Positions 1 through 64,000 of a DNA stretch of 64,000 nt are shown in pieces. The notes below the pieces were generated by a model. The model was given only the letters and a program-made list of their open reading frames with translations, did not search any database and had not been told where the DNA came from. A program made the position numbers and the translations under genes. Position 1 is the first letter of the stretch; the number at the start of each line of letters is the position of its first letter. The stretch comes from a virus, in the IMG/VR virus record IMGVR_UViG_3300033145_003080, positions 62,001 to 126,000 of that record; one strand, given 5' to 3'.

Positions 1-20
1 CAACCTCCATTTAATATAGG

Positions 21-626
21 TCATTTTAAATTAAGTTTTTTTATAACTTCTCTGCTAAATAGATTTAGATAAAAGTAGAACTCCCACTCTTCTTCGTAAT
101 GGAAAACAAAATTCACATCACATCTTTCACAAATAGTAATACCATTTGTAGGTTCTAACCTTAGATCTGGATACAATGAGAATTTTTTAATATGGTGAGC
201 TCTTAATCTTCCACCTTTATCTCCACAAATTTGACAAACAAAATCATCTCTTATAAAAATGTCTTTTCTCCAATTAAAATAATCAGAACTTTTCCTAATC
301 CTCTCGTTTATTGTAGTTATTCCTCTAAAATTCCAAGGAATAGTACCTTTCCGCGACGGTGGAACTATTCCAAGCCTTTTATTTCTTTCTGATATTTCCT
401 TACGATGTTTATCGGTAATTTTATATTCTTTTTTAGCTTTCATAAAAGTTTCAAAATTTTTTGGCATCTTGCCTTTTTTAGCTTCACTTTTACTCCTAAG
501 AATATCTCTACAGTATTTAATCATAGTTCTTTGGCACACATTCTCTATAAAGCAAGTTTCTCTAACTGTTAAGCCACTTAAATATGTATTTCTCATTGAT
601 TTAATTTTATCTTTTTTCAACATCAT
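21..626 (-). CDS. Free-standing HNH homing-type endonuclease
   Basis: A 201-residue protein. Seen: an N-terminal helix-turn-helix-like stretch (about residues 17-45), a basic middle resembling NUMOD3-type DNA-binding motifs (about 78-105), then a zinc-braced HNH nuclease: CxxC at 131-134, the HH pair at 144-145, N161, a second CxxC at 166-169 and H176. This is the standard layout of phage HNH homing nucleases, which nick or cut DNA to spread their own gene. Two adjacent ATGs are possible starts. It lies at the window edge, 32 bases downstream of the next minus-strand gene, and stops with TGA. No disrupted host gene or intron is visible around it, so it is called free-standing. The HNH assignment is secure; the target is unknown. 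Confidence 0.85.
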   Translation of the reverse strand: MMLKKDKIKSMRNTYLSGLTVRETCFIENVCQRTMIKYCRDILRSKSEAKKGKMPKNFETFMKAKKEYKITDKHRKEISERNKRLGIVPPSRKGTIPWNFRGITTINERIRKSSDYFNWRKDIFIRDDFVCQICGDKGGRLRAHHIKKFSLYPDLRLEPTNGITICERCDVNFVFHYEEEWEFYFYLNLFSREVIKKLNLK

Positions 627-658
627 AATAAAAGCCTTATTTTGCTTAAAAGATTAAA

Positions 659-1522
659 TTATAATTCCGGTAAGTAAATCATATCCCGATCCCAAGCGCC
701 TAAAATGTGATAATAGAAACCAAATGGGGATTGGACAAGAAGAATTGGATCACGACTTTCATATTTCTTACTGAAATCTTTTGCATTAGCTATAACGTAG
801 AATCGGGGCTTCTTATCACACAAAGCGACGACAGCATCGCTATAGCCAATCATAATCCTTGCAGCATCATCAGGCAGTTCAGGAACGAAGATGTCTGCTG
901 GATGAAACTCAAGATGGATATATTTTTCAGTAAGTGTGTGAATATTTGCTTCATTCGTAGTATCCCGCTGTTCGAAGAACGTTTTGAATGTCATCTTTTT
1001 ATCTGGCTCATACTCATACTCGTCAAAACACTTCTTACGATTTTTGAGACAGAGAAGTAAGCCTTTAATATCACGTTCGGCACCACTATTTTGTATAAAA
1101 TCTTTCTTCGCTTCCAGAATGTGAATTTTATCATCAATCTCGTTAAGCGACCAGTTTGTTGGTGAGCGTTGCAGCTCTCCGATGACATCGATCGGCTTTA
1201 CTGATATGGCCCGTTTTGGGGTTTCTGCTGCAGGTGGCATACCACTTGAATCACCATTAACCCAGGCAGTAGATTCACGAGGAGTACCGACGAGAACATT
1301 GCCACCAAACTGATCCCCATTAAAACTGATCATATAATTATCATACATTTGACCCTCTGAACTCATTGGAACACCAGCCATCGCAACGGCGCCCCTCTTA
1401 TCAAGCTCAACGATTTTATCTGATGTTTTATTAAGGATCTTTTGGAAATGTAGAAATACAAAAAGTATAAAAACCAATAAAATTACAAGTGCAAATGCAA
1501 TACTGCCGATAACAACATCCAC
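659..1522 (-). CDS. Membrane-anchored protein of unknown function
   Basis: A 287-residue protein with one N-terminal transmembrane helix (about residues 5-27, very rich in V, I, L, F) followed by a basic/polar segment and a soluble remainder. The start is GTG at 1522, chosen because AGGAGG lies about six bases upstream. The soluble part has no motif I recognise; a central segment (about 115-155) looks helical and charged. Predicted topology is a short outside or periplasmic N-terminus with the bulk in the cytoplasm, but orientation is inference. It belongs to the minus-strand group of small accessory genes and is followed by the HNH gene. Confidence 0.7.
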   Translation of the reverse strand: MDVVIGSIAFALVILLVFILFVFLHFQKILNKTSDKIVELDKRGAVAMAGVPMSSEGQMYDNYMISFNGDQFGGNVLVGTPRESTAWVNGDSSGMPPAAETPKRAISVKPIDVIGELQRSPTNWSLNEIDDKIHILEAKKDFIQNSGAERDIKGLLLCLKNRKKCFDEYEYEPDKKMTFKTFFEQRDTTNEANIHTLTEKYIHLEFHPADIFVPELPDDAARIMIGYSDAVVALCDKKPRFYVIANAKDFSKKYESRDPILLVQSPFGFYYHILGAWDRDMIYLPEL

Positions 1523-1579
1523 AATTACCTCCTTTTAGTTAATAAAAATCCACAGATTAGAATGGCGTCTCATCCGGTT

Positions 1580-2068
1580 CTATTCTTCTTCTGTAGACTG
1601 TGAAAATATTGTTTTAAAATTATGCTTTACATACTCCCTGATTTCAGCTGATATCTTTTTCGTGGGAACCTGACTTCCTTTACATGGAAAAAAGGGCAAT
1701 CGTTTTATATCTGTAAAACAGATTGATTGAGGTTTAGCACAGCTTGTACTCATTTCGGGGCCATGGCCATATTGAAAGTATTTCTTATCTTCTTCAGGCA
1801 TTATTTGATTAGTAGGACCGACAATCTCAGTTTTGGCAATACCAACAATACCACCTTTTGGAAGTTTAGTGATATCTATATTCAGTTTTTTATCAATCAT
1901 CCATGGAAGCATGAACCAATCTGGCCATGCTTTTTTGGGAGAATGTAATAAAACCCAATCACCGGGTTTCGGCAAGTGAACGTGCCAGCTCCTTGTTTTC
2001 GTCCTGATATAACCTCTCAGGAGCGCTTCTGACCATGGTTGGCTATTTGACATTAACCATAGATACAT
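1580..2068 (-). CDS. ASCH (PUA-like) domain protein
   Basis: A 162-residue protein. The N-terminal half carries the ASCH/PUA-like signature: a short helix containing W-x-E-A-L-x-x-G, then KTRSW, then PGDWVLLHSPK, and a later GIVGIAKTEIVGP strand. ASCH domains resemble PUA RNA-binding folds and are frequent in phages; proposed roles are RNA binding or modified-nucleoside hydrolysis, none shown here. The C-terminal third (about 100-162) has two Cys and no clear motif. The start ATG overlaps the upstream stop (TAATG), which indicates translational coupling. A DUF3850 protein at 15264-15818 belongs to the same superfamily. Confidence 0.75.
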   Translation of the reverse strand: MYLWLMSNSQPWSEALLRGYIRTKTRSWHVHLPKPGDWVLLHSPKKAWPDWFMLPWMIDKKLNIDITKLPKGGIVGIAKTEIVGPTNQIMPEEDKKYFQYGHGPEMSTSCAKPQSICFTDIKRLPFFPCKGSQVPTKKISAEIREYVKHNFKTIFSQSTEEE

Positions 2069-2418
2069 TATTTACCTTGTTCTTTCTCTGGGGTTTCTTG
2101 ACATTTTTCAGACGCCTCATTTTTTCTATTATCATACTCCCAGTCTTTACGAAACACTTCCCATTCACCTTGTTCATTTTTTATAATCAAATCGCAGGGG
2201 CAAGCCACTTGGCCACCATGCGACTTATCAATCCATCCATGAAGATACATTGTGTGACCACACCTGGTACACAGTGTGTCAACAGGAATTCCAGGATGGC
2301 GAAAATATCTGACAACCTTTCCTTCTCCAGTTTTTTCCTGAAGGCCGTCACCACCCTGCATTACTGTACAACCATCTTCAGGATGGTCGCCATTTTTAAA
2401 CCATTTATGAGCTTCCAT
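2068..2418 (-). CDS. Small phage zinc-ribbon-like protein, PGDYG-type
   Basis: A 116-residue protein. The centre reads CTRCGHTMYLHGWIDK, followed by CPCDLIIKNEQGEWEVF. This matches the pattern of a very common phage small protein (CxxC...HGWID...G...VCPGDWIIkG..GE.Y), related to the Pfam PGDYG family, whose function is unknown. The CxxC pair suggests a bound zinc. Both ends are TAATG overlaps with neighbours, so it sits inside a coupled operon. The acidic C-terminal tail (about 95-116) is low complexity. Confidence 0.7.
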   Translation of the reverse strand: MEAHKWFKNGDHPEDGCTVMQGGDGLQEKTGEGKVVRYFRHPGIPVDTLCTRCGHTMYLHGWIDKSHGGQVACPCDLIIKNEQGEWEVFRKDWEYDNRKNEASEKCQETPEKEQGK

Positions 2419-2687
2419 TACGCATTTTCTCCGATCATTTCTTTTGCATGATTTAACATTTCATCTTTTTCTGCTACAATCCAATCTGGCTCGTCATCGA
2501 GGATCGCCCAACCAAATTCTTCATCAATACACGTCATTACGTGAGCTTTTAATTGATTAGATCCATCTGTCTCCCTATCAATATCAATAATTATTACCGG
2601 GTATAAATCTTTATTTTCTGATTGTGTGTAGCAATGGGATATTATAGAGTCTAAATGCCTTTCAGGATCATTAGTCTCAATCCACAT
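2418..2687 (-). CDS. Small acidic protein, unknown function
   Basis: An 89-residue acidic protein with no recognised domain. It contains a hydrophobic strand VIIIDID (about 31-37) and two tryptophans in the second half. AAAGGAGG lies just before its ATG, and the preceding gene's stop codon is directly adjacent. It overlaps the next gene by TAATG. The coding call rests on the ribosome-binding site and tight operon packing. Confidence 0.65.
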   Translation of the reverse strand: MWIETNDPERHLDSIISHCYTQSENKDLYPVIIIDIDRETDGSNQLKAHVMTCIDEEFGWAILDDEPDWIVAEKDEMLNHAKEMIGENA

Positions 2688-3032
2688 TTATGCCTCCTTT
2701 GTTATCACCATATTCCTTGGTACCGATCCAGTATCATTACACAGACCACACGGGCCAGGTTGACCATGTTTCCATTTCTCTTTTGTCCCATTACATTCGA
2801 AACATCTTTTGCGTAAGCGTAATAAAAGCCATAAATCCCAAAAGCGCCATTCATATTGACGCTTAGATGGACGTCTATTTATAACCCAAAAGAATGTAAT
2901 GCATAAATCTATAGCAAGAAACGCGGTCGTAAAACAAATGGTTCAGTAAGAATCAAGAAAATTTGAAAGTGGAGAAATTAGAAAGCCAACCTGCAAAGCG
3001 AGAACTGCGAGTAATAAGTTAAAAAAGAACAT
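2688..3032 (-). pseudogene. Small membrane/zinc protein gene interrupted by in-frame TGA
   Basis: Reading from the ATG at 3032 (AGGGA upstream, 9 bases after the lipase gene stop) gives 29 residues with a hydrophobic helix, then TGA at 2945-2943. The same frame then continues for 84 residues with no stop: a second hydrophobic helix (TICFTTAFLAIDLCITFFWV), a basic linker, a CFECNG...CGLCNDTG zinc-finger-like segment, and a stop at 2690-2688 right against the next gene. The second part has no ATG/GTG/TTG start until close to its end. The whole looks like one 114-codon gene with a nonsense codon, a readthrough gene, or a sequence error. TGA is an ordinary stop elsewhere in the window. Confidence 0.55.
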
Positions 3033-3041
3033 AACTTTTCC

Positions 3042-3761
3042 CTAACCGCGATTAAATGTAGCAACCGCCTTTTGCGTTAAATGTGATTTGATTGTTATCC
3101 CATACCACACATGGCTTCTAATAGGAAGCATTACCCATGGCCAGGGTTGTTTAATTTCGAGAACAGGGAATTCTTTTTTGTATCCCCATTGTTCGAAAGG
3201 AACTTTTGGTACGGGATCGAATTTATTTTCAACACGTAGAAAATTTATACCTTCTGTACGAACCTTCCACCTTTCATCACCATAGCAAGGTGCACCGTAA
3301 GTGATACCCATGACATTGCTGCCCCATGGATAATCTTTTGACATATCAGAAGCAAATTCTGATAAACCTATTACTATTGCCCCTCCTCTTGAATGACCGC
3401 GAAAGTCAATAGCCTTTACATTTCTCCATGCACTGACATGCGGAACAATAATATCATTCCAAATAACCTCAGCAGGCTCATAAAAACCTTGATGCCGGCC
3501 CATTCCATCCAACTCACAATCACAATTTTCTATCCAGTCTTTGATGTCGTCTGTGCCGGCAATTGAGACAAGAACTTTAATCCCACCGCTTGCATGGTCA
3601 TAGAAAGCGATATATCCACGATCGTTGCCATAGGAAAAGAAATAGCAAGCATGGGGTTTTATACCCAAAGCCTTTCTGATCAACTTTGGTTTGTCATTGG
3701 CTTTCGTAAGAAGCCAACCGTTTTGAAGCGTTTTTTTACTTACGATAAATTTTAGCATCAT
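3042..3761 (-). CDS. Class 3 (alpha/beta hydrolase) lipase
   Basis: A 239-residue protein resembling lipase class 3 (Pfam Lipase_3), which hydrolyses acyl esters. Seen in order: strand plus SIAGTDDIKDW (about 66-76, oxyanion/lid region), HQGF (90-93), the nucleophile elbow GHSRGG (Ser124), a TYGAPCYGD segment (about 154-162), N-x-x-DPVPKVP with the likely acid Asp182, and a late His (217 or 227). The triad therefore looks complete. No signal peptide is visible, so it would act in the cytoplasm, or reach the envelope by another route at lysis. The ATG overlaps the upstream stop (ATGA); two adjacent ATGs are possible starts. Confidence 0.8.
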   Translation of the reverse strand: MMLKFIVSKKTLQNGWLLTKANDKPKLIRKALGIKPHACYFFSYGNDRGYIAFYDHASGGIKVLVSIAGTDDIKDWIENCDCELDGMGRHQGFYEPAEVIWNDIIVPHVSAWRNVKAIDFRGHSRGGAIVIGLSEFASDMSKDYPWGSNVMGITYGAPCYGDERWKVRTEGINFLRVENKFDPVPKVPFEQWGYKKEFPVLEIKQPWPWVMLPIRSHVWYGITIKSHLTQKAVATFNRG

Positions 3762-4060
3762 TCCTCCTCAACAGATTCAGGATGAGAACATTTATCAGGA
3801 TGGTCTTGGCAAAATTCACAACCAATTTTGTGTTTTGCCGCCATATTTCTTATAAATTTTTCTAACTCTTCGGCAGTTTGAAATTTATTGCATACTATAA
3901 AAATCTGATTTGCAAGTTCAACTGCAAAATCGACATAGCGTTCATCAGTTGTTTTAACCAGGTGATGGTTCTTGGGACAGTAGGTGAGAGCCCCACATTC
4001 GAGAAGGAGCTGTTTGGCAAACCTCTCCTGATTCATAAATTTAGTAAAACATTCTAACAT
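3758..4060 (-). CDS. Small Cys-containing protein, unknown function
   Basis: A 100-residue protein. The start at 4060 is chosen over an upstream in-frame ATG (4150) because AGGAGGG sits seven bases before it. It holds several Cys/His residues: LECGALTYCPKNHH (about 20-33) and CEFCQDHPDKCSH near the C-terminus, which may bind zinc. It is the first gene of the leftmost minus-strand operon and lies just downstream of the promoter-like motif at 4098-4116. It overlaps the lipase start (ATGA). Confidence 0.65.
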   Translation of the reverse strand: MLECFTKFMNQERFAKQLLLECGALTYCPKNHHLVKTTDERYVDFAVELANQIFIVCNKFQTAEELEKFIRNMAAKHKIGCEFCQDHPDKCSHPESVEEE

Positions 4061-4097
4061 GCAATCCCTCCTAATAAAAATAATTACCATCATCAAA

Positions 4098-4116
4098 ATA
4101 GTTATACCACATATTT
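4098..4116 (-). promoter_or_regulatory. Conserved minus-strand promoter-like motif, copy 1
   Basis: On the minus strand the site reads AAATATGTGGTATAACTAT, an extended -10-like TGGTATAACT. About 16 bases upstream is GTGATT. Two near-identical copies lie at 19877-19895 and 20587-20605, each upstream of a minus-strand small gene. Here it lies about 40 bases upstream of the start codon of the gene beginning at 4060. Confidence 0.6.
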
Positions 4117-4211
4117 GATGAGAATCACAATTTATTTTTTTTATTTGCATTAAATTTAGACATTGACTATCTTTCTATAAGATTTCTCATAGTTAAAAAA
4201 AAGGAGGACGG

Positions 4212-5015
4212 ATGAACGATAAAGGTGAAGGGCCGGCACGCCAGTCTCGTCAAGGAATATTTGATGATAAAAAAGATGAACAGGCGCCGGGAAAAAAAAG
4301 CATTCAAGAAGGTGGGGCAACAGAGCCTAAAAAGGATATGAAAGATGTGTTTGCTCAGCAGACTGATGAAATTAAAAATAGAACCAGTAAAGCAAAAGGT
4401 GCTGATGCAGACAATTATACCGAACATGCCGTCAATCAGGTTAACAAGGCGCTAAGTGATGCTGATCAGAACCTCGAGGATATTGTAATCGATGAGAATG
4501 ATATAAAACTCGCCGAGAGAATGATATTCGATGGGTATGCTGAAACTGAAGTGTCAATGGATAACTTCCCAGATACTAAGTTTACCATTTGTTCAACAAA
4601 TGCTGAAGAACTTGGTGTGCTTGATGAGATTATATTTGATCTCATGAAAGAAAAAGAAACTGAGGATGGAATGGTTGACATTCCTCAGAATAAAGTACAA
4701 ACCTTCCGCAATGCGATGTTCATTGCTCTTGGGTATAGAGGCCGTGATGAAGAAGATCTTTGTGGTCCTGACCGGTCACGCCATCTTATACTAATCAAAA
4801 AGGCAATCAAGAGACAGGGTGACCTTACGATGGCCGGGAATGTAGAGAAGGCCGAAGCTTTGAACAAAAGCATTAAAGAAGCGGTCACAGTCAGGGCAAG
4901 GCGTATAATGCAACTTCCGACACCGTTGATTGATTTTCTTTCAGCAGAGAAGTATAAGTTTGACAAGAAAATGTTTAAAATTATGACCACAAAGGGGGTA
5001 GTCCCAAAATCCTAG
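4212..5015 (+). CDS. Tail-assembly-chaperone-like protein, short form
   Basis: A 267-residue protein read in the zero frame, with AAGGAGG before its ATG. The first 100 residues are charged and low complexity. The C-terminal part ends with LPTPLIDFLSAEKYKFDKKM, a pattern seen in phage tail-assembly chaperones and related proteins (P-x-P-L-I/V-D-x-L...Y-x-F). Close to its 3' end is an A-AAG-GGG slippery heptamer (4991-4997), after which the -1 frame stays open to 5338. A short form plus a frameshifted long form is the known arrangement of lambda G/GT-type chaperones, which coat the tape measure protein during tail assembly. The gene lies 15 kb from the tape-measure-like gene, which is unusual. 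Family assignment is inference. Confidence 0.6.
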   Translation: MNDKGEGPARQSRQGIFDDKKDEQAPGKKSIQEGGATEPKKDMKDVFAQQTDEIKNRTSKAKGADADNYTEHAVNQVNKALSDADQNLEDIVIDENDIKLAERMIFDGYAETEVSMDNFPDTKFTICSTNAEELGVLDEIIFDLMKEKETEDGMVDIPQNKVQTFRNAMFIALGYRGRDEEDLCGPDRSRHLILIKKAIKRQGDLTMAGNVEKAEALNKSIKEAVTVRARRIMQLPTPLIDFLSAEKYKFDKKMFKIMTTKGVVPKS

Positions 5016-5338
5016 GGACCGCTACAGGTGCTGCCAGGGCTTACTTTCTTTTTGTCGGTCGAGAGTTTAGATATGACTCCCTAGAAGAATCGATAGCGAT
5101 TTCTGTATTCGAGCGTGAAAGGGTGAGAAAATTCGTATCGCCACTTATATCTGCAGCCGGTCCCGATGATTTAAACAGGTTACAAATGAGGTTGCGGAGT
5201 GTATTGTTTCCGGAAGACAAATACGATGAACTTGCTCATGTCCGTAAAGCTAAAAAGCTATTTGAGAAGCTTAAGGGTGTTAAGCTCAGTATCAAACCTT
5301 TTCGTGATAATCAGGCCGGATGGAGGAGGGTTCAGTAA
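4212..5338 (+). CDS. Frameshifted long form of the chaperone-like protein
   Basis: Predicted product of a -1 shift at 4991-4997: 262 zero-frame codons followed by 113 codons in the -1 frame, about 375 residues in all. The -1 part reads like protein from its first codon (GTATGAARAYFLFVGREFRY, then a charged helical stretch and VSPLISAAGPDDLNRL). Its only in-frame start candidate is an internal GTG at 5123 without a convincing ribosome-binding site, so independent translation is less likely. By analogy with lambda GT, the extension would bridge to the tail tube. The alternative is two separate genes or a sequencing frameshift, but the perfect slippery heptamer argues against both. Confidence 0.6.
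4991..4997 (+). promoter_or_regulatory. Candidate -1 ribosomal frameshift slippery site
   Basis: The heptamer A AAG GGG fits X XXY YYZ with the zero frame reading ACA AAG GGG GTA. A 5-bp GTCCC/GGGAC stem-loop (5001-5019) starts three bases later and can extend with GTA/TAC pairing. The zero frame ends at TAG (5013-5015), 16 bases after the heptamer, while the -1 frame is open for 113 more codons with no good start of its own. Confidence 0.65.
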
Positions 5339-5514
5339 TGCATATCAAGATAACATATGTTGATTGTGACCAATTAAAAAGCGGTATTATTTATGTGTAT
5401 GGTGACTGGAATTCAATACAAAATTGTCTTTACACTTTGCCAGGATGTACTTCGGATAATATTATCAAAATGGAAAAACAGGCAATGTGTGTAGGAAGTA
5501 ATCAAACTTATTAA
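5338..5514 (+). CDS. Small protein, unknown function
   Basis: A 58-residue protein beginning MHIKITYVDCDQL. The start at 5338 forms a TAATG overlap with the frameshift-extension stop, with GGAGGAGGG just upstream. An earlier in-frame ATG at 5320 would lie inside the Shine-Dalgarno region and is less likely. No domain recognised. Its coupling to the -1 frame supports the idea that this frame is really translated. Confidence 0.6.
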   Translation: MHIKITYVDCDQLKSGIIYVYGDWNSIQNCLYTLPGCTSDNIIKMEKQAMCVGSNQTY

Positions 5515-5526
5515 AAGGGTGGCTCA

Positions 5527-5997
5527 ATGCCTAATTTAAAGAATTATACTTCATCAGTATCAGCAAGGAGCTCGATATCCCATATCGAAAATAAACTTTC
5601 TGTATACGGCGCGTCGAGCATATCAAAATGGTTCGACAGCGAACATAGGACTGCAGGTTTGTGTTTTGTTTTGGTAACCAATGGTATCGCCATGACTTAT
5701 AAAGTTCCTGCCAATGTCCTTAAAGTTGAGAAACGTTTTTTAGCTAACAGGTCACGGCCGCCAAAGACCAAAGTAGACAAAGACCGAGTGCGTGATCAGG
5801 CCGAACGGACCGCATGGAAGATTATGTCAGATTGGGTTGATATCCAACTTTCATTAATCGACGTTGACCAAGTTGAGGCATCAGAGGTTTTTCTTCCATA
5901 CATTTTCGACGGTGAATCGACTTATTATGAATATCTTAAAAAGAATAAGTTTAAAGGGATTCCGCAACTTACCCACAATCCTGTAAATAAAGCTTAA
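5527..5997 (+). CDS. Conserved phage protein of unknown function
   Basis: A 156-residue protein. Seen: LKNYTSSVSARSSISHIENK at the N-terminus, a CFVLVTNGIAMTYKVPANV segment, and RVRDQAERTAWKIMSDWVDIQLSLIDVDQVEASEVFLPYI. This order matches a widespread phage family whose hallmark is QAERVAWR-x-x-x-DW-x-x-Q-L-x-L-x-E...E-x-F-L-P-Y. The family has no established function that I can name. The ATG follows AAAGGGTGG. The next gene starts 52 bases downstream. Confidence 0.75.
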   Translation: MPNLKNYTSSVSARSSISHIENKLSVYGASSISKWFDSEHRTAGLCFVLVTNGIAMTYKVPANVLKVEKRFLANRSRPPKTKVDKDRVRDQAERTAWKIMSDWVDIQLSLIDVDQVEASEVFLPYIFDGESTYYEYLKKNKFKGIPQLTHNPVNKA

Positions 5998-6049
5998 TTG
6001 ATGTTATAGGATCGGGTAATCGGGAATAACAATATTGAGGAGATTTGTT

Positions 6050-6214
6050 ATGTGGTATGTAATTTTAAGACATCCAAAGGATAATTCCGTTATCGGTTTT
6101 ACTGAAGACGCTGACGGAAAGCCTGTGGCTCACAAGACAGACGAGTCTGCCAACGAGTCAATGGAAGACCACATGTTCGAAAAACATTATGAGCTTATAG
6201 AATTGCAGGAATAA
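6050..6214 (+). CDS. Small acidic protein, unknown function
   Basis: A 54-residue protein (MWYVILRHPKDNSVIGF...) with GAGGAG seven bases before its ATG. The sequence is acidic, with a hydrophobic first strand followed by a beta-turn-like DADGKPVAHK. No family recognised. The ribosome-binding site, position between two good genes and clean reading frame support it. Confidence 0.6.
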   Translation: MWYVILRHPKDNSVIGFTEDADGKPVAHKTDESANESMEDHMFEKHYELIELQE

Positions 6215-6235
6215 TTCAAATGATTAGGAGGTGAT

Positions 6236-7024
6236 ATGAATCCATATACTGTAATTACAGTCATGCTTGGTATGAACCGGTTTCATCAGAAGGATGCTGA
6301 CCATCCTTTCGACATGACGGCTCTTGATGGTTATAATACTATTTGGATGCCGGAGATAACCAAGGAGGAAAAATATAATTCTACTCTTTTTTATGAAGCG
6401 CTCCAGGCTACTGAGATGGTCAGACGGAAGCATGGAGAAAAAGACGATTATGTTTTTATCTTCGGAAGGGGAACAATCGGCCGAACTCAGGAAGAAAGAT
6501 TGTTCGAAGCATGGCGTAGCTGTATGCAGTATTATGGTAATGATGTACGGCATATTATTGTAGCAAAAAGTTTCGGGGTTGGCGATACGCTTACTGCTCT
6601 CAAGAAATTTAAATTTTATCACAGAAAGCCCAATATTGAAGGGCTCTTTTTAATTGACGGCTTCTTACCACCATCACGAAGGAGAAAAATTGCAAAAAAG
6701 GTTGAAGGTAATTGGAAAATTAAAATTCCTAATTATGTCAACCATTATTATAATGTTATACAGCGCACGAAAGGGACTCGCGGTGCTCGGGTTATTAATC
6801 CTAATTATAATCTTGTTGTTAGGCAAAGTTATATAGATAAAACGGGTAAATATTATTCTGAGTACAAAGGGGATTATAGAAGGCTGCTTACCGCATGCCA
6901 TTTCAATATGGAAGAGATAGTCAGTGCAATTCCATGTATACGAATACAAAATGATTTTTTAACATTAAGATTCGCTATACAAAGATTAATCGAGTGCTGT
7001 TATAAAGATAGAATTAAAAAATAA
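6236..7024 (+). CDS. Alpha/beta-hydrolase-like protein
   Basis: A 262-residue protein with a perfect AGGAGGTGAT ribosome-binding site. Seen: strand DYVFIFGRGT (71-80), then HIIVAKSFGVGDTLTAL (106-122), which looks like a nucleophile elbow (A-K-S-F-G, Ser112), then GLFLIDGF (135-142) and a late ACHFNMEEIV with candidate catalytic His221. This is the usual strand-Ser-helix / strand-Asp / His order of alpha/beta hydrolases, but the elbow is not canonical GxSxG, so activity is uncertain. No signal peptide is visible. If real, this would be the second hydrolase of this fold in the window besides the class-3 lipase. Confidence 0.5.
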   Translation: MNPYTVITVMLGMNRFHQKDADHPFDMTALDGYNTIWMPEITKEEKYNSTLFYEALQATEMVRRKHGEKDDYVFIFGRGTIGRTQEERLFEAWRSCMQYYGNDVRHIIVAKSFGVGDTLTALKKFKFYHRKPNIEGLFLIDGFLPPSRRRKIAKKVEGNWKIKIPNYVNHYYNVIQRTKGTRGARVINPNYNLVVRQSYIDKTGKYYSEYKGDYRRLLTACHFNMEEIVSAIPCIRIQNDFLTLRFAIQRLIECCYKDRIKK

Positions 7025-7170
7025 TGGCATTACGGGAAGATGAAAATTGTTCTAATTGTAAAGATGAGGATACGGATAATGATGAATACCCATGCAATCG
7101 ATGCAATCCAGTTATTCTCAACGAATGGAACCCAAAATTGGAGGAGGGTACTGATTTATGGGACATGTAG
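7024..7170 (+). CDS. Small zinc-finger-like protein
   Basis: A 48-residue acidic protein: MALREDENCSNCKDEDTD... then CNRCNP. Two CxxC pairs (about residues 9-12 and 24-27) predict one bound zinc. Its ATG overlaps the upstream stop (TAATG), and its 3' end overlaps the next gene by 13 bases. An alternative reading from 7040 in another frame gives a sequence with no protein-like pattern and was rejected. Confidence 0.65.
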   Translation: MALREDENCSNCKDEDTDNDEYPCNRCNPVILNEWNPKLEEGTDLWDM

Positions 7171-7394
7171 TATGGAGATCAATTCTTGCAATGTCCACAT
7201 TGATAGCAGTAATCATAATAGTATTTTTCAGCGGGTGTAGTTTCTGCCCGAGATATCGCATGGTATATTGTGATTCAATTGCGAGTATCGAACGTCTGCA
7301 TCTAGGATGCGAGATAATCGAGATTAAAGAACGGCGATTCCCGCCAAAATACAGGGTAAAAGTTTATTGCCCGGAAAGGAAGAAAAAGAAGTGA
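7158..7394 (+). CDS. Small lipoprotein
   Basis: A 78-residue protein with GGAGGAGGG upstream of its ATG. The N-terminus has an Arg, a hydrophobic helix (about 9-25) and a lipobox-like FFSGC with the lipidated Cys at 27; the mature part is basic, ends in a Lys run and contains three more Cys. It would be anchored in the inner or outer membrane. Small phage lipoproteins of this type include outer-membrane spanin subunits, but no partner inner spanin is visible next to it, so that is only a possibility. Confidence 0.65.
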   Translation: MGHVVWRSILAMSTLIAVIIIVFFSGCSFCPRYRMVYCDSIASIERLHLGCEIIEIKERRFPPKYRVKVYCPERKKKK

Positions 7395-7433
7395 AGAAAA
7401 AATTAATTACCTAATAGAAAGGGTGACAATTAA

Positions 7434-7634
7434 ATGAAGCAGGTAAAGATATCTGTAACTCTTTATTCAAACACAAGAACCGAACAGATAAAAATGTTCC
7501 TAAGCATTGTGGCGAGCGTTGTTCCTCTTTTGTTAACTACAAAACCAAAACATGTCGGTAGAGAAGGTGGCGGCATACAGGGCAAGCATCATCGTAAAGA
7601 AGAAGCATACTGGACTGTGGAAAGAGAGGCATAA
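7434..7634 (+). CDS. Small basic protein, unknown function
   Basis: A 66-residue protein starting MKQVKISVTLYSNTRTEQIK, with AAAGGGTG upstream. It has a hydrophobic segment FLSIVASVVPLLL (about 23-35) and a basic Gly/His-rich tail. No family recognised. A 15-codon open frame that overlaps its stop (TAATG at 7632-7636) is too short to call. Confidence 0.55.
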   Translation: MKQVKISVTLYSNTRTEQIKMFLSIVASVVPLLLTTKPKHVGREGGGIQGKHHRKEEAYWTVEREA

Positions 7635-7690
7635 TGTTATCAAGCAATTGTAAGTTGTCTTCGATACCCTATAGAAATTGAGGATCAATT

Positions 7691-7885
7691 ATGATTTCAG
7701 TATATAAAGTAAAAGGTAGAAAGTATTGTAGTCATTGTAATGAGCCTGCGGTAATTGAGATAATGATCGAAAATGAAAAGGTTATTCAAAATGAAGCAGG
7801 ACCATGTTTCTGTGTAAAATGCAAAACCATATTAGAAGAGTGTCTCAAGCACAAGAAAATGACAACGAGACCAAATCGCGATTAG
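7691..7885 (+). CDS. Small zinc-ribbon-like protein
   Basis: A 64-residue protein with two Cys pairs: YCSHC (about 12-16) and CFCVKC (about 39-44), spaced like a treble-clef or zinc-ribbon fold. GAGGATC lies before the ATG. It sits in the run of small genes between the lipoprotein and the AAA ATPase. No specific family recognised. Confidence 0.6.
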   Translation: MISVYKVKGRKYCSHCNEPAVIEIMIENEKVIQNEAGPCFCVKCKTILEECLKHKKMTTRPNRD

Positions 7886-7924
7886 CCATTATGGCAATGA
7901 ATTATTTAAACCGAAGGAGTTGGA

Positions 7925-8353
7925 ATGAATGAAGAAAATGAAAATAGAGCACCTGATGAGCAGCCAGAAGAAATGCCTGATATATTAAAAAGCTTGTTTG
8001 GTAGTCTTATTAATAGTGGCAAGATGATTCCTATTCCGCTTAGTGCTCTCAATCCATCCACTCGTGAAAGTATATGCAGATCCTGTCCGCAACAGCAGAC
8101 AGAAGATATTGCGGAGCTTGACATGAACGAGATGGATGAATTGCGTTCTGTTGAAGCAGAAGAGGATCGTATCAATGTGGTAGTTGATAATTTAAAACTC
8201 GACATGGAACTTGTGAAAACTCGCAGGAGCATGTTGCATCTTAAATTGGAGAAAAAGCATAAACAGGTTGGTGACCAACGTCTCGCAATCCAAGAAGGTA
8301 AATTTGTAAGGAGGTTTTGTGGCAAACCGCCAAACGAAAACTGTGACAGGTAG
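7925..8353 (+). CDS. Helical protein, unknown function
   Basis: A 142-residue acidic protein. A Pro-rich N-terminal part contains CRSCPQQQ (about 51-58) and is followed by a long charged helix (about 60-125) with heptad-like spacing, probably a coiled coil. GAAGGAG lies before the ATG. The last 35 bases overlap the next gene, which starts at a GTG with its own AGGAGG. Confidence 0.65.
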   Translation: MNEENENRAPDEQPEEMPDILKSLFGSLINSGKMIPIPLSALNPSTRESICRSCPQQQTEDIAELDMNEMDELRSVEAEEDRINVVVDNLKLDMELVKTRRSMLHLKLEKKHKQVGDQRLAIQEGKFVRRFCGKPPNENCDR

Positions 8354-8636
8354 AGACCTTCGGAATACTCTTGCGAAAGTGAGAGATGCATTTTTTGAAT
8401 CCGATGACGGTGAGCGATGTTGTGAAGGTACTGCTAAAGGGCAGTATCTTCGTAACAGGCTTGAGACGGCTTTTTTAGCTGGAGCTCGAACGCTGGAGGA
8501 AAAGGGGAAAGAGGCGATTGATATTTGTGATAAATTAACATGGCAGGTTGATATGGGCCAACTGTGTATGGCTGAAGCTATACTCGAAAAACATGCTAAA
8601 AAATGGAAAGAGGTGACAGGTAATGGGTCTAACTGA
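8319..8636 (+). CDS. Small helical protein, unknown function
   Basis: A 105-residue protein with a GTG start at 8319, chosen because AAGGAGG sits just upstream. The sequence is mostly amphipathic helix, with LRNTLAKVRDAFF and YLRNRLETAFLAGARTLEEK. No motif recognised. Both ends overlap their neighbours (35 bases upstream, 14 bases downstream). Confidence 0.6.
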   Translation: MANRQTKTVTGRDLRNTLAKVRDAFFESDDGERCCEGTAKGQYLRNRLETAFLAGARTLEEKGKEAIDICDKLTWQVDMGQLCMAEAILEKHAKKWKEVTGNGSN

Positions 8637-9063
8637 ATTACACAATCTTGTAAAGCGCTGGCGAAAACGTCGGGAAAAGCTTCGTAAAAGTAGTAAGGCT
8701 TTTGCAAAAAACAAAACCAAAGCCAACGAATATCATTCCAATATTGAGTATGGAAGATTTATGGAGATAGAGAAGTGTGCATCAGAGCTGATCAGGGTAT
8801 TGAACAGAATGGTTAAGGATGGTATGGTACATAAAGGAACAGCACAGCACAGTAAGGAACAGCTGCCTAAATATGCCAACCGCTGTCTGTTGTATTGTCA
8901 ATCATACAAAGAATATTACCATGATGGGGATAAGATCACTCCATCGTATTGTATACGGTTGAAAAGAAGCATTTTGTCTGAACATAATAACCTTGTGCAT
9001 CCCGAAGACTGTCCTGTAAATAATATAAGGATACTAGCCGGTTTGAAGGAGATAAAATCATAA
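8623..9063 (+). CDS. Basic helical protein, unknown function
   Basis: A 146-residue protein with a strongly basic N-terminal helix (KRWRKRREKLRKSSKAF, about 11-27) that could bind nucleic acid, then mixed helices with several Tyr and Cys. Its ATG lies inside the 3' end of the preceding gene, with AAAGAGGTGA upstream, and its stop overlaps the next ATG (TAATG). No family recognised. Confidence 0.65.
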   Translation: MGLTELHNLVKRWRKRREKLRKSSKAFAKNKTKANEYHSNIEYGRFMEIEKCASELIRVLNRMVKDGMVHKGTAQHSKEQLPKYANRCLLYCQSYKEYYHDGDKITPSYCIRLKRSILSEHNNLVHPEDCPVNNIRILAGLKEIKS

Positions 9064-9500
9064 TGTCTTCCACAAAGGACAATTTAATTAAACTGGCAGC
9101 AGAAATACTCACCAGTCAAAAAAGAATATCTGTAGACCCTGATGATTGGAATATTCCAAAATCAGTTCCGCAATATTTTATGAGAATCCTTTTTCGAAGG
9201 ATAGCTGCTCTTGACAAAGCGCTTGTAGATTGGGCAGTTGAAATACGGAAGATTGCTGATGGAAAAGAGTCATTATCAATTCAGGGAATAAAAGAGTTGA
9301 TAGAATACGCTCAGAGTATTATTATACTCCCCAGGTCGGAGTTGCTGGCTCTTACCAAGTTCAATTGTGACCATGTAATATTCAGTGGCAATGAAGAGAT
9401 GCATTGTGATAAGAATGAGAATGATTTAAAACGTGGTGCTTGCTGTAATTCATGCTGGGTCCGGCGATGGGCCAAACAGAAATTAAAAATAAAGGATTAA
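9063..9500 (+). CDS. Protein with C-terminal Cys cluster, unknown function
   Basis: A 145-residue protein, helical for the first 110 residues. A C-terminal segment (about 107-135) contains FNCDHVIFSG, MHCDK and GACCNSCW, enough Cys/His for a structural zinc. It ends with a Lys-rich tail. TAATG overlap with the upstream gene. Function unknown. Confidence 0.65.
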   Translation: MSSTKDNLIKLAAEILTSQKRISVDPDDWNIPKSVPQYFMRILFRRIAALDKALVDWAVEIRKIADGKESLSIQGIKELIEYAQSIIILPRSELLALTKFNCDHVIFSGNEEMHCDKNENDLKRGACCNSCWVRRWAKQKLKIKD

Positions 9501-9511
9501 GGAGAATTGTA

Positions 9512-9700
9512 ATGATATACAGAATTGTAAAATGCGATATTGTTGAAGAAAAAGGTGAGCAGATAGCAGTGATAAGGGTAGAAAACGTAAACAGCCCTAA
9601 TTGGTTTGTTGAATTAAAAATATCAGCAAGTGAAGTGGTAAATCTTGTCGATCAAAAGTTTTTGGACAAAATTGCTAACAAACCACTAATACCAGCCTAA
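9512..9700 (+). CDS. Small protein, unknown function
   Basis: A 62-residue protein MIYRIVKCDIVEEKGEQ..., mainly beta-strand-like. The start at 9512 follows AAGGAGAATTGTA and is preferred to an in-frame ATG at 9452, which lies inside the preceding gene. No family recognised. Confidence 0.6.
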   Translation: MIYRIVKCDIVEEKGEQIAVIRVENVNSPNWFVELKISASEVVNLVDQKFLDKIANKPLIPA

Positions 9701-9709
9701 AGGATTAAC

Positions 9710-9943
9710 ATGCCTGACAATGCTGTAAGATGCAACAAGTGCGGAGTTGTATTAATTGATCCTCGAAAGAGGAAGATACGAAGTTGTTCTCATTATCCAG
9801 TTACAATGGAAAGAGATGAGCTCGGCACATATGTAATTAAGATCGGTACAAAGAATTCTGAGAACGCCTACACTTCTATTTCTGTAGACGGTTTTAATGA
9901 TTGCTTTAGAGCGGCATTGGATTGGGGTAAGAAAAATAATTAA
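9710..9943 (+). CDS. Small zinc-finger-like protein
   Basis: A 77-residue protein beginning MPDNAVRCNKCGVVLIDP, with further Cys/His (RSCSH) about twenty residues on; these four ligands may bind zinc. The second half contains AYTSISVDGFNDCFRAALDW. AAAGGAT precedes the ATG. Function unknown. Confidence 0.65.
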   Translation: MPDNAVRCNKCGVVLIDPRKRKIRSCSHYPVTMERDELGTYVIKIGTKNSENAYTSISVDGFNDCFRAALDWGKKNN

Positions 9944-9987
9944 ATGATAATAAATCTTATTAATATATGGCGAAAGGATAATGATTG

Positions 9988-11148
9988 ATGTTAAAAAGTG
10001 TATGGCTTTGGGCTACAGGATCATTGATGTCTGTATTTTTACTTATCAGATCAATGGTCCTTTATACTATACGGATACGAGGTCATCGTGCGAGCGTATT
10101 GTTTGACATGGTGAGACAAGAAGGTAGATTCTTCAAAATAAAGGAAGAATTTTGTGATGATGCTATTCCAAAAGAATTCAGGGCCATCGGATTTTTAAAG
10201 GGAATAATGTTCTATATTGATATTACAGAACGCATGCTTCAGGCAGGGTTCGCCGGTACCGACAGTATAATTAATGTCACTCTGGCCAGATGGAGAGTCA
10301 ATAAGTTTAAGAACATGATACTCACTCAGAAGATTATCAATACAGAAATCCCTATTTATATTATGCAGTCATGGGATGCTGAAAAAATTGGTGTAGTGAA
10401 AGCGCCGAAGATTTTTTATCCATCTGTGTATGGCGATGTGTACAATCAAATTGATCAATATATCCAAAATGTCATTAGTGGCCAAATGGATAAAACAGGA
10501 ACTATCCTACATGGCCCTCCCGGAAATGGCAAAAGCCTACTTGTTAAGCACTTCTCATGCAAATACAATCTTCCAATATACCTCCTATCATTAATGAGGG
10601 ATTTGGACAACCATTCTTTGATTAGAATGTTCGCTCGAGCAAAGGGGCCAGGTATTGTGTTGGTTGAAGATTTCGATACAACATATGAGGGCAGAAAATG
10701 CCTGATAGAAGAAGCAAAGTTCACGTTCGATACTTTACTTAATGTAATTGATGGTGCTTATTCAAATAATGAAAAGCTGATTTATTTCATGACGGCAAAC
10801 CACATTGATAGGATTGATTTTGCATTAAAATGCCGACCATCTCGTTTCCGAGTTGTCGTTGAGGTGCAGAATCCCAGTCAAGATGTTTGTGGTAAAATAT
10901 TGGAGAAGTATCAGAATAATGTGCATAAGACCAGTATTGTTGAGGGTGGGTATACAATGGATATTGTTATGTTTGCTAAAGAAATGCTTGACCATGGCCA
11001 CTCATTCTCTGATGTATGCAATAAGTTCATTCCTCAGTTTCAGGAAAGTAGTGAAGGGATAAGGAAAGATGCCGTTGAACAGCTTAGAAAGAAGAACGAA
11101 AAGCCTTCTGAGCCTCAAGCAGCAGTACCTGCGGTTACTGCATCATGA
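9988..11148 (+). CDS. Bcs1-like membrane-anchored AAA ATPase
   Basis: A 386-residue protein. Seen: N-terminal transmembrane helix (about 5-25), a 140-residue linking domain, then an AAA module with Walker A GPPGNGKS (about 176-183), Walker B IVLVEDFDT (about 223-231), LLNVIDGAYS and sensor-1 YFMTANH, followed by an FALKCRPSRF segment. The Bcs1 family has this membrane helix - middle domain - AAA order and the LLNxxDG...TTNH pattern. Members are protein translocases or remodelling ATPases; phage homologues are known but their role is not. The ATG at 9988 is preferred to the TTG three bases earlier. The gene overlaps the next by ATGA. Confidence 0.85.
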   Translation: MLKSVWLWATGSLMSVFLLIRSMVLYTIRIRGHRASVLFDMVRQEGRFFKIKEEFCDDAIPKEFRAIGFLKGIMFYIDITERMLQAGFAGTDSIINVTLARWRVNKFKNMILTQKIINTEIPIYIMQSWDAEKIGVVKAPKIFYPSVYGDVYNQIDQYIQNVISGQMDKTGTILHGPPGNGKSLLVKHFSCKYNLPIYLLSLMRDLDNHSLIRMFARAKGPGIVLVEDFDTTYEGRKCLIEEAKFTFDTLLNVIDGAYSNNEKLIYFMTANHIDRIDFALKCRPSRFRVVVEVQNPSQDVCGKILEKYQNNVHKTSIVEGGYTMDIVMFAKEMLDHGHSFSDVCNKFIPQFQESSEGIRKDAVEQLRKKNEKPSEPQAAVPAVTAS

Positions 11149-11468
11149 AGGGAAAAATAAAGCAATTAAGAAAGAAGTATTTAGGTAAATTCTTTGTTCA
11201 TCATAATTCTGCCGGAAGTATTTCAATATGCCATGTGGTAAAGGTTTATTATTCTGCCGGCACATATTTTGTTCAGACAAAAGGGTTATATATGAATAAT
11301 GAATTTAATCAGAGAAAGGTTGGTACATCTGACAGCATATACCATCTTGAGGCTTTTGCTTTGAAGTTTAAAATATTGCGAGAAAGGGAGTGGGCCAACA
11401 AGATGGTTGATCAAGCTGTTGAGGATGTGAAATGTTTCTTAGACACAGAGACGGGCTATTGTCAATAA
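11145..11468 (+). CDS. Small protein, first of a tandem paralogous pair
   Basis: A 107-residue basic protein starting MKGKIKQLRKKYLGKFF. It aligns by eye with the product of 11499-11828: LR(K/R)K(Y/F)xxKFF at the N-terminus, a central Y-x-V...Y strand, a long acidic linker and a C-terminal FK-x-x-x-ReReWAnkM helix. Its ATG overlaps the AAA ATPase stop (ATGA), so the two are likely translationally coupled. No domain recognised. Confidence 0.65.
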   Translation: MKGKIKQLRKKYLGKFFVHHNSAGSISICHVVKVYYSAGTYFVQTKGLYMNNEFNQRKVGTSDSIYHLEAFALKFKILREREWANKMVDQAVEDVKCFLDTETGYCQ

Positions 11469-11479
11469 GGAGATCAGAT

Positions 11480-11533
11480 ATGGAAAAAAGAAAGATTAAT
11501 GAGTTGCGCGAGAGGTTTCAACACCGTGATTGA
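11480..11533 (+). CDS. Possible 17-residue leader peptide
   Basis: A 17-codon open frame (MEKRKINELRERFQHRD) with a strong AAGGAGATC at 11468-11476. It overlaps the start of the next, longer gene, whose own ATG (11499) has no ribosome-binding site. It resembles the first 17 residues of the upstream paralogue (MKGKIKQLRKKYLGKFF), so it may be a decayed N-terminus left by a frameshift that still loads ribosomes for the downstream frame. Confidence 0.4.
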   Translation: MEKRKINELRERFQHRD

Positions 11534-11828
11534 TTGTCTAAGAAGAAAGTTTGTTAACAAGTTCTTTTTTAGGAAAACGGGGTATAAAGCATATTCAGCA
11601 GCCTATGTAATAGCCATTATTTACGAGAAAAACGATTATGTGATTAAATGCATTACGATCGACGTTGATGATGAGTTTGAAGAGATCAAAATTGTAAAAA
11701 ATGTGACTATAGATATGAGTGTATTTATTGTCACCTTCAAAGAAAGAGGGAAGAAGTGGGCTGAAGGGTTTATGGAAAGCACTCTTGAGCAAATAAAGGA
11801 ATTCGGGAAAGGACAGATTGATGTTTAA
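11499..11828 (+). CDS. Small protein, second of the paralogous pair
   Basis: A 109-residue protein. The part from VIDCLRRKFVNKFF onward matches the preceding paralogue in length and pattern; the first ten residues do not. No Shine-Dalgarno precedes its ATG, so translation may rely on the overlapping leader frame at 11480-11533. Alternatively the original start was the ATG at 11480 and a small indel shifted the frame. Function unknown. Confidence 0.55.
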   Translation: MSCARGFNTVIDCLRRKFVNKFFFRKTGYKAYSAAYVIAIIYEKNDYVIKCITIDVDDEFEEIKIVKNVTIDMSVFIVTFKERGKKWAEGFMESTLEQIKEFGKGQIDV

Positions 11829-11967
11829 TTCTATTTTAGTAAGTATAGTTGGCCTTATTTTGGTAATAACACTAGCCTGTGTCGGCTTAGTGCTTATTAA
11901 AATAAACGAGACATTGGCCAAAATAGAAATTGCAATTAATAATCACAAAGGAGGTCCGGTACTATAA
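11821..11967 (+). CDS. Small single-span membrane protein
   Basis: A 48-residue protein: MFNSILVSIVGLILVITLAC opens one transmembrane helix (about 4-26), followed by a short charged tail. The ATG overlaps the upstream gene by eight bases and its TAA overlaps the ATG of the Toprim gene (TAATG). No family recognised. Confidence 0.6.
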   Translation: MFNSILVSIVGLILVITLACVGLVLIKINETLAKIEIAINNHKGGPVL

Positions 11968-14030
11968 TGGATTTAGGTCGTGATGTAGATTTGCATGAAT
12001 TTGCTGAATACATTAAAGACCTGTCGGGACAAATAGGATTTAAAGTCTCGGCGAGAGGATGGGCTTATTTATTGGAAACCAGACGGTTGGTAAATAAGGA
12101 CCAGTTCGACAGAGTAAACTCATTGATTAATCAGTGTAGAAAGAAAGGGCTTTTGCCCATTAATTTTGTTGCTGAAGACAGCGCAAGAATGTTTCAGGGT
12201 GTTGATGTACCAAGTAAAGTTGATGTCGTAACCGACCTTGGTGAATGGCTGAAATCAGCCAGCAATACCGCAGAGTATTATGATCTCGACTGGTGGGATG
12301 GTGAGGAGTACTACATACAAATGGTAGTGGAGAAGGTCGATTTGGTAACACTGTTTTCTCCCATATGCCGTGAATATCATATTCCCATTGCAAACTGTTT
12401 TGATGACAAAACAGAAATATTAACCGATAAAGGTTGGATTAAATTTGATGACATTGATTATACATACAATGCAGCATCAAAAGATGGAAATGGCGATCTG
12501 ATATATACACCAATATTGAATATAACAAAGCAAAAATATAATGGTGATATGTATCATATACAGAATAGGGGTACCGATCAATGTGTTACGCCAAATCACA
12601 ATTCGTATATAGCACGGCAAAGAAACAAGAAAGACTATGTAGTATTTGAATTATGTGACACAAAATCTGTTGTTCATTTACAAAATTTGAGATTTTCAAA
12701 GAAAATCAATTTTAATGGTCCTATTGTTGATAAATTTCATTTACCAATTCATAATAATTCAAATGGAAACAATACGATTAAAAAACATTTTAATATGAAT
12801 GATTGGTTAAAGTTTCTTGGTTATTATTTATCAGAAGGGAGTTGTTTAAAAAAAGATAGAAATCAATCATATATTGTTAGAATTTATCAGAAGAAATCTG
12901 TTCATCCAGGTGTGTATAATGATATTAAAAATTGTTGTAAATCTCTTGGTTATAATTTTTACGAAAATGATTGTTTTATTGAGATAAGCAATAAGCAATT
13001 GTATAACTATTTATCAATATTTGGCGATCATTGTTCAAAATTTATACCAAGGGAATTTCTTAATCTGCATAAAAAACAACTAAAGATATTATTAGATTCT
13101 CTTGTTGCTGGTGATGGGCATGTGAGGGGTAGTGATAGTATGTCGTATGCATCTACGTCTAAAGATCTTGCTGATGATGTTCAGGAGCTTGCATTAAAAG
13201 CAGGGTATTTTGCTTCGATGTCGACTAGGACAAAAGATGAGCTTAATAATAGTATTATAAATGGTAGAACTATTTCATATACTGGCAATCTGTATATAGT
13301 TAATATTTGCAAATCAAGAAATTATTTTCGTATAAATCATGGGAAAAAAGATTGGCAAAAAATTAATTATAATGGATACGTTCATTGTGTTGAGGTCGAA
13401 ACTGGTTTAGTATATGTAAGAAGGAATGGAAAACCGGTTTGGTCTGGCAACTCTAAAGGATGGAGTTCAATGTTACAGAGGGCAGAGTATGCCCGCAGGT
13501 TCGCACTTGCAGAAAGACAAGGGCTCAAATGTGTCTTACTTTACATGGGTGATCACGATCCTGATGGTTTACGGATTTCCGACTTTATCAGAAAGAATCT
13601 GGTTGATATCCAAGATGTTAAATGGTCAGATGGTCTTCCGGGGTATAAACCATACAAGTTAATAATTGAAAGGTTCGGATTGAACTTTGATTTTATCGAG
13701 CAAAACAATCTAACATGGATCGATAATTTAATTACCGGTTCAGGAAAGAATCTGGCGTCACCCAGTCACCGCAATTTCAATATGGAGTATGTTCAACAGT
13801 ATTTGAGTGAAATAGGTGAGCGCAAATGTGAAGCTAATGCTGTTGTGACAATGCCTGATTCAGCGAGGGATCTGATTAGGAAAACCATAGAGGGATATCT
13901 TGGTGAGGATGCACTTGATCGTTTTGAGGAAAGGCGTCAGGCTATCAGGGATGAACTTGATGCATATCTTGATAACTCTGGTGTTGGCGACAAGCTCGAT
14001 GGTATTATTGACGAAATAGACGAACGATAA
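11967..14030 (+). CDS. TopoVI-A/Spo11-like Toprim protein with intein
   Basis: A 687-residue precursor. Removing residues 144-495 (intein) leaves a 335-residue protein. Seen in the exteins: a helical N-terminal part with ARGWAYLLE, the segment VEKVDLVTLF...YHIPIAN|SKGWSS, and the Toprim core VLLYMGDHDPDGLRISDF (Asp residues about 528-533 of the precursor). The V-E-K-x-x-L...NSKGWSS plus GDhDPdG order is that of TopoVI A/Spo11-type Toprim domains, which bind Mg2+ at a DNA cleavage site. No catalytic Tyr domain could be assigned, so it may be a Toprim-only relative. The start forms TAATG with the upstream gene after AAAGGAGG. Splicing is required for function because the insertion splits the Toprim fold. 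Confidence 0.8.
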   Translation: MDLGRDVDLHEFAEYIKDLSGQIGFKVSARGWAYLLETRRLVNKDQFDRVNSLINQCRKKGLLPINFVAEDSARMFQGVDVPSKVDVVTDLGEWLKSASNTAEYYDLDWWDGEEYYIQMVVEKVDLVTLFSPICREYHIPIANCFDDKTEILTDKGWIKFDDIDYTYNAASKDGNGDLIYTPILNITKQKYNGDMYHIQNRGTDQCVTPNHNSYIARQRNKKDYVVFELCDTKSVVHLQNLRFSKKINFNGPIVDKFHLPIHNNSNGNNTIKKHFNMNDWLKFLGYYLSEGSCLKKDRNQSYIVRIYQKKSVHPGVYNDIKNCCKSLGYNFYENDCFIEISNKQLYNYLSIFGDHCSKFIPREFLNLHKKQLKILLDSLVAGDGHVRGSDSMSYASTSKDLADDVQELALKAGYFASMSTRTKDELNNSIINGRTISYTGNLYIVNICKSRNYFRINHGKKDWQKINYNGYVHCVEVETGLVYVRRNGKPVWSGNSKGWSSMLQRAEYARRFALAERQGLKCVLLYMGDHDPDGLRISDFIRKNLVDIQDVKWSDGLPGYKPYKLIIERFGLNFDFIEQNNLTWIDNLITGSGKNLASPSHRNFNMEYVQQYLSEIGERKCEANAVVTMPDSARDLIRKTIEGYLGEDALDRFEERRQAIRDELDAYLDNSGVGDKLDGIIDEIDER
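12396..13451 (+). mobile_element. Intein with LAGLIDADG homing endonuclease
   Basis: 352 residues inserted in frame. N-terminal splice block: Cys1 in CFDDKTEILTDKGWIKF. Block B: CVTPNHNSYIAR. DOD (LAGLIDADG) endonuclease motifs: FLGYYLSEGS and LLDSLVAGDGHV. C-terminal blocks: YVHCVEVETGLVYVRRNG and PVWSGN, with terminal Asn and Ser+1 in the C-extein. The residue before the last Asn is Gly, not the usual His, as in some other phage inteins. All parts needed for splicing and homing appear intact. It sits exactly in the conserved IAN|SKGWSS motif, typical of inteins in active-site sequences. Confidence 0.9.
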
Positions 14031-14047
14031 ACTTGTGAGGAGAGATT

Positions 14048-14266
14048 GTGCTGTTTACAAAAATTATTAAATCCAATAGGATAAAGAATGGCATGGAAGC
14101 GATCCATGCCCCGATTTCAACTGCAAGGAACTACCCGGGCATCGTATATGGTGTCTGGGCGGAACCTGGCAGCCATGTAGAGTGGTACAAAACCTTTCTT
14201 CCTAATGGAAAATTTGCCATCACCGGATACAAGATACATTCCCCAATTAAAAACCTGGCTTGTTAA
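14048..14266 (+). CDS. Small protein, unknown function
   Basis: A 72-residue protein with a GTG start at 14048 behind TGAGGAGAG. It has aromatic-rich beta-like segments (YGVWAEPGSHVEWYKTFLPNG). No family recognised. It is the last gene of the main left plus-strand run before the promoter at 14283-14311. Confidence 0.6.
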   Translation: MLFTKIIKSNRIKNGMEAIHAPISTARNYPGIVYGVWAEPGSHVEWYKTFLPNGKFAITGYKIHSPIKNLAC

Positions 14267-14282
14267 AATTTTAACTATTTTA

Positions 14283-14311
14283 TTGATTATATATAGAAGG
14301 GGTGCTATAAT
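14283..14311 (+). promoter_or_regulatory. Sigma-70-type promoter
   Basis: TTGATT (14283-14288), a 17-base spacer, and TATAAT (14306-14311). Both hexamers are close to consensus and the spacer is ideal. Transcription would begin near 14318, giving a leader of about 95 bases to the gene at 14412 and ending at the hairpin at 14584-14617. The leader has no open frame with a usual start codon that I can support. Confidence 0.65.
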
Positions 14312-14411
14312 TATAGCGAACGAGAAGGTTATACCGTTTCAAGTTTTTCAGGCGCATATGATTGATACCTTTGCGTGATGAACTTGACTTTGCGTTCTAA
14401 GGGAGGCGAGA

Positions 14412-14585
14412 ATGGATAAGTCAAGAATGAAAAGATTCATGAGCGATCAGGCGGAAGAAATAAAGAAATATAAACGCAAAAGGGACAAGGAGGCTGGTAA
14501 AGACCTTGGTGATGTACCGATATATGAATGGATTGAAGGTCAAGGTGCAGAGTTCAGGAGAAAGTGGATAAAGCGTAATAGTTAA
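14412..14585 (+). CDS. Small basic protein in its own transcription unit
   Basis: A 57-residue basic protein MDKSRMKRFMSDQAEEIKKY... that ends EWIEGQGAEFRRKWIKRN(S). AAGGGAGGC precedes the ATG. It has its own promoter-like element (14283-14311) and a terminator that overlaps its stop codon, so it is likely a monocistronic message. The helical basic composition is compatible with nucleic-acid binding; no family recognised. Confidence 0.65.
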   Translation: MDKSRMKRFMSDQAEEIKKYKRKRDKEAGKDLGDVPIYEWIEGQGAEFRRKWIKRNS

Positions 14586-14617
14586 AAAAAAGAGGGTTGG
14601 GATTGCCTCTTTTTTTT
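14584..14617. terminator. Bidirectional terminator between converging genes
   Basis: Inverted repeat A8-GAGG ... CCTC-T8 around a ten-base loop. It ends with a T-run on both strands and separates the plus-strand gene ending at 14585 from the minus-strand gene ending at 14623. Confidence 0.85.
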
Positions 14618-14622
14618 AGCTA

Positions 14623-14949
14623 TTACTTCTCGCTGTCAACATAAGGCAGACCTGGCTTCTCATGAAATTCATACCATATTGATGGAACTATATTGCTATC
14701 TTTATCCTTTTTAATAGCAATGGCTTTCTCCATATACAAAATAGCGTTAGGTCCCATTGCACCCCTGCACGATTGTCCATCCTCAGAGTTTCTCAGTTTA
14801 TGAATATTAACCTGAACATCGGCGTTCTCTGCGCCAAACTCATGCTCCTGAATTTCAATTCCAATTGCATACTGCTGATTGTTGGCAGTTTTGATGTTTA
14901 GAGATAGCACCCTGTCGTCTTTTTCTATTAAAACAATATCTTTATGCAT
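14623..14949 (-). CDS. Unknown small protein
   Basis: A 108-residue protein, last gene of the middle minus-strand block. It reads as beta-rich (VLIEKDDRVLSLNIKTANNQ, AIGIEIQEHEFGAENADVQV) with a GPNAILYMEKAIAIKK segment. GGAGAC lies before the ATG. No family recognised. Confidence 0.65.
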   Translation of the reverse strand: MHKDIVLIEKDDRVLSLNIKTANNQQYAIGIEIQEHEFGAENADVQVNIHKLRNSEDGQSCRGAMGPNAILYMEKAIAIKKDKDSNIVPSIWYEFHEKPGLPYVDSEK

Positions 14950-14965
14950 ACCGTCTCCTATATAC

Positions 14966-15079
14966 CTACAGGTTCATATCATCATAAGCCCATTCATCTT
15001 CTGTGGGATATAGAACCACAGCAATAACGATCCCAATGATCGTTAGAATGAGTGTCAGGATCGCTATTCTTTTGAGCAA
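14966..15079 (-). CDS. 37-residue single-span membrane protein
   Basis: TTG start at 15079 with AAAGGAGGA correctly spaced. The product is one transmembrane helix (ILTLILTIIGIVIAVVLY) followed by an acidic tail PTEDEWAYDDMNL. It overlaps the upstream gene by 16 bases. It is too short for routine gene finders; the ribosome-binding site and clear membrane pattern support it. Confidence 0.6.
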   Translation of the reverse strand: MLKRIAILTLILTIIGIVIAVVLYPTEDEWAYDDMNL

Positions 15080-15267
15080 TTGGATCCTCCTTTCTTCCAT
15101 ATATCACGAAAAATATTATGATTTTTTAAAGCAATTAATATAATGGCGTAAAAAAAGAGACATATCCCCAGATACACAAAATCGCCCTTCATCGCATGTA
15201 AAACCGCCTTAATCAGCGTCAAACAAAACCCAAAAGCAAAAAGAGCAATCGCAATTATTGGTATCAT
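15064..15267 (-). CDS. Small two-span membrane protein
   Basis: A 67-residue protein with two hydrophobic helices (about 3-22 and 30-46) and a basic C-terminus ending KKGGSNCSKE. Its ATG overlaps the upstream DUF3850 stop region by four bases. The topology is compatible with a holin or other small phage membrane protein, but nothing specific identifies it. Confidence 0.6.
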   Translation of the reverse strand: MIPIIAIALFAFGFCLTLIKAVLHAMKGDFVYLGICLFFYAIILIALKNHNIFRDIWKKGGSNCSKE

Positions 15268-15818
15268 TTAATCCTCCTTATACCCATGATACAATATCCA
15301 GGCGGCATTCCAATATCCACAAGGCCCTCAAACATGTACGTAACCCTCATCGACACAGAGCGCCCGGTGTATGTCTTATTTGTAACACGCCATTCATTCA
15401 GAACGAGTATGTCGCCAACCTGAAAATCACGATCGTTTTTCCTGAAATCAAACAGTTTTCTTTCTTCAAGAATATCTTGATAAAGTGGTATCCATGTCTT
15501 TAGCTGATGCTTTTTCGCATTAAAACGAACTTCCACTTCCTTTTCTTCTTTTTCTGTCTGAAGTTTACAACCTTCTTCCAGAACAAACGGCAGGCATGGC
15601 CAGCATGTTTTGCCAAAATGTCTACATCTAAAGCAATAGTGATCAATACTTTGCGCATTTTCGTTTTCATAATTGCGAATACGAACTTGCAACTTTTCCC
15701 ACACCTTATCAAGTGACAATCCGATTGGTTTTTCCGATTTCAGTTGTCTTATCAGCTCATCAACCATTATATCAGGATCGCTACTGTCAAAGCCGCCTAA
15801 TACGTATTTTTTATTCAT
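15264..15818 (-). CDS. DUF3850 (ASCH-superfamily) protein with Cys-rich N-terminal part
   Basis: A 184-residue protein. The C-terminal half (about 103-184) carries the DUF3850 signature: HQLKTWIPLYQDIL, the FDFRKNDRDFQVGDILVLNEW segment, YTGRS and GYCIMGIRRIK. DUF3850 belongs to the ASCH/PUA-like fold and is common in phages; RNA or nucleotide binding is presumed. The N-terminal half contains CFRCRHFGKTCWPC, likely a zinc site. A degraded copy of its C-terminus lies at 17229-17279 on the same strand. Confidence 0.8.
   Translation of the reverse strand: MNKKYVLGGFDSSDPDIMVDELIRQLKSEKPIGLSLDKVWEKLQVRIRNYENENAQSIDHYCFRCRHFGKTCWPCLPFVLEEGCKLQTEKEEKEVEVRFNAKKHQLKTWIPLYQDILEERKLFDFRKNDRDFQVGDILVLNEWRVTNKTYTGRSVSMRVTYMFEGLVDIGMPPGYCIMGIRRIK
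15275..15296. repeat. 22-bp direct repeat, copy 1
   Basis: TCCTTATACCCATGATACAA followed by TA. It matches 17240-17261 with one mismatch. It lies in the 3' end of the intact DUF3850 gene (codons for YCIMGIRRIK). Confidence 0.75.
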
Positions 15819-15887
15819 AATTAAATTACCCTCTTTCGTTCTATAAATGAAAAAATCTTTGGCTTTTAAAAAGAATAGTACAAATAG

Positions 15888-17180
15888 TTAATTAGCATCC
15901 TGTAATAACCGAATAGGAAGCCCCCACCTTTTACCAATCCCACACTTGATAAAACCGGCCGAATTAAAAGCAAGTTCACGGCAATATGCAGATTGTGTAT
16001 TGTAGCTTGTGGAACTCCACCAATAACAAAACAATCCAAAACCATAAGATTGGCCATTCGCATCATAACAATAGCCGGTTGGTAGGCCTGAAAACCCACT
16101 CTTATTATTTTTTGACAAATCCATACCAACTGTACCAATACCGGTATCAGGCTCTTTCCAATCTATGTTAGCGGCTAATGATTTTGCTGTCTTATTACCT
16201 TCTGTCGTCCCATCCCAATTAAATCCATTGGCAATTAAGTAATTCTGCAAGGTATCCCATTCTCCATTGGTCGAAATGTGCCAACCTGTCGGGGCAAGCT
16301 TTCCAGTATTTACAGCATGCCAATTGTATAAAGCTCCGTATTTCTCTATACTATCAACATTGGTCGTATTATTATAATAACAACACCCGGGCGTAGTAAG
16401 GGTTGACCATGTAGTATCATTTGTTATTAATGGTATTGTTGAACCATCGTTATATTTCGTTGTACGTAAATTTTCTATTGTCCATGTTTGCGATCCTATT
16501 TTTATCGTATGATATACATTCCCATCTATATCTACTATCGTACCAGGGTGAGTTATCAGTTTTATTTCTATACCATTAGTGTCTAAATTTGTTATGACCA
16601 TTTGGTAATCCAAATATCCATTTTTAGTCACTTTTATAACATCGCCAGTTGGGATACGGCTATTTGACAGGCTCGATGGTATTGTGGTTGTTAAGTCGCC
16701 TGTGCTTATTATTGTACCAACTGACACATTACCAATAGAATGGTTCTTTAATACAAATTTATTATTACCGATTTTAATATGATAAAAATAAATACCAGCT
16801 CCAACATTAGGCAGCGCTATTGAATGTATTCCAGCATCAATAGTCTTTCTTATTTCAGAAACAACCTTTCCTTGAAGAGTGTAAGCAGCACCTTCTATTA
16901 ATGATTTTTTTTGAACATTTACACATAAAAAACCGTTAAGTATTCTTATAGCGCGTATGTAAGGCTGAGATTGCTTTTGGTCGATTATTTCAACAGCATC
17001 GACAAGTAAAAACTCTCCATTTGTTTCTGTTGTATCGCTTATTCCAACATTTTCTAATATTACATTAGCCCCGATTACAGGCATGCCGTTAATATTCGTT
17101 ACTGTACCACTGATATTAACAGCTTGAATGGTACATAGTGATATGAATATCAATTCTGCTAACAATATTTTAATAGTCAT
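15888..17180 (-). CDS. Secreted FISUMP-domain protein
   Basis: A 430-residue protein. The start at 17180 follows AAGGAGGATATT and gives a signal peptide (MTIKILLAELIFISLCTIQA); an upstream in-frame ATG is rejected. Next is a carboxypeptidase-regulatory-like beta fold (about 22-65: SGTVTNINGMPVIGANV...ETNGEF), then a segment resembling secretion-sorting domains (GAGIYFYHIKIGNNKF), a second similar fold, and from about 216 a FISUMP domain: VDIDGNVYHTIKIGSQTWTIENL, W-H-A-V-N, P-T-G-W-H-I-ST, then WWSSTSY and LPIRLLQD at the end. Such proteins are characteristic of Fibrobacter and relatives, on the cell surface. A phage copy may be cargo that alters the host surface or a virion adhesin. Role not established. 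Confidence 0.8.
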   Translation of the reverse strand: MTIKILLAELIFISLCTIQAVNISGTVTNINGMPVIGANVILENVGISDTTETNGEFLLVDAVEIIDQKQSQPYIRAIRILNGFLCVNVQKKSLIEGAAYTLQGKVVSEIRKTIDAGIHSIALPNVGAGIYFYHIKIGNNKFVLKNHSIGNVSVGTIISTGDLTTTIPSSLSNSRIPTGDVIKVTKNGYLDYQMVITNLDTNGIEIKLITHPGTIVDIDGNVYHTIKIGSQTWTIENLRTTKYNDGSTIPLITNDTTWSTLTTPGCCYYNNTTNVDSIEKYGALYNWHAVNTGKLAPTGWHISTNGEWDTLQNYLIANGFNWDGTTEGNKTAKSLAANIDWKEPDTGIGTVGMDLSKNNKSGFSGLPTGYCYDANGQSYGFGLFCYWWSSTSYNTQSAYCRELAFNSAGFIKCGIGKRWGLPIRLLQDAN

Positions 17181-17228
17181 AATATCCTCCTTAAATAATA
17201 AAAGCAACGGATTTTTATCAGCTGCTTA

Positions 17229-17279
17229 CTATCCAATCTTCCTTATTCCCATGATACAATACCGCATATCTCCAAATCT
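17229..17279 (-). pseudogene. Remnant of a DUF3850 gene C-terminus
   Basis: Reading RFGDMRYCIMGIRKIG then TAG on the minus strand, it matches the last residues of the intact DUF3850 protein (GYCIMGIRRIK, stop). Upstream of it the frame is closed by TGA and the rest of the domain is missing. It shares the 22-bp direct repeat with the intact gene. Confidence 0.6.
17240..17261. repeat. 22-bp direct repeat, copy 2
   Basis: TCCTTATTCCCATGATACAA followed by TA; one mismatch to 15275-15296. The two copies are 1,965 bases apart and enclose the intact DUF3850 gene and the FISUMP gene. Confidence 0.75.
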
Positions 17280-17333
17280 TCAAAAGGCCAAATAGAATAA
17301 CCGTTTACAGGAGCTGTCGAGATTAGATCAAGA

Positions 17334-17438
17334 TTAGTGCTTGAGGCATTCCCTTCCGCAGTTGATGCATTCATTACAATTGTAACACAGATACAACTCC
17401 TCACAAAATTTCTCCATATCACTTTCGAACCATGGCAT
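17334..17438 (-). CDS. 34-residue Cys-rich peptide
   Basis: MPWFESDMEKFCEELYLCYN continues as CNECINCGRECLKH: seven Cys in 34 residues. AAAGAAAG lies a few bases before the ATG. The spacing CxxCxxCxxCxxxC is compatible with a small metal-binding peptide. It sits two bases from the stop of the upstream gene. Confidence is moderate because it is short. Confidence 0.5.
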   Translation of the reverse strand: MPWFESDMEKFCEELYLCYNCNECINCGRECLKH

Positions 17439-17439
17439 T

Positions 17440-17802
17440 TTAAACTTTCTTTAAGTAGTTTGCATACATCGCTCTGGTTTGCCCAATGTCGTCGGCCCAG
17501 CTCCAATGATTAAGCAGTAGGTTCTGAGCTTCATTATGATCCAGCTCAATCTCATCATCACAGGACATTTCGAGCATAGCGATTGCATCATCATACGCCT
17601 GTTCATGAGATTCCGGTGCAGACAGTCGTATATGAAAACTGTCAGTTTCGTCAGCAGTGAACTCTTCAAGCATTTCTTTGATGGCTGCAATCCCTGCTTC
17701 ACGAAACTCTCCATATGCTTTTTCAAATTCCTTCAGGTGCAGGTCTCTGTTTTCTTTAACTCTTTCCAAAAGCTTATCTCTATTAACACATACCCTTTTC
17801 AT
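17440..17802 (-). CDS. Conserved small phage protein, unknown function
   Basis: A 120-residue acidic protein. Seen: LLERVKENRDLHLKEFEKAY near the N-terminus, SAPESHEQAYDDAIAMLEMS in the middle, then an EIELDHNEAQNLLLNHWSW segment. This order (NR-x-x-H...P-x-x-H...YD-x-A-I-x-M-L-E...I-x-L...D/N-x-W-x-W) is that of a very widespread phage/prophage small protein of unknown function. Its ATG overlaps the upstream stop (ATGA). Confidence 0.75.
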   Translation of the reverse strand: MKRVCVNRDKLLERVKENRDLHLKEFEKAYGEFREAGIAAIKEMLEEFTADETDSFHIRLSAPESHEQAYDDAIAMLEMSCDDEIELDHNEAQNLLLNHWSWADDIGQTRAMYANYLKKV

Positions 17803-17948
17803 GAATTACCTTCTTTCTGTAATTTGTTAAATTCTTTAATTATTTTTTTGTTGTCAATAATCTTGGAGATATCATTCAGCGTTTTTTCGGCCACCTCAGT
17901 TACTGTTGGCCATGGCTCTTTTTTTCGAAGTAACGACGATTTTGCCAT
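17799..17948 (-). CDS. Small helical protein, start uncertain
   Basis: About 49 residues from the ATG at 17948 (MAKSSLLRKKEPWPTVTEVA...), mostly helical and ending KEFNKLQKEGNS. No ribosome-binding site fits any start; a GTG three bases after the upstream gene's stop (about 17893) is an alternative. It overlaps the upstream gene in another frame by about 50 bases. The ATGA overlap with the downstream conserved gene is the main argument that this frame is translated. Confidence 0.45.
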   Translation of the reverse strand: MAKSSLLRKKEPWPTVTEVAEKTLNDISKIIDNKKIIKEFNKLQKEGNS

Positions 17949-18210
17949 AAAACCATTGTACCATATAAGACTTTCCACAATTATGGCATTTAATTTCACG
18001 AGGCGCTTTATTAACTTCGTTGTAGAAATTGGCGTCATTATACCCAGTTAATTTTATTGATGTTTTAATTTTGCCGTTAGGAAATTTTTTATTGAAATCT
18101 TTCCACATATCACTATCATCGACACATGTGCATTCGAACTTTGCAAACAAATCGTTTCCAAGTCTGTCGATTTTTGTAATCTCTATTTTATTACTTTCAG
18201 AGCTTGGCAT
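17896..18210 (-). CDS. Small zinc-binding protein
   Basis: A 104-residue protein with FECTCVDDSD (about 26) and IKCHNCGKSYMVQW (about 73-86). The Cys pairs suggest a zinc ribbon formed by the two segments; the pattern resembles small phage zinc-ribbon proteins. GGTTTTTACC precedes the ATG, so the Shine-Dalgarno is weak. It is the first gene downstream of the tmRNA, 33 bases beyond its CCA end. Confidence 0.6.
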   Translation of the reverse strand: MPSSESNKIEITKIDRLGNDLFAKFECTCVDDSDMWKDFNKKFPNGKIKTSIKLTGYNDANFYNEVNKAPREIKCHNCGKSYMVQWFYGKIVVTSKKRAMANSN

Positions 18211-18243
18211 GGTAAAAACCTTTCTTATAATTTACTTAACAAA

Positions 18244-18644
18244 TGGTGGAGGTGAGGGGAGTCGAACCCCTGTCCACAATGCCTTCTTTTTGAACCTCTA
18301 CAATGCTTAGTCATGATTTAATCTCACTGCTATCAGCTTCCACAGACAGAATCAGACAACAGCCAGCTCCTTAATTTAACCTGCTGGTTGAAGCACCACA
18401 ACAGGCGAGGATTCTAAGGCTACCCAGTGATTCCGAATCCACTCCTCACTGAGTTTGTCATCTTTTTATTAGATGACGGCTATGTCCTGCCGGGCATTTG
18501 CATAGCAAAGTGCACCAAAAGCAAGACAGAAATCGACATTAGATTTGCCAATTAGAGTTATGACCGATATTTAACGAGGCCAACGATCATCCTCGGCATG
18601 CAGTTCAAACGTCCGTTCATCATGTCGAAAACCAATACACCCCC
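18244..18644 (-). ncRNA. ssrA: tmRNA (ssrA)
   Basis: A complete 401-nt tmRNA. The 5' end GGGGGTG pairs with CACCTCC before ACCA, giving a 7-bp acceptor stem with a G3-U wobble, the alanyl-tRNA synthetase identity element. The T arm is a 5-bp AGGGG/CCCCT stem with loop TTCGACT. The 5' region contains TTTTCGAC and the conserved TGCATGCCGAGG with CCTCG pairing (pseudoknot 1; ATGATCG/CGGTCAT form its second stem). A tag frame begins about nt 96-97 and ends at TAATAA in the loop of a GTCATC/GATGAC hairpin, as in helix 5 of known tmRNAs. The most consistent frame starts GKSNVDF and ends ANARQDIAVI (26 residues). CCA is encoded. It starts four bases after an upstream stop codon, so it is probably cut from an operon transcript. 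Confidence 0.93.
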
Positions 18645-18648
18645 TTAT

Positions 18649-18816
18649 TTAAATAGATTCTTTTTCCGGCTCTTCTTTCTTTTCAAGATCAAAGTAATCA
18701 TTATTCACTGCACAGTTCTGTGCCATATCTTTTATGTTACATTCTTCATACCAAAAACAATCTGTGTGTTGACAATCCTCTGTATGTTGATAATCCTCTG
18801 TGTGTTGACAATCCAT
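18649..18816 (-). CDS. Small Cys/His-repeat protein upstream of tmRNA
   Basis: A 55-residue protein beginning MDCQHTEDYQHTEDCQHTDC, that is three tandem (C/Y)QHTE(D) hexapeptides, then CFWYEEC and an acidic tail. The ATG at 18816 follows CGGAGG at good spacing; the ATG at 18819 and a GTG at 18846 are weaker. Six Cys and three His suggest metal binding. Its stop lies four bases before the tmRNA 5' end. No family recognised. Confidence 0.6.
   Translation of the reverse strand: MDCQHTEDYQHTEDCQHTDCFWYEECNIKDMAQNCAVNNDYFDLEKKEEPEKESI
18761..18814. repeat. Three 18-bp tandem repeats
   Basis: Unit tctgtgtgttgacaatcc on the plus strand, three perfect-length copies; the middle copy differs at two positions. 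In frame, they encode the hexapeptide repeats of the gene at 18649-18816. Confidence 0.9.
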
Positions 18817-18838
18817 CATATACCTCCGTAACGAGGTT

Positions 18839-19036
18839 TTATCCACTTGGTAGATGAATCCAAATGAACTTTATCAGAATCGTGAATGTCGCTATAGCTG
18901 AATAGACGACAAAACACGTTCCGCTGGTTTTGAACGATATTACCCATACAGCCTTATTACCATCTTTTAGAACACCGAGCAATGATAATAAAAACCATAT
19001 GAAGAATAATACCCATATTATAAAAATATATTCCAT
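18839..19036 (-). CDS. Small two-span membrane protein
   Basis: A 65-residue protein with helices IFIIWVLFFIWFLLSLLGV and CFVVYSAIATFTILIKFIW around a short positive loop. The start at 19036 follows GGGAGATGTT and is preferred to an upstream in-frame ATG inside the previous gene. No family recognised. Confidence 0.6.
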   Translation of the reverse strand: MEYIFIIWVLFFIWFLLSLLGVLKDGNKAVWVISFKTSGTCFVVYSAIATFTILIKFIWIHLPSG

Positions 19037-19047
19037 AACATCTCCCA

Positions 19048-19200
19048 TTAGTGAAAATATTGACCGACGTTTAACCATAGGACAATTAGACCTACAATTA
19101 TTGATATGGTTATAAAAATATTATTTCTACATTTCCTTCGCTTTTTTATCTCCTGTTTTATTTTCAATATTTCTATGTGCCTTCGTGTCTCCTCCTGCAT
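19048..19200 (-). CDS. Small single-span membrane protein
   Basis: A 50-residue protein: basic amphipathic N-terminus (MQEETRRHIEILKIKQEIKK) followed by one transmembrane helix (IFITISIIVGLIVLWL). AAGGAGGG precedes the ATG. The layout suits a membrane-anchored coiled-coil peptide. Confidence 0.6.
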   Translation of the reverse strand: MQEETRRHIEILKIKQEIKKRRKCRNNIFITISIIVGLIVLWLNVGQYFH

Positions 19201-19218
19201 TTTGCCGTATCCCTCCTT

Positions 19219-19248
19219 AAAAAAGGGGTATCCAAACTACCCCTTTTT
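19219..19248. terminator. Bidirectional terminator
   Basis: Perfect inverted repeat: A-run plus GGGGTA, seven-base loop, TACCCC plus T-run. It lies downstream of the minus-strand gene ending at 19275, closing the second copy of the duplicated cassette. Confidence 0.8.
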
Positions 19249-19274
19249 CAGTTATTTATTTCCTGTTACCATTG

Positions 19275-19628
19275 TCAGCTAGACGTTTCTGATCCTGTTC
19301 CTTTTGCACATTCTTCCGACATGTTTTTTACAATCGAAACAGTTATATTGCCCCACCCAACTGTATCAAGCCGTGAAAGCTCTTCAATCTTTTCTTCATC
19401 AGGTGTATCCTCCTGCTTCCATCCGGGTATCTCCTTTTGCAGGTTACACCGTATTGCGTCGATTATAATGTGTCTTTTTAATTCTGAAAGATAATTAGTA
19501 TCATCATCATCACAAACATTATTATAATCTTTGAGCTCAGGTTTTTTCTTTTTTTTAAGAGTAAGGGCCGTAACCCCTCCAATAAAAAGAATTCCTGAGA
19601 CTATCCATCGAGCGGTAGTTCCGTTCAT
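19275..19628 (-). CDS. Membrane-anchored small protein (cassette B, second gene)
   Basis: A 117-residue protein with an N-terminal transmembrane helix (WIVSGILFIGGVTALTL) followed by a lysine run and an acidic soluble domain. AAAGGAGGATAG precedes the ATG. The leader DNA contains the hairpin at 19662-19681 that is shared with the gene at 20053-20253. Its sequence contains IPGWKQEDTPDEEKIEELSR, loosely like EEIPGGKEDPDGL in the cassette-A counterpart. Function unknown. Confidence 0.6.
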   Translation of the reverse strand: MNGTTARWIVSGILFIGGVTALTLKKKKKPELKDYNNVCDDDDTNYLSELKRHIIIDAIRCNLQKEIPGWKQEDTPDEEKIEELSRLDTVGWGNITVSIVKNMSEECAKGTGSETSS

Positions 19629-19661
19629 GGCTATCCTCCTTTAGTATATAAAAATTACGCG

Positions 19662-19681
19662 GGGGAGTGTTACCACTCCCC
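19662..19681 (-). promoter_or_regulatory. Conserved intercistronic hairpin, cassette B
   Basis: Eight-base-pair GGGGAGTG/CACTCCCC stem with a four-base loop, followed on the minus strand by CGCGTAATTTTT. The same arrangement (GGGG-stem, then GCGTACTTTTT) occurs at 20286-20305. It could be an intrinsic attenuator, an RNA processing site or an mRNA stabiliser between the two genes of the cassette. Confidence 0.6.
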
Positions 19682-19688
19682 TTTTGTA

Positions 19689-19826
19689 TTAATTTTCTTC
19701 TTTCTTGAGCACATGATCGGTGCTCTTTTTAATTTTTCCTGCCGCTTTTAAAACTGCAAACATGAATCCTGCACCGCTTACTGCACATAGTGCGCATGAA
19801 ACTAACACAGAAGTTAATAATGACAT
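19689..19826 (-). CDS. Small membrane protein (cassette B, first gene)
   Basis: A 45-residue protein MSLLTSVLVSCALCAVSGAG with one transmembrane helix and a basic tail (KAAGKIKKSTDHVLKKEEN). AGAAGGAGTG precedes the ATG. Its leader closely matches the leader of the gene at 20313-20537, including the promoter motif (19877-19895). Confidence 0.6.
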   Translation of the reverse strand: MSLLTSVLVSCALCAVSGAGFMFAVLKAAGKIKKSTDHVLKKEEN

Positions 19827-19876
19827 TTGGCACTCCTTCTTTTAAAATGAAAGGAATAATTATTACTACCTATATA

Positions 19877-19895
19877 ATAGTTATACCAGATAATT
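19877..19895 (-). promoter_or_regulatory. Conserved minus-strand promoter-like motif, copy 2
   Basis: Minus strand AATTATCTGGTATAACTAT; GTGATA lies about 16 bases upstream of TATAAC. The start codon at 19826 is about 50 bases downstream. The AT-rich stretch 19896-20022 holds no gene I can support. Confidence 0.65.
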
Positions 19896-20022
19896 GAATA
19901 TTATCACACGATATAATTTAAAATATTTTTTTAATTTATTTCAAAATATTTCTGGCGAATCCAGATTCATTAATTTCATATTCAATATATTCTGCTTTTA
20001 TTTTTTTTAATTAATATATAAA

Positions 20023-20048
20023 AAAAGCGGAGAGCGCACTCCGCTTTT
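20023..20048. terminator. Bidirectional terminator
   Basis: AAAAGCGGAG, six-base loop, CTCCGCTTTT. It follows the minus-strand gene ending at 20053 and closes cassette A. Confidence 0.85.
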
Positions 20049-20052
20049 CTTG

Positions 20053-20253
20053 TTACATTGTTTGTATTTTATTATATATTGCGTCTCCTAATGTTTCCCA
20101 GCTATCGTAATCATAGTGTGCACGAGCTCTTATTAATCCCATTGTCAATCCGTCAGGGTCTTCTTTTCCTCCAGGTATCTCTTCTTTGATACCAAGTTTT
20201 AGGGCTATCTTTGCCATTTTTATACGACGTTTAATTAAATAATCAGAAACCAT
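20053..20253 (-). CDS. Small protein (cassette A, second gene)
   Basis: A 66-residue protein MVSDYLIKRRIKMAKIALKL continuing with GIKEEIPGGKEDPDGLTMGL. AAAGGAGGATGG precedes the ATG, and the leader carries the conserved hairpin (20286-20305). It has no membrane helix, unlike the cassette-B counterpart. Function unknown. Confidence 0.6.
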   Translation of the reverse strand: MVSDYLIKRRIKMAKIALKLGIKEEIPGGKEDPDGLTMGLIRARAHYDYDSWETLGDAIYNKIQTM

Positions 20254-20285
20254 ACCATCCTCCTTTTAATATACAAAAAGTACGC

Positions 20286-20305
20286 GGGGAGTATTTCTAT
20301 TCCCC
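20286..20305 (-). promoter_or_regulatory. Conserved intercistronic hairpin, cassette A
   Basis: GGGGAATA/TACTCCCC stem (one G-U pair), four-base loop, then GCGTACTTTTT on the minus strand. Flanks match those of 19662-19681: TTAATACAAAA before the stem and TATATTAAAAGGAGGAT after it. Confidence 0.6.
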
Positions 20306-20312
20306 TTTTGTA

Positions 20313-20537
20313 TTAACTTTCAGTGTGAGACGCTATCAGGTATGTTCCGAAAAGTGTAATTGCAAACCCAATTCCCATTATAACCCCAAGGCTTATTGCA
20401 AATTGTGTGGATACCATAAATCCTGTAGTGCTCAATGCAAACTTAACAAGAGACACTGCAATGACTAATGCTGATAACGCGAACAGCGCCAATCCTATGA
20501 AAAAAGTTAGATATTTAAGGAATAATTTTAGTGACAT
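20313..20537 (-). CDS. Small two-span membrane protein (cassette A, first gene)
   Basis: A 74-residue, very hydrophobic protein with two helices (about 5-32 and 44-67) and almost no charge. AAAAGGAGT precedes the ATG. Size and topology would suit a holin, but no lysis partner is adjacent and the family is not recognised. It is transcribed from the promoter-like motif at 20587-20605. Confidence 0.6.
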   Translation of the reverse strand: MSLKLFLKYLTFFIGLALFALSALVIAVSLVKFALSTTGFMVSTQFAISLGVIMGIGFAITLFGTYLIASHTES

Positions 20538-20586
20538 TCAGAACTCCTTTTTTTTAAATTAAAGGAATAATTACATTATTCACATT

Positions 20587-20605
20587 ATAGTTATACCACA
20601 TAATT
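20587..20605 (-). promoter_or_regulatory. Conserved minus-strand promoter-like motif, copy 3
   Basis: Minus strand AATTATGTGGTATAACTAT, the same 19-mer as 19877-19895 except one base. The downstream leader (TAATTATTCCTTTAATTT then AAAAAAAAGGAGT) also matches the copy-2 leader. Confidence 0.65.
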
Positions 20606-20627
20606 AATTATTATAACCATCTTACAA

Positions 20628-20656
20628 TTGAAAAAAGAGTGTTTTAAAGTTATATT
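20628..20656 (+). promoter_or_regulatory. Sigma-70-type promoter of the virion gene block
   Basis: TTGAAA (20628-20633), 17-base spacer, TATATT (20651-20656). It lies 42 bases upstream of the first plus-strand virion gene and is divergent from the minus-strand motif at 20587-20605. No other good promoter is visible at the head of the 43-kb plus-strand run. Confidence 0.6.
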
Positions 20657-20698
20657 GTAATTATAACAGTAACCAATCTTTAAAATCGAGGACGATAC

Positions 20699-23600
20699 AT
20701 GCCTCCTCCTGAATTCGGTTACGGGCCTGTCAATTTTGCCCGCCCGGGTCATATTGACCCATTCGCCGCATTTGATAATCGTATCCGTTATAATGATATG
20801 ATTCGCCAACAGATGATTTCCCAATATCAACAGGGGGCTGTACAGCCCACCTCAATGACACTCGCTCAACAGAGACATATCGCTATGGACCCGCGTTTTC
20901 AATATGGTGTTCCTGGTGGGCAGGATCCCCGTCACTATCAGCGACAGGCTGAATTAAGGAGAATGGGAACAGGAACTGCAATTGCTAAAACAGCCATGGA
21001 TATAGGGAGCTGGGGACCGGCTGCGGCTATAGGTGGTGCCACCATTGGTGGTATCGGTGGAGCTGTTGCTTTCCCCATAGTGGCGACGGCTGCCGCTCTA
21101 TATATGCCGATGCGTGGTATAAATAATGCGATGGCGCGTCAAACTTTTATGCATGGTATGGCTGCTGATATCGAACAATATAGAGACCAGCTTGGGTTCA
21201 GAGGTGGATTGTCATATAATCAGGCAACCAATCTTGCCGGCAGCATGCAGAGAAATATGTATCAAGGCGGCTTCTTTAACCCTGGACAACAATCTCAAAT
21301 TCATAAGATAGCCCTGTCGAACAAGATGATATCTGCTCGAGGAGGAGGGGCGCCTGGATCTCTTCGTCAGTATGAACGGAACTTTGAAGAGTTGCGTGAG
21401 ACAACTGAGGAAGTTGTAAAGTTGCTTCAGACCACTATCGAAGGTGGTATGTCTGTAATCAAAGAACTTCAACAAACTGGTTTCGGTGGCATGCGCCAGG
21501 TGAAAAGTCAGATTCGCCAGGCAAAGGCATTCGGTGGGATTACCGGACTTGGTGCACAGAATATGATGCAGATAGGAGCTGCCGGAGCAAGAGCTGTTCA
21601 GGGTACACCGTGGGCAGCAAATGTCGGTGCTACTATGTATCAGTCCGGCGCAGCACAGGCAGCAACGATGGCTCGTATGGGGCCTGCCGGTGCATATGCA
21701 GTACAAAGAGCCGGTGGTGTTGCTGCAGCCGGTGGTGCACTTGCTAATGCTCAAATGAATGTTCTTTCTTCAGGCATGGGAACCAAAGCTGTTGCTTATG
21801 CGATGAATGCTAGTGGTACTGTTGACCAGGGCCGCATGGCCCGATTGATGGGTGGCAAGGTTGGTGCGTATGAAATGGTTGTTGGTGCTAGTGAGCGTGG
21901 CTATGCTATGGGGCCATCCGGAAGAGTTATGTTTGAGCTGAATAAAGAAGATGTTTTAAATCAGATGTCTGATATTGGCAGAACCCAAATGGTTAACCGT
22001 GTGTTTCAAGCATGGGGGCAAGGGCGGTATGGTACTAATCAGGCAAAGGCAGTAGCATTTGCAAAACTATATACCAACAACCAAAGGGACCAAAGATTAT
22101 TTGCTGAAAACTTATTACGACCGAAAGGTTTTGATGACCAGTACGCAGCAATACAGGCAACAAGAGCGTCGCTTAACCAAGTACAAATGAATAGACCTCT
22201 CGGGATAGTAGGAAGAGCGGCTACTGGGGCTATTAGTGCAACTGGTGGGTATTTCAATCGAATGGGTGAAGATATTGTTTATGGCTCTGGAAGAGCGATG
22301 GGTAGGATTGCCGGAATTGGTAGAGGGATTGGCACTGGGGTGTCTCAATTGTATGAAGATGTGTTGCAGGGTGTTGGTGTTTATGACAAGTATGGAGGAA
22401 TTAATAGGGCAAATCCAATTGATGCTGGAGCGGCTATAAGAAGTCAATATGGCATTGGAAGAAGAGAAAGTGATCTCGGCGCTCGAGGATTGGCAATGGC
22501 ATCGCCATCTGGTTTTTCAAAACTTGAAAATATCAAAAAATTAAATACTGGAATTGATTATGGTGCGCTAGTAAGTAAAGATCCAAAGACGGCTGCATAT
22601 TTGTATCAACAAATAGGCGGTGCTTTGCAGGTTGGGACTGCTGGCGATCTTTTTAAGAATGATATGGTACTCAGAGGGCTTAGTGCCACGCCAGGAAGCG
22701 CCATGTTCAATATGATGAAAGAGCAACCGATAGCATTTGCGAATTCATTCCTTGCTACAGCAAATCAATACCGAACAAGTGTTAATAAAAAATACGAGAA
22801 CCAGACAACTGAATATGAGCGTATAGGGACAAGGTTGCCTGGAGAATCTCAACGAATTCAGTTGCGGGATATGAAGAATCAGGCCTTATTTATAAAAGAA
22901 ATGACTGGTAGCTTTGCCCGTGAAATGACAATAGGCAAGATAAAAACCCAAGGAATACCAATGGGTGCCGCAGGTGACCTCGCCATTAAACAGGCGGATG
23001 TGGAATATAATAAAAAGAATTCTGATATGGCTGGCGCAAATTTGCATGAAAAATCTGTTGATCTTGCTAAGTACCAAAAGGCGAAAAGAGAAGCTATATA
23101 TTATGGTACTTTTGGATTTGAGATGGAAGAGCGAGCTGTATCAGCCGGTCAAATGCGTACGGGTGGCCCCAGAACTGAAATGGTTGAAACGGGGGCAACG
23201 CGTCGTAGAAAAAAGAAAATAGCAAATATTCTTGGACCAGGATTTGGGCTTGGAACCACGCGACAACAGGAAGAGGCGGCAGCAGAAATAGATCGTCTAA
23301 TTGCAACGATGGATAAGCCGAAACTTACTAAACTTGCCCCTTGGGTATCTGAGATAGAAGGCGCCAGGCCTGAATATTTCGGCTCACCATTGTGGGAAAA
23401 TAGAAAGATGAAAGAAAGGGAGGCCAGGGCAAAATACGTTGAGGCTGAGGCCCTTGATATCAGAACTGGTCAGGCTAATAAGTTTATGGACCATTTGAGG
23501 TACAATCTCTTAGCTCAACCTACTTCCAAACAACAGACGCAGATAAAAAATATTATTACCGGAAAGATTAGACCAACCGATCTTGGAGCGGGTATAGTTA

Positions 23601-23983
23601 GTCTTCTCGAAACGGGGGCTGGTGTTACAAAGGCGACTATAGAAGAGGAGATTGCGGCAGGTACTATTGGTACTTATTTAAGAAAAAGCGAACCTGTTAT
23701 GTCGAAGCAGGAGGTTAGTGAAATTGAGAAAGCAAGAGTACACTTTGTTAACGCTGAGGCTGCAAAAACCAGGGCTGACAATGTAGTAGATAGAACTATT
23801 ATTGGAAGAAAAGGTAAAGAAAAGATAGCAACAAAAAAGGGCCTTGAGTATTTAGTAGCAAAAGAAAAATATGAAGAGCTAACACAGGTGATGTCATACC
23901 CACAATCAACTCGAGACCCAGGATCATATACCAGTGTGCAACCTCCAATATTGAATTATTGGAATAATAAATGGACACTTTAA
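20699..23983 (+). CDS. Tape-measure-like virion protein
   Basis: A 1,094-residue protein. Residues about 95-140 form a Gly/Ala-rich hydrophobic stretch (GPAAAIGGATIGGIGGAVAF); the following parts are long helical segments rich in Ala, Gly, Gln and Met, with a charged helical C-terminal half. This composition, length, and position ahead of hub and baseplate genes match a tail tape measure protein, which sets tail length and is ejected with the DNA. About 1.5 angstrom per residue would give a tail near 160 nm. No peptidase or transglycosylase motif was seen. GAGGA precedes the ATG. Alternative: an internal virion protein. Confidence 0.55.
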   Translation: MPPPEFGYGPVNFARPGHIDPFAAFDNRIRYNDMIRQQMISQYQQGAVQPTSMTLAQQRHIAMDPRFQYGVPGGQDPRHYQRQAELRRMGTGTAIAKTAMDIGSWGPAAAIGGATIGGIGGAVAFPIVATAAALYMPMRGINNAMARQTFMHGMAADIEQYRDQLGFRGGLSYNQATNLAGSMQRNMYQGGFFNPGQQSQIHKIALSNKMISARGGGAPGSLRQYERNFEELRETTEEVVKLLQTTIEGGMSVIKELQQTGFGGMRQVKSQIRQAKAFGGITGLGAQNMMQIGAAGARAVQGTPWAANVGATMYQSGAAQAATMARMGPAGAYAVQRAGGVAAAGGALANAQMNVLSSGMGTKAVAYAMNASGTVDQGRMARLMGGKVGAYEMVVGASERGYAMGPSGRVMFELNKEDVLNQMSDIGRTQMVNRVFQAWGQGRYGTNQAKAVAFAKLYTNNQRDQRLFAENLLRPKGFDDQYAAIQATRASLNQVQMNRPLGIVGRAATGAISATGGYFNRMGEDIVYGSGRAMGRIAGIGRGIGTGVSQLYEDVLQGVGVYDKYGGINRANPIDAGAAIRSQYGIGRRESDLGARGLAMASPSGFSKLENIKKLNTGIDYGALVSKDPKTAAYLYQQIGGALQVGTAGDLFKNDMVLRGLSATPGSAMFNMMKEQPIAFANSFLATANQYRTSVNKKYENQTTEYERIGTRLPGESQRIQLRDMKNQALFIKEMTGSFAREMTIGKIKTQGIPMGAAGDLAIKQADVEYNKKNSDMAGANLHEKSVDLAKYQKAKREAIYYGTFGFEMEERAVSAGQMRTGGPRTEMVETGATRRRKKKIANILGPGFGLGTTRQQEEAAAEIDRLIATMDKPKLTKLAPWVSEIEGARPEYFGSPLWENRKMKEREARAKYVEAEALDIRTGQANKFMDHLRYNLLAQPTSKQQTQIKNIITGKIRPTDLGAGIVSLLETGAGVTKATIEEEIAAGTIGTYLRKSEPVMSKQEVSEIEKARVHFVNAEAAKTRADNVVDRTIIGRKGKEKIATKKGLEYLVAKEKYEELTQVMSYPQSTRDPGSYTSVQPPILNYWNNKWTL

Positions 23984-23995
23984 CAAGGTTGTTCT

Positions 23996-24868
23996 ATGCC
24001 ATTTCGTTTGCCAAATGAATTTTTAAGCTCACCGGATGATAATAAAATACGCCCATACACTGTTGGTACAACAGAGCATGCAGGAACCGTTGCAACAATA
24101 GTCCTTTATACAACAGCGCAGGGTTTTTTGTCGGATGATGCTCTCAAGACGAATGACTATCTTACTGATTTATCAATGAGCATTTCCGAATTAGAAGCTG
24201 GTTCAATTAGTGGAGACGAGCAGGCTCCTCCTTCAATACCAGGCGGCAAGATTGCTTTAATTTCTCTTGATGGCAAGCAGCCGAATAATTATTATGGTGT
24301 ATTTAATAATTTTTCATTGATAAATGTTCAAGAAGCTCATGGTGAAATAGTCAAGTTGCATCAAAATTTCTCAAATGGGTGGAATGCATTTTTCTTTGGA
24401 GAAAAGCCTGCGATATACAACTTTTCTGGAATGTTCCTTGATACTCGAGAATATCCATATTACCAGGAATTCATGGTTGCGTATAATAAATATCTTCGTG
24501 GCAGAAGATGTATTGAAAACAATATGCAATTAAAAATAATGTATGACGGCAAACTCGTAGATGGCTACATGCTCAATATCAGCACCAGTACAACTGGAGA
24601 TTTGGAACAGAGCAAATCATTCACATTTTCAGTTCTTGTAAGAGCATCGCGATGGATCAGGATGAATCTTATTCCAGTTTATTCTTCTCATGACAACAGA
24701 TACATAAGTGTTGATGAATTTAATAGTATGAGAAATGCTGGCAGGTTGGCTGGCGATTTCTTAAGTGGATATATCGAACATATACAAGTTGACAAGAACG
24801 ATCCAAGTGGAACTGTAACACCAACGGATATTGTTTCAGCACCATCGACTAATCTGAAAGATACTTAA
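23996..24868 (+). CDS. Virion structural protein, likely tail tip or baseplate
   Basis: A 290-residue protein. A distinctive central block reads NGWNAFFFGEKPAIYNFSGM, then LDTREYPYYQEFMVAYNKYL and GRRCIENNMQLKIMYDGKLV, and ends with an FTFSVLVRASRW strand. This pattern occurs in large-phage virion proteins that lie next to the hub gene; function is presumed to be joining tube to baseplate. No enzymatic motif. The stop overlaps the next ATG (TAATG), implying balanced production with the hub-like protein. Confidence 0.5.
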   Translation: MPFRLPNEFLSSPDDNKIRPYTVGTTEHAGTVATIVLYTTAQGFLSDDALKTNDYLTDLSMSISELEAGSISGDEQAPPSIPGGKIALISLDGKQPNNYYGVFNNFSLINVQEAHGEIVKLHQNFSNGWNAFFFGEKPAIYNFSGMFLDTREYPYYQEFMVAYNKYLRGRRCIENNMQLKIMYDGKLVDGYMLNISTSTTGDLEQSKSFTFSVLVRASRWIRMNLIPVYSSHDNRYISVDEFNSMRNAGRLAGDFLSGYIEHIQVDKNDPSGTVTPTDIVSAPSTNLKDT

Positions 24869-27822
24869 TGGCTGAAAAGAAAGGTTTTAGTTATTCATTT
24901 AAGATGTATATGGAGGGAATTGCCGTTCCTTTCAAGGGTGCTACTATTGTCTGTACTCCTAATGGTCAGGAGGCGAATATAAATGTATATTCTAATAAGC
25001 AACTTCTTGACATTAAGCCAAAAACCGCCGTACAAATATTCTATCGTGAATGGTCTACTCGAGAGAAAAGGCCTGCATGGAGATTGGCGTTTGATGGATT
25101 CTTTTCGTGCTTCTATAAAGTAGATCAAGCAACTGAAGGGCGTGGATTGGGAATGGTATGTCGTGACTTTCGAATGGATATTCGAAGGGCGCCCGCTGCA
25201 ATAGCCTGGGAAGCGGCTGATGCTTTAACCACTCGCAATTTTTATAATTCGATGGGGATATTTCAGACATTTGTCATAAAAGGAAAAACGCAAAAACAAG
25301 GTACTGATATCAGGGTATTTGACAATACAGGACTAGCACCTTTGTCCTATACTCTTGGCCTTATTGCCGGCAGCGCAGGATACAGCCGCACATCAAACAA
25401 GATGAAAGGGACGAAGAAGAGTACGAACACTATTGCTGATGAGGGGAGCTTCGATCAACAGATTGGTAAAATACAAAAAGATGAGAAAGCAAATAAGACA
25501 CAGCAGGATGGTGAAGATGCTTATTCTGCTGAGTTTGCCAGTGCAACACCATCAGATAATGGGGTGGCAAATTGCGGATTCTATCTGGATGCATTAATTA
25601 GGGGTATGTGGCTAGAAGCTGTCGGTGGTACGGCAGTAGGAACATTCCTTAATAAGCGTATACGGCTTGATAAACGTTTTCTTGTACCGGTAAATAAAGC
25701 GGGATATAACTTTTGGAGCAAACAGAGTGGAAGTGTGCATATTGGTTCTCACCTGATGGGCAATTCACGTTTCTCGAGTCTCGAGGCGGCCATAATGAGA
25801 TTGGCCGGCGCATTTTCTACTCGAGTGTATTCATGCAGCACGCCATCATTAATACCAATAGGCAACAAGGCTGATGGAAAACCGTATGATGCAGTTGAGT
25901 ATGTTATGGATTCAAAGGTAAGGAAGTTTCTCGTAGACAGGGCATCTGCCGAATTCGGTGGTAAATATATATTAAATGAATCAATGCTTTTGCCTCCACT
26001 CGAGTTTACAGCCCCACCGAATTGTAATCTTCTTTTTCCACCAATGTATGACAGGGTTGAATGGCAATATGATATTGATGCCGATGTTACTCGAGGGTAT
26101 TTTGATCAAGTCCACATGCTTTCGTCGCCAGGTGGAAACGCCCTTGCATCACCCAGCGTACAGGTTCCGAACGCTTTGTTTAATTTGATGAATAGTGATG
26201 GTGATCGGGCAAAAGATATGACAAAATCGAAAGGTACCGTTGACGGTACTGATCCGTCTAACAAGAAAGTTGCCAATGCTACAAAAGCTAATGTGACAGA
26301 GAATAAAAAGAAAAAACAAAATGCAGCCAGTAAATCAGTTAAGACAAAAGGGACAGATAGATATGGAAGAATAAAACCGCCACTTACACTTGAGGAAAGG
26401 TATAAAGGAATTAATGTCATATTTGGTAGCGTGTCTCATGAACTGGCAATGAATGATGCAATCAATGTTGTTAAGGATAGGCAGGCGAATAAGAAGGCCA
26501 GGGACAAACTTGATAGTGAGATAGCAAAACTGGAAGATGTTAGAGATAAAGCGTTAGGAGCTCTTGAAATATCACCTGAAAACACAGGGTTTGCTGCTGA
26601 AAAAGCAGATGCTGTAAGAAATAAAATTAAAGAAAAACGTGCTGCCAGAGATAAGCTTAAAGGTCATAGGGGTATAAATAATAAAACTAAAAATGCCCTA
26701 AAACATCATGCGCTTTTAAAGTTTCTGAACAGAAAGTATGCAGGGCGAGTTGTGACGGTTGATATGGCTTTTAATCCATATATCATGTGTGGTTTCCCCG
26801 GGGTAGTAATAGCTGACGACATGGGGTATGGCGAAGAGTCGATGAAGACTATTCTTGGAATGGTGCAGCAGGTAAAACATACTTTATATATTACACCACA
26901 AAGTGCAGAGGCGAATACATCTATTGTTATGAATAATGCTCGGTTCGAAGACGAGCCAACTGATATGAACGAACATGGCTCTCCGATGTACATGAAAGCA
27001 ACTGTTCCGTCAGATGCTGAGATAGACATTGATACACTCGAGTACAAAAACAACTACTTTATCCCTGAGCCGAAAGCTCCGGTCAAACGTATTCTTAATT
27101 CGGATTATTATGATTTGAATGATGAGAGCCAGCTACATAGTGAATATGTATACGCAAAAGATTTACTTAGCTTAACAGCACAGGATATTGCTAATGGAGA
27201 ACGTAATCAAATTTATATTGACGAAGGGTATGAGCCAACACGAATAGCAAAGTTCTATCGTGATGTGTTTGGCCATAAAAAGCAGCATTTTATGATAGGA
27301 AGCGCTGTTGACCCGAATAATGAAACAGAACGAATAAATTTTATGCATGACACGGTCCATGAAGCCTTACAGTATTTACGTGATTCAAAACCTGAGTTGC
27401 TTCAGAATTATGAGGATTGTCTTGATTTTATAAAAAGAAATGTTTGTTCTGCCGATGCTTTCTATCAGGGAATATTAGGTTTATCTATTAGTGATAAGGT
27501 TGCTGATGATGAGGGCAATCAAATATATGAGTATGTGAACTATCCGGCTTTGGGAGATGAGCTTGGAACTGAGATTCTTTTTAATGACCACATAATTCAC
27601 AATCGGTATTATGGTGTAACGACCACTGATTGGGATAGTGGAAATTTGGATGGTTTGAAGCAGAAAAATGGTGGTACGATGTATGAACCAGGTCAATTCA
27701 GCAGCATCCGTGAGCACATGCCGGTTACTGCCTTTATTCAAGAGCGCAGAGACGCTGTTGAGATATATGTGTCTAAAGTTCTGCAGCGGGTAAGTGGAAC
27801 ACAGTATGCACCGGTTTATTAG
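24868..27822 (+). CDS. Baseplate-hub-like protein
   Basis: A 984-residue protein. The N-terminal part (EGIAVPFKGATIVCTPNGQE, then AVQIFYREW and a FDGFFSCFYKVDQATEGRGL strand) and a later part (PYIMCGFPGVVIADDM, then GMVQQVKHTLYITPQSAEAN and an ARFEDEP end) resemble gp27/hub proteins, whose barrels carry a V-x-G-x-P-G-x-x-I-x-D and G-x-V-x-x-V-x-H pattern. A Lys-rich coiled coil (about 460-610) separates these parts. The C-terminal 250 residues match nothing I know. The hub closes the tail tube at the baseplate centre. Confidence 0.5.
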   Translation: MAEKKGFSYSFKMYMEGIAVPFKGATIVCTPNGQEANINVYSNKQLLDIKPKTAVQIFYREWSTREKRPAWRLAFDGFFSCFYKVDQATEGRGLGMVCRDFRMDIRRAPAAIAWEAADALTTRNFYNSMGIFQTFVIKGKTQKQGTDIRVFDNTGLAPLSYTLGLIAGSAGYSRTSNKMKGTKKSTNTIADEGSFDQQIGKIQKDEKANKTQQDGEDAYSAEFASATPSDNGVANCGFYLDALIRGMWLEAVGGTAVGTFLNKRIRLDKRFLVPVNKAGYNFWSKQSGSVHIGSHLMGNSRFSSLEAAIMRLAGAFSTRVYSCSTPSLIPIGNKADGKPYDAVEYVMDSKVRKFLVDRASAEFGGKYILNESMLLPPLEFTAPPNCNLLFPPMYDRVEWQYDIDADVTRGYFDQVHMLSSPGGNALASPSVQVPNALFNLMNSDGDRAKDMTKSKGTVDGTDPSNKKVANATKANVTENKKKKQNAASKSVKTKGTDRYGRIKPPLTLEERYKGINVIFGSVSHELAMNDAINVVKDRQANKKARDKLDSEIAKLEDVRDKALGALEISPENTGFAAEKADAVRNKIKEKRAARDKLKGHRGINNKTKNALKHHALLKFLNRKYAGRVVTVDMAFNPYIMCGFPGVVIADDMGYGEESMKTILGMVQQVKHTLYITPQSAEANTSIVMNNARFEDEPTDMNEHGSPMYMKATVPSDAEIDIDTLEYKNNYFIPEPKAPVKRILNSDYYDLNDESQLHSEYVYAKDLLSLTAQDIANGERNQIYIDEGYEPTRIAKFYRDVFGHKKQHFMIGSAVDPNNETERINFMHDTVHEALQYLRDSKPELLQNYEDCLDFIKRNVCSADAFYQGILGLSISDKVADDEGNQIYEYVNYPALGDELGTEILFNDHIIHNRYYGVTTTDWDSGNLDGLKQKNGGTMYEPGQFSSIREHMPVTAFIQERRDAVEIYVSKVLQRVSGTQYAPVY

Positions 27823-27830
27823 GAAATAAC

Positions 27831-28523
27831 ATGCCAACCGACCAAGAGAACATACTGCAATGGCAGAGGACGAAAGATCCGCGGTTGTTTGCTGATCTTA
27901 TTATTCGTTATCAGCCTGTGGTTAATAAGGTTGTTGGGCAATACCGCACTGTCGGCGTTTCCCCTGCCACGTTGCGTGCAGAGGCGACTACCCAACTCAT
28001 TAAATCCTTCAAGTCTTATGATCCGAAGCATGGTACCCAGCCGACTACGCACGTATGGAATAATTTGAAAAAGGTACAGCGTGTAGCATCTGAATCTCTT
28101 ATGTCAGGCCATATCCCTGAGAATAGAGCATTAAAGCGATCTACTTTTACCATTGTCAAAGATAATCTCGAGGATCGCCTCGGTCGGGAGCCGAGTACTT
28201 CTGAAATTGCTGATGAGATAGGATGGAATAAAAAAGAAGTTGCTCGTATGGAGCATGAACTTGGAGGGGAAGCAACTGCATCGAAAGCTTCTTTTGATTT
28301 TTATGGCAATGCGATAACTAAAGAACATCCTGATAAAGCGCTTGCTGATTATATGTATTATGAATTGGCTGGTCCGGACAAAGTTATTTTTGAACACACT
28401 TTTGGCTATGGTGGAAAGCGGATATTGAATAACAAAGAAATTGCGGGAAAGCTTCATAAAAATGAAATGTGGGTACATCGAGCGAAGAAGCGATTGTCGC
28501 AGAAAATTCAATCATATAGATAA
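27831..28523 (+). CDS. Phage sigma-70-family factor
   Basis: A 230-residue protein with the sigma regions in order. Region 2: LFADLIIRYQPVVNKVVGQY, then EATTQLIKSFKSYDPKHGTQ and THVWNNLKKVQR (about 18-90). Region 3: LEDRLGREPSTSEIADEIGW (about 113-132). Region 4: a helix-turn-helix, NNKEIAGKLHKNEMWVHRAK (about 200-219). It would steer host RNA polymerase to phage promoters, most simply late ones. Unusually, it sits inside the virion cassette between hub-like and helicase genes. AGGAAA precedes the ATG. A degraded copy of its 3' end lies at 29104-29156. Confidence 0.8.
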   Translation: MPTDQENILQWQRTKDPRLFADLIIRYQPVVNKVVGQYRTVGVSPATLRAEATTQLIKSFKSYDPKHGTQPTTHVWNNLKKVQRVASESLMSGHIPENRALKRSTFTIVKDNLEDRLGREPSTSEIADEIGWNKKEVARMEHELGGEATASKASFDFYGNAITKEHPDKALADYMYYELAGPDKVIFEHTFGYGGKRILNNKEIAGKLHKNEMWVHRAKKRLSQKIQSYR

Positions 28524-28532
28524 GGAGAAAAT

Positions 28533-29075
28533 ATGTTAGCGCCTGAAGTTTTAAAATCATTCAGTAACCATGTAGACATGGATAAGGTTGCGTACGGTGT
28601 GCAGAGTTATTATGCACATAAGGGTGGTGAGGTTGGGTCTTATGCGTCTCAAACCTATCCAGGGAAAGGGTTTAAGAAGAATGTTGAGATGGGAGTTGAC
28701 AGGTATGGTAGGAGTGTTTATGACAGGTGGTCACCATACAGCAAAGGGTCTTCTGATTATAATACTGCTGTAGAAAATTTAAAAGGGTCAAAGTATGGCA
28801 GGCGCTCTTTGCGGCGTGCTGGGGTTATTAAAAGAGAACCACTTTCAGGCGGATATGCAAAACCTGCCATTGCTGGTGCGGCTGTTGGTGGCACGGTTGG
28901 AGCGGTCGCTGGAGCCCACGGTGCTCTCCGTGCTGCACATCGTATATATAGAAAAACAGGCGTTCTTCCGATGCGAGCCGCAGGAAGAGTCGCTAGAAGG
29001 GTTGGTGTTGGCGGTGCCGTGCTTGGTGCTGGCATTGGACTGGCATCGAGATTTATAAGTAACAGAACTGCATAA
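28533..29075 (+). CDS. Small virion-cassette protein with Gly/Ala-rich segments
   Basis: A 180-residue basic protein. The N-terminal part contains VDMDKVAYGVQSYYAHKGGE; the C-terminal half has two Gly/Ala-rich hydrophobic segments (AIAGAAVGGTVGAVAGAHGA and GVGGAVLGAGIGLASRF) separated by Arg-rich loops. These could insert in a membrane or pack inside the virion. AAGGAG precedes the ATG. No family recognised. The reverse strand also has a long open frame here, but it is a by-product of composition. Confidence 0.6.
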   Translation: MLAPEVLKSFSNHVDMDKVAYGVQSYYAHKGGEVGSYASQTYPGKGFKKNVEMGVDRYGRSVYDRWSPYSKGSSDYNTAVENLKGSKYGRRSLRRAGVIKREPLSGGYAKPAIAGAAVGGTVGAVAGAHGALRAAHRIYRKTGVLPMRAAGRVARRVGVGGAVLGAGIGLASRFISNRTA

Positions 29076-29085
29076 AGGATATTAA

Positions 29086-29156
29086 ATGCCTCCTCCAAAA
29101 CAGGTACATCGGGCAAAGAAACGGTTGTCATAGAAGATTCAAACTTATCGATAGGG
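29086..29156 (+). pseudogene. Chimeric remnant: virion-gene start joined to sigma-factor end
   Basis: ATGCCTCCTCCAAAACAG (29086-29103) matches the first six codons of the gene at 31271. It is followed directly by about 53 bases, roughly 80% identical to the 3' end of the sigma gene (VHRAKKRLS...KIQ), with Gln changed to TAG. Most differences in the first part are synonymous. A 15-codon frame remains. This is the scar of a deletion or recombination between duplicated genes. Confidence 0.65.
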
Positions 29157-29161
29157 TTGAT

Positions 29162-31258
29162 ATGCATATTGCAGATATATACAACACGGCGTTTGTAGAT
29201 GAGCTTATGAAAGTGGCGAAATTTAAGGGAACGTTGTTGCCACATCAAGTTGAAGCGCTTGAGAAGTTCAACAAAGAAGACGCTATTCTTCTTTTGCATC
29301 ATTTGGGATCTGGTAAAACAATAACATCAATTGCCGGCACTGAAGATGGAGGTTCTGTTGATGTGGTTGTCCCAGCTTCTCTCAGAGAAAATTATAAAAA
29401 GGAATTGGCTAAATTTACAACACCCGGCGGTACAAAAAGAAATGTTATTTCTTATAATAAATATGTAAAAGAAGGACCGACGCCGGGAGCTAAAGCTGCT
29501 GTGTTTGATGAGCCTCAAAGGATTGGTAGGCATGGCACATTAACATCCCAAACTGTAGTTGGTTCTGCGCTATTGTACCCAAAAAGGATGCTTTTAACAG
29601 GAACTCCAGCGACAAATTATCCTTATGAACTTGCTCCTATTATAAGGACATTAACGCCTGAAGCAAAAAACATACCACTTGATCCAATTGCGTTTAAAAG
29701 TAAATTTCTCGGAGAAAAAAAGATTCGATTGTCACCACTTAAATATTTAATGGGGATGAAGCCTGGTGTTGAATTTTATCCGCGTAATGTTGAGGAGATC
29801 AAAGGCGCCATTAAGGGGAAGGTTCATTATTACAAACCTGATGAGGAGGGTTACCCAGAGCGTATTGATGAGGTTAAAAGTGTAGAAGCGTCCCCAGAAC
29901 AGGTAAAGTATTATAAATATGTTACCAAGCGAGCCAATCCGGTTGTTGCTTTAAAAGTGCGCATGAACATGCCTTTGTCTAAAAAGGAATCAAAGGAGTT
30001 AAACGCATTCATGACTGCCGCGAGACAAGTCTCAAATACAACAAAGCCATATGGTGGTAAAGAGCAATTGTCTCCAAAGTTAAAGACTGTTATTGACGAT
30101 TTTGAGGAAAGTGTTAATAAAAATAAAAAACACAAAGGTATTATATATTCTAATTATCTTGGGGCAGGTGTCGATATTATTGCTGAAGAAATGGAAAAGC
30201 GTGGCATTCCTTACACACGTTTTACTGGAAAATTAAATGATAAACAAAAAAAAGAATCTGTTGATAAATACAACAAAGGCGAAGTAAAGGCAATACTTGT
30301 AAGTGGGGCAGGGTCTGAAGGGCTTGATTTAAAAAATACTCGTTCTATACAAATAATTGAGCCACACTGGAATCAATCGAGAATAGAACAGGTTGTCGGA
30401 AGGGGTATTAGGTACAAGTCGCATGAGGGACTTCCTAAGTCTGAAAGAAAAGTTGATGTAATAAAATACCAAACAACGATTCCAAAAAAAATTATGCAAA
30501 AGATTTTTAAGAAAAAATCTGATACATCGGCAGATCAATATCTTGAAACTTTAAGTAAAGACAAACAGAGGCTTTTAGACAAATTCCTTGATATTTTTAA
30601 AGAAGAAGGAGTGCAGAAATCGGCTTTCGACATGATGTGTGAAAAAAAATACCAAGCAGTTTTTAAAGATGAGCTTGAAAAAATAGCTGCTGTTAATCCT
30701 GAAAATTATTTATATCATTATTTTTCTCCAAAAAGCATTAATAAAATGGTTAGTTCCGGCGGAATAGTGGCAACCCCAAGAAAAGCTTTTGGTGGTAAGA
30801 AAGTAACTGGTATTAGTACTACTAGAGACCCAAAGGCCACATTTTTTAAATCTCTTCCCACAAAAGGTGATGTGGGTTTCTTAAGGTTTAAATTATCAAA
30901 AGATATAATAAATAAAAATTATAAAATAAAACCTTTTGACGACATTGGGCTAAGAAGCATCGGAAAGTCTGAAGCTGAAGAATTAATTATTTTAAAAAAA
31001 ATAAAAGGCAAGCAATCAGTTGTACCTTTTTCAAAAATAAAATCAATTGAAGTTGCCGATCCTAGCGGGTTAAAAAATTATTTAAGAAGTGGCTCTATTG
31101 ATGTAAATAAAATCCCGCAGATTGATTTTTCAAAAATGGAAATATCAGGTGAAAATATGGAAAATATTATGGGGGCGCTTAAGCCGAAAGGGTCCTCAAA
31201 ACAAAGAATTAAAAATATACGAAAAATATTTAACGTTATGAAAAAATTAAAAAAATAA
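29162..31258 (+). CDS. SNF2-like helicase fused to ART/DarT-like domain
   Basis: A 698-residue protein. Helicase motifs: I LLLHHLGSGKTI (about 44-55), Ia VVVPASL, II FDEPQR (about 115-120), III LLTGTPATN, V GAGSEGLDLKNT and VI QVVGRGIRY (about 410-418), as in SF2/SNF2-type DNA translocases. From about residue 510 a second domain begins: LYHYFSPKSINKMVSSGGI, then GISTTRD, a PFDDIGLRS segment, EAEELIILKKI and IKSIEV, an order reminiscent of ADP-ribosyltransferase/DarT-like domains. A motif F-x-DEL-x-K-x-A occurs at about 11-18 (AFVDELMKVA) and again at about 498-506 (VFKDELEKIA), each just before a domain. Surrounded by virion genes, it may be a virion-carried enzyme. The fusion and ART call are inference; the helicase call is firm. 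Confidence 0.8.
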   Translation: MHIADIYNTAFVDELMKVAKFKGTLLPHQVEALEKFNKEDAILLLHHLGSGKTITSIAGTEDGGSVDVVVPASLRENYKKELAKFTTPGGTKRNVISYNKYVKEGPTPGAKAAVFDEPQRIGRHGTLTSQTVVGSALLYPKRMLLTGTPATNYPYELAPIIRTLTPEAKNIPLDPIAFKSKFLGEKKIRLSPLKYLMGMKPGVEFYPRNVEEIKGAIKGKVHYYKPDEEGYPERIDEVKSVEASPEQVKYYKYVTKRANPVVALKVRMNMPLSKKESKELNAFMTAARQVSNTTKPYGGKEQLSPKLKTVIDDFEESVNKNKKHKGIIYSNYLGAGVDIIAEEMEKRGIPYTRFTGKLNDKQKKESVDKYNKGEVKAILVSGAGSEGLDLKNTRSIQIIEPHWNQSRIEQVVGRGIRYKSHEGLPKSERKVDVIKYQTTIPKKIMQKIFKKKSDTSADQYLETLSKDKQRLLDKFLDIFKEEGVQKSAFDMMCEKKYQAVFKDELEKIAAVNPENYLYHYFSPKSINKMVSSGGIVATPRKAFGGKKVTGISTTRDPKATFFKSLPTKGDVGFLRFKLSKDIINKNYKIKPFDDIGLRSIGKSEAEELIILKKIKGKQSVVPFSKIKSIEVADPSGLKNYLRSGSIDVNKIPQIDFSKMEISGENMENIMGALKPKGSSKQRIKNIRKIFNVMKKLKK

Positions 31259-31270
31259 TAGGAAAAACCA

Positions 31271-33337
31271 ATGCCTCCCCCAAAACAAGCATGTGAAACT
31301 ATACTTAACACGCAAATGGCTGTGGTTAAGATTATTAAGCGTGTGCGTGAGATTTCTCAGAAACTTCGCACGCTACTCGAGAATAAATCTAAATTAAAAT
31401 ACGGCATTATTAATCTGCTGGATGTGATAGGGGCAGAGACGCTCACCGCTATTACTTCAGTAGCAGCATCGGCAGCAAAAGCTATACTTGGTGCAATGTC
31501 GGGTATGGCCAGCACGCTGCTCGAGTCAATTCTATCCAGCCTTCTTAAGATATTGCTTGCAAATCCAACTGCTATATTTTCTCTTGTTGCTATCCCCCAT
31601 AGCCAGGCAATTAAAGCCGTTACTGAAGAGAGGCTTTTGCTTCAACGCGCACGAAGGAATATGCGAACTATTTTATATATTATTCTTAAATGGACACAAG
31701 GGGTAAGCGGTGCCCGGTATTATAAACAGTTAAAGGCCGCTCTTCCTTATATCCAGAAAGCAATAGCATTATCAGTTGATATCATCCATGATTTGGAAGG
31801 AGAGCCGACAAAAGATAGTGAGGTAAGGAATGCCAAATTTAATGAGTCAAAATACATAGTAATGCAATGGAATCTCGAAATGGCAATTGATATAACAAAG
31901 CCTGATTCAATTGTTGATACTCGATTTCAAATTACAAAGAAAGTTGAACAAAACCGGAATAGACGGTATAGGCAACTTGCCGAAAAGATAGAGGATAATT
32001 ATAAAAAAAGACGAAAAGAGCTTGCTCGGTGGTATAGTAAACAGATATCACAAATTGACCATGAGAGCGAAAATTTATCAACCGCATTAAAGATGGAGCG
32101 GATACGACATGAATATGCATTTAAAAGAAAGATAATAGAAACTGAGCGCAAAGAAAAGCTCCATGCGGCTGAATTACAAGCGGCTTCAGAGTCTCTTGTT
32201 GACAAAAGTGCATATTTAAATGCTATTGGTGGGATTGCCGCAGAGTTTTCGAATGATATGATAAATCTCGCTGCTAATCTGGCTGAGTTTGTTGATAATG
32301 TGAAAGATGCGTATACAACATACCGGCGTAGTCAAAATTTGTGCAATGCTATTTATAGAATCAGAAATCTTATTACCAATCTGATTAATGAGATTGTTGA
32401 TATATTACGCAGAACTTCGAATGCATCAGCATCTGCGGCGATCAAATCTCTCGAGACAGCGCAGTCGATAATGGAGGTGGTGGAAGAGGATTTTATAGAT
32501 TCAACAGGAAGGTATGAAAATACCTCTGAGAAAATAAGTTCTTCTGAACTGGCCGGCGCAGTTATTTCAGGCTATGGTTTATTATCTTCAGCAGATGCGC
32601 TTCTTGACAGTACTATAACCAAAAGCCTTATCGATTTAGTAAATTCTGATGATGTACTTCAGACTGCAAACGAAGATTTTGAAGCATTTCATCAGGCTTT
32701 AACTCAGATTCCGGACTGGGATGGTCAACTAAATGTGTGGGCTGTAACCCCCACTGACAGTGCATTCAGTCCATATATACAGATGATAGCTGATTCAATA
32801 TCTGTTTTGGCAAAAGTTCCTGTACTCGCCATGTCAAACGATGAAGATGCCAGAATTGAGGTTACCAGAATATTAAAAGATATTAATAATACTTTTAGGG
32901 CTCTGTTTAATCATAATGCAATAGTAAGTAACACGCTCAATTCTTATGTGCCATATATGTCGTCTGAAGCTGGTAATTTGACGAGAATTTTGGCAAATGC
33001 AGGATTACTCGAGGAATTCGCAACTGGAATGAGTATTGCAGCAATGACTGCAGATATTGTAACATCTATAATAAAAGGTGGTCTCGATGATACTATGCCG
33101 ACATATGCCAATTGCCGTTCAGCTTATCCTGAGTTGTATGATAATGCTGACGCTGCAGAGGCTGCTGCGCTTGGTAACGCGAGCATTACTCCGGCGGAAG
33201 TAGATTTAAATTATATATCGAAAGTTGAAGATAAAGAAGTGCAGCGGCTTGGTGGTGATTCTTTTGCGAGGAACTGGGATATGAACAGTTCTCTAACAGA
33301 TGATAGTTTTGCTCGACCGGGCTCTGATGAGGGATAG
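31271..33337 (+). CDS. Large coiled-coil virion protein
   Basis: A 688-residue protein. The sequence is nearly all helical: N-terminal helices (LLENKSKLKYGIINLLDVIG), an Ala/Ser-rich hydrophobic segment (AAKAILGAMSGMASTLLESI), a long charged coiled coil about 210-310 (RRYRQLAEKIEDNYKKRRKE...), and Ala/Ser-rich helices in the last third. No enzymatic motif. Position between tape measure/hub genes and the baseplate J-like gene suggests a structural or internal virion protein. AGGAA precedes the ATG. Confidence 0.6.
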   Translation: MPPPKQACETILNTQMAVVKIIKRVREISQKLRTLLENKSKLKYGIINLLDVIGAETLTAITSVAASAAKAILGAMSGMASTLLESILSSLLKILLANPTAIFSLVAIPHSQAIKAVTEERLLLQRARRNMRTILYIILKWTQGVSGARYYKQLKAALPYIQKAIALSVDIIHDLEGEPTKDSEVRNAKFNESKYIVMQWNLEMAIDITKPDSIVDTRFQITKKVEQNRNRRYRQLAEKIEDNYKKRRKELARWYSKQISQIDHESENLSTALKMERIRHEYAFKRKIIETERKEKLHAAELQAASESLVDKSAYLNAIGGIAAEFSNDMINLAANLAEFVDNVKDAYTTYRRSQNLCNAIYRIRNLITNLINEIVDILRRTSNASASAAIKSLETAQSIMEVVEEDFIDSTGRYENTSEKISSSELAGAVISGYGLLSSADALLDSTITKSLIDLVNSDDVLQTANEDFEAFHQALTQIPDWDGQLNVWAVTPTDSAFSPYIQMIADSISVLAKVPVLAMSNDEDARIEVTRILKDINNTFRALFNHNAIVSNTLNSYVPYMSSEAGNLTRILANAGLLEEFATGMSIAAMTADIVTSIIKGGLDDTMPTYANCRSAYPELYDNADAAEAAALGNASITPAEVDLNYISKVEDKEVQRLGGDSFARNWDMNSSLTDDSFARPGSDEG

Positions 33338-33439
33338 AAAGATTAATCGATAGCGTTATAATGTTTTAATTACTATTTTAATATTGTTACTGGCCACAAA
33401 ACATATTTGCGGTTTGAAAACGGCATTTCAATGCAAACA

Positions 33440-33640
33440 GTGACTAGCACAAGAGAAGTTCAAAATGAACAATATCTACGACGATAAACAGCTACAAGAA
33501 CGGAATCAGAGTGCTCCCACAGCTCTGCCCACTTCGGGGATTGCCGATCCTGATGTGTCTTTTGATACTAAGCTGAATTGTCATGTGCGAGTGGGTAATA
33601 CTGGTTATAGTACCAGGCCGAATGTCGGTAAACATACTAT
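33440..33640 (+). ncRNA. Candidate omega (HEARO-type) RNA of IsrB
   Basis: Upstream of, and overlapping, the first codons of the IsrB gene is DNA with successive hairpins: CAGAG/CTCTG (33507-33527), CCC/GGG with a CTTC-like loop (33528-33538), CTGGT/ACCAG (33601-33616) and CCGA/TCGG (33618-33628). IscB/IsrB nucleases use an omega RNA encoded just 5' of, and partly within, their gene; its 5' end carries the guide copied from flanking DNA. Boundaries here are approximate. The unstructured look of the first about 45 codons as protein supports an RNA role. Confidence 0.5.
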
Positions 33641-34652
33641 ATTTGTTTTAAATGTTAATGGTAAGCCATTAACCCCAACAACACCAGCAAAAGCAAGAAA
33701 GTTATTAAAAGGAGGTAAAGCAAAAAAATACTGGAGTAAGTTTAACACATTTGGTATTCAACTTGTTGATAAAACAAGAGAAGAAATACAGAAAACTGTA
33801 CTTGGATATGATCCAGGTAGTAAATTTGAAGGCGTTTCTGTGGTTTGTGGTGATGAGAATAATTTGTCTGTAAAATTAAATTTACCTAATAAAACAAATA
33901 TTGTTAATAAATTAAAAGAGCGCAGACAAATCAGAAGGAATAGAAGATATAGAAAATGTCGTAGAAGAAAAGCAAGGTTTTCAAATAGAAAAAGGAATGG
34001 TTTTATCGCCCCATCTCAATTAGTTATAGTGAATTCAAGATTAAAAATTTTAAAAGAATTTTGCAATATTTACCCAATATGCAATGTAGCTATGGAAAAT
34101 ATAAAGTTTAACCATCTAAAATATAGATGGGGTAAGAATTTTTCAACAATGGAAATTGGCAAACAAAAAATAAGAATTTTTTTCAAAAATAGAAATATTG
34201 AAATATTTGAATATGATGGTTTTAAAACATCTAAAATAAGAAAAAAATATGGATATAAAAAGACATTTATAAAAAGTGCAGATCATTTTACATCACATTG
34301 CTCTGATTCATTATCCCTTGCTATTGAGATAAGCTGTAAAAAAAGAATACATGAAGGATTGTTTCTTATAGTTGATGACACTTATCGTTGTGTAAAAAGG
34401 AAACTTCATGACAGACAACCATCAATAGGTGGGATAAGAGAAAAATATTCTCATGGAAATGTAAATGGTGTTAAAAAAAGTATAATTATTGGCGCAAAAA
34501 ACGGCAATATAGGACAATTGTGTGGCGAAACGAATGGTCGTTTTAGATATTATGATTTGGATGGTAAACGAAAAATAACAAAAACAATATCTTGGATAAA
34601 TAACCAATTTAAAACAAATACAATAAAAGAAGAACAATTTTACGCGGCATAA
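33465..34652 (+). CDS. isrB: IsrB-like RNA-guided nickase (RRXRR family)
   Basis: A 395-residue reading frame. PLMP-like N-terminal motif: VLNVNGKPLTPTTPAKARKL (61-80). RuvC-I: GYDPGSK (Asp116). Arg-rich bridge helix: RRQIRRNRRYRKCRRRKAR (153-171). RuvC-II: VAMENIKF (Glu211). RuvC-III: SHCSDSLSLA (His278, Asp281). Only 60 residues separate RuvC-II and RuvC-III, so there is no HNH domain; this distinguishes IsrB (a nickase) from IscB. All RuvC residues look intact. The true start may be GTG at 33585 or 33591, because the first 45 codons overlap the omega RNA. No transposase gene is present. It lies between stop and start codons of virion genes and is more AT-rich than these. Confidence 0.85.
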   Translation: MNNIYDDKQLQERNQSAPTALPTSGIADPDVSFDTKLNCHVRVGNTGYSTRPNVGKHTIFVLNVNGKPLTPTTPAKARKLLKGGKAKKYWSKFNTFGIQLVDKTREEIQKTVLGYDPGSKFEGVSVVCGDENNLSVKLNLPNKTNIVNKLKERRQIRRNRRYRKCRRRKARFSNRKRNGFIAPSQLVIVNSRLKILKEFCNIYPICNVAMENIKFNHLKYRWGKNFSTMEIGKQKIRIFFKNRNIEIFEYDGFKTSKIRKKYGYKKTFIKSADHFTSHCSDSLSLAIEISCKKRIHEGLFLIVDDTYRCVKRKLHDRQPSIGGIREKYSHGNVNGVKKSIIIGAKNGNIGQLCGETNGRFRYYDLDGKRKITKTISWINNQFKTNTIKEEQFYAA

Positions 34653-34677
34653 AATAATATCAATTAAATTATCAGTT

Positions 34678-35121
34678 ATGGATATTGATTTTTTCACAGA
34701 CTTAAGAAGCCAGTTTAAAATTAGCATTGGTGATAATCCTCAAGGTGTTGAGGGAAACCGTGCGCTGTTAAACCGGTTTGAGATAACATTTTTGACAAAA
34801 ACAAAGATGTTTCTATTTGATGGTAAATTAATTACAGATGATTATGCTGGTGATGCTGAAAAATATATTAATAAACCTCAAGTGCTAAACGACCCACAGA
34901 GCATAGCAGGAGGAGTTTCGGTATCTATTGACCAGACAGTGGCGTCTATGAAAAGTGATGAGCCGCCAGGAGTTCCAAATACTGAAAAAATTGAAAGTGC
35001 AGAGCTTATTGATATAGAAATTATTGATGACATTGTTTTTGCAAAAATACAGGTACACCCTGTAGAAGTTGAACTTTATCAGGATCTTATGTTTAATTTG
35101 CCAATCATCAAAAAGGATTAG
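34678..35121 (+). CDS. Small baseplate-region protein, possibly gp25-like
   Basis: A 147-residue protein. Seen: GNRALLNRFEITFLTKTKMF, a Pro/Asn-rich loop and a C-terminal ELIDIEIIDDIVFAKIQVHP. An early RALL-x-R-x-x-x-x-L-T strand and a late alternating V/I strand directly upstream of a J-like gene recall gp25/GPW-like baseplate proteins, but the match is weak. There is no Shine-Dalgarno before its ATG, perhaps because the IsrB element was inserted immediately upstream. Confidence 0.5.
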   Translation: MDIDFFTDLRSQFKISIGDNPQGVEGNRALLNRFEITFLTKTKMFLFDGKLITDDYAGDAEKYINKPQVLNDPQSIAGGVSVSIDQTVASMKSDEPPGVPNTEKIESAELIDIEIIDDIVFAKIQVHPVEVELYQDLMFNLPIIKKD

Positions 35122-35158
35122 AAATAATCATTTAATATTTCTATATAAAATAAAAAAA

Positions 35159-36337
35159 ATGATACAGAAAAAGTCGTATAAATTTAGAATTTATCCAAAT
35201 GACACTCAAAAGATTTTGTTGAATAAAACGTTTGGTTGCGTGAGATACATGTGGAACCAAATGGTGGAATCATTTAAAAAAAAAGAAAACCATAAATCGG
35301 CAACTATTTTACGCAATGAAATTGAATGGTTAAAAGAAGTGTCTGCAGCATCAATTCAACAAAAAGAAATTGATTTTAGAGAGTTTAAAAAACAATTCTT
35401 TTCTAAAAATAGAAAAAGAAATATTGGGAAACCTTCATTTAAAAAGAAGTATCAAAAGCAGTCGTATAGACTTCCCAATCAGAAATTTGTTTTAGATCAA
35501 GGAGAATCAAAAATTAGGTTGGAGAAAATAGGTTGGATAAAAATAATATTAGATAGAAAAATACCTAAACATATATATTATTTATCGGTTACCATTTTGA
35601 AAGATAAGGTTGGTGATTATTATGCGTCTATTCTTGTTAATGAAGAAATTAAAGAACTTCCTAAAACAAATAGGGTGGTTGGTGTTGATTTAGGAATAAA
35701 AGACCTTATTACCACCTCTGATGGATTGCAGGTAAAAATGTTTGATGAAAGCGAGAGCCAAGCTAGGATTAAACGTTTATCTAAACATTTATCAAGGAAA
35801 GTGGTGGGGTCTTTGAGGTTTAATAAACTTAAAAATAAAATAGCAAAAACTCACAGAAAGATTGGTAGAAAGCGCAATTGGTTACATCACAATATTTCTT
35901 TATTTTTGATTAAAAATTATGATGAAATAATTTTAGAAGATTTGAATGTATCTGGGATGATGAAAAACCGCCAATTAGCAGGATTTATTCATAGACAAGG
36001 ATGGTCATCTTTAGTAAACCAGATCAATTATAAATCAAGATGGTATGGTAGAAAGAGCAAAAAACTTGATCGATGGTTTCCTTCTTCTAAAACATGTTGT
36101 GAATGTGGCACTGTTAAAAAAGGTTTAAAATTGTCAGAGAGAGTCTACGAGTGTGAATGTGGTAACAAAATTAACAGAGACTTTAATGCATCTCTAAATA
36201 TTAAATCCGCAGGAGTTACTACGGATCAACGGTCGTTGATGGAATGTGAGACTTTTAATCCTAAAAAGCAATCTTTAGAGTTAAAAGCAATTCCAAGTGA
36301 AATGATTAATCTAATAGAAAAGAATAAAATTCTATAA
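35159..36337 (+). CDS. tnpB: TnpB RNA-guided endonuclease
   Basis: A 392-residue protein beginning MIQKKSYKFRIYPNDTQKIL, the usual TnpB N-terminus; the start at 35159 is preferred to an upstream in-frame ATG in the previous gene. RuvC-I: VVGVDLGIKDL (Asp about 177). RuvC-II: IILEDLNVSGM (Glu about 261). Zinc finger: CCECG then CECGN (about 314-336). RuvC-III: NRDFNASLNIKSAG (Asp341). All catalytic and zinc residues are present, so it is likely active. TnpB cuts DNA guided by an omega RNA made from its own 3' end. No tnpA accompanies it. It lies between virion genes without breaking either, like a homing nuclease. Confidence 0.9.
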   Translation: MIQKKSYKFRIYPNDTQKILLNKTFGCVRYMWNQMVESFKKKENHKSATILRNEIEWLKEVSAASIQQKEIDFREFKKQFFSKNRKRNIGKPSFKKKYQKQSYRLPNQKFVLDQGESKIRLEKIGWIKIILDRKIPKHIYYLSVTILKDKVGDYYASILVNEEIKELPKTNRVVGVDLGIKDLITTSDGLQVKMFDESESQARIKRLSKHLSRKVVGSLRFNKLKNKIAKTHRKIGRKRNWLHHNISLFLIKNYDEIILEDLNVSGMMKNRQLAGFIHRQGWSSLVNQINYKSRWYGRKSKKLDRWFPSSKTCCECGTVKKGLKLSERVYECECGNKINRDFNASLNIKSAGVTTDQRSLMECETFNPKKQSLELKAIPSEMINLIEKNKIL

Positions 36338-36348
36338 AGGATGTAACT
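36190..36348 (+). ncRNA. Candidate TnpB omega RNA region
   Basis: By analogy with other TnpB loci, the omega RNA should cover the 3' end of the gene and run into the flank. A perfect ATCAAC-GGTC-GTTGAT hairpin lies at 36225-36240, and the last 30 codons (after GVTTDQRS) show the low-complexity pattern usual where TnpB coding and RNA functions overlap. The right boundary, hence the guide, is not determined. Confidence 0.4.
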
Positions 36349-39300
36349 ATGTTTGATTTTTGGGCTTTTTTGAGAAAGAAATGGTCTGAATATTCGAAGT
36401 CTAGGGGCCAGAAGGGTACTATGATTGATGACCTTGCTGTAAAACCGGCCGGGCTGATCTTGGCTAATTTCTACAACGCCCTTGCTGGACAGAGAAGGGT
36501 TAATAACATCTCGCTTTGGAAAACAATGACCGATGAAGAGCTAAACTTTTTTGGGAATAAATTTTTTACTAAGAGGATAATGGGTGATTTCTCTATTGGA
36601 TCGGTGCGTGTTTACTTCAATGAGAAAAAAAATATCGAACTTTCTACTATAGCCCGGTTTGTCTCAAATCGAGGTTTGCAGTACCGCCCTATTCAGCCTG
36701 GAAAGATAGCAGGTAGCTCATTTAGCAGTTCAACAGATAGGATAGCACTTTATCATATCGACATACCAATTATTGCAGTGTCAAAAGGTGATGAGTACAA
36801 CACTGATGCGAATGAAATAGTCCAACTTATTAATATCGACTTTACTTATCATTCAGCAACAAATCCTGAAGATATAATTCGCGGATCAAAATATGAGACA
36901 AATGAAGAATATTTCAATCGTCTTGTTTATACTGTGAATGACCGCAGTATGATGAATAAGAAGAGTATGATGGTTCTTCTTCCCGAATTTTTTCCAGTTA
37001 TTAATGCAATGTATATAGCAGGTGCTGGTGACCGATATATGCAAAGAGATTTAATTGCCGGCGTTGACCTGTCCCTTCCTTATAAAGAAGCAACCTATCT
37101 TGGCAAGTTAAAAGGTGAGAATATAGTTAAACATATTGGTTTTTATGGTATATTCCCACCGAATGTAGGAAGCCTTCAGTCGAACAGGTACTGGGGGCCA
37201 CATTCAGCGGTATCAGAATACCGCTATCCCCTAACTATAGAACAATCATCATCTGCATTCAGCCCTGAACAGACAGATCCGCGGCTAAACGATCCTGCAT
37301 TCCTTGGGTTTCCACTTGACCAGGAGTGTGTCGATAATATGTATAAAGGTCTTTACTTTAACGATTATAAACGATTTATGGAAGTAAGAACTGAAGATCT
37401 GTTTAATATTGTTGATGAAGAGGTTGGGTTTACACCAGTGCTACCAGATGTAACATGGAAGTTTGGTGCGCATGGACTTATGCCGGGTAATGTTGGCAGG
37501 CTTGCTGACAATGTGCAGAATATAAATGTGGTTAGTTTTTATGACACTGAAATCAGACTTGCCGGTGGTGCGTATAATTCAATTTCTGTCGGCAAGGACA
37601 TTCTCAAACGTACCGGGGTAAAATTAACCGGTTCTTTTATTTGTCCCGAACCTGCTGATGAAAATTCTCCAATACTGAATAGCAATCTGCAAATTATGAT
37701 TGGTGGTATAAATGATTTAAATCTTGTTGATGGATATACTGGTGTCGGGTTTGGCATTAGAATGACTGATATATATGATGAAGGTGATATTGATGTGCCG
37801 AATGCAGTTATATATTTTGCCCATAATGAAAAGTATGGGACCGCCCAGGTTTATGCGACTGATTATGATATCAGTGACCATATTTCAGTTTCAGATATAG
37901 GAGCCCTTGCCGAAAAAGAATTTAGAATTCAGCCGAATATCGAATACGAATTTGAGTTTATTATTTATGATGATTTAAGATTATCGCTTTATTTCAACAA
38001 GACAAGTGAAAAGCAACCGTCAGATCCATATGAAAAAGAGAATGAATTTCATTTCGAATTGCCTCGTAAAGTTTTGGGAATATTTTCTGACGAAAGCAGA
38101 CAGGGTTTATTGTCAACGAGCAATATACGATATGGTACAACAATGAAGGCGACACTTGACACAGAGTCTCTCGTTTCAGAGGATATATGGCGAATAAATG
38201 ACTTAAAAGCTTTTGATATGAATCCATCGAAAGCAATGGCGTTATATGCTATAAATATGGATGATATAGAAAGCCCCATATCTGTCTTTCTTCGAGCATT
38301 TGGTTCGAGTGCTATCGATAATGCCCAGGCTGATGGCTACCAGGTGTTCTTATGGGATAAGGAGGTTCAGACAATAGCCTCTGGGTCGTCAGAGCTTACT
38401 CGAGGAGGTTGGGCTGAAGCAAACGGTATATCCAACCCAGATAGTTCAAAAAGTTCTGCCCTTGGTCTTTTAAGGCATGACATACAAAACATGGATCGGT
38501 ACCTGGTTGATAGTAAGTTCGGCAAAAACATTTTTATCATGATATTAACCACAGGTGTTTCGAAAGGGTCAATACGATATAATAGAGATATTCGAGATGA
38601 TGTCCATTCTTTTCTCCGTGTTGATTATATAAAAGCTGAGAGTATGAATATAGCATCTTATCACGCAAATAATAAAGCAGACATACACCTTGCAACCCTT
38701 AATAATTCGGAAGAGTATGAAGTCGTTACTACAACTCTCACCAAACAACCTAATGATACTTATTTTGAAATGAGTCTCGAGAATAAATGTAAAATGCCTG
38801 TGGTTGAGATGGTGTCTGTAACTATAGGTACCACTGTTAGTGACACTGAAACTCTTGCAGAAACTGAATATTCTATGATTGACTCAGACGTTTTATTGCT
38901 TAATTCCTCAAAAGAAAAGAAGCATATAACTTTGAATGAATCTGATGCTGATACAATAACAGTCGAATATAGAACGTATCCGGAAATTGAACGTATTCAG
39001 GACTTTTTTGAAAGCTCTATATATCAAAAAATTTATGGCGACTTTCTCATTAAACACAAAATGCCATGCGATCTTGATTTTACAATTTTTTATACCGGAG
39101 ATATCAACGATGATCAATTGATAACGGAAATAAGAAAATATGTTGATGATAATATTGATGGGGTGTTTTCTATACGGAATTTTATCAGCTATCTCTATAA
39201 TGAGGAGCTGGTTAACAATATCAAGGAACCTGTCGAGATATCGTATACTAAATGGAACGATGAGTGGGAGCAAGAAACGGGAACCTTTACCGATAAGCTC

Positions 39301-39357
39301 CCAATAAGGCCAATCGGTTTTTTTAGGATTGTAAGCCTAAACGTGCAGAAGTTATAA
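36349..39357 (+). CDS. Baseplate J-like (gp6-type) protein
   Basis: A 1,002-residue protein. The first 250 residues have the Baseplate_J order: SIGSVRVYFNEKKNIELSTI, then ARFVSNRGLQYRPIQPG, IPIIAVSKGDEYNTDANEIV, and NPEDIIRGSKYETNEEYFNR. Residues 380-560 look like a lectin-like beta sandwich insert. The C-terminus (LDFTIFYTGDINDDQLITEI, VDDNIDGVFSIRNFISYLYN) also fits the J family. J-like proteins form the wedge of contractile-tail baseplates. The length is about twice the usual, due to the insert. AAGGATG precedes the ATG. Confidence 0.7.
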   Translation: MFDFWAFLRKKWSEYSKSRGQKGTMIDDLAVKPAGLILANFYNALAGQRRVNNISLWKTMTDEELNFFGNKFFTKRIMGDFSIGSVRVYFNEKKNIELSTIARFVSNRGLQYRPIQPGKIAGSSFSSSTDRIALYHIDIPIIAVSKGDEYNTDANEIVQLINIDFTYHSATNPEDIIRGSKYETNEEYFNRLVYTVNDRSMMNKKSMMVLLPEFFPVINAMYIAGAGDRYMQRDLIAGVDLSLPYKEATYLGKLKGENIVKHIGFYGIFPPNVGSLQSNRYWGPHSAVSEYRYPLTIEQSSSAFSPEQTDPRLNDPAFLGFPLDQECVDNMYKGLYFNDYKRFMEVRTEDLFNIVDEEVGFTPVLPDVTWKFGAHGLMPGNVGRLADNVQNINVVSFYDTEIRLAGGAYNSISVGKDILKRTGVKLTGSFICPEPADENSPILNSNLQIMIGGINDLNLVDGYTGVGFGIRMTDIYDEGDIDVPNAVIYFAHNEKYGTAQVYATDYDISDHISVSDIGALAEKEFRIQPNIEYEFEFIIYDDLRLSLYFNKTSEKQPSDPYEKENEFHFELPRKVLGIFSDESRQGLLSTSNIRYGTTMKATLDTESLVSEDIWRINDLKAFDMNPSKAMALYAINMDDIESPISVFLRAFGSSAIDNAQADGYQVFLWDKEVQTIASGSSELTRGGWAEANGISNPDSSKSSALGLLRHDIQNMDRYLVDSKFGKNIFIMILTTGVSKGSIRYNRDIRDDVHSFLRVDYIKAESMNIASYHANNKADIHLATLNNSEEYEVVTTTLTKQPNDTYFEMSLENKCKMPVVEMVSVTIGTTVSDTETLAETEYSMIDSDVLLLNSSKEKKHITLNESDADTITVEYRTYPEIERIQDFFESSIYQKIYGDFLIKHKMPCDLDFTIFYTGDINDDQLITEIRKYVDDNIDGVFSIRNFISYLYNEELVNNIKEPVEISYTKWNDEWEQETGTFTDKLPIRPIGFFRIVSLNVQKL

Positions 39358-39375
39358 ATCAGCAAGGAGTTGGGT

Positions 39376-42300
39376 ATGAGTTTTATGTATAAAGATTTTG
39401 ACCTGAATGATGACGAAACGCCAAAGCCATGGGCTCCGCGTGAAACGCTGGCATTGGTTGACATTATTAATACACTAGTCGGTGATACGCTTACCGGTTT
39501 AAAAGAGGCTGGTGGACACAAACACAACAAGCTGTACAGTTCTGTCGGAGTCGCTGGGGTAGAGATTGGGGCCGCTGGCGATACTAAGATATTGAACCTT
39601 ACCGTTGCTGGAGTCGTAACAAATCTTGCAACCGGTGCTCTTGAAACTGTTCAACAAATCCCTATTGGTTATGGTGGAACGAATAGTGGTACTGCGCTGA
39701 ATAATGATCGGGTTATTGTTAGTTCGGGTGGAGCTATTGTTGAGAGCGTGCAAATAACAGTTGCAGAACTTGGGTTGCTTGATGGGATGACTTCTGTAGT
39801 TCTTGGTACTGCCAATAATGATAAATTGGTAAGTCAAGGATATGTTGATGATGCGGTCGGTGGCGGATGGTGGACCCGTGATTCCGGAAATGGCTATATA
39901 CACCCTACCAATGTAAACGATATCCTTGGAATAGGAACAGTAGAACCATTTCAAAATATCGGTACGACATCAGGAGATATCGATGCGAATAAGCTTGGTG
40001 CGCATATCAAATCGGTTAATGACCAGAGTTCTATTCTTGTAATTGAAGGCTGGCAAATTCCTGGTGGCTCCGGTGATGAAGAGGCTGCTGCGATAATACT
40101 TGCTGATAACGATGGTGATGCTGATGATAAAATGATCGCATTTCAAGTTGGTGGCGGAATAGCAAAGTTCAGCTCTCTACTTGATGATCAGGCTACAGAA
40201 GATTATTTGCAAAAAAATGTGGATGATATTCTTGTGATAGATTTGGGTACTGGGCATATTGGTATTAAAGCTCCACCAGGAGATTGGCATTCTAAGGTTC
40301 AGAATGTTATTCAGTTTGATTCCACAGTGACTGATTGTGATGCTGCAATTTATCAGATGTTTAATGAATTTGGAATGGTAAATAATATTATTTATGATGC
40401 AACTGATGATCAATGGGAATGGTTGACTACCGGTCCTTTTGCCCATAAAATCAGCATTCTTGCTTCAGGAATTAATTTGCAAGCATACCAGTCTACTCAT
40501 TCTGCGGGTGATGTTGTAGCTTGGAGTGAATCAAATTATTTCACAGTAGATACGGGGTCGAGTATTGGTACTGTGGTGAACTTCTTTCAGAAGGATTATG
40601 ATTTTAGTGTACATGCTGATGGGATCATTAATGCTTTTCATGTAGATGGTGCAACAGGAAATTGGGGATGGAGGAATATTCCTAATGCAGATTGGCAAAC
40701 TACAGGAACTACATATCATGTAATTCAATTTCCAGATTATGTTTCAGGAGAAGATATTTATACAGCAGCCCAGTACCATGTTAATACGGAATATGGATTT
40801 GTACAAAATGCTTATTATTCTGAAACTGATAGTAGATGGAATTCTACTATAGATGGGGGAGGAGGCAAATCTGTCCTCAGGCATCGTTCCCTTGCAAATT
40901 CATGGCAGTGGGAAGTAGCACTGGCACCAACGAATGCAGGTGATGAAGTTGATTGGGACAGTATAGCTAACAGAATTTATTTCTCAACTTTAAAAGGACA
41001 AGGAATAGTTTTTAATTTCAATCAGTTAGATTTTAATTTTATTATTGCGTCAATAGCCGATTTCAATTCTTTTGTAGTAGATGGAGCATCGGGTAATATA
41101 GGAATAAGAACAGTTCCTAATAGTGATTGGATTTCTAATTTCAGGGTCATTGAATTTGAAAAAAGTGGAGGAGCTTACGGAGGTGCATTATATGAGGCTG
41201 GCTCACAATTTGGTTTAGTTTCAAATGCTTTTTATAGTCAAGCTGATAGTAGATGGAATTATAAAACAACAGGTAACTATGCACTTCGGTTCGAAGAAAA
41301 AGCCTCAAGTGTTAATTTTGCAGCAATAATGGGAGGAACGGCGGGGGATGAAGTTCCTTGGGTAAACGCTAATACTTTTATAGTTGATGCTGCTTTGGGT
41401 ACTATTGCTAATTTTACATCTAAAGATCATAATTTTACTGTTCGTGCTCTTGGGATATCAAAAGCTTTTTATGTAGATGGAGCAAAAGGTAATATAGGAA
41501 TTCATTATGAACCTGGTGATTGGCATTCTGACTGGGTATCGCTCTCAATAGGAGACCCCGGAGCTAATCCTTTTAAATCTAGTTTGTACCAAAGTAAAAT
41601 AGGAATGGAATGTGGATTAGTTAATTATGCAGGAATATATGATGCAACTGATGATAGATGGGAAGCAACTGTAGATGGTACCGTTCCAGGAAAAATGATT
41701 TTAGGAGCTCAGTCATGGGGATGGTATATATCTGAAGCTACAGTAGATACTGGAGATCCTATTGTCTGGGAAGAAGTTATTAGATGTCAACAAGGATTGT
41801 TTTTAAATTATGCTAACGGCGCAACTCATGAAAGATTGTCAAATGATACAAGTGGTATGAATTTATCCTTGACTCATGTAAGACATGTAGGTGGACTTTT
41901 TAGTGGCGCAGAATTAGCAGGAGTGGCAAATGATGATATATTTACAATTTATGGAACGAGTAGGAACGATGCTGGAACTCCTGAGGTGATACATTATGGA
42001 GAATTTACATGTAAGATTAATAGCCCTACTGATGGTGCTGAATCTGGCAGTTATGCCATATCACTTTTTGATGATGGGGCATCAGAAGAACAAATGAGAC
42101 TTGAAAAAAGTGATATGTATTTATTCAATGACAGGGATGATGCTACTGGTTATGAAATTTTTATACGCAAATCAAGAGATGGAGGTGATATATCTACTGG
42201 TAATGATGATATAGGCGCCATAATATGGGAAGGAAGGCAGAGCTCATCATGGGTTGAGTTTGCTAAAATACTTGTCGCGGATGCTCCTGCATCTTCATCG

Positions 42301-42537
42301 GTTATGATTATATCACTGGATAGTGTAGATATTCTGAGTATGTCAAGTTCAACAATTAATATTCTTCAAGAAACTCATTTTGGTGCCGGTGAAGAAATTC
42401 ATATTGATGGGGGGACAGGAGATATTTTTTGCCAGCGAGACGCTATAAAGGTTGGTGAGGACGAACATAATAGTAGCGATATGTTTTTAAGGTGTGATGG
42501 AACGACTGGAAAGATTTACGGTGAAGCACCACAATAA
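39376..42537 (+). CDS. Tail fibre protein with repeated modules
   Basis: A 1,053-residue protein starting MSFMYKDFDLNDDETPKPWA; the ATG at 39376 follows AAGGAG and is preferred to a TTG two codons earlier. The N-terminal 150 residues (baseplate-attachment type; QIPIGYGGTNSGTALNNDRV, then VAELGLLDGM) are typical of phage fibres. Then a module of about 140 residues recurs four times: F-x-VDGA-x-GN-x-G-x-R, P-N-x-DW, then YDA/SQ-(A/T)D-x-RW, a hydrophobic strand, D(E/P)V-x-W and N-F-x-x-K-D-x-(N/D)F. A C-terminal part (about 820-1053) ends ..DGTTGKIYGEAPQ. Repeats probably form a long trimeric shaft. Confidence 0.7.
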   Translation: MSFMYKDFDLNDDETPKPWAPRETLALVDIINTLVGDTLTGLKEAGGHKHNKLYSSVGVAGVEIGAAGDTKILNLTVAGVVTNLATGALETVQQIPIGYGGTNSGTALNNDRVIVSSGGAIVESVQITVAELGLLDGMTSVVLGTANNDKLVSQGYVDDAVGGGWWTRDSGNGYIHPTNVNDILGIGTVEPFQNIGTTSGDIDANKLGAHIKSVNDQSSILVIEGWQIPGGSGDEEAAAIILADNDGDADDKMIAFQVGGGIAKFSSLLDDQATEDYLQKNVDDILVIDLGTGHIGIKAPPGDWHSKVQNVIQFDSTVTDCDAAIYQMFNEFGMVNNIIYDATDDQWEWLTTGPFAHKISILASGINLQAYQSTHSAGDVVAWSESNYFTVDTGSSIGTVVNFFQKDYDFSVHADGIINAFHVDGATGNWGWRNIPNADWQTTGTTYHVIQFPDYVSGEDIYTAAQYHVNTEYGFVQNAYYSETDSRWNSTIDGGGGKSVLRHRSLANSWQWEVALAPTNAGDEVDWDSIANRIYFSTLKGQGIVFNFNQLDFNFIIASIADFNSFVVDGASGNIGIRTVPNSDWISNFRVIEFEKSGGAYGGALYEAGSQFGLVSNAFYSQADSRWNYKTTGNYALRFEEKASSVNFAAIMGGTAGDEVPWVNANTFIVDAALGTIANFTSKDHNFTVRALGISKAFYVDGAKGNIGIHYEPGDWHSDWVSLSIGDPGANPFKSSLYQSKIGMECGLVNYAGIYDATDDRWEATVDGTVPGKMILGAQSWGWYISEATVDTGDPIVWEEVIRCQQGLFLNYANGATHERLSNDTSGMNLSLTHVRHVGGLFSGAELAGVANDDIFTIYGTSRNDAGTPEVIHYGEFTCKINSPTDGAESGSYAISLFDDGASEEQMRLEKSDMYLFNDRDDATGYEIFIRKSRDGGDISTGNDDIGAIIWEGRQSSSWVEFAKILVADAPASSSVMIISLDSVDILSMSSSTINILQETHFGAGEEIHIDGGTGDIFCQRDAIKVGEDEHNSSDMFLRCDGTTGKIYGEAPQ

Positions 42538-42568
42538 TTTTTAATTAACAAAAAAAAGGGTGGCTCAT

Positions 42569-43096
42569 ATGTTAAAGAAAAATGTAAAGAAGCTCGATAT
42601 TATTGAGCTTAAAACAGCGATTAATTTCGCTATCCAGATTGACGAGAAGGAGGAATTCGATGCCGGTTTTAAATTTGCCCTTCTGATGAATGATGAGGCT
42701 CTTCAACCGATTGTTAAAAAGGTCCATGATATAGTGAGCAAAAAATCTCAGGCGCTCGTTGACGAGTATAAGGAATTGTACCAGAAATACAAACAGAGCC
42801 AATTGAAAGAAGATGGCAAAGATGGCGAGACGGAAGATTTAATCGTACGCTATAAGATTGTTTTCGGACTATTAACGTTTGCTGTTCCTGACTTTGCGAA
42901 TGCTCCTGACATGGAAGAGGAATATAACGACGCATATGCTGAGTTAGAAAAGGTTCATGAAAAAGTAATTAAAGAGCTTGACACCCTTGTTAATGAAGCA
43001 ATGAATATAAATCTCGAAGTTGTTCATGTTGATAAGGTTTCACGGCTTGTTGGTTATTCAGTAATGAAGCGCCTTAAGCTGATGCTCAAAAGCTAA
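42569..43096 (+). CDS. Helical protein between fibre genes
   Basis: A 175-residue, almost entirely helical protein (MLKKNVKKLDIIELKTAINF...). AAAAAGGGTGG precedes it; the ATG at 42569 is preferred to an upstream GTG. The pattern LQPIVKKVHDIVSKKSQALV and ELEKVHEKVIKELDTLVNEA suggests coiled coils. The size and position resemble DUF1617-type small helical phage proteins, which sit next to tail fibre genes. Partner of the similar-sized gene that follows. Confidence 0.55.
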   Translation: MLKKNVKKLDIIELKTAINFAIQIDEKEEFDAGFKFALLMNDEALQPIVKKVHDIVSKKSQALVDEYKELYQKYKQSQLKEDGKDGETEDLIVRYKIVFGLLTFAVPDFANAPDMEEEYNDAYAELEKVHEKVIKELDTLVNEAMNINLEVVHVDKVSRLVGYSVMKRLKLMLKS

Positions 43097-43121
43097 TATT
43101 TAATAAATAGAAGGGGGTTTA

Positions 43122-43640
43122 GTGCATACGACTAAAGCTGTACGGCTTTACAACGAGATTTGTGTTCTCCAGGGTATTAAAAAAACACTCTGGGAATTCA
43201 ATCATATGATGATTGAGATCAAAAAAGTCATCAGGCCTATAATAGACAACTATAGCGAAGAACTCGAAAGGCTTCAGGAAAAGATAGCAATCCTTAGAGT
43301 TGAATACTGCAAAAAAGATGACAAAGGAAAGGCGGTTATAGCACGCCGTTATAGCAGGGATGAAGATGGAGGGCTTATTATCACCGAAGAACAATATGTT
43401 GGCCTTGTCAGGGGTGAGCAGCCTGAATTTGATGCAAAGTTAAAAAGCTTGAACGAAGCAATAAAAAGTCTTGGAAACGCTGACGTTAAACACAACAACA
43501 AAGAGAAGTCAATTGAAGAAAGGCTTGCAGAAATTAAGCCAATAAAACGTAGTAAGGTACCAACAGATTGGAATGGGTTACGTGAAGAAATCTTTTGGGA
43601 CTTTATTGAAGAAAATAGAAAAAAAGAAGCCACGAAATAA
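43122..43640 (+). CDS. Helical protein between fibre genes
   Basis: A 172-residue helical protein with a GTG start behind GAAGGGGG. Coiled-coil-like segments IDNYSEELERLQEKIAILRV and FDAKLKSLNEAIKSLGNADV, then a basic region and a conserved-looking PTDWNGLREEIFWDFIEE end. It resembles the preceding gene in size and helical content but no clear sequence similarity was seen. Function unknown; perhaps a fibre-assembly chaperone. Confidence 0.55.
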   Translation: MHTTKAVRLYNEICVLQGIKKTLWEFNHMMIEIKKVIRPIIDNYSEELERLQEKIAILRVEYCKKDDKGKAVIARRYSRDEDGGLIITEEQYVGLVRGEQPEFDAKLKSLNEAIKSLGNADVKHNNKEKSIEERLAEIKPIKRSKVPTDWNGLREEIFWDFIEENRKKEATK

Positions 43641-43659
43641 TAAAATGTAGGATAAATGC

Positions 43660-44352
43660 ATGGCCCAATTCGGAAATAATTATGACTACGGCCAATCCCC
43701 TTATTACAAGGACGAAGACGGCCCGTTTACACCGGGCGATTACTATTTCGATTTTGATCGAGTAGCAATAGGCATAGGATCGGCGAGCGATCCGTGCAAT
43801 TGTGAGCAGTTCGTTAATTATTTCGATCCTGCTGACGGAACTCCGTGTAATTTAGCACCGACATTCGGTGATATATTAAACGTAAAAGGCGTAGCTAAAT
43901 TAATTAGCAGAACGCACCTCATTAATATAAACAATACCATAGAAGGATTAGTTACGATCAGACCATGGAGCTTGACTCAGCATGGTGTCTGGTTTATAGA
44001 AACTCGTGACCTTGATTCGAGTTCGATAACATTCATTAAGAATGAATCTGATAATTATATTAATAATTTGGTGGTGGAGGGTTTTGGGTTGTTACAAAAC
44101 AACCCAGGCCTTGCCACCATTAAAATGACTGATATTGCATATAGTGGAGCGGGCCCGGTTATATCTATGAAAAATTGTATGATATATTGCCGGGATGGGA
44201 ATGTAGACCTGGCGGCGAATGCCAATTGTGCTAGTAAATATTATGGCTATTCTATTTGGGCCAACGAAGTTGATTTCGGTTCGGTAACTGGAAATCTTTT
44301 ATATTTGGATGATGGTTCAATCAAAGCAAACCTTTTAATTGATGCGGCATAA
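43660..44352 (+). CDS. Beta-rich structural protein
   Basis: A 230-residue protein starting MAQFGNNYDYGQSPYYKDED. It contains short repeating strands (SSITFIKNESDNYINNLVVE, MKNCMIYCRDGNVDLAANAN) like a right-handed beta helix, and a CNCEQF segment. AGGATAAATGC precedes the ATG. Probably a baseplate or fibre accessory. The downstream gene starts two bases after its stop. Confidence 0.55.
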   Translation: MAQFGNNYDYGQSPYYKDEDGPFTPGDYYFDFDRVAIGIGSASDPCNCEQFVNYFDPADGTPCNLAPTFGDILNVKGVAKLISRTHLININNTIEGLVTIRPWSLTQHGVWFIETRDLDSSSITFIKNESDNYINNLVVEGFGLLQNNPGLATIKMTDIAYSGAGPVISMKNCMIYCRDGNVDLAANANCASKYYGYSIWANEVDFGSVTGNLLYLDDGSIKANLLIDAA

Positions 44353-44354
44353 TT

Positions 44355-47000
44355 GTGACAATTGTAATTAATAATCTCGAAACGAATAGGCCTGCGTCTG
44401 ATCTCGATAATGCCACTGTAGTAAACAGTACATTTGAGGCAGAGGCTCCAGATAATGTTCCGGAACCTTTTTATGCTACTGAATACAATAAATTCAATTT
44501 TGTATATGATGATTTTGGGTTTGTAAATCCAAGTCGTGGATCGTCATACCAATCAGCAAATGGGTATTCGACTGGAATAGGCGGCGCCTCAAGATATGGC
44601 GTAGGTGCTTTTTACTTTTTCATACCAGTGCCAAATCCTGTAGTAGCACCTCGCCAACCAGTCATTTTGTGTGAAGAGCCGGAGACGCCAAGGCGGGTAT
44701 TTTGGGATTACCTTTCTACATTTTGGAACTATCTTGATACTACTGACAGGGAGTCCTTTGAAGAATTCTGGCATGGATTATGCCAAGCTGGTAATGATTT
44801 GATTAAAAGGGCTCAGCGACTGTTCGAGGCGACTGCTCCAGAGAATGCAAGAACGTGTGTACTCGAAGATTATTATGATATTCTAATAGGACCATTGCAT
44901 TCAAAGCCAATAGGCCTTGATCCATCTATAAAATCACCAAATTATACCATCAAACCTATTGAAGTAAAACTTTTCGAACCAACTTACGATGTAAATAGTA
45001 ATCCGGTGTATCGTGACATGTTCCAGATTTCGGCAATTGATTATTACAGAGTTCGCAATGCTGGCCTCAACAATTACGTTGTTGTAAAGATAAAAAAAGA
45101 AGGCGTTTCAGACAGGTATTTTAAAGTACACAATCTTTTTTCTTCAGAAGAAAAAACAGATAGATCGGCATTTGCTGAAATTACTGAAGATATTAATTTC
45201 GAAGAAAACCCTGATGTGGGTAGAATAGGAATAAAGGCAAAAGATCATACTGAAGATGTGTCTGAATATGACGTTCTTGTTACAGCAGACGATGGGAGTG
45301 GAACCAGTGTAACATGGACTGCTGACAGCATTCATATCAAAGTCGACAGGACTGCGGCAGAAACTATCGACCAAATACTTGTCATAGTGAATGCGGGTCC
45401 TGCTGCATGGGCTGTTGTTACGAACAGGTCTCCAAAAGGAACAACTGATTTTCCAATTACATCAGAATCGGGCACAATGCCTGATGATGCTATTAAATTT
45501 AAAGATCTTCCAAATTATATTTACAGAGAAGAGGGTGAAGGTAGATATTATCCACCAGAAGGAAAGAAATGGGAATGGTTTGAAGGATATTCATCATCCG
45601 ATGGTGATGTTGGGGATTCTGCGCTTGGCGAGTGGGTTGATTCATTTTCGGCATTTAATTATATGATAGAGATTGAGGGGGATTTATCATATATAGATGA
45701 AAAGTCATTTACAATCTATTTTACTACTGGAAGAACATATGATGTATTAAGCCATATAGACATGCTTCCATCTCTTCAGAATTTTATTGATGAGCGGTTG
45801 GGGGTACCTTTTTATGTTGACCAGGATTATCGATTTTACAACAATACTGTAGAATTTTTTAACGATATATTTGCTAATGGGCAGGCCATCCCTGATACCT
45901 ATTTATACTGTCCGGAAGCGCATGCTATTGAACATATGCTTTTTGAAATATATGGTACAGTCGTGAATACTCCAAGATGGCAGGACTATAATTACAAAAA
46001 CATATCTGGAAAAGCCGGAATTAACTCTCTTATGAAGTCATTACAAAATTCCAGCAACAGAGAAGATTATGAAAGAGCTTTGAATGTTTATTACGGCCTG
46101 CCCGTATCTCCGGAAAGGGCTGATGTTCTTGGTCTATATGAATCATATGGATACAAAGTAATAGGCCTTGCTGGTAATGATGTTACTTTGGAATTGCCTG
46201 AAAACGAAGAGCTTCATCCATTTATTCAGTCAGGTGGAAGGTTTCTTGTTGAAGGAAAAACAGAAATAAAAATATCAATAGTTGTTGACAGGCCAAATGG
46301 AATTATAACTCTTGAAGACGCTTCGTCAATAGGTATAAATGATATACTTTATGTTAAACTCAATAATCGATTCTTTGTTAAGAATTTTTATGCTGAAAAT
46401 ATTTCAACATCCACACCGGGGTATATTGATGTATATATTCCGGAGGGGGCAGGGGCTATTCAACATGCAATCGATGTTGTGCAGACGCTTTCAGAAGGGG
46501 AGCGATATCCTGAAATACTTATATATGGAACTGAGAAGCTTGGGTGGAATTACAATGGAATATACCATGTAACCCAGGCTGATGAGGCCGGTGGGACAGT
46601 TAGGCTTACTGTTTATGAAAGAAACGATGCAGATGATACTGTTTACAATGATTTTATAGGAGAAACTACAGAGAGCGTGAGGGCTGGATTTGCCCATTTT
46701 TCATGGCCCACTCACAAATTTCTCTATTTATATCTTGCTACACAAAAGTACTTTAAAGCGTATCTTGATTCGCCAATCGATACCATTTATGACGCAGGGG
46801 ATATTTTAAATAAGTATGAAATTGTTGCGCGGAATGTATCAGTGGCAGATAAAACTATTTTCCCGGGCTGGGCACATTTTGATCATTTTAGAAGATACAA
46901 TGGAATAAATCTTGAATCTGATATTTTAGAAATTACATATATTGTTCCCGATGCGACTTTCGGTAAATATTTTCCGAGTGCGTGCGCGAGCCTCTTATAG
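44355..47000 (+). CDS. Large virion structural protein
   Basis: An 881-residue protein with a GTG start two bases after the upstream stop and no separate ribosome-binding site, so it is likely translated by re-initiation. Residues about 110-170 contain FWDYLSTFWNYLDTTDRESF and FEEFWHGLCQAGNDLIKRAQ, a pattern I recognise only as a large-phage virion feature. The middle is beta-rich, the C-terminal third contains GYKVIGLAGNDVTLELPENE. The position next to fibre genes suggests a baseplate-to-fibre connector. Function not assigned. Confidence 0.6.
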   Translation: MTIVINNLETNRPASDLDNATVVNSTFEAEAPDNVPEPFYATEYNKFNFVYDDFGFVNPSRGSSYQSANGYSTGIGGASRYGVGAFYFFIPVPNPVVAPRQPVILCEEPETPRRVFWDYLSTFWNYLDTTDRESFEEFWHGLCQAGNDLIKRAQRLFEATAPENARTCVLEDYYDILIGPLHSKPIGLDPSIKSPNYTIKPIEVKLFEPTYDVNSNPVYRDMFQISAIDYYRVRNAGLNNYVVVKIKKEGVSDRYFKVHNLFSSEEKTDRSAFAEITEDINFEENPDVGRIGIKAKDHTEDVSEYDVLVTADDGSGTSVTWTADSIHIKVDRTAAETIDQILVIVNAGPAAWAVVTNRSPKGTTDFPITSESGTMPDDAIKFKDLPNYIYREEGEGRYYPPEGKKWEWFEGYSSSDGDVGDSALGEWVDSFSAFNYMIEIEGDLSYIDEKSFTIYFTTGRTYDVLSHIDMLPSLQNFIDERLGVPFYVDQDYRFYNNTVEFFNDIFANGQAIPDTYLYCPEAHAIEHMLFEIYGTVVNTPRWQDYNYKNISGKAGINSLMKSLQNSSNREDYERALNVYYGLPVSPERADVLGLYESYGYKVIGLAGNDVTLELPENEELHPFIQSGGRFLVEGKTEIKISIVVDRPNGIITLEDASSIGINDILYVKLNNRFFVKNFYAENISTSTPGYIDVYIPEGAGAIQHAIDVVQTLSEGERYPEILIYGTEKLGWNYNGIYHVTQADEAGGTVRLTVYERNDADDTVYNDFIGETTESVRAGFAHFSWPTHKFLYLYLATQKYFKAYLDSPIDTIYDAGDILNKYEIVARNVSVADKTIFPGWAHFDHFRRYNGINLESDILEITYIVPDATFGKYFPSACASLL

Positions 47001-47028
47001 TATATTAAAGTTAATAAAGGATTTCAAC

Positions 47029-47430
47029 ATGCAGGTAATATTATCAGTAAGACAAGAGCAGCTTGATGTTATTAAAACGGCTATTGAGGCTGGTTCTATG
47101 GTAATAGTATTTAAAGAAGGTGCTACTGTACTTGCTGAAATGCAATTTAAAGAATTAATAGATATTGCTGGTGATGCGAAATACGTATTTAAAGCTTTTG
47201 ATGATACAACATCTTTAAAAGCGACTGTGATACAAAGCGGTAGAGTTGAAGAATTTTCAATCGATGGCGAAGAGCCACCTGGAGGCGGTCCGGTTGTTGG
47301 CATTTTAACAGGAAGTGTTGGCGCATTGAACTCCAATTCTGATATAAGATTTAACAGAAGGGATTGGAGCGAAACCGGCGTTGTTACACTAAACAATTTG
47401 ACACTTATATTATTACAAGGTCAAACGTAG
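47029..47430 (+). CDS. Small beta-rich protein, unknown function
   Basis: A 133-residue protein starting MQVILSVRQEQLDVIKTAIE. AAAGGATT precedes the ATG at 47029; an in-frame ATG at 46942 inside the previous gene is rejected. The C-terminal part has PPGGGPVVG and a FNRRDWSETGVVTLNNLTLI strand. Probably a small virion component. Confidence 0.55.
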   Translation: MQVILSVRQEQLDVIKTAIEAGSMVIVFKEGATVLAEMQFKELIDIAGDAKYVFKAFDDTTSLKATVIQSGRVEEFSIDGEEPPGGGPVVGILTGSVGALNSNSDIRFNRRDWSETGVVTLNNLTLILLQGQT

Positions 47431-47440
47431 GGGTATTTAT

Positions 47441-49108
47441 ATGAATACTTTTGTTGTGAGAGACATTCTTGATAAGTCGATATCTGGTGATAAAATATTT
47501 GGTGGTGAGATAGATTGGGTTGATGGTCTTTATACTGACCATTTTGCAGTTCCTCACGATGCTGGCGCCGGCGGCACCGGATCGATAGATGGGAGTGCAT
47601 TTACAATAGGTATAACTGACAGGATAGCGTTGGTTGATTCTTCTGTTGTTTTGGGTGGAAGCATTGGCGTATGGGCCAGCGATTTTAGCGGCTATGCTGC
47701 TCAATTAATTCCAACAGCAACACAATATGGAACTTTATATCTTAATGATACAACTGGTCCAATTGTTCAATTAACAGCCAACCAATCTAATTACAGTTAT
47801 CATTTACCAAAATTGATCATTGGCGCTACAACACCCAAGCAGTCTTGGTATAAATTTGAAGTTCATGGATCGTCATATCTTAATATTTTAGATTCCATAA
47901 TGGCAAATTTTACAAATGCATACGCTGACAATTTTTACTTTCTTGACCACCTTGCGTCATGGGCCCCTATTACGTATTATACTCAATTGATAGATTATCT
48001 TGCAACAAATACTCTTGCTGGTGGCATTGGTCCGCTTCTGGTTGATTCGCTTCAGGAAGCAGCTGATAATATCACAGGCTGGCAAATGTCACAGATTGCA
48101 AACATAAATGATCTAATTACAACTAGCGATTGGTACCATCTTTCAGAGATGGATCAGCTCGTTTCCATTGGGTCTAGTGTTGTTTTTGGGACTATTGATG
48201 GTTCTGACATTACTGCGACTGGTGACATCGATGGTGGCACTGTTACAGGTGATAAGGTAATTGAGGATGGCACGGGATTAATATTAGTAAGTACAATGCA
48301 TGGTGATATACACGGTCTTCATTTAGATTGGCTTTATCCTCCCCAAACGGCAACTGCAACAAGGATAGTAGTAGAAGAAGGTACATGCTTAAATAGTTCG
48401 AAAGCTGATAGAATAACGCTGGCATCAAATATGACTAAAAGAATTGATTTGGCCTGGGCTGCTGGAACAGATAATGGCGGAATGCCGTCACCGCTTACTG
48501 TACAACCGTCAACGGATTATTGGGTATTTGTTATATGGAATGGCAGTTCGGCCGACGTCGGTTTTGATACCTCTGCAAGTGCTGCTAACTTATTATCAGA
48601 TTCGGGATATACACAATACCGAACGCTTGGAAGAGTACATACTGATACAACAAGTAAAATCGACCTGTTTGAAGATATCACTATGTATTGTTCGGCTTAC
48701 AGGTCAGTTAGATCTGGATTCAAATTGAATGTAAGTAATAGTTATGTCAGCGTCCCTTTTGATGTTTATGGCGGGGCAGAAAGACTTGGAAGAACAATAC
48801 AGTGTTGGATTTCAGACGGAACTGGTAACTCAAATTCTACTGATCTTGAATATGCGTTTTACCCTAACGCCAGACCGACTTCTTTAAACACAGATTCTCC
48901 AACGGTCGCTGCTTGTAATTTTTTAAATGGAGCGGCTTCTCCATTATTATTACCAGGTGAGATACGATTAATGGCGCTTAGCGATGTGTTTGAGTGTCTA
49001 GTTTTTGATGGTTCTAGGATTCATGATGATGGATTTGTAAATGGAGCATCACTTAAGGGCATACAGCAACCAATTGCTTTTACTTTTAATATTTTTAAAG
49101 CTACATAA
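47441..49108 (+). CDS. Tail fibre/receptor-binding-type protein
   Basis: A 555-residue protein. The N-terminal part holds ILDKSISGDKIFGGEIDWVD, a common fibre attachment-type motif (D-x-S-I-x-x-x-K-I-x-G-x-I). Later come SDITATGDIDGGTVTGDKVI, STDYWVFVIWNGSSADVGFD and a YRTLGRVHTD strand, usual in phage fibre tips where a lectin-like head follows the shaft. AGGGG precedes the ATG. Likely a host-recognition fibre. Confidence 0.6.
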   Translation: MNTFVVRDILDKSISGDKIFGGEIDWVDGLYTDHFAVPHDAGAGGTGSIDGSAFTIGITDRIALVDSSVVLGGSIGVWASDFSGYAAQLIPTATQYGTLYLNDTTGPIVQLTANQSNYSYHLPKLIIGATTPKQSWYKFEVHGSSYLNILDSIMANFTNAYADNFYFLDHLASWAPITYYTQLIDYLATNTLAGGIGPLLVDSLQEAADNITGWQMSQIANINDLITTSDWYHLSEMDQLVSIGSSVVFGTIDGSDITATGDIDGGTVTGDKVIEDGTGLILVSTMHGDIHGLHLDWLYPPQTATATRIVVEEGTCLNSSKADRITLASNMTKRIDLAWAAGTDNGGMPSPLTVQPSTDYWVFVIWNGSSADVGFDTSASAANLLSDSGYTQYRTLGRVHTDTTSKIDLFEDITMYCSAYRSVRSGFKLNVSNSYVSVPFDVYGGAERLGRTIQCWISDGTGNSNSTDLEYAFYPNARPTSLNTDSPTVAACNFLNGAASPLLLPGEIRLMALSDVFECLVFDGSRIHDDGFVNGASLKGIQQPIAFTFNIFKAT

Positions 49109-49117
49109 GGAGATTTT

Positions 49118-49675
49118 ATGAAACATGCTCAAGTAATAAATCTTGATGAAGATAGCGTTATGGCCTTTATAGGTAATGACGTTATTGAAGATGGTACGCA
49201 AATACCAATACATACACTTCCGGTAACAACACTCTTGGTTGATATGAAACTGTGGGATTTAATAAGCAATGCGCCAATAGTAGTTGAAGGTCTTACAATG
49301 CTATATGATTCTGATTCTGGATATTGGCTACTTGACATTGATGATGTAGAGGGTGTTTTGGATGATCGGCATAAGTATGTCGGCACAATTTATGCAAACA
49401 CTGCTGAATCTGAGGATCTAAAATCATTTCAGATTACTGAATTTGCTGTAGATAATGAATCTCTTGATGCAATATTGATGAGAATGTCATACGAAATAGT
49501 AATAGATGGTGGCCAGGCATGGTTTTTTTGGTACGCGGATGGTCACCATGGAGACGAGGCATACAGAAGATTTGCAGCCCCAGCGTATGAAGGGGGTGTT
49601 GGAACAACTTATGCAACTGATCCGAGCCGTGTGACTCATAGGGGTGCTATAGAAGCATATTACGCTGGTCCATAA
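49118..49675 (+). CDS. Fibre-associated protein, unknown function
   Basis: A 185-residue acidic protein (MKHAQVINLDEDSVMAFIGN...). Two parallel beta segments, TTLLVDMKLWDLISNAPIVV and YWLLDIDDVEGVLDDRHKYV, then SYEIVIDGGQAWFFWYADGH. Perfect AAGGAGATT before the ATG. Possibly a fibre cap or chaperone. No family recognised. Confidence 0.55.
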   Translation: MKHAQVINLDEDSVMAFIGNDVIEDGTQIPIHTLPVTTLLVDMKLWDLISNAPIVVEGLTMLYDSDSGYWLLDIDDVEGVLDDRHKYVGTIYANTAESEDLKSFQITEFAVDNESLDAILMRMSYEIVIDGGQAWFFWYADGHHGDEAYRRFAAPAYEGGVGTTYATDPSRVTHRGAIEAYYAGP

Positions 49676-49685
49676 TCAACTAATT

Positions 49686-50042
49686 ATGAACATAATAAAT
49701 AAAAGCATTGATGATTTTATTGATCGAAAAACGTCCAAGATTACTTTGCTGGGCAAAGAACTGAACTGCACTTTCTCAGCGATACCGGCCAAGGATAAGT
49801 TCGACAATGATATTTTCGAAGTGGATAGAGAAATAGTAAAAGCCTACTACCCAGAGTTTAAGACATTTGCTAAACAGGTATTTGGTATTGAAAAAGATAA
49901 TGGGTTTACTGATACGGAGGGCGTATTTCACCCAGGTACTGGTGAGGACATTATTCCTTATGACTCAATGTACCTTGCTGATGAAAGACTTTATACACGA
50001 GACTATATGATCAAAAATATAATGAAACAGAGGGCTGAATAA
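49686..50042 (+). CDS. Small protein upstream of the giant fibre gene
   Basis: A 118-residue protein: MNIINKSIDDFIDRKTSKIT, mixed alpha/beta, with many Asp/Tyr in the last half (YDSMYLADERLYTRDYMIKN). No Shine-Dalgarno. Its TAA overlaps the ATG of the giant gene (TAATG), so the two are coupled and could be a subunit and its partner or chaperone. Confidence 0.55.
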   Translation: MNIINKSIDDFIDRKTSKITLLGKELNCTFSAIPAKDKFDNDIFEVDREIVKAYYPEFKTFAKQVFGIEKDNGFTDTEGVFHPGTGEDIIPYDSMYLADERLYTRDYMIKNIMKQRAE

Positions 50043-53000
50043 TGCCTTCAATAAGAAATTGGGATACTGCTAATCTTGTTATGTCAATTGCTCCAAATGC
50101 ATTAAAGCTCGGTGATAACCCCGTACCATTTAATAGTGGTACGTTTCCTGTTTATCAAGGTGGGAGTGCCGGAAGTAAGATAACGGGAATCTTGACAAAT
50201 ATGTTAAGTGGATATGGGTATGCGGATGGAAAGATAAAATTTGATAAAGTTGATGACCGCATTGCAGAAGATAAAAACATACCTATAACAGATGCTAGTA
50301 AATTTACTGTAGAGGTCTGGTTAGATTATATCAGTGGTGGTGGGGCAGGAACATTTTACAGTGAGGGTGATGACGGAAATAATTTTATTGAATTTTTACA
50401 TGGTGTTGGCAATGATAAAATTTGGATAAGATATTGCGTTGGGGGTACAATTAAAGAAGCAATTAGTACACAACGAATAAATGTACCAGGTTTATGGCAC
50501 ATAGCTGCCCGCAAGGACGGTGCAACACTACAACTTTTTATTAATGGCGTTGAGGTTTCTGGGTATGATGCTCAAGATACCTATAATTTAGGGAGTAAAA
50601 CTTTTTTAGGTGGTGCAAATATCGGAAGTGCCAAAAGGGGAGCGGTGGCACAAAATTTTTATGGTGGTGGGATGTACCAAGTAAATATATACGACGACGC
50701 TATTTCAGATGCTCGTATCTTAGCTAACTACAATGCAGGTAAGTGGAATGATGGAATACGTGGTGTTGACAATGAAGACGATACAATAACTCTCACAGAC
50801 CCAGCTAATTTAGTTCCACCGCCAGCTAGTGTAACTAAATTTAGTGATTCAAAATATGCAAAACTTCTTGGTGTCAGAGAACAAATGGTGGCAAATAATG
50901 ATACATTTATACCACTTTACATAAACGAACACCATATAAACGATGATAGTGGTTTCTTTACAAATGTAAAAAATGCCAATGGTTCTGATATAATACCAAC
51001 TACTATTGAAGGTATCGAAATACCAATGGAGCTTATATCGTTTAATAAAGCTGGTGAAACTATAACTGCCGTAATTCAAGTTCCCTCTGTTTTGGCATCA
51101 AGTAATTTTGTAATAGCTTTACAATATGGTGGTGACACCGCGGCAAGAACCAAAGCATCTACTTTAGTATGGTCTGATTGTTATGGTGGAAGTATTGATT
51201 ATGCCTTAGTTGCTCATGGAGAAGAAACAGAGGCCGACTTAACAGATGCGAGTGGGAATTATACTGCCACTGATGCGGACATTACTTATGCTCAAAACGG
51301 AAAAATTTTAAAGGCGCCAAAAGGAAATGGTACTAATTCTATTTCGGATTGGGGAAATGTCACAGAACTTAATTCTGTTACGAAATTTACAACAATGTTA
51401 TGGGCTACGTATGAAATAGTGAACGAGCATGTCGATTTATGGGCAAAATATATCAATGGTTCTAATCAATTACGCTTTTTTTCATTTACTGATGGAAAAA
51501 CTTACTTTGTTATAAAAAATGCAGGTACTTCCAGTTCGTATTATACAACATCATTAAATACAACCTTAAAAAATGTTGTGTGTGTATATGATGGAGACGG
51601 TGTATCGGATGCTGATAAAACCAAGGTGTATACAAACGGTCTGGCGGAAACACTGACGTTTACCGGAGAAGCACAGCCAGCATCTACACCAGATTTATCA
51701 GCGACGACTTTTGCGTTGATGAACATTCCAGTTGGCTTTCCACCCGAGCCCCTAACAGCAGCCCCTGAAGGGATTTTAGATGAGTTTCGTTTGATAGCAG
51801 GAGCTCTTTCAGCTAACCAGATTTCTTTACATTATGATAATGAATCTACTTATGAAGTAAATGGGCTTTGGGACTTTGGTCCAAAAAAGGATTTATTTGA
51901 TCAGTTTATAGAGTTAAAAGCCTCAACAATCACGTTTTCAGTTGGCACAGCTGCTGCGAGCGCCGATGAATATGTGACCAAAACTATATCGGGCGCAATG
52001 CCAACGGCTGTTATCCAAAATGGCGTGCTTACCTTTTCTGTTCCACAGATAAATCCATATATTGGCGTAGGCGATAAGGTTGAGTTAGATGATGGATCCC
52101 CGTTCTATATATATCTTAATGAAAAAATAGACACCAGACAGTGGAAGGTGCATGATGCTTTTGGGGATTTTCCGGACGATAAAACGACACCTCTGCCGGT
52201 AACTACTATTGACAAAACATTCAACGATGTTCGTGCAGCAATTAATGGTGATACGTCTGGTGCTTATGCTCTTATGGGTAATCAACACGATTTGATTTCT
52301 AAAAGAGCGATGCTTCGAATAGCATGTTATGAGATGTATGATGATATGGGTGCGAATACACTTTCTATTTCAAATTTATGGGTTGTTGACGACAAATACA
52401 GAGTGAAAATATATACACCACGAAATATTTCCATTGAATGCAATAAAAGTCAAAAACACATTAGGGGGAGGGCCGACCTTGGGGGTTATCGAGTAGCATC
52501 ATCTTCAAATGTTATTAATATGGCTGGCAGCAGGGTAATTATTGACGGGTTGGGCGTTGGGGATAATGGTTATAGCCCCGGATATGCAATCAGGATTGAC
52601 AGTAACAACGAGCGGTGTCAGGTGATTAATAATGTGGTGTTTAAATCTACTAATGGTATCGAGGTCATTGCCACAGCTCCGGAAGAATATACAATCGCCA
52701 ACAATATCGTAAGAGACTGTAGCAAAGGAATTATCCTTAACCCATCGTCAACAATAGGTGGCGCCTGTTTTGATAATGATGTCGTAAATTGCTCGATTGC
52801 CGGTATCGAATATAGCGGAAACAACCTTACTGAGATAGCCAATAATATTGTTCAGGATTGTGGAACTGATATTGAAGATAATAGCGTAGGGCTTTCTAAT
52901 GTGAGTAACTGTATTACGAGTGACGCTTCATGTGCTGGTGGGGTTAATTGCCACCCAAGCACTTCCCTTAAATTTGAAGATAAGGTGAATTATGATTACC

Positions 53001-56000
53001 GCCCTCATATAAGCGACACAGTAGCCTACACTGGTGGTGCTGGTCTTGATTTATCAACAAATTCAAAATACGGGTTTGTCAAAGACATTGATGGCGAAGA
53101 GATTGATAGTACCTGGTGCATTGGCGCTTTTCATAAAACGCCAGAAGTAACATTCAGTGTTGGTCCAGACACTGACATAAAAGTAGCAGCTAATTACTCA
53201 ATTGCTGACGCAATTATGACATTCAGCGCCGCGCAGACGCATGAACTATTAAGTGCAGGATGTGTAGTTACCGATGCTGGTACCAGTCATCTTCTTAAGC
53301 GGAAGATATCTAATACCAAATGGGAAGTAACTGATTTTGACGGAACTCCGGCTTCTGATGCTGCAGGTCCAGTTACTATAATAACCATAAAACACCATAC
53401 AACAAATCTGTATGATCTGATAACTGATTCTGCAGAAGTAACTCACATCTTTAATCGATTAGGGTCAATTAATTTAGCAGCAACTGATATAAACGTTAAA
53501 GTGGCCTGTGTGGCCGGCGTTTCATCCAGGACATCTAAAGTTGATGATTATACTTGTGATAGGCATAGGCATGTTGATATATTTGCTCCAGACCTTTCAA
53601 ACGCCGATTATCTCGAGTCAAATCAGAATCGAAAACACAATGGCAAATGGGGAGAGCTTTCTTATATTTCGAGCACAACAGATTTCCCTGCAAACCAACC
53701 TCATGAAATATACGGTGACCGGGGTGGCTACGGTATAATTTTTAATAGCGGGGCTGACTTCTGCACTGTCAAAGGGGTTCAACTCTCTTCTTCTATTGAT
53801 GGCGTTTTGATCGACGGTGCTAAAAACATTATTGTTGAAGACAACATTGTAAAGGATTGTAAAGGTAATGGAATTACGGTAACCGGTAAGGAAAAGTCGA
53901 ATGAAAACCTGATAGCAAAAAATATTATTTACCAGTGTGGTGGAAGTGGAATAGAAATTCAACATGGTGCAGCATTCGAAACTTATTATGAAGCAAAATT
54001 TGGAACTCCTGCTGATAATGGTTTTATCATAACATCAATATTCGGACATTCTCATATTTTTAAAAAATATACTGTTACTGTAACTTTCGGCGTTGAAAAT
54101 GAAATAGATTGGTATCCCGGGCGAATTGTTATTACTGTTGATCCTGGTTCAACTTTTGATGATATCCTGACAAGTGGAAATATATTTGGTACACCATGGG
54201 CCACATTGGCAGCTGATGGAACAAATCCGGTAAATTCATTATCAGAAACACGAATGGAAGACGCCGTAACCTTGCTTGAGTATCATGAAGACGGTTTAGG
54301 TATTAGCCATTATATTTATAATAATACAATATCAAAATGTCAACGCGGCATTTATATAGAAACGCTGGCTACCCAGGACTGGATGACAAATGTTGCGGTT
54401 CTTAGGAATAATGCCATTTCTGAATGTGATTTTCAGAATTATTATTCTACTCATGTGTTTCCCATTACAATACTTGCCGAAAACAATTGGTCTGATGACC
54501 AATCAATATATAACTTTTATGGATCAGGTAATAGTGATACTCTTATTTCTATATTTGTTAATCCTTTTGCAGAAGATTATCGTATATCATTATATGATTT
54601 AGAGAGAATGGAAGGTATAAATCTTGTTGCCGATGAAAATTTTCAGATAGAGCATGATAATGTTGGGATTAAATATGCAACATATCCTCGATGGGCTATT
54701 GGTGCAAATACATGGAAATTTCGGAAGAAATCTATTCATTGTTCAGTTGGGGCTGAAGGTGGAAATCTTGATGAGTTTCCAAGTGGTCGAGAAATAACTA
54801 TTGAAAATGGGATAGCTCAATTTAATGAGAACAATGATATAGGTGCTGACATTGGTATTGGTGACAGAATTCAATATGATGATGGAGGTCCTGAATATTG
54901 CTATCTTGCTGAGAAAGGTGCTCAGCACAGGTGGTGTGTGGTTGATGGGAGTGGAAATCAGATAATAAGCCTTGCCACCAAAGATGTAACAGATTTTACT
55001 CGAGTGTCAAATAGTCTTGAAGACGCCTTTAATACAGACATTACTGCCGAGTTCCCTGATATAAATAACAAAGATATTGTTTCTGATGCTGTTGATTTAT
55101 GTGTATGGTGTTGCGATGATAATGATACCATAGATGATGTCGATGAGGTTGTAATAAACGATTGGGACACAAGTCCATTTTACAGAATATATGTACAAAC
55201 GCCTTGGGATATTCGAACTCAATGCATGTCGCAGCAGAGAAATACTGGTGTGTGGGATGGGTATCGTATTAGATCGACACAGGCTCCAAATGGCTTTTCG
55301 GGGATAGTCATCAATATTGTTAATACAAATCATGTTGTAATCGAAGGTCTTTCTGTAGAGCCACACAATACGTTAGGAGTCGGCATAGGTACCAACTCCA
55401 ATAGAGATGGTATCATAATTAGTAAGAATGTGATCAAAAATGGTAACATCGGTATCGAAATTTTAGGAACTGAGGGACGCGGAAACCGGGTATATGGTAA
55501 TATTCTTTATGATCAAATACAGACTAATATCTCAACTGATGGTGGTAGTGTAATTAACAATACTGCTGTTGGCACATCTGTTAATGGTATTTTGGTGGAG
55601 AACGCTTTAGATGAAAGTGTAAACAATATTTGTCAAGACCAAACAGCGATATGTTTTGGTGGATTTGGAAAAATACGCGCTTGTGTAAGTAGTGATGGTT
55701 CTGCTGGAAGTGATGATGGCTGTATATCAAATGCAACATTAAATTTTGTTGACAAACCAGGTAAAGATTTTCATCTTCATAGAGGTGATTGGCATGCGCT
55801 TAATCGTGGTACAAAAAGAGGTTTTCTTTTCCAATTCAAACTTGACACAAGTGCATATACTGACTATTCATTTTACCGTGATATTGATAATGAGTCAATG
55901 AATAATGATGAGTGGTCTATCGGAGCGGACTCAATGATAGACCTTGAAACTATTGACTTATATTTTTCAGCCTCTCGAGACACAACTGATTTTAAACAAG

Positions 56001-59000
56001 GCGCCAGCCCATATCTTGAAATACTAAATGGCATAATGACATTTTCAGAATCTCAAGATCACCAAAAAATTGGCATTGGGGATAAAGTTGATTATGATAT
56101 TGGCAATAAAATTTGTTATTTATATCAGAAGATTTCAGATACAATGTGGGAAGTGCGTGATAAATTTGGAATTGCCCCGCTTAATACAAGTGGTCCTGTT
56201 GATTTGAATGCAATCAATAAGGCGTTCACAGTTTCTACTCATTATATTTTTGATGAAACTGATTCAGAAAGCATTCAGCAGTTTCTTGGTGACAGCAACA
56301 ATCCATTTCTCCATTTAAGATCAGCGCGATATAGGCTGCACCTTTCAATGTATAAGCATAATGTAGACCAGGAATATACCACATTAAGATATTTCGATAC
56401 TAATGAAAGCAATTATTTAAGATTATTTGCTCCAAAAGATATTAGAAATCAATGTAATGTTTCTCAGGCTCATAATGGCAGCACATATTCAGGGGCTCAA
56501 AGAATTAATATACAGGCGGATACCCATCACGCCCTCAGCATTTATGTACCTCATGTTTGGATTGATGGTATTCTTGTCAGTGGAGACAATGCTAATGACA
56601 CAGACTCGATAAGGTTGTATAATTCAAGAAATTGCAAAATAGTTAATAACATGTTAATGAGTGGTCCTAATGGTATCAAGCCGATTGATATGGGACATGA
56701 TGATTTTACCGGTGATCATTTTGAAGGTTCAATCAGAACTGATATATGGCATACGAATTTTTATAGCAATTGGGAATTAAGAAATGTTCCCGGTATTGGA
56801 TATGTAGCAATACCTGAATGGGCTCAGATTAGTGTTAAAGATAATTTAACAGATCCTGGGACTTTAAAGGTAGGTGATTTTGATTATGAACTCGGAATGG
56901 TATTGGGTTCTGATGATTCTGTTGGTCAAAAACTTCGTTTTATTTTAGAAGACGGTGGTGGAATAAAAGCAGAATGTAATTGGGAAAATGGAGTTCTCAG
57001 CTTTGGTGGATCAACGCTCAATTTCCCATGGAAATTCAATCGTGAATATAAAATGCGCCTTGTCCGAGGTGGCACGATAACTTCTGATGGTTTATACGAG
57101 GATGATGCTGGCGAAGACAGCACTACTTCTCTTTATTATCTTGATAATTTTAACGAAGGGGATGGCGAAGGCACCGAGAAATGGATTAAACATCCTGGAA
57201 CATACACCTCATGGTCAGGAAGCCATTGGATTGAAGTAGAAGGACCGAAGGCTCATGGGTTCAGCTATATTGATCTTTGGGTTGCATCTGAACCTCTTCC
57301 TGGTGGTACAAAGCTTGTTGGGAGAAACGCAAATAATATAATTGTTAACAATGTTGCTTTCGATAAAGAAGAGAATGGAATTATAACATCAAATACAGAT
57401 ATTCTTTATAATAATACTGTTGATGACTGTGTTGAGTATTGTTATCATAATGAAACAACTGATGTGTTAATTAATAATATTGGGCAAAGGGGTGGAACTA
57501 ATGATTTTTATAATGGTGATACTGCTGAATTCTGTATTGCAAGCGACACATCTCTTGTGGTTACTGGCGAAAATAGAAATATAAATAGTCTCATACTCAC
57601 ATTTGTTGATAAGATCAGCACGCCGGAAGAGCGCGATTATCATTTAGAACTTACTTCCGATGATAGTGCAATATGGTCTGCAAAAATGCTGACTGGAAAT
57701 CCTGATTATCCGTTTGATTTTGATGGTGGTGGCGTTCCACGTCTTAGAAAATGGGATCGTGGTGCATTGGAATACCAAACCAAAAGGGTTGTTTATGCTA
57801 TTGGCGATAACGGCATAGACCATCAGACAAAACCGTCAATCGGAAGTGTAACATATGTAATCGAAGAAAATGCTGGAAAAAGTTATATAACTTTTTCTAC
57901 ACCCCAAACCAATCAAAGCATGGGTATCGGCAGTCAAGTAGTAGATATTGGAAGTCCATTTTCAAATGGGTGTCTTATTATAGAGAAAATAGATGAGTCG
58001 AAATGGTTAGTTGCTGATTATATTGGTGACAACGTTTCAGATAAATCCGGTTCTGTTTATAGTATTTATAGAGTTTTTAATACATTGTGGAGCGCTTTAG
58101 ACACTTCTGGATTTATTAGTTCTATTTATTTAAATTCTTCTTCTTTTCAGGCTGTTGGGGTTCGTGTTGAATTAATTTGTTATAATGAGGGTCGTGGCAG
58201 GTCGGTTGAACAAGCGTTGAATGTGGACTATATTGGGTGTGATAAACATCATAATTTAAGAATCAAAACTCCTTCTGATACAATTACCGAATGCAATTCT
58301 TCACAAAGACATGATGGGTTGTATGATGAGGGTTATAAATTTGAGCCGGAAATATTTGAAGATAGCATTGCTTCGATGTATTTCTTTCAGACTACATATA
58401 TTGAAATAGAAGGCATTCTTCTTAATGCCGATGAGCAGTTTAAAGATGGTATCAATTTATTTGATTGTCGTGATGCATACGTCGGATACAATGTGGTAAA
58501 GGATTGTGGTGGGAATGGAATTGTACTCCAACCATCTGTTAATCCGGAAGATGTTGTATTCAACAATCTCGTATATGATTGTGTTCGTGATGGTATTGTT
58601 GTAATAGCTGAATATAGTGCATTCTTTTCGATACTAATCAGAATAAATAATAATACGGTTGTGAATTGCAGAAGAGCTTTTTATCTTGAAAAATTTGATG
58701 AAGAGTATGGTGCGGGGTTGTCAATTGAATTAAGAAACAATATTGCTCAAGATTCGAAGTATCAAGATTATGTATCAACTTATGAAAATCATTTTGGAAG
58801 ATTCGCGTTATATAATTGTATAAGCAGCGATTTATCATCATGGCTATTCCCCGGGACTGGGAATATAAAAAATCAATATGTAAGATTTATTGGTAGACCA
58901 AATAATTTTAATTTACACAAAGTTAGTGATGGCTTCGCTGTAGATAATGCACTTGATTTAAGTACTGATTGGCTCCTTCCCTTCTTCGATGACATTGGTG

Positions 59001-59632
59001 GCAGGGAAAGAGATCCGAATGAATATGACATTGGTGCTTTTGAAATGGTTGATATAATAGGTTCTGGTGATTTAATTACTGGACCTGTAGCAATTGATGG
59101 GGCTGGGTCAGAATCGATGGAATTCCCGATAATGACATTATATCTTCGTGAGACGGAAGGCGACTACCTTCCTCATGTTGATCCGAGATGGCAATTCACA
59201 GATATAGAAGGTGCTGATCCAGATTATGATATAAATGCATTCCTTGCTTTACAGTCAACTGCAGACAATGTTATTATTTATGTACAGGGTGGAAAGGTGT
59301 TTCAGGGAACTTTTGAACTTCAAGACAGAAACCCGCGAGAAGTTCTTATTAAGACTTATCCGCTTGAAGCGTATCTTGGTCCTGCTTCTCATATATATGT
59401 CGGTCCTATTGTTGATGATGCCAGTGATCAGAAATTTTTGACATACGATGGCATGAAAGTATATAGTGATGATGCTGCCGCACAAGATTATCTTATTAAT
59501 AATACCGCGGCAACTAAAGCACTTAAATTTATAAATTCCATTGTACAGGTAAATATGGACAGTGTAATTGATAATGTTACCGACGCAACAGTTGGTGTTA
59601 CTCATTCGATAATCATATATAGAAACGGATAA
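50042..59632 (+). CDS. Giant 3,196-residue LamG and beta-helix tail spike/fibre protein
   Basis: Domains by reading: residues about 80-235 a LamG/concanavalin-like domain (KFTVEVWLDYISG, LWHIAARKDGATLQLFINGV); about 265-370 a DUF2341-like domain; about 380-600 a second LamG-like domain; then five tandem beta-helix modules that begin near residues 630, 1036, 1565, 1973 and 2582. Each opens with (F/Y)-S-x-G..., a conserved I-G-x-G-D-x-(V/I)-x-x-D-(D/I)-G-x-x-x-Y-(L/I) strand, W-x-V-x-D, then a short helix, a Y-x-x-x-x-(F/V)-(A/T)-P-(K/R)-(D/N)-I-x-x-(E/Q)-C-(N/M) strand and beta-helix rungs (I-x-NN-I-V-x-D-C). Module 4 carries an inserted lectin-like domain. A final 200 residues (LYLRETEGDYLPHVDPRWQF...) look like a C-terminal head. 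It resembles glycan-binding or glycan-cutting spikes; no active-site residues were assigned. Confidence 0.75.
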   Translation: MPSIRNWDTANLVMSIAPNALKLGDNPVPFNSGTFPVYQGGSAGSKITGILTNMLSGYGYADGKIKFDKVDDRIAEDKNIPITDASKFTVEVWLDYISGGGAGTFYSEGDDGNNFIEFLHGVGNDKIWIRYCVGGTIKEAISTQRINVPGLWHIAARKDGATLQLFINGVEVSGYDAQDTYNLGSKTFLGGANIGSAKRGAVAQNFYGGGMYQVNIYDDAISDARILANYNAGKWNDGIRGVDNEDDTITLTDPANLVPPPASVTKFSDSKYAKLLGVREQMVANNDTFIPLYINEHHINDDSGFFTNVKNANGSDIIPTTIEGIEIPMELISFNKAGETITAVIQVPSVLASSNFVIALQYGGDTAARTKASTLVWSDCYGGSIDYALVAHGEETEADLTDASGNYTATDADITYAQNGKILKAPKGNGTNSISDWGNVTELNSVTKFTTMLWATYEIVNEHVDLWAKYINGSNQLRFFSFTDGKTYFVIKNAGTSSSYYTTSLNTTLKNVVCVYDGDGVSDADKTKVYTNGLAETLTFTGEAQPASTPDLSATTFALMNIPVGFPPEPLTAAPEGILDEFRLIAGALSANQISLHYDNESTYEVNGLWDFGPKKDLFDQFIELKASTITFSVGTAAASADEYVTKTISGAMPTAVIQNGVLTFSVPQINPYIGVGDKVELDDGSPFYIYLNEKIDTRQWKVHDAFGDFPDDKTTPLPVTTIDKTFNDVRAAINGDTSGAYALMGNQHDLISKRAMLRIACYEMYDDMGANTLSISNLWVVDDKYRVKIYTPRNISIECNKSQKHIRGRADLGGYRVASSSNVINMAGSRVIIDGLGVGDNGYSPGYAIRIDSNNERCQVINNVVFKSTNGIEVIATAPEEYTIANNIVRDCSKGIILNPSSTIGGACFDNDVVNCSIAGIEYSGNNLTEIANNIVQDCGTDIEDNSVGLSNVSNCITSDASCAGGVNCHPSTSLKFEDKVNYDYRPHISDTVAYTGGAGLDLSTNSKYGFVKDIDGEEIDSTWCIGAFHKTPEVTFSVGPDTDIKVAANYSIADAIMTFSAAQTHELLSAGCVVTDAGTSHLLKRKISNTKWEVTDFDGTPASDAAGPVTIITIKHHTTNLYDLITDSAEVTHIFNRLGSINLAATDINVKVACVAGVSSRTSKVDDYTCDRHRHVDIFAPDLSNADYLESNQNRKHNGKWGELSYISSTTDFPANQPHEIYGDRGGYGIIFNSGADFCTVKGVQLSSSIDGVLIDGAKNIIVEDNIVKDCKGNGITVTGKEKSNENLIAKNIIYQCGGSGIEIQHGAAFETYYEAKFGTPADNGFIITSIFGHSHIFKKYTVTVTFGVENEIDWYPGRIVITVDPGSTFDDILTSGNIFGTPWATLAADGTNPVNSLSETRMEDAVTLLEYHEDGLGISHYIYNNTISKCQRGIYIETLATQDWMTNVAVLRNNAISECDFQNYYSTHVFPITILAENNWSDDQSIYNFYGSGNSDTLISIFVNPFAEDYRISLYDLERMEGINLVADENFQIEHDNVGIKYATYPRWAIGANTWKFRKKSIHCSVGAEGGNLDEFPSGREITIENGIAQFNENNDIGADIGIGDRIQYDDGGPEYCYLAEKGAQHRWCVVDGSGNQIISLATKDVTDFTRVSNSLEDAFNTDITAEFPDINNKDIVSDAVDLCVWCCDDNDTIDDVDEVVINDWDTSPFYRIYVQTPWDIRTQCMSQQRNTGVWDGYRIRSTQAPNGFSGIVINIVNTNHVVIEGLSVEPHNTLGVGIGTNSNRDGIIISKNVIKNGNIGIEILGTEGRGNRVYGNILYDQIQTNISTDGGSVINNTAVGTSVNGILVENALDESVNNICQDQTAICFGGFGKIRACVSSDGSAGSDDGCISNATLNFVDKPGKDFHLHRGDWHALNRGTKRGFLFQFKLDTSAYTDYSFYRDIDNESMNNDEWSIGADSMIDLETIDLYFSASRDTTDFKQGASPYLEILNGIMTFSESQDHQKIGIGDKVDYDIGNKICYLYQKISDTMWEVRDKFGIAPLNTSGPVDLNAINKAFTVSTHYIFDETDSESIQQFLGDSNNPFLHLRSARYRLHLSMYKHNVDQEYTTLRYFDTNESNYLRLFAPKDIRNQCNVSQAHNGSTYSGAQRINIQADTHHALSIYVPHVWIDGILVSGDNANDTDSIRLYNSRNCKIVNNMLMSGPNGIKPIDMGHDDFTGDHFEGSIRTDIWHTNFYSNWELRNVPGIGYVAIPEWAQISVKDNLTDPGTLKVGDFDYELGMVLGSDDSVGQKLRFILEDGGGIKAECNWENGVLSFGGSTLNFPWKFNREYKMRLVRGGTITSDGLYEDDAGEDSTTSLYYLDNFNEGDGEGTEKWIKHPGTYTSWSGSHWIEVEGPKAHGFSYIDLWVASEPLPGGTKLVGRNANNIIVNNVAFDKEENGIITSNTDILYNNTVDDCVEYCYHNETTDVLINNIGQRGGTNDFYNGDTAEFCIASDTSLVVTGENRNINSLILTFVDKISTPEERDYHLELTSDDSAIWSAKMLTGNPDYPFDFDGGGVPRLRKWDRGALEYQTKRVVYAIGDNGIDHQTKPSIGSVTYVIEENAGKSYITFSTPQTNQSMGIGSQVVDIGSPFSNGCLIIEKIDESKWLVADYIGDNVSDKSGSVYSIYRVFNTLWSALDTSGFISSIYLNSSSFQAVGVRVELICYNEGRGRSVEQALNVDYIGCDKHHNLRIKTPSDTITECNSSQRHDGLYDEGYKFEPEIFEDSIASMYFFQTTYIEIEGILLNADEQFKDGINLFDCRDAYVGYNVVKDCGGNGIVLQPSVNPEDVVFNNLVYDCVRDGIVVIAEYSAFFSILIRINNNTVVNCRRAFYLEKFDEEYGAGLSIELRNNIAQDSKYQDYVSTYENHFGRFALYNCISSDLSSWLFPGTGNIKNQYVRFIGRPNNFNLHKVSDGFAVDNALDLSTDWLLPFFDDIGGRERDPNEYDIGAFEMVDIIGSGDLITGPVAIDGAGSESMEFPIMTLYLRETEGDYLPHVDPRWQFTDIEGADPDYDINAFLALQSTADNVIIYVQGGKVFQGTFELQDRNPREVLIKTYPLEAYLGPASHIYVGPIVDDASDQKFLTYDGMKVYSDDAAAQDYLINNTAATKALKFINSIVQVNMDSVIDNVTDATVGVTHSIIIYRNG
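51931..59040 (+). repeat. Five tandem beta-helix modules within the giant fibre gene
   Basis: Modules start near 51934, 53149, 54735, 55960 and 57787. Spacings are about 1.2, 1.6, 1.2, 1.8 and 1.3 kb, the longer ones containing extra rungs or an inserted domain. Similarity is at protein level only; no long nucleotide identity was seen, so the duplications are old. The last module ends with the YDIGAFE motif typical of the final beta-helix rung. Confidence 0.65.
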
Positions 59633-59647
59633 TAAAAGGGGTATATC

Positions 59648-60166
59648 ATGCCACAAAAAATATTTAGAAAATATGGAGTCTCAACAACTATTGATTTTAC
59701 GCTATCGGATCCTACAGGAATAGATATTATTACTACCGCAGTGCATGTTTCTGGTGACACAAATATATCTATAGACGGTGCTGCAGAAAAGGTAACTGTA
59801 AATGGATTTATTAATGTTGACCAAGGGTATAGAATAACTCTTGAGGCATCAGAAATGATTGGAAAAAGTATTAGAGTTCCAACAGTTGATCAAACCGCTT
59901 CTAAAATTTGGAAAGACGAAACGTTAATTATTGAAACATATGGGCACATAGATGCGCAACATCAAATCCCTGACCTTTTAACGTTGATTGATGGTGTGAC
60001 TGTTGAGCATATCAATGAGTTGTTAATGGCAATGGTTAACGGCCAATTTGAAAAAAATGTTCCGGCGGATGGGGATATAACCTTTTTCAAACGTGACAAC
60101 ACAACACCATTAACAGTTATTCATGTTGATGAAGATGATGGTATAAGAACCAGAATTTCTCCGTAA
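59648..60166 (+). CDS. Small fibre-associated protein
   Basis: A 172-residue protein starting MPQKIFRKYGVSTTIDFTLS, then DPTGIDIITTAVHVSGDTNI, DGAAEKVTVNGFINVDQGYR and ITLEASEMIGKSIRVP. The pattern fits a common phage tail-fibre-associated family (F-x-L-x-D-x-x-G-x-D-x...D-x-x-I-S...G-x-Y-x-x-L-x-x-E-M). The C-terminal 60 residues contain EHINELLMAMVNGQFEK. AAAGGGG precedes the ATG. Confidence 0.65.
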   Translation: MPQKIFRKYGVSTTIDFTLSDPTGIDIITTAVHVSGDTNISIDGAAEKVTVNGFINVDQGYRITLEASEMIGKSIRVPTVDQTASKIWKDETLIIETYGHIDAQHQIPDLLTLIDGVTVEHINELLMAMVNGQFEKNVPADGDITFFKRDNTTPLTVIHVDEDDGIRTRISP

Positions 60167-60182
60167 CAATAAGAGGTAATTA

Positions 60183-61085
60183 GTGGCTGATTTGCATCTT
60201 GTAAAAAACGGAAACAATGGAAATGCTATCGAGAATTCCATTGTAATTTCCTATGATAGTGGTGATTTAGATTTTGCTACTACTGATACTCCAGTAGGAG
60301 ATATGGTCTATAATCTCATGACTTATAATTATGGTGTTGGCGATTTAAGTATAACAAATCCAGTATCTAATGTTATTGCATCTTTACCAAATACCGATCC
60401 ACTATTTACTGAGGCTGAATTGACCGAACAATTGTTCAATATATCAGAAGTTATGGAAAAAACGTTTCTTCCATTGAAAGAGTCCCCTGTTTTAGATAAG
60501 GGTGACAACCAGTTTGCCACAGATATACCAGTTGATATAGTGGGGAATCGTCGTATCTATATTTCAGGAATTGTTGATATCGGGCCATATGAGCTTGAAG
60601 TTCATCAGCTTCATTTTGCATCAGAGCAGATCAAATCTGTTTTTCAGGATAAGCTTCGTATCGACCATTCAGAACATCGATTTACTCCAGTTTCTACTGA
60701 TGATATTTACGAAGATTTGTGGGATCAGTTTGTGACGAATGTTGAATATAGAGAAGAATTTGTCAGGGAAGCAAAAGTTATTATAAAAATGAAAACCATA
60801 GAATCTGAATTTAAGATATCTACTGATAAAAATGATATTCCACTGGCAGAATATGAAGCTTATTATGATAAAGGAAAAAGATCTATTGTAATATCAAAGA
60901 CCGATGATTTTTATGGCAATATGTTAAATAGTATTTTTGATGACGGAAGGTATGTGTTTTTCTTTAGTGAAATTAATAGCAAACTTTTTGTATATATAAA
61001 TCCAACCTATAATAAAGGCAAATCTGGAAAAGGAAATGTAGTTAACGAGGTTAGGGCCGGCGGTTTATCCATAATGAATAGATAA
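60183..61085 (+). CDS. Fibre protein with beta-helix end and C-terminal domain
   Basis: A 300-residue protein with a GTG start behind AAGAGGTAA. The N-terminal 135 residues end SGIVDIGPYELEV, the last rung of a right-handed beta helix (D-I-G-x-(F/Y)-E), and share this end with the giant fibre modules, as if this gene were a detached last module. The C-terminal part (about 140-300) is alpha/beta, with YREEFVREAKVIIKMKTIES and a GKGNVVNEVRAGG loop. Its role is probably structural. Confidence 0.6.
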   Translation: MADLHLVKNGNNGNAIENSIVISYDSGDLDFATTDTPVGDMVYNLMTYNYGVGDLSITNPVSNVIASLPNTDPLFTEAELTEQLFNISEVMEKTFLPLKESPVLDKGDNQFATDIPVDIVGNRRIYISGIVDIGPYELEVHQLHFASEQIKSVFQDKLRIDHSEHRFTPVSTDDIYEDLWDQFVTNVEYREEFVREAKVIIKMKTIESEFKISTDKNDIPLAEYEAYYDKGKRSIVISKTDDFYGNMLNSIFDDGRYVFFFSEINSKLFVYINPTYNKGKSGKGNVVNEVRAGGLSIMNR

Positions 61086-61087
61086 TT

Positions 61088-64000
61088 ATGATAAGATTAA
61101 TAAATTCTCAAAGATCAACATACCACCACACTGCTATAACTGAATTTTCTGATATAAGCAGCTTGATAGTAACAGGTGTAGCAAAGGGTTATGCGTCAAA
61201 TAAATACTCGTGGGTTTCTGATTTTCTTTCGAAACATTCTGGGAATTTATCGATTAATCCCCATATTGGGCATGTTGCTTTTTATAGCGAAAGGGATATT
61301 TTTCAGCAAAGTTATGGTAATATTGAAAGGCTACATAATCATTATCCATTTCTTAGTGATTACAATTTTTCGATTTTTCCCAAGTATTACGAAGAGCTGT
61401 CAACAAAACAATATTTTAAAGTTGGCCAAAAGTTTTCTGAATATGATATTGTTCAATATGTAAATATTTCTGAACTTTACACTTTAACTTTGCGTTCGCT
61501 AGATCCAGATTATCATTGGAATAGGGTCAATTTTAATATCAAGCACGAATATTATAGAGCACCTGCTTTCTATACTTCTGGTTATAAAGTTGATATGGAA
61601 TATGAAGAGGAGCCGGGATATAAATACTTTGACAGATACATGTGGGCGCTCCCCAAATCGATTTCACCAAACAGAAGTGTATATAAAGACTATATAGTTA
61701 ATGAACACGGCTTTGACATAACACTATTACCTATGTTTGCTGATTATTTTGGTGATAGCGATATACCTGACATTATAGACCCTTATACTCAGCCAAATTT
61801 AGTTAAGAGACTTTTTGATTATAAAGTTTTAGTTGACAATCCTGAATATCATTATTTTCATAATGATACTAATAATTGGATTATAAATCATAAAAATTTA
61901 AATGCTGGGTCTAATAAGTATTATCCATATATTAATTTTGTTCAATGTTTTCTTGAAGACTGGAGTTTTATTACACCGTATTACGAATATTATTCAGCAA
62001 CTCCACCATGGCCGCCACCAACACCAGTTCCTGGTTATATACGATTCTATCCAGAAATTACACAAAATGGGGTTCTCGAACCTGGAAAAACTATTGTTGA
62101 TTGGGGCAATTCAAGAAGTGGCGGTCAGCCAATAACACGTATGGGTGTTTGTGCAATAAATCCCGGAAACCATCTTGGTCACCCTGACGACCAATCAAGA
62201 ATAGTATATAATATTTGTAAACACATGACTCAATGGGACGGAACTCGATTTGTAATTCATAAAGAAGATTTTGCAGAAAATGATGTTCTTATCGGCTTGG
62301 ATTTAGACACAGAGCGAAATAGGCGCAATTCTGCAGTTGTAATGACAGAACCATATTTCACTGTGAAGCCTATTGCTAATGGCCAAGTTGCACAAATATC
62401 TTTTGTTGATTATAAAAGAGACTCGATACAGCATGAAAGTGTGGATGGTTTCCTCACTGATCCGTCGATGTATTTAAAAATAAAAGCGCCTCTTACTTTT
62501 ATAAAGGAACTTGACCGGTATCTCGTACTTGAAGAAGTTAACACAGACATAATTGATACACTTATTATAAAAAATCCTCGAGATAATTATGGCATGTTTA
62601 ATTCTGATCCGGCGTTTCTATATGACAATTTTGGTGAAGACAATGAGACACTTTTGTATCGCCAGGAGTTTTGTCTTGACGATCTAGTTGAGGGTAGGGT
62701 TGGCACTGGCCAGCATAGAAAGTTTTATATTTCAGCTATTGGTCCTCGAGCAGATAAGTATAGTGATGATGAAATGAAAGTATCCGGTATGGGATTTGTC
62801 TGTAAAACTATTATTAACCAGGCTGGTGAAATTCAATCAGGCCATAATGAATATTTGCATATATACTGTAACAATCATTGGTTTACTAACACCCCAGCCC
62901 ATGCAACAGTAACGCCACCATTGCCAAATGTTGATATTGAAATTTTAACTGATACATCTATTGTTACTCGAATACAACAGTATGAAAAATTCAGGCCTAT
63001 GATCAAGCTGCCTGGTGTGAATGGTTATGTTAAAATATTGGGAAGGAATCCACATTTTAAGATACAGCGTGTGCACGATGGTGAATATGAAGTAATATAT
63101 AATGTCGAATTCCCTTTCTGCCCTGGTTCTGCTTATGAACGATTTGCGATGAATTATAATGATGAGCATCCATATTTACCAAGCCAGGTGTTTTATAAGG
63201 CTGATTATATAAATGCCGGTTCATGGGAAATGTCTGAGGTTGATTCTGATGAAAGATATGATTCAACAAACAATCGGCATGCTCCGTATGGTGATGATTC
63301 CTTTACTCGCCATGAACTTTTTCGACAGGTCGCAGTTTCTGATGCTTTTAATGATATTGGTGGATTTATTCATTATTATTATGATTACACATCTACATTA
63401 GAAAATATTGACAAGTCTGAATACCATAGCGAAGTCATAAAATATCCCACTCACCTAATATGGGAACAGCTCGATTGGAATTTTTTAAGTCTTATTAAAT
63501 CACAAATTGAAGAATTCAAAAGATACGGCACATATGATGTAAGTGTTACTCAGACTCGTGTTGAGTTTGATATTGAACAGTATTTGCCATATTTTACAAG
63601 CGATTTAAAGTTAATTGCACTGGCTGACAATAGGCAATGGAATTTTGATAAAGATAAATATATATCATTTATTGGAAGAGAGAATCCAGCCTATGTTTGC
63701 GAAATGGATATATCAACTTTATTTGAAGATTTTCAATCATTCCAAATAAAAAATGGTGCAATTCCTGATGTTAAAAGATGGCTTTATGGATATTTTTCAG
63801 GATTTGCCCACATGATTGCCACATCAACAGAATCAGAAACGAGAGACGAAAGAGCTACACCTGGTTTGGATACATCGTTAACCACACAAGATGCTCAATC
63901 TAATATTATTATTGAGGTATGGGATTCTGCTTCTGATATTGGAAATGATAAGCTTGGAAACTGGAGACCATTATCATTAATTTCTTCTGATACCGAAAAG
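61088..64000 (+). CDS. Large virion protein, partial (runs off the window)
   Basis: An open frame from the ATG at 61088 (two bases after the previous stop) through the last base: at least 971 codons with no stop. It is Tyr/Phe/Asp-rich and beta-like throughout (HFQxxxYxxxY patterns such as PEYHYFHNDTNNWIINHKNL). A Pro-rich ATPPWPPPTPVPGY segment lies near residue 305. Residues 310-410 include NSRSGGQPITRMGVCAINPG. No domain recognised. Likely the next fibre or baseplate component; the C-terminus is outside the window. Confidence 0.75.
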   Translation, partial: MIRLINSQRSTYHHTAITEFSDISSLIVTGVAKGYASNKYSWVSDFLSKHSGNLSINPHIGHVAFYSERDIFQQSYGNIERLHNHYPFLSDYNFSIFPKYYEELSTKQYFKVGQKFSEYDIVQYVNISELYTLTLRSLDPDYHWNRVNFNIKHEYYRAPAFYTSGYKVDMEYEEEPGYKYFDRYMWALPKSISPNRSVYKDYIVNEHGFDITLLPMFADYFGDSDIPDIIDPYTQPNLVKRLFDYKVLVDNPEYHYFHNDTNNWIINHKNLNAGSNKYYPYINFVQCFLEDWSFITPYYEYYSATPPWPPPTPVPGYIRFYPEITQNGVLEPGKTIVDWGNSRSGGQPITRMGVCAINPGNHLGHPDDQSRIVYNICKHMTQWDGTRFVIHKEDFAENDVLIGLDLDTERNRRNSAVVMTEPYFTVKPIANGQVAQISFVDYKRDSIQHESVDGFLTDPSMYLKIKAPLTFIKELDRYLVLEEVNTDIIDTLIIKNPRDNYGMFNSDPAFLYDNFGEDNETLLYRQEFCLDDLVEGRVGTGQHRKFYISAIGPRADKYSDDEMKVSGMGFVCKTIINQAGEIQSGHNEYLHIYCNNHWFTNTPAHATVTPPLPNVDIEILTDTSIVTRIQQYEKFRPMIKLPGVNGYVKILGRNPHFKIQRVHDGEYEVIYNVEFPFCPGSAYERFAMNYNDEHPYLPSQVFYKADYINAGSWEMSEVDSDERYDSTNNRHAPYGDDSFTRHELFRQVAVSDAFNDIGGFIHYYYDYTSTLENIDKSEYHSEVIKYPTHLIWEQLDWNFLSLIKSQIEEFKRYGTYDVSVTQTRVEFDIEQYLPYFTSDLKLIALADNRQWNFDKDKYISFIGRENPAYVCEMDISTLFEDFQSFQIKNGAIPDVKRWLYGYFSGFAHMIATSTESETRDERATPGLDTSLTTQDAQSNIIIEVWDSASDIGNDKLGNWRPLSLISSDTEK

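What the first reader, a model, noticed from the sequence alone, without database searches (positions are those of the whole stretch)
18244..18644. Phage-encoded complete tmRNA
The 401-nt gene has every tmRNA hallmark: 7-bp acceptor stem with G3-U, TTCGACT T-loop, TGCATGCCGAGG/CCTCG pseudoknot, tag frame ending in TAATAA in a hairpin loop, and encoded CCA. tmRNAs are rare in phages. It sits in an operon of small membrane and Cys-rich genes, directly behind a stop codon, so it is probably released by processing.
Basis: partly seen in the sequence, partly recalled or inferred. Interest (0 to 1): 0.75.

Follow-up and report, generated by a model that had tools for sequence, protein, structure and literature searches.

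The report
Phage tmRNA with unusual conserved tag
This uncultured phage carries its own complete copy of the bacterial RNA that frees stuck ribosomes; such copies are already known in about 2% of phages, but this one and two related phages share a long tag sequence of their own that lacks the usual 'destroy me' ending.

Summary
A complete one-piece tmRNA gene lies at 18244-18644 on the minus strand (Rfam RF00023, 162 bits, E=4e-64; ARAGORN agrees). It sits in a 149-kb virus record that has a baseplate gene, so it is phage-borne. tmRNAs in phages are known (about 2.3% of genomes), so presence alone is ordinary.

New here: the tag was mis-called. ARAGORN reports ARQDIAVI. Comparison with two related phages (208 and 186 kb; tmRNA between the same flanking genes) shows a 26-codon frame that starts at the canonical resume position (A at -4): GKSNVDFCLAFGALCYANARQDIAVI. 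The relatives encode GKTNIDFNVMFGAMCYANTKQDIAVI and GKSNIDFCTLFGALCYANAHAAVAETAVL. Substitutions are biased towards keeping the amino acids (P about 0.001-0.004), and four helices differ between the phages but stay paired. The tags end in AVI/AVL; all 46 distinct control tags end in A, 42 of them in AA. The core motif was found in no tmRNA of about 85,000 prokaryote genomes. The phages encode neither SmpB nor ClpP.

Best reading: a working phage tmRNA that rescues ribosomes with host SmpB but adds its own tag, probably a weaker degron or one for another protease. The last step is inferred. Host unknown.

The parts
18244..18644 (-). tmRNA (ssrA) gene, one-piece, 401 nt
   Evidence: RF00023 162.2 bits, E=3.7e-64; ARAGORN
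18638..18644 (-). acceptor stem 5' strand GGGGGUG (includes G3 of the G3-U70 alanine identity pair)
   Evidence: 7 of 7 pairs; identical in G001 and G024
18248..18254 (-). acceptor stem 3' strand CACCUCC
18244..18246 (-). encoded CCA end (relatives end in TAA and CTA instead)
18560..18595 (-). pseudoknot 1 (CGAGG/CCTCG and ATGATCG/CGGTCAT)
   Evidence: stems keep pairing through sequence changes in G001 and G024
18472..18549 (-). tag reading frame, 26 codons from resume codon GGC: GKSNVDFCLAFGALCYANARQDIAVI
   Evidence: alignment with G001 and G024; -4 A and -5 U before GGC match A86/U85 of E. coli
18466..18471 (-). tandem stop codons TAATAA
   Evidence: first stop conserved in the three phages
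18457..18477 (-). stop hairpin (P5) GUCAUCU/AGAUGAC; A-U replaced by C-G in G024, which turns the last residue from I to L
18380..18405 (-). pseudoknot 3 stem CCTGTTG/CAGCAGG, largely rewritten by paired changes in the relatives
18326..18363 (-). pseudoknot 4 stem GCTGTTGTC/GATAGCAGT
18255..18271 (-). T arm, loop TTCGACT
18649..18846 (-). upstream small Cys-rich ORF, stop codon 4 nt before the tmRNA; conserved next to the tmRNA in both relatives
   Evidence: blastp 88% over 33 aa in G001 and 36% over 44 aa in G024
17440..17802 (-). conserved downstream flanking ORF, 120 aa, no family hit
   Evidence: 57% and 50% identity in the relatives; no Pfam hit

Best explanation
This is a working, one-piece phage tmRNA. 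After processing it would be charged with alanine by the host enzyme, bind host SmpB (the phage encodes none) and enter ribosomes stalled on broken messages. It would add Ala plus a phage-specific 26-residue tag, GKSNVDFCLAFGALCYANARQDIAVI, and release the ribosome at UAAUAA. Gene identity, the tag frame and purifying selection on the tag are shown here, and the RNA stems are kept through sequence change; activity is inferred from the anatomy. Because the tag keeps a conserved core (FGA[LM]CYAN) and ends in AVI/AVL instead of the usual LAA, the most likely purpose is to keep ribosomes free during infection while treating the tagged fragments differently from host-tagged ones, by slower ClpXP degradation or by another protease. 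That last step is inference.
For: Full-length RF00023 match. Two related phages carry a tmRNA between the same flanking genes. P1 with G3-U70 is invariant; PK1, P5, PK3 and PK4 stay paired although their sequences differ. The tag frame from GGC is open in all three, with the same context CTAATT or ATAATT before GGC-AAA, so A at -4 and U at -5, the frame-setting bases of E. coli tmRNA (PMC2481249). Amino-acid changes are fewer than under random placement of the same substitutions: 8 against 12.7 expected (P=0.004), 3 against 7.2 (P=0.0009), 6 against 10.1 (P=0.003). ARAGORN itself calls the long tag in G024. C-termini IAVI, IAVI and TAVL contrast with 46 distinct control tags, all ending in A. 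The core motif occurs in no other tmRNA: viral collection, only these phages; 16 hits in the genome collection, none in a tmRNA. No SmpB or ClpP match in the three phages.
Against: No expression or activity data. Only three sequences. G001 has an altered T-loop (TCTCGGAT), no encoded CCA, and is missed by ARAGORN, so it may be decaying. The host is unknown, so host tag and host proteases could not be compared. Engineered E. coli tags ending in AAV or ASV are still degraded (recalled from Andersen et al. 1998, not checked), so AVI/AVL need not abolish degradation. The control tags are ARAGORN calls, mostly host genes at prophage edges and Bacteroidota, and ARAGORN may favour A-ending tags.
Confidence: 0.72

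Rival explanations
1. Ordinary tmRNA supplement: the phage RNA simply adds rescue capacity and its tag is degraded like any host tag. The long tag and AVI/AVL ending are neutral drift in a lineage whose host proteases tolerate them.
For: Tag lengths of 8-35 residues are reported in bacteria (PMC8012679). Rescue, not degradation, is what matters for survival of E. coli (same paper). Hydrophobic C-termini are common to tags.
Against: The C-terminus and the FGA[LM]CYAN core are conserved while RNA stems and third codon positions change; no control tag ends this way.
Confidence: 0.3
2. Interference: the phage tmRNA competes with host tmRNA for SmpB or alanine and damps host trans-translation, as proposed for the tag-less tmRNA of phage DS6A.
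For: The phages encode no SmpB, so competition is unavoidable if the RNA is abundant; DS6A-like RNA inhibits endogenous tmRNA in E. coli (PMC11915505, PMC4131195).
Against: Unlike DS6A this RNA keeps a complete, selected tag frame with stop codons, and all major stems sought were found, which an inhibitor would not need.
Confidence: 0.12
3. Passenger or remnant: a host ssrA copy picked up at an attachment site or by recombination, with no function in the phage.
For: ssrA is a common integration site; most IMG/VR contigs found with the 5' motif look like prophages that end at host ssrA (inferred from tags and position near contig ends). G001 shows decay-like changes.
Against: The gene lies inside the phage genome between conserved phage genes in three divergent phages, has no close bacterial relative among those compared, and the tag and stems are maintained.
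Confidence: 0.05
4. The tag is the short ARQDIAVI that ARAGORN prints, starting at GCC 54 nt further on.
For: ARAGORN output.
Against: ARAGORN calls the long frame in G024; codons upstream of GCC are conserved at the amino-acid level in all three phages; GGC sits at the canonical distance after pseudoknot 1.
Confidence: 0.03

Closest known systems
Bacterial one-piece tmRNA (ssrA, Rfam RF00023)
   Same: Full tRNA-like domain, pseudoknots, resume codon context, stop hairpin
   Different: 26-codon tag ending in AVI instead of a tag of about 10 codons ending in AA; no close bacterial relative among those compared
Known phage tmRNAs (Bacillus phage G, mycobacteriophages Bxz1, Catera and Wildcat, Methylophilales phage Melnitz)
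   Same: Complete tmRNA on a phage genome
   Different: Phage G tag AKLNITNNELQVA; Melnitz is two-piece (PMC9004378). Mycobacteriophage records could not be fetched, so their tags were not compared
Mycobacteriophage DS6A tag-less tmRNA
   Same: Phage-borne tRNA-like domain
   Different: [quoted passage not shown] ours has a full, selected tag frame
Long-tag bacterial tmRNAs (for example Mycoplasma and Chlamydia, from memory)
   Same: Tags of 20 residues or more
   Different: Sequence unrelated as far as recalled; not tested here

Membership tests
tmRNA (RF00023) | Covariance-model score above the curated threshold over the full model | tested here: met
   162.2 bits against 47, positions 1-374
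tmRNA (RF00023) | tRNA-like domain with G3-U70 and T arm | tested here: met
tmRNA (RF00023) | Tag frame with resume codon four bases after a conserved A, ending in stop codons in a hairpin | tested here: met
tmRNA (RF00023) | Tag ends in the usual degradation signal (-AA); typical of the family, not a requirement for membership | tested here: not met
   ends in IAVI; relatives IAVI and TAVL
tmRNA (RF00023) | Alanylation, SmpB binding, tagging activity | not testable with these tools
   needs experiment
Phage-encoded tmRNA | Gene is on a phage genome, not host DNA | tested here: met
   149-kb virus record, baseplate wedge protein, synteny with two viral contigs
Complete phage-encoded trans-translation system (tmRNA plus SmpB) | Own SmpB | tested here: not met
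   no PF01668 match in G000, G001 or G024; 10 of 14 control genomes rang. The records may be incomplete
DS6A-like tag-less inhibitor tmRNA | No tag reading frame | tested here: not met
   26-codon frame under selection

The most novel reading that the evidence does not exclude
A phage lineage has rewritten the tmRNA tag so that stalled proteins are labelled with a conserved phage-specific peptide that spares them from ClpXP or hands them to another protease, separating ribosome rescue from protein destruction during infection.
Probability: 0.3. Interest if true: 0.7.

Novelty: new variant of a known kind. Interest (0 to 1): 0.42.

Why it matters
Why phages carry tmRNA is an open question. A tag that is conserved between phages, whose core motif is absent from every bacterial tmRNA searched, and which lacks the usual degron ending gives a concrete handle. 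It suggests that the tag itself is selected in the phage, and it can be tested with a simple reporter fusion.

Tried and rejected
(1) Close relatives in isolate phages: only the short 3' T-arm region matched. The tag peptide by tblastn gave nothing, but so did a recalled mycobacteriophage tag, so short peptides are a weak test. (2) QDIAVI-stop pattern in viral contigs: G001 plus one chance hit inside a methyltransferase-like ORF. (3) 5' tmRNA motif scan of viral contigs: mostly contigs ending at host ssrA, useful only as controls. (4) FGA[LM]CYAN in 85,000 genomes: 16 hits, none with a tmRNA. (5) Donor or host from tmRNA similarity: no clear donor; among Bacteroidota (395 genomes) matches were almost all short T-arm matches and global alignment did not single out a phylum. 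A TnpB search of plasmids was uninformative. Host remains unknown. (6) Alternative genetic code, suggested by a CUA-anticodon tRNA: coding density does not support TAG or TGA reassignment. (7) Mycobacteriophage records for tag comparison were not available. (8) crAss-like 'tmRNA' annotations overlap a tRNA-Cys call and look like permuted-model false positives; not pursued.

Full report
Check of the observation. Rfam's tmRNA model matches window 18644-18244 on the minus strand end to end (162.2 bits, gathering 47, E=3.7e-64), and ARAGORN reports the same 401-nt gene. The window is positions 62001-126000 of a 149,037-nt virus record with a single tmRNA. A baseplate wedge protein at 36349-39357, phage helicases and an exonuclease, and synteny with two other large viral contigs show it is phage DNA.

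Relatives. A protein search led to G001 (208 kb) and a second to G024 (186 kb). Both carry a tmRNA (118.7 and 161.4 bits), placed in the same gene neighbourhood between homologues of the ORFs at 18649-18846 and 17440-17802. Among 33 viral records searched because they hold a homologue of the phrog_1735 protein, only G024 has a tmRNA above threshold, so the gene belongs to one small clade as far as these partial records show.

The tag. ARAGORN's ARQDIAVI is too short. In all three phages the frame is open from GGC just after pseudoknot 1, in the context TAATT-GGC-AAA, with A at -4 and U at -5. In E. coli that A (A86) is the main frame determinant (PMC2481249). The peptides are GKSNVDFCLAFGALCYANARQDIAVI (window), GKTNIDFNVMFGAMCYANTKQDIAVI (G001) and GKSNIDFCTLFGALCYANAHAAVAETAVL (G024; ARAGORN itself calls this one). 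Placing the observed substitutions at random sites gives more amino-acid changes than seen (8 against 12.7, 3 against 7.2, 6 against 10.1; P=0.004, 0.0009, 0.003), and would create a stop codon in 23-45% of trials. The three P-values are from three related sequences and are not independent.

The RNA. PK1, P5, PK3 and PK4 stems stay paired in all three although sequences differ; the PK3 stem is CCTGTTG/CAGCAGG, CTTATGA/TCATAAG and CTCATGAA/TTCATGAG. The helices were picked by eye in each sequence, so this is a description, not a formal covariation test. In P5 an A-U to C-G change in G024 turns the last residue from Ile to Leu, so the tag end and the hairpin constrain each other, and part of the conservation of the last residues may come from the hairpin.

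How unusual is the tag? A few of these control calls are dubious (crAss-like phages). The motif FGA[LM]CYAN in any codon choice hits only G001 and G024 among viral contigs (the window's own record is left out of such searches), and none of 16 genome hits lies in a tmRNA. This tests only that motif; close variants would be missed. Tag lengths of 8-35 are reported for bacteria (PMC8012679), so length alone is not new.

Mechanism. Shown: gene, structure, frame, conservation. Inferred from established knowledge: alanylation through G3-U70, host SmpB (none found in the three phages), resumption at GGC, release at UAA. Inferred with less support: a changed fate of tagged proteins. The usual degron is a C-terminal LAA read by ClpX; AVI/AVL departs from it, but engineered tags ending in valine are still degraded (from memory), so weaker or different recognition is a guess that needs an assay. 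The phages carry no ClpP match.

Known or new. Phage tmRNAs are established: 402 of about 18,000 genomes (PMC9004378), with mycobacteriophages, Bacillus phage G and DS6A listed by PMC4131195. This is a new variant of a known kind because of its tag. G001's altered T-loop and missing CCA warn that at least one copy may be degenerating. The host is unknown.

Noticed in passing
L006:17824-17897 (minus), record position 57824-57897, outside the window: ARAGORN reports a tRNA with anticodon CUA (amber suppressor type, weak D stem), and a second odd tRNA call at L006:18235-18308. Coding density gives no sign of stop-codon reassignment.
   Followed up: partly
window 9985-11148 (+): AAA+ ATPase, nearest to FtsH, proteasome-activating nucleotidase and CDC48 models but far below their cut-offs; 73% identical homologue in G024.
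   Followed up: partly
window 35069-36337 (+); L008:7968-9134 (+); L005:18602-19789 (-): Three TnpB-type transposase genes (phrog_506) in one phage record.
   Followed up: no
window 15888-17207 (-): Fib_succ_major domain protein with a carboxypeptidase-regulatory-like domain, which I associate with Bacteroidota or Fibrobacterota. In both relatives its homologue lies on the other side of the tmRNA.
   Followed up: no
window 50042-59632 (+): 3196-aa protein with laminin-G and parallel beta-helix (NosD) domains, probably a tail fibre or receptor-binding protein.
   Followed up: no
window 11967-14030 (+): 687-aa protein with a LAGLIDADG domain, possibly an intein or homing endonuclease.
   Followed up: no
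L108:6404-6804 (record G035, 133 kb): Another viral contig with its own complete tmRNA, tag ANNAVAGRIGFAAPVALAA, no match among isolate phages.
   Followed up: no
L215 and L216 (crAss-like phages cr7_1 and cr124_1): Annotated tmRNAs that overlap a tRNA-Cys call; probably permuted-tmRNA false positives.
   Followed up: partly
L010:1501-1899 (G001): tmRNA with an 8-nt T-loop TCTCGGAT and no encoded CCA, missed by ARAGORN although its tag is conserved.
   Followed up: partly
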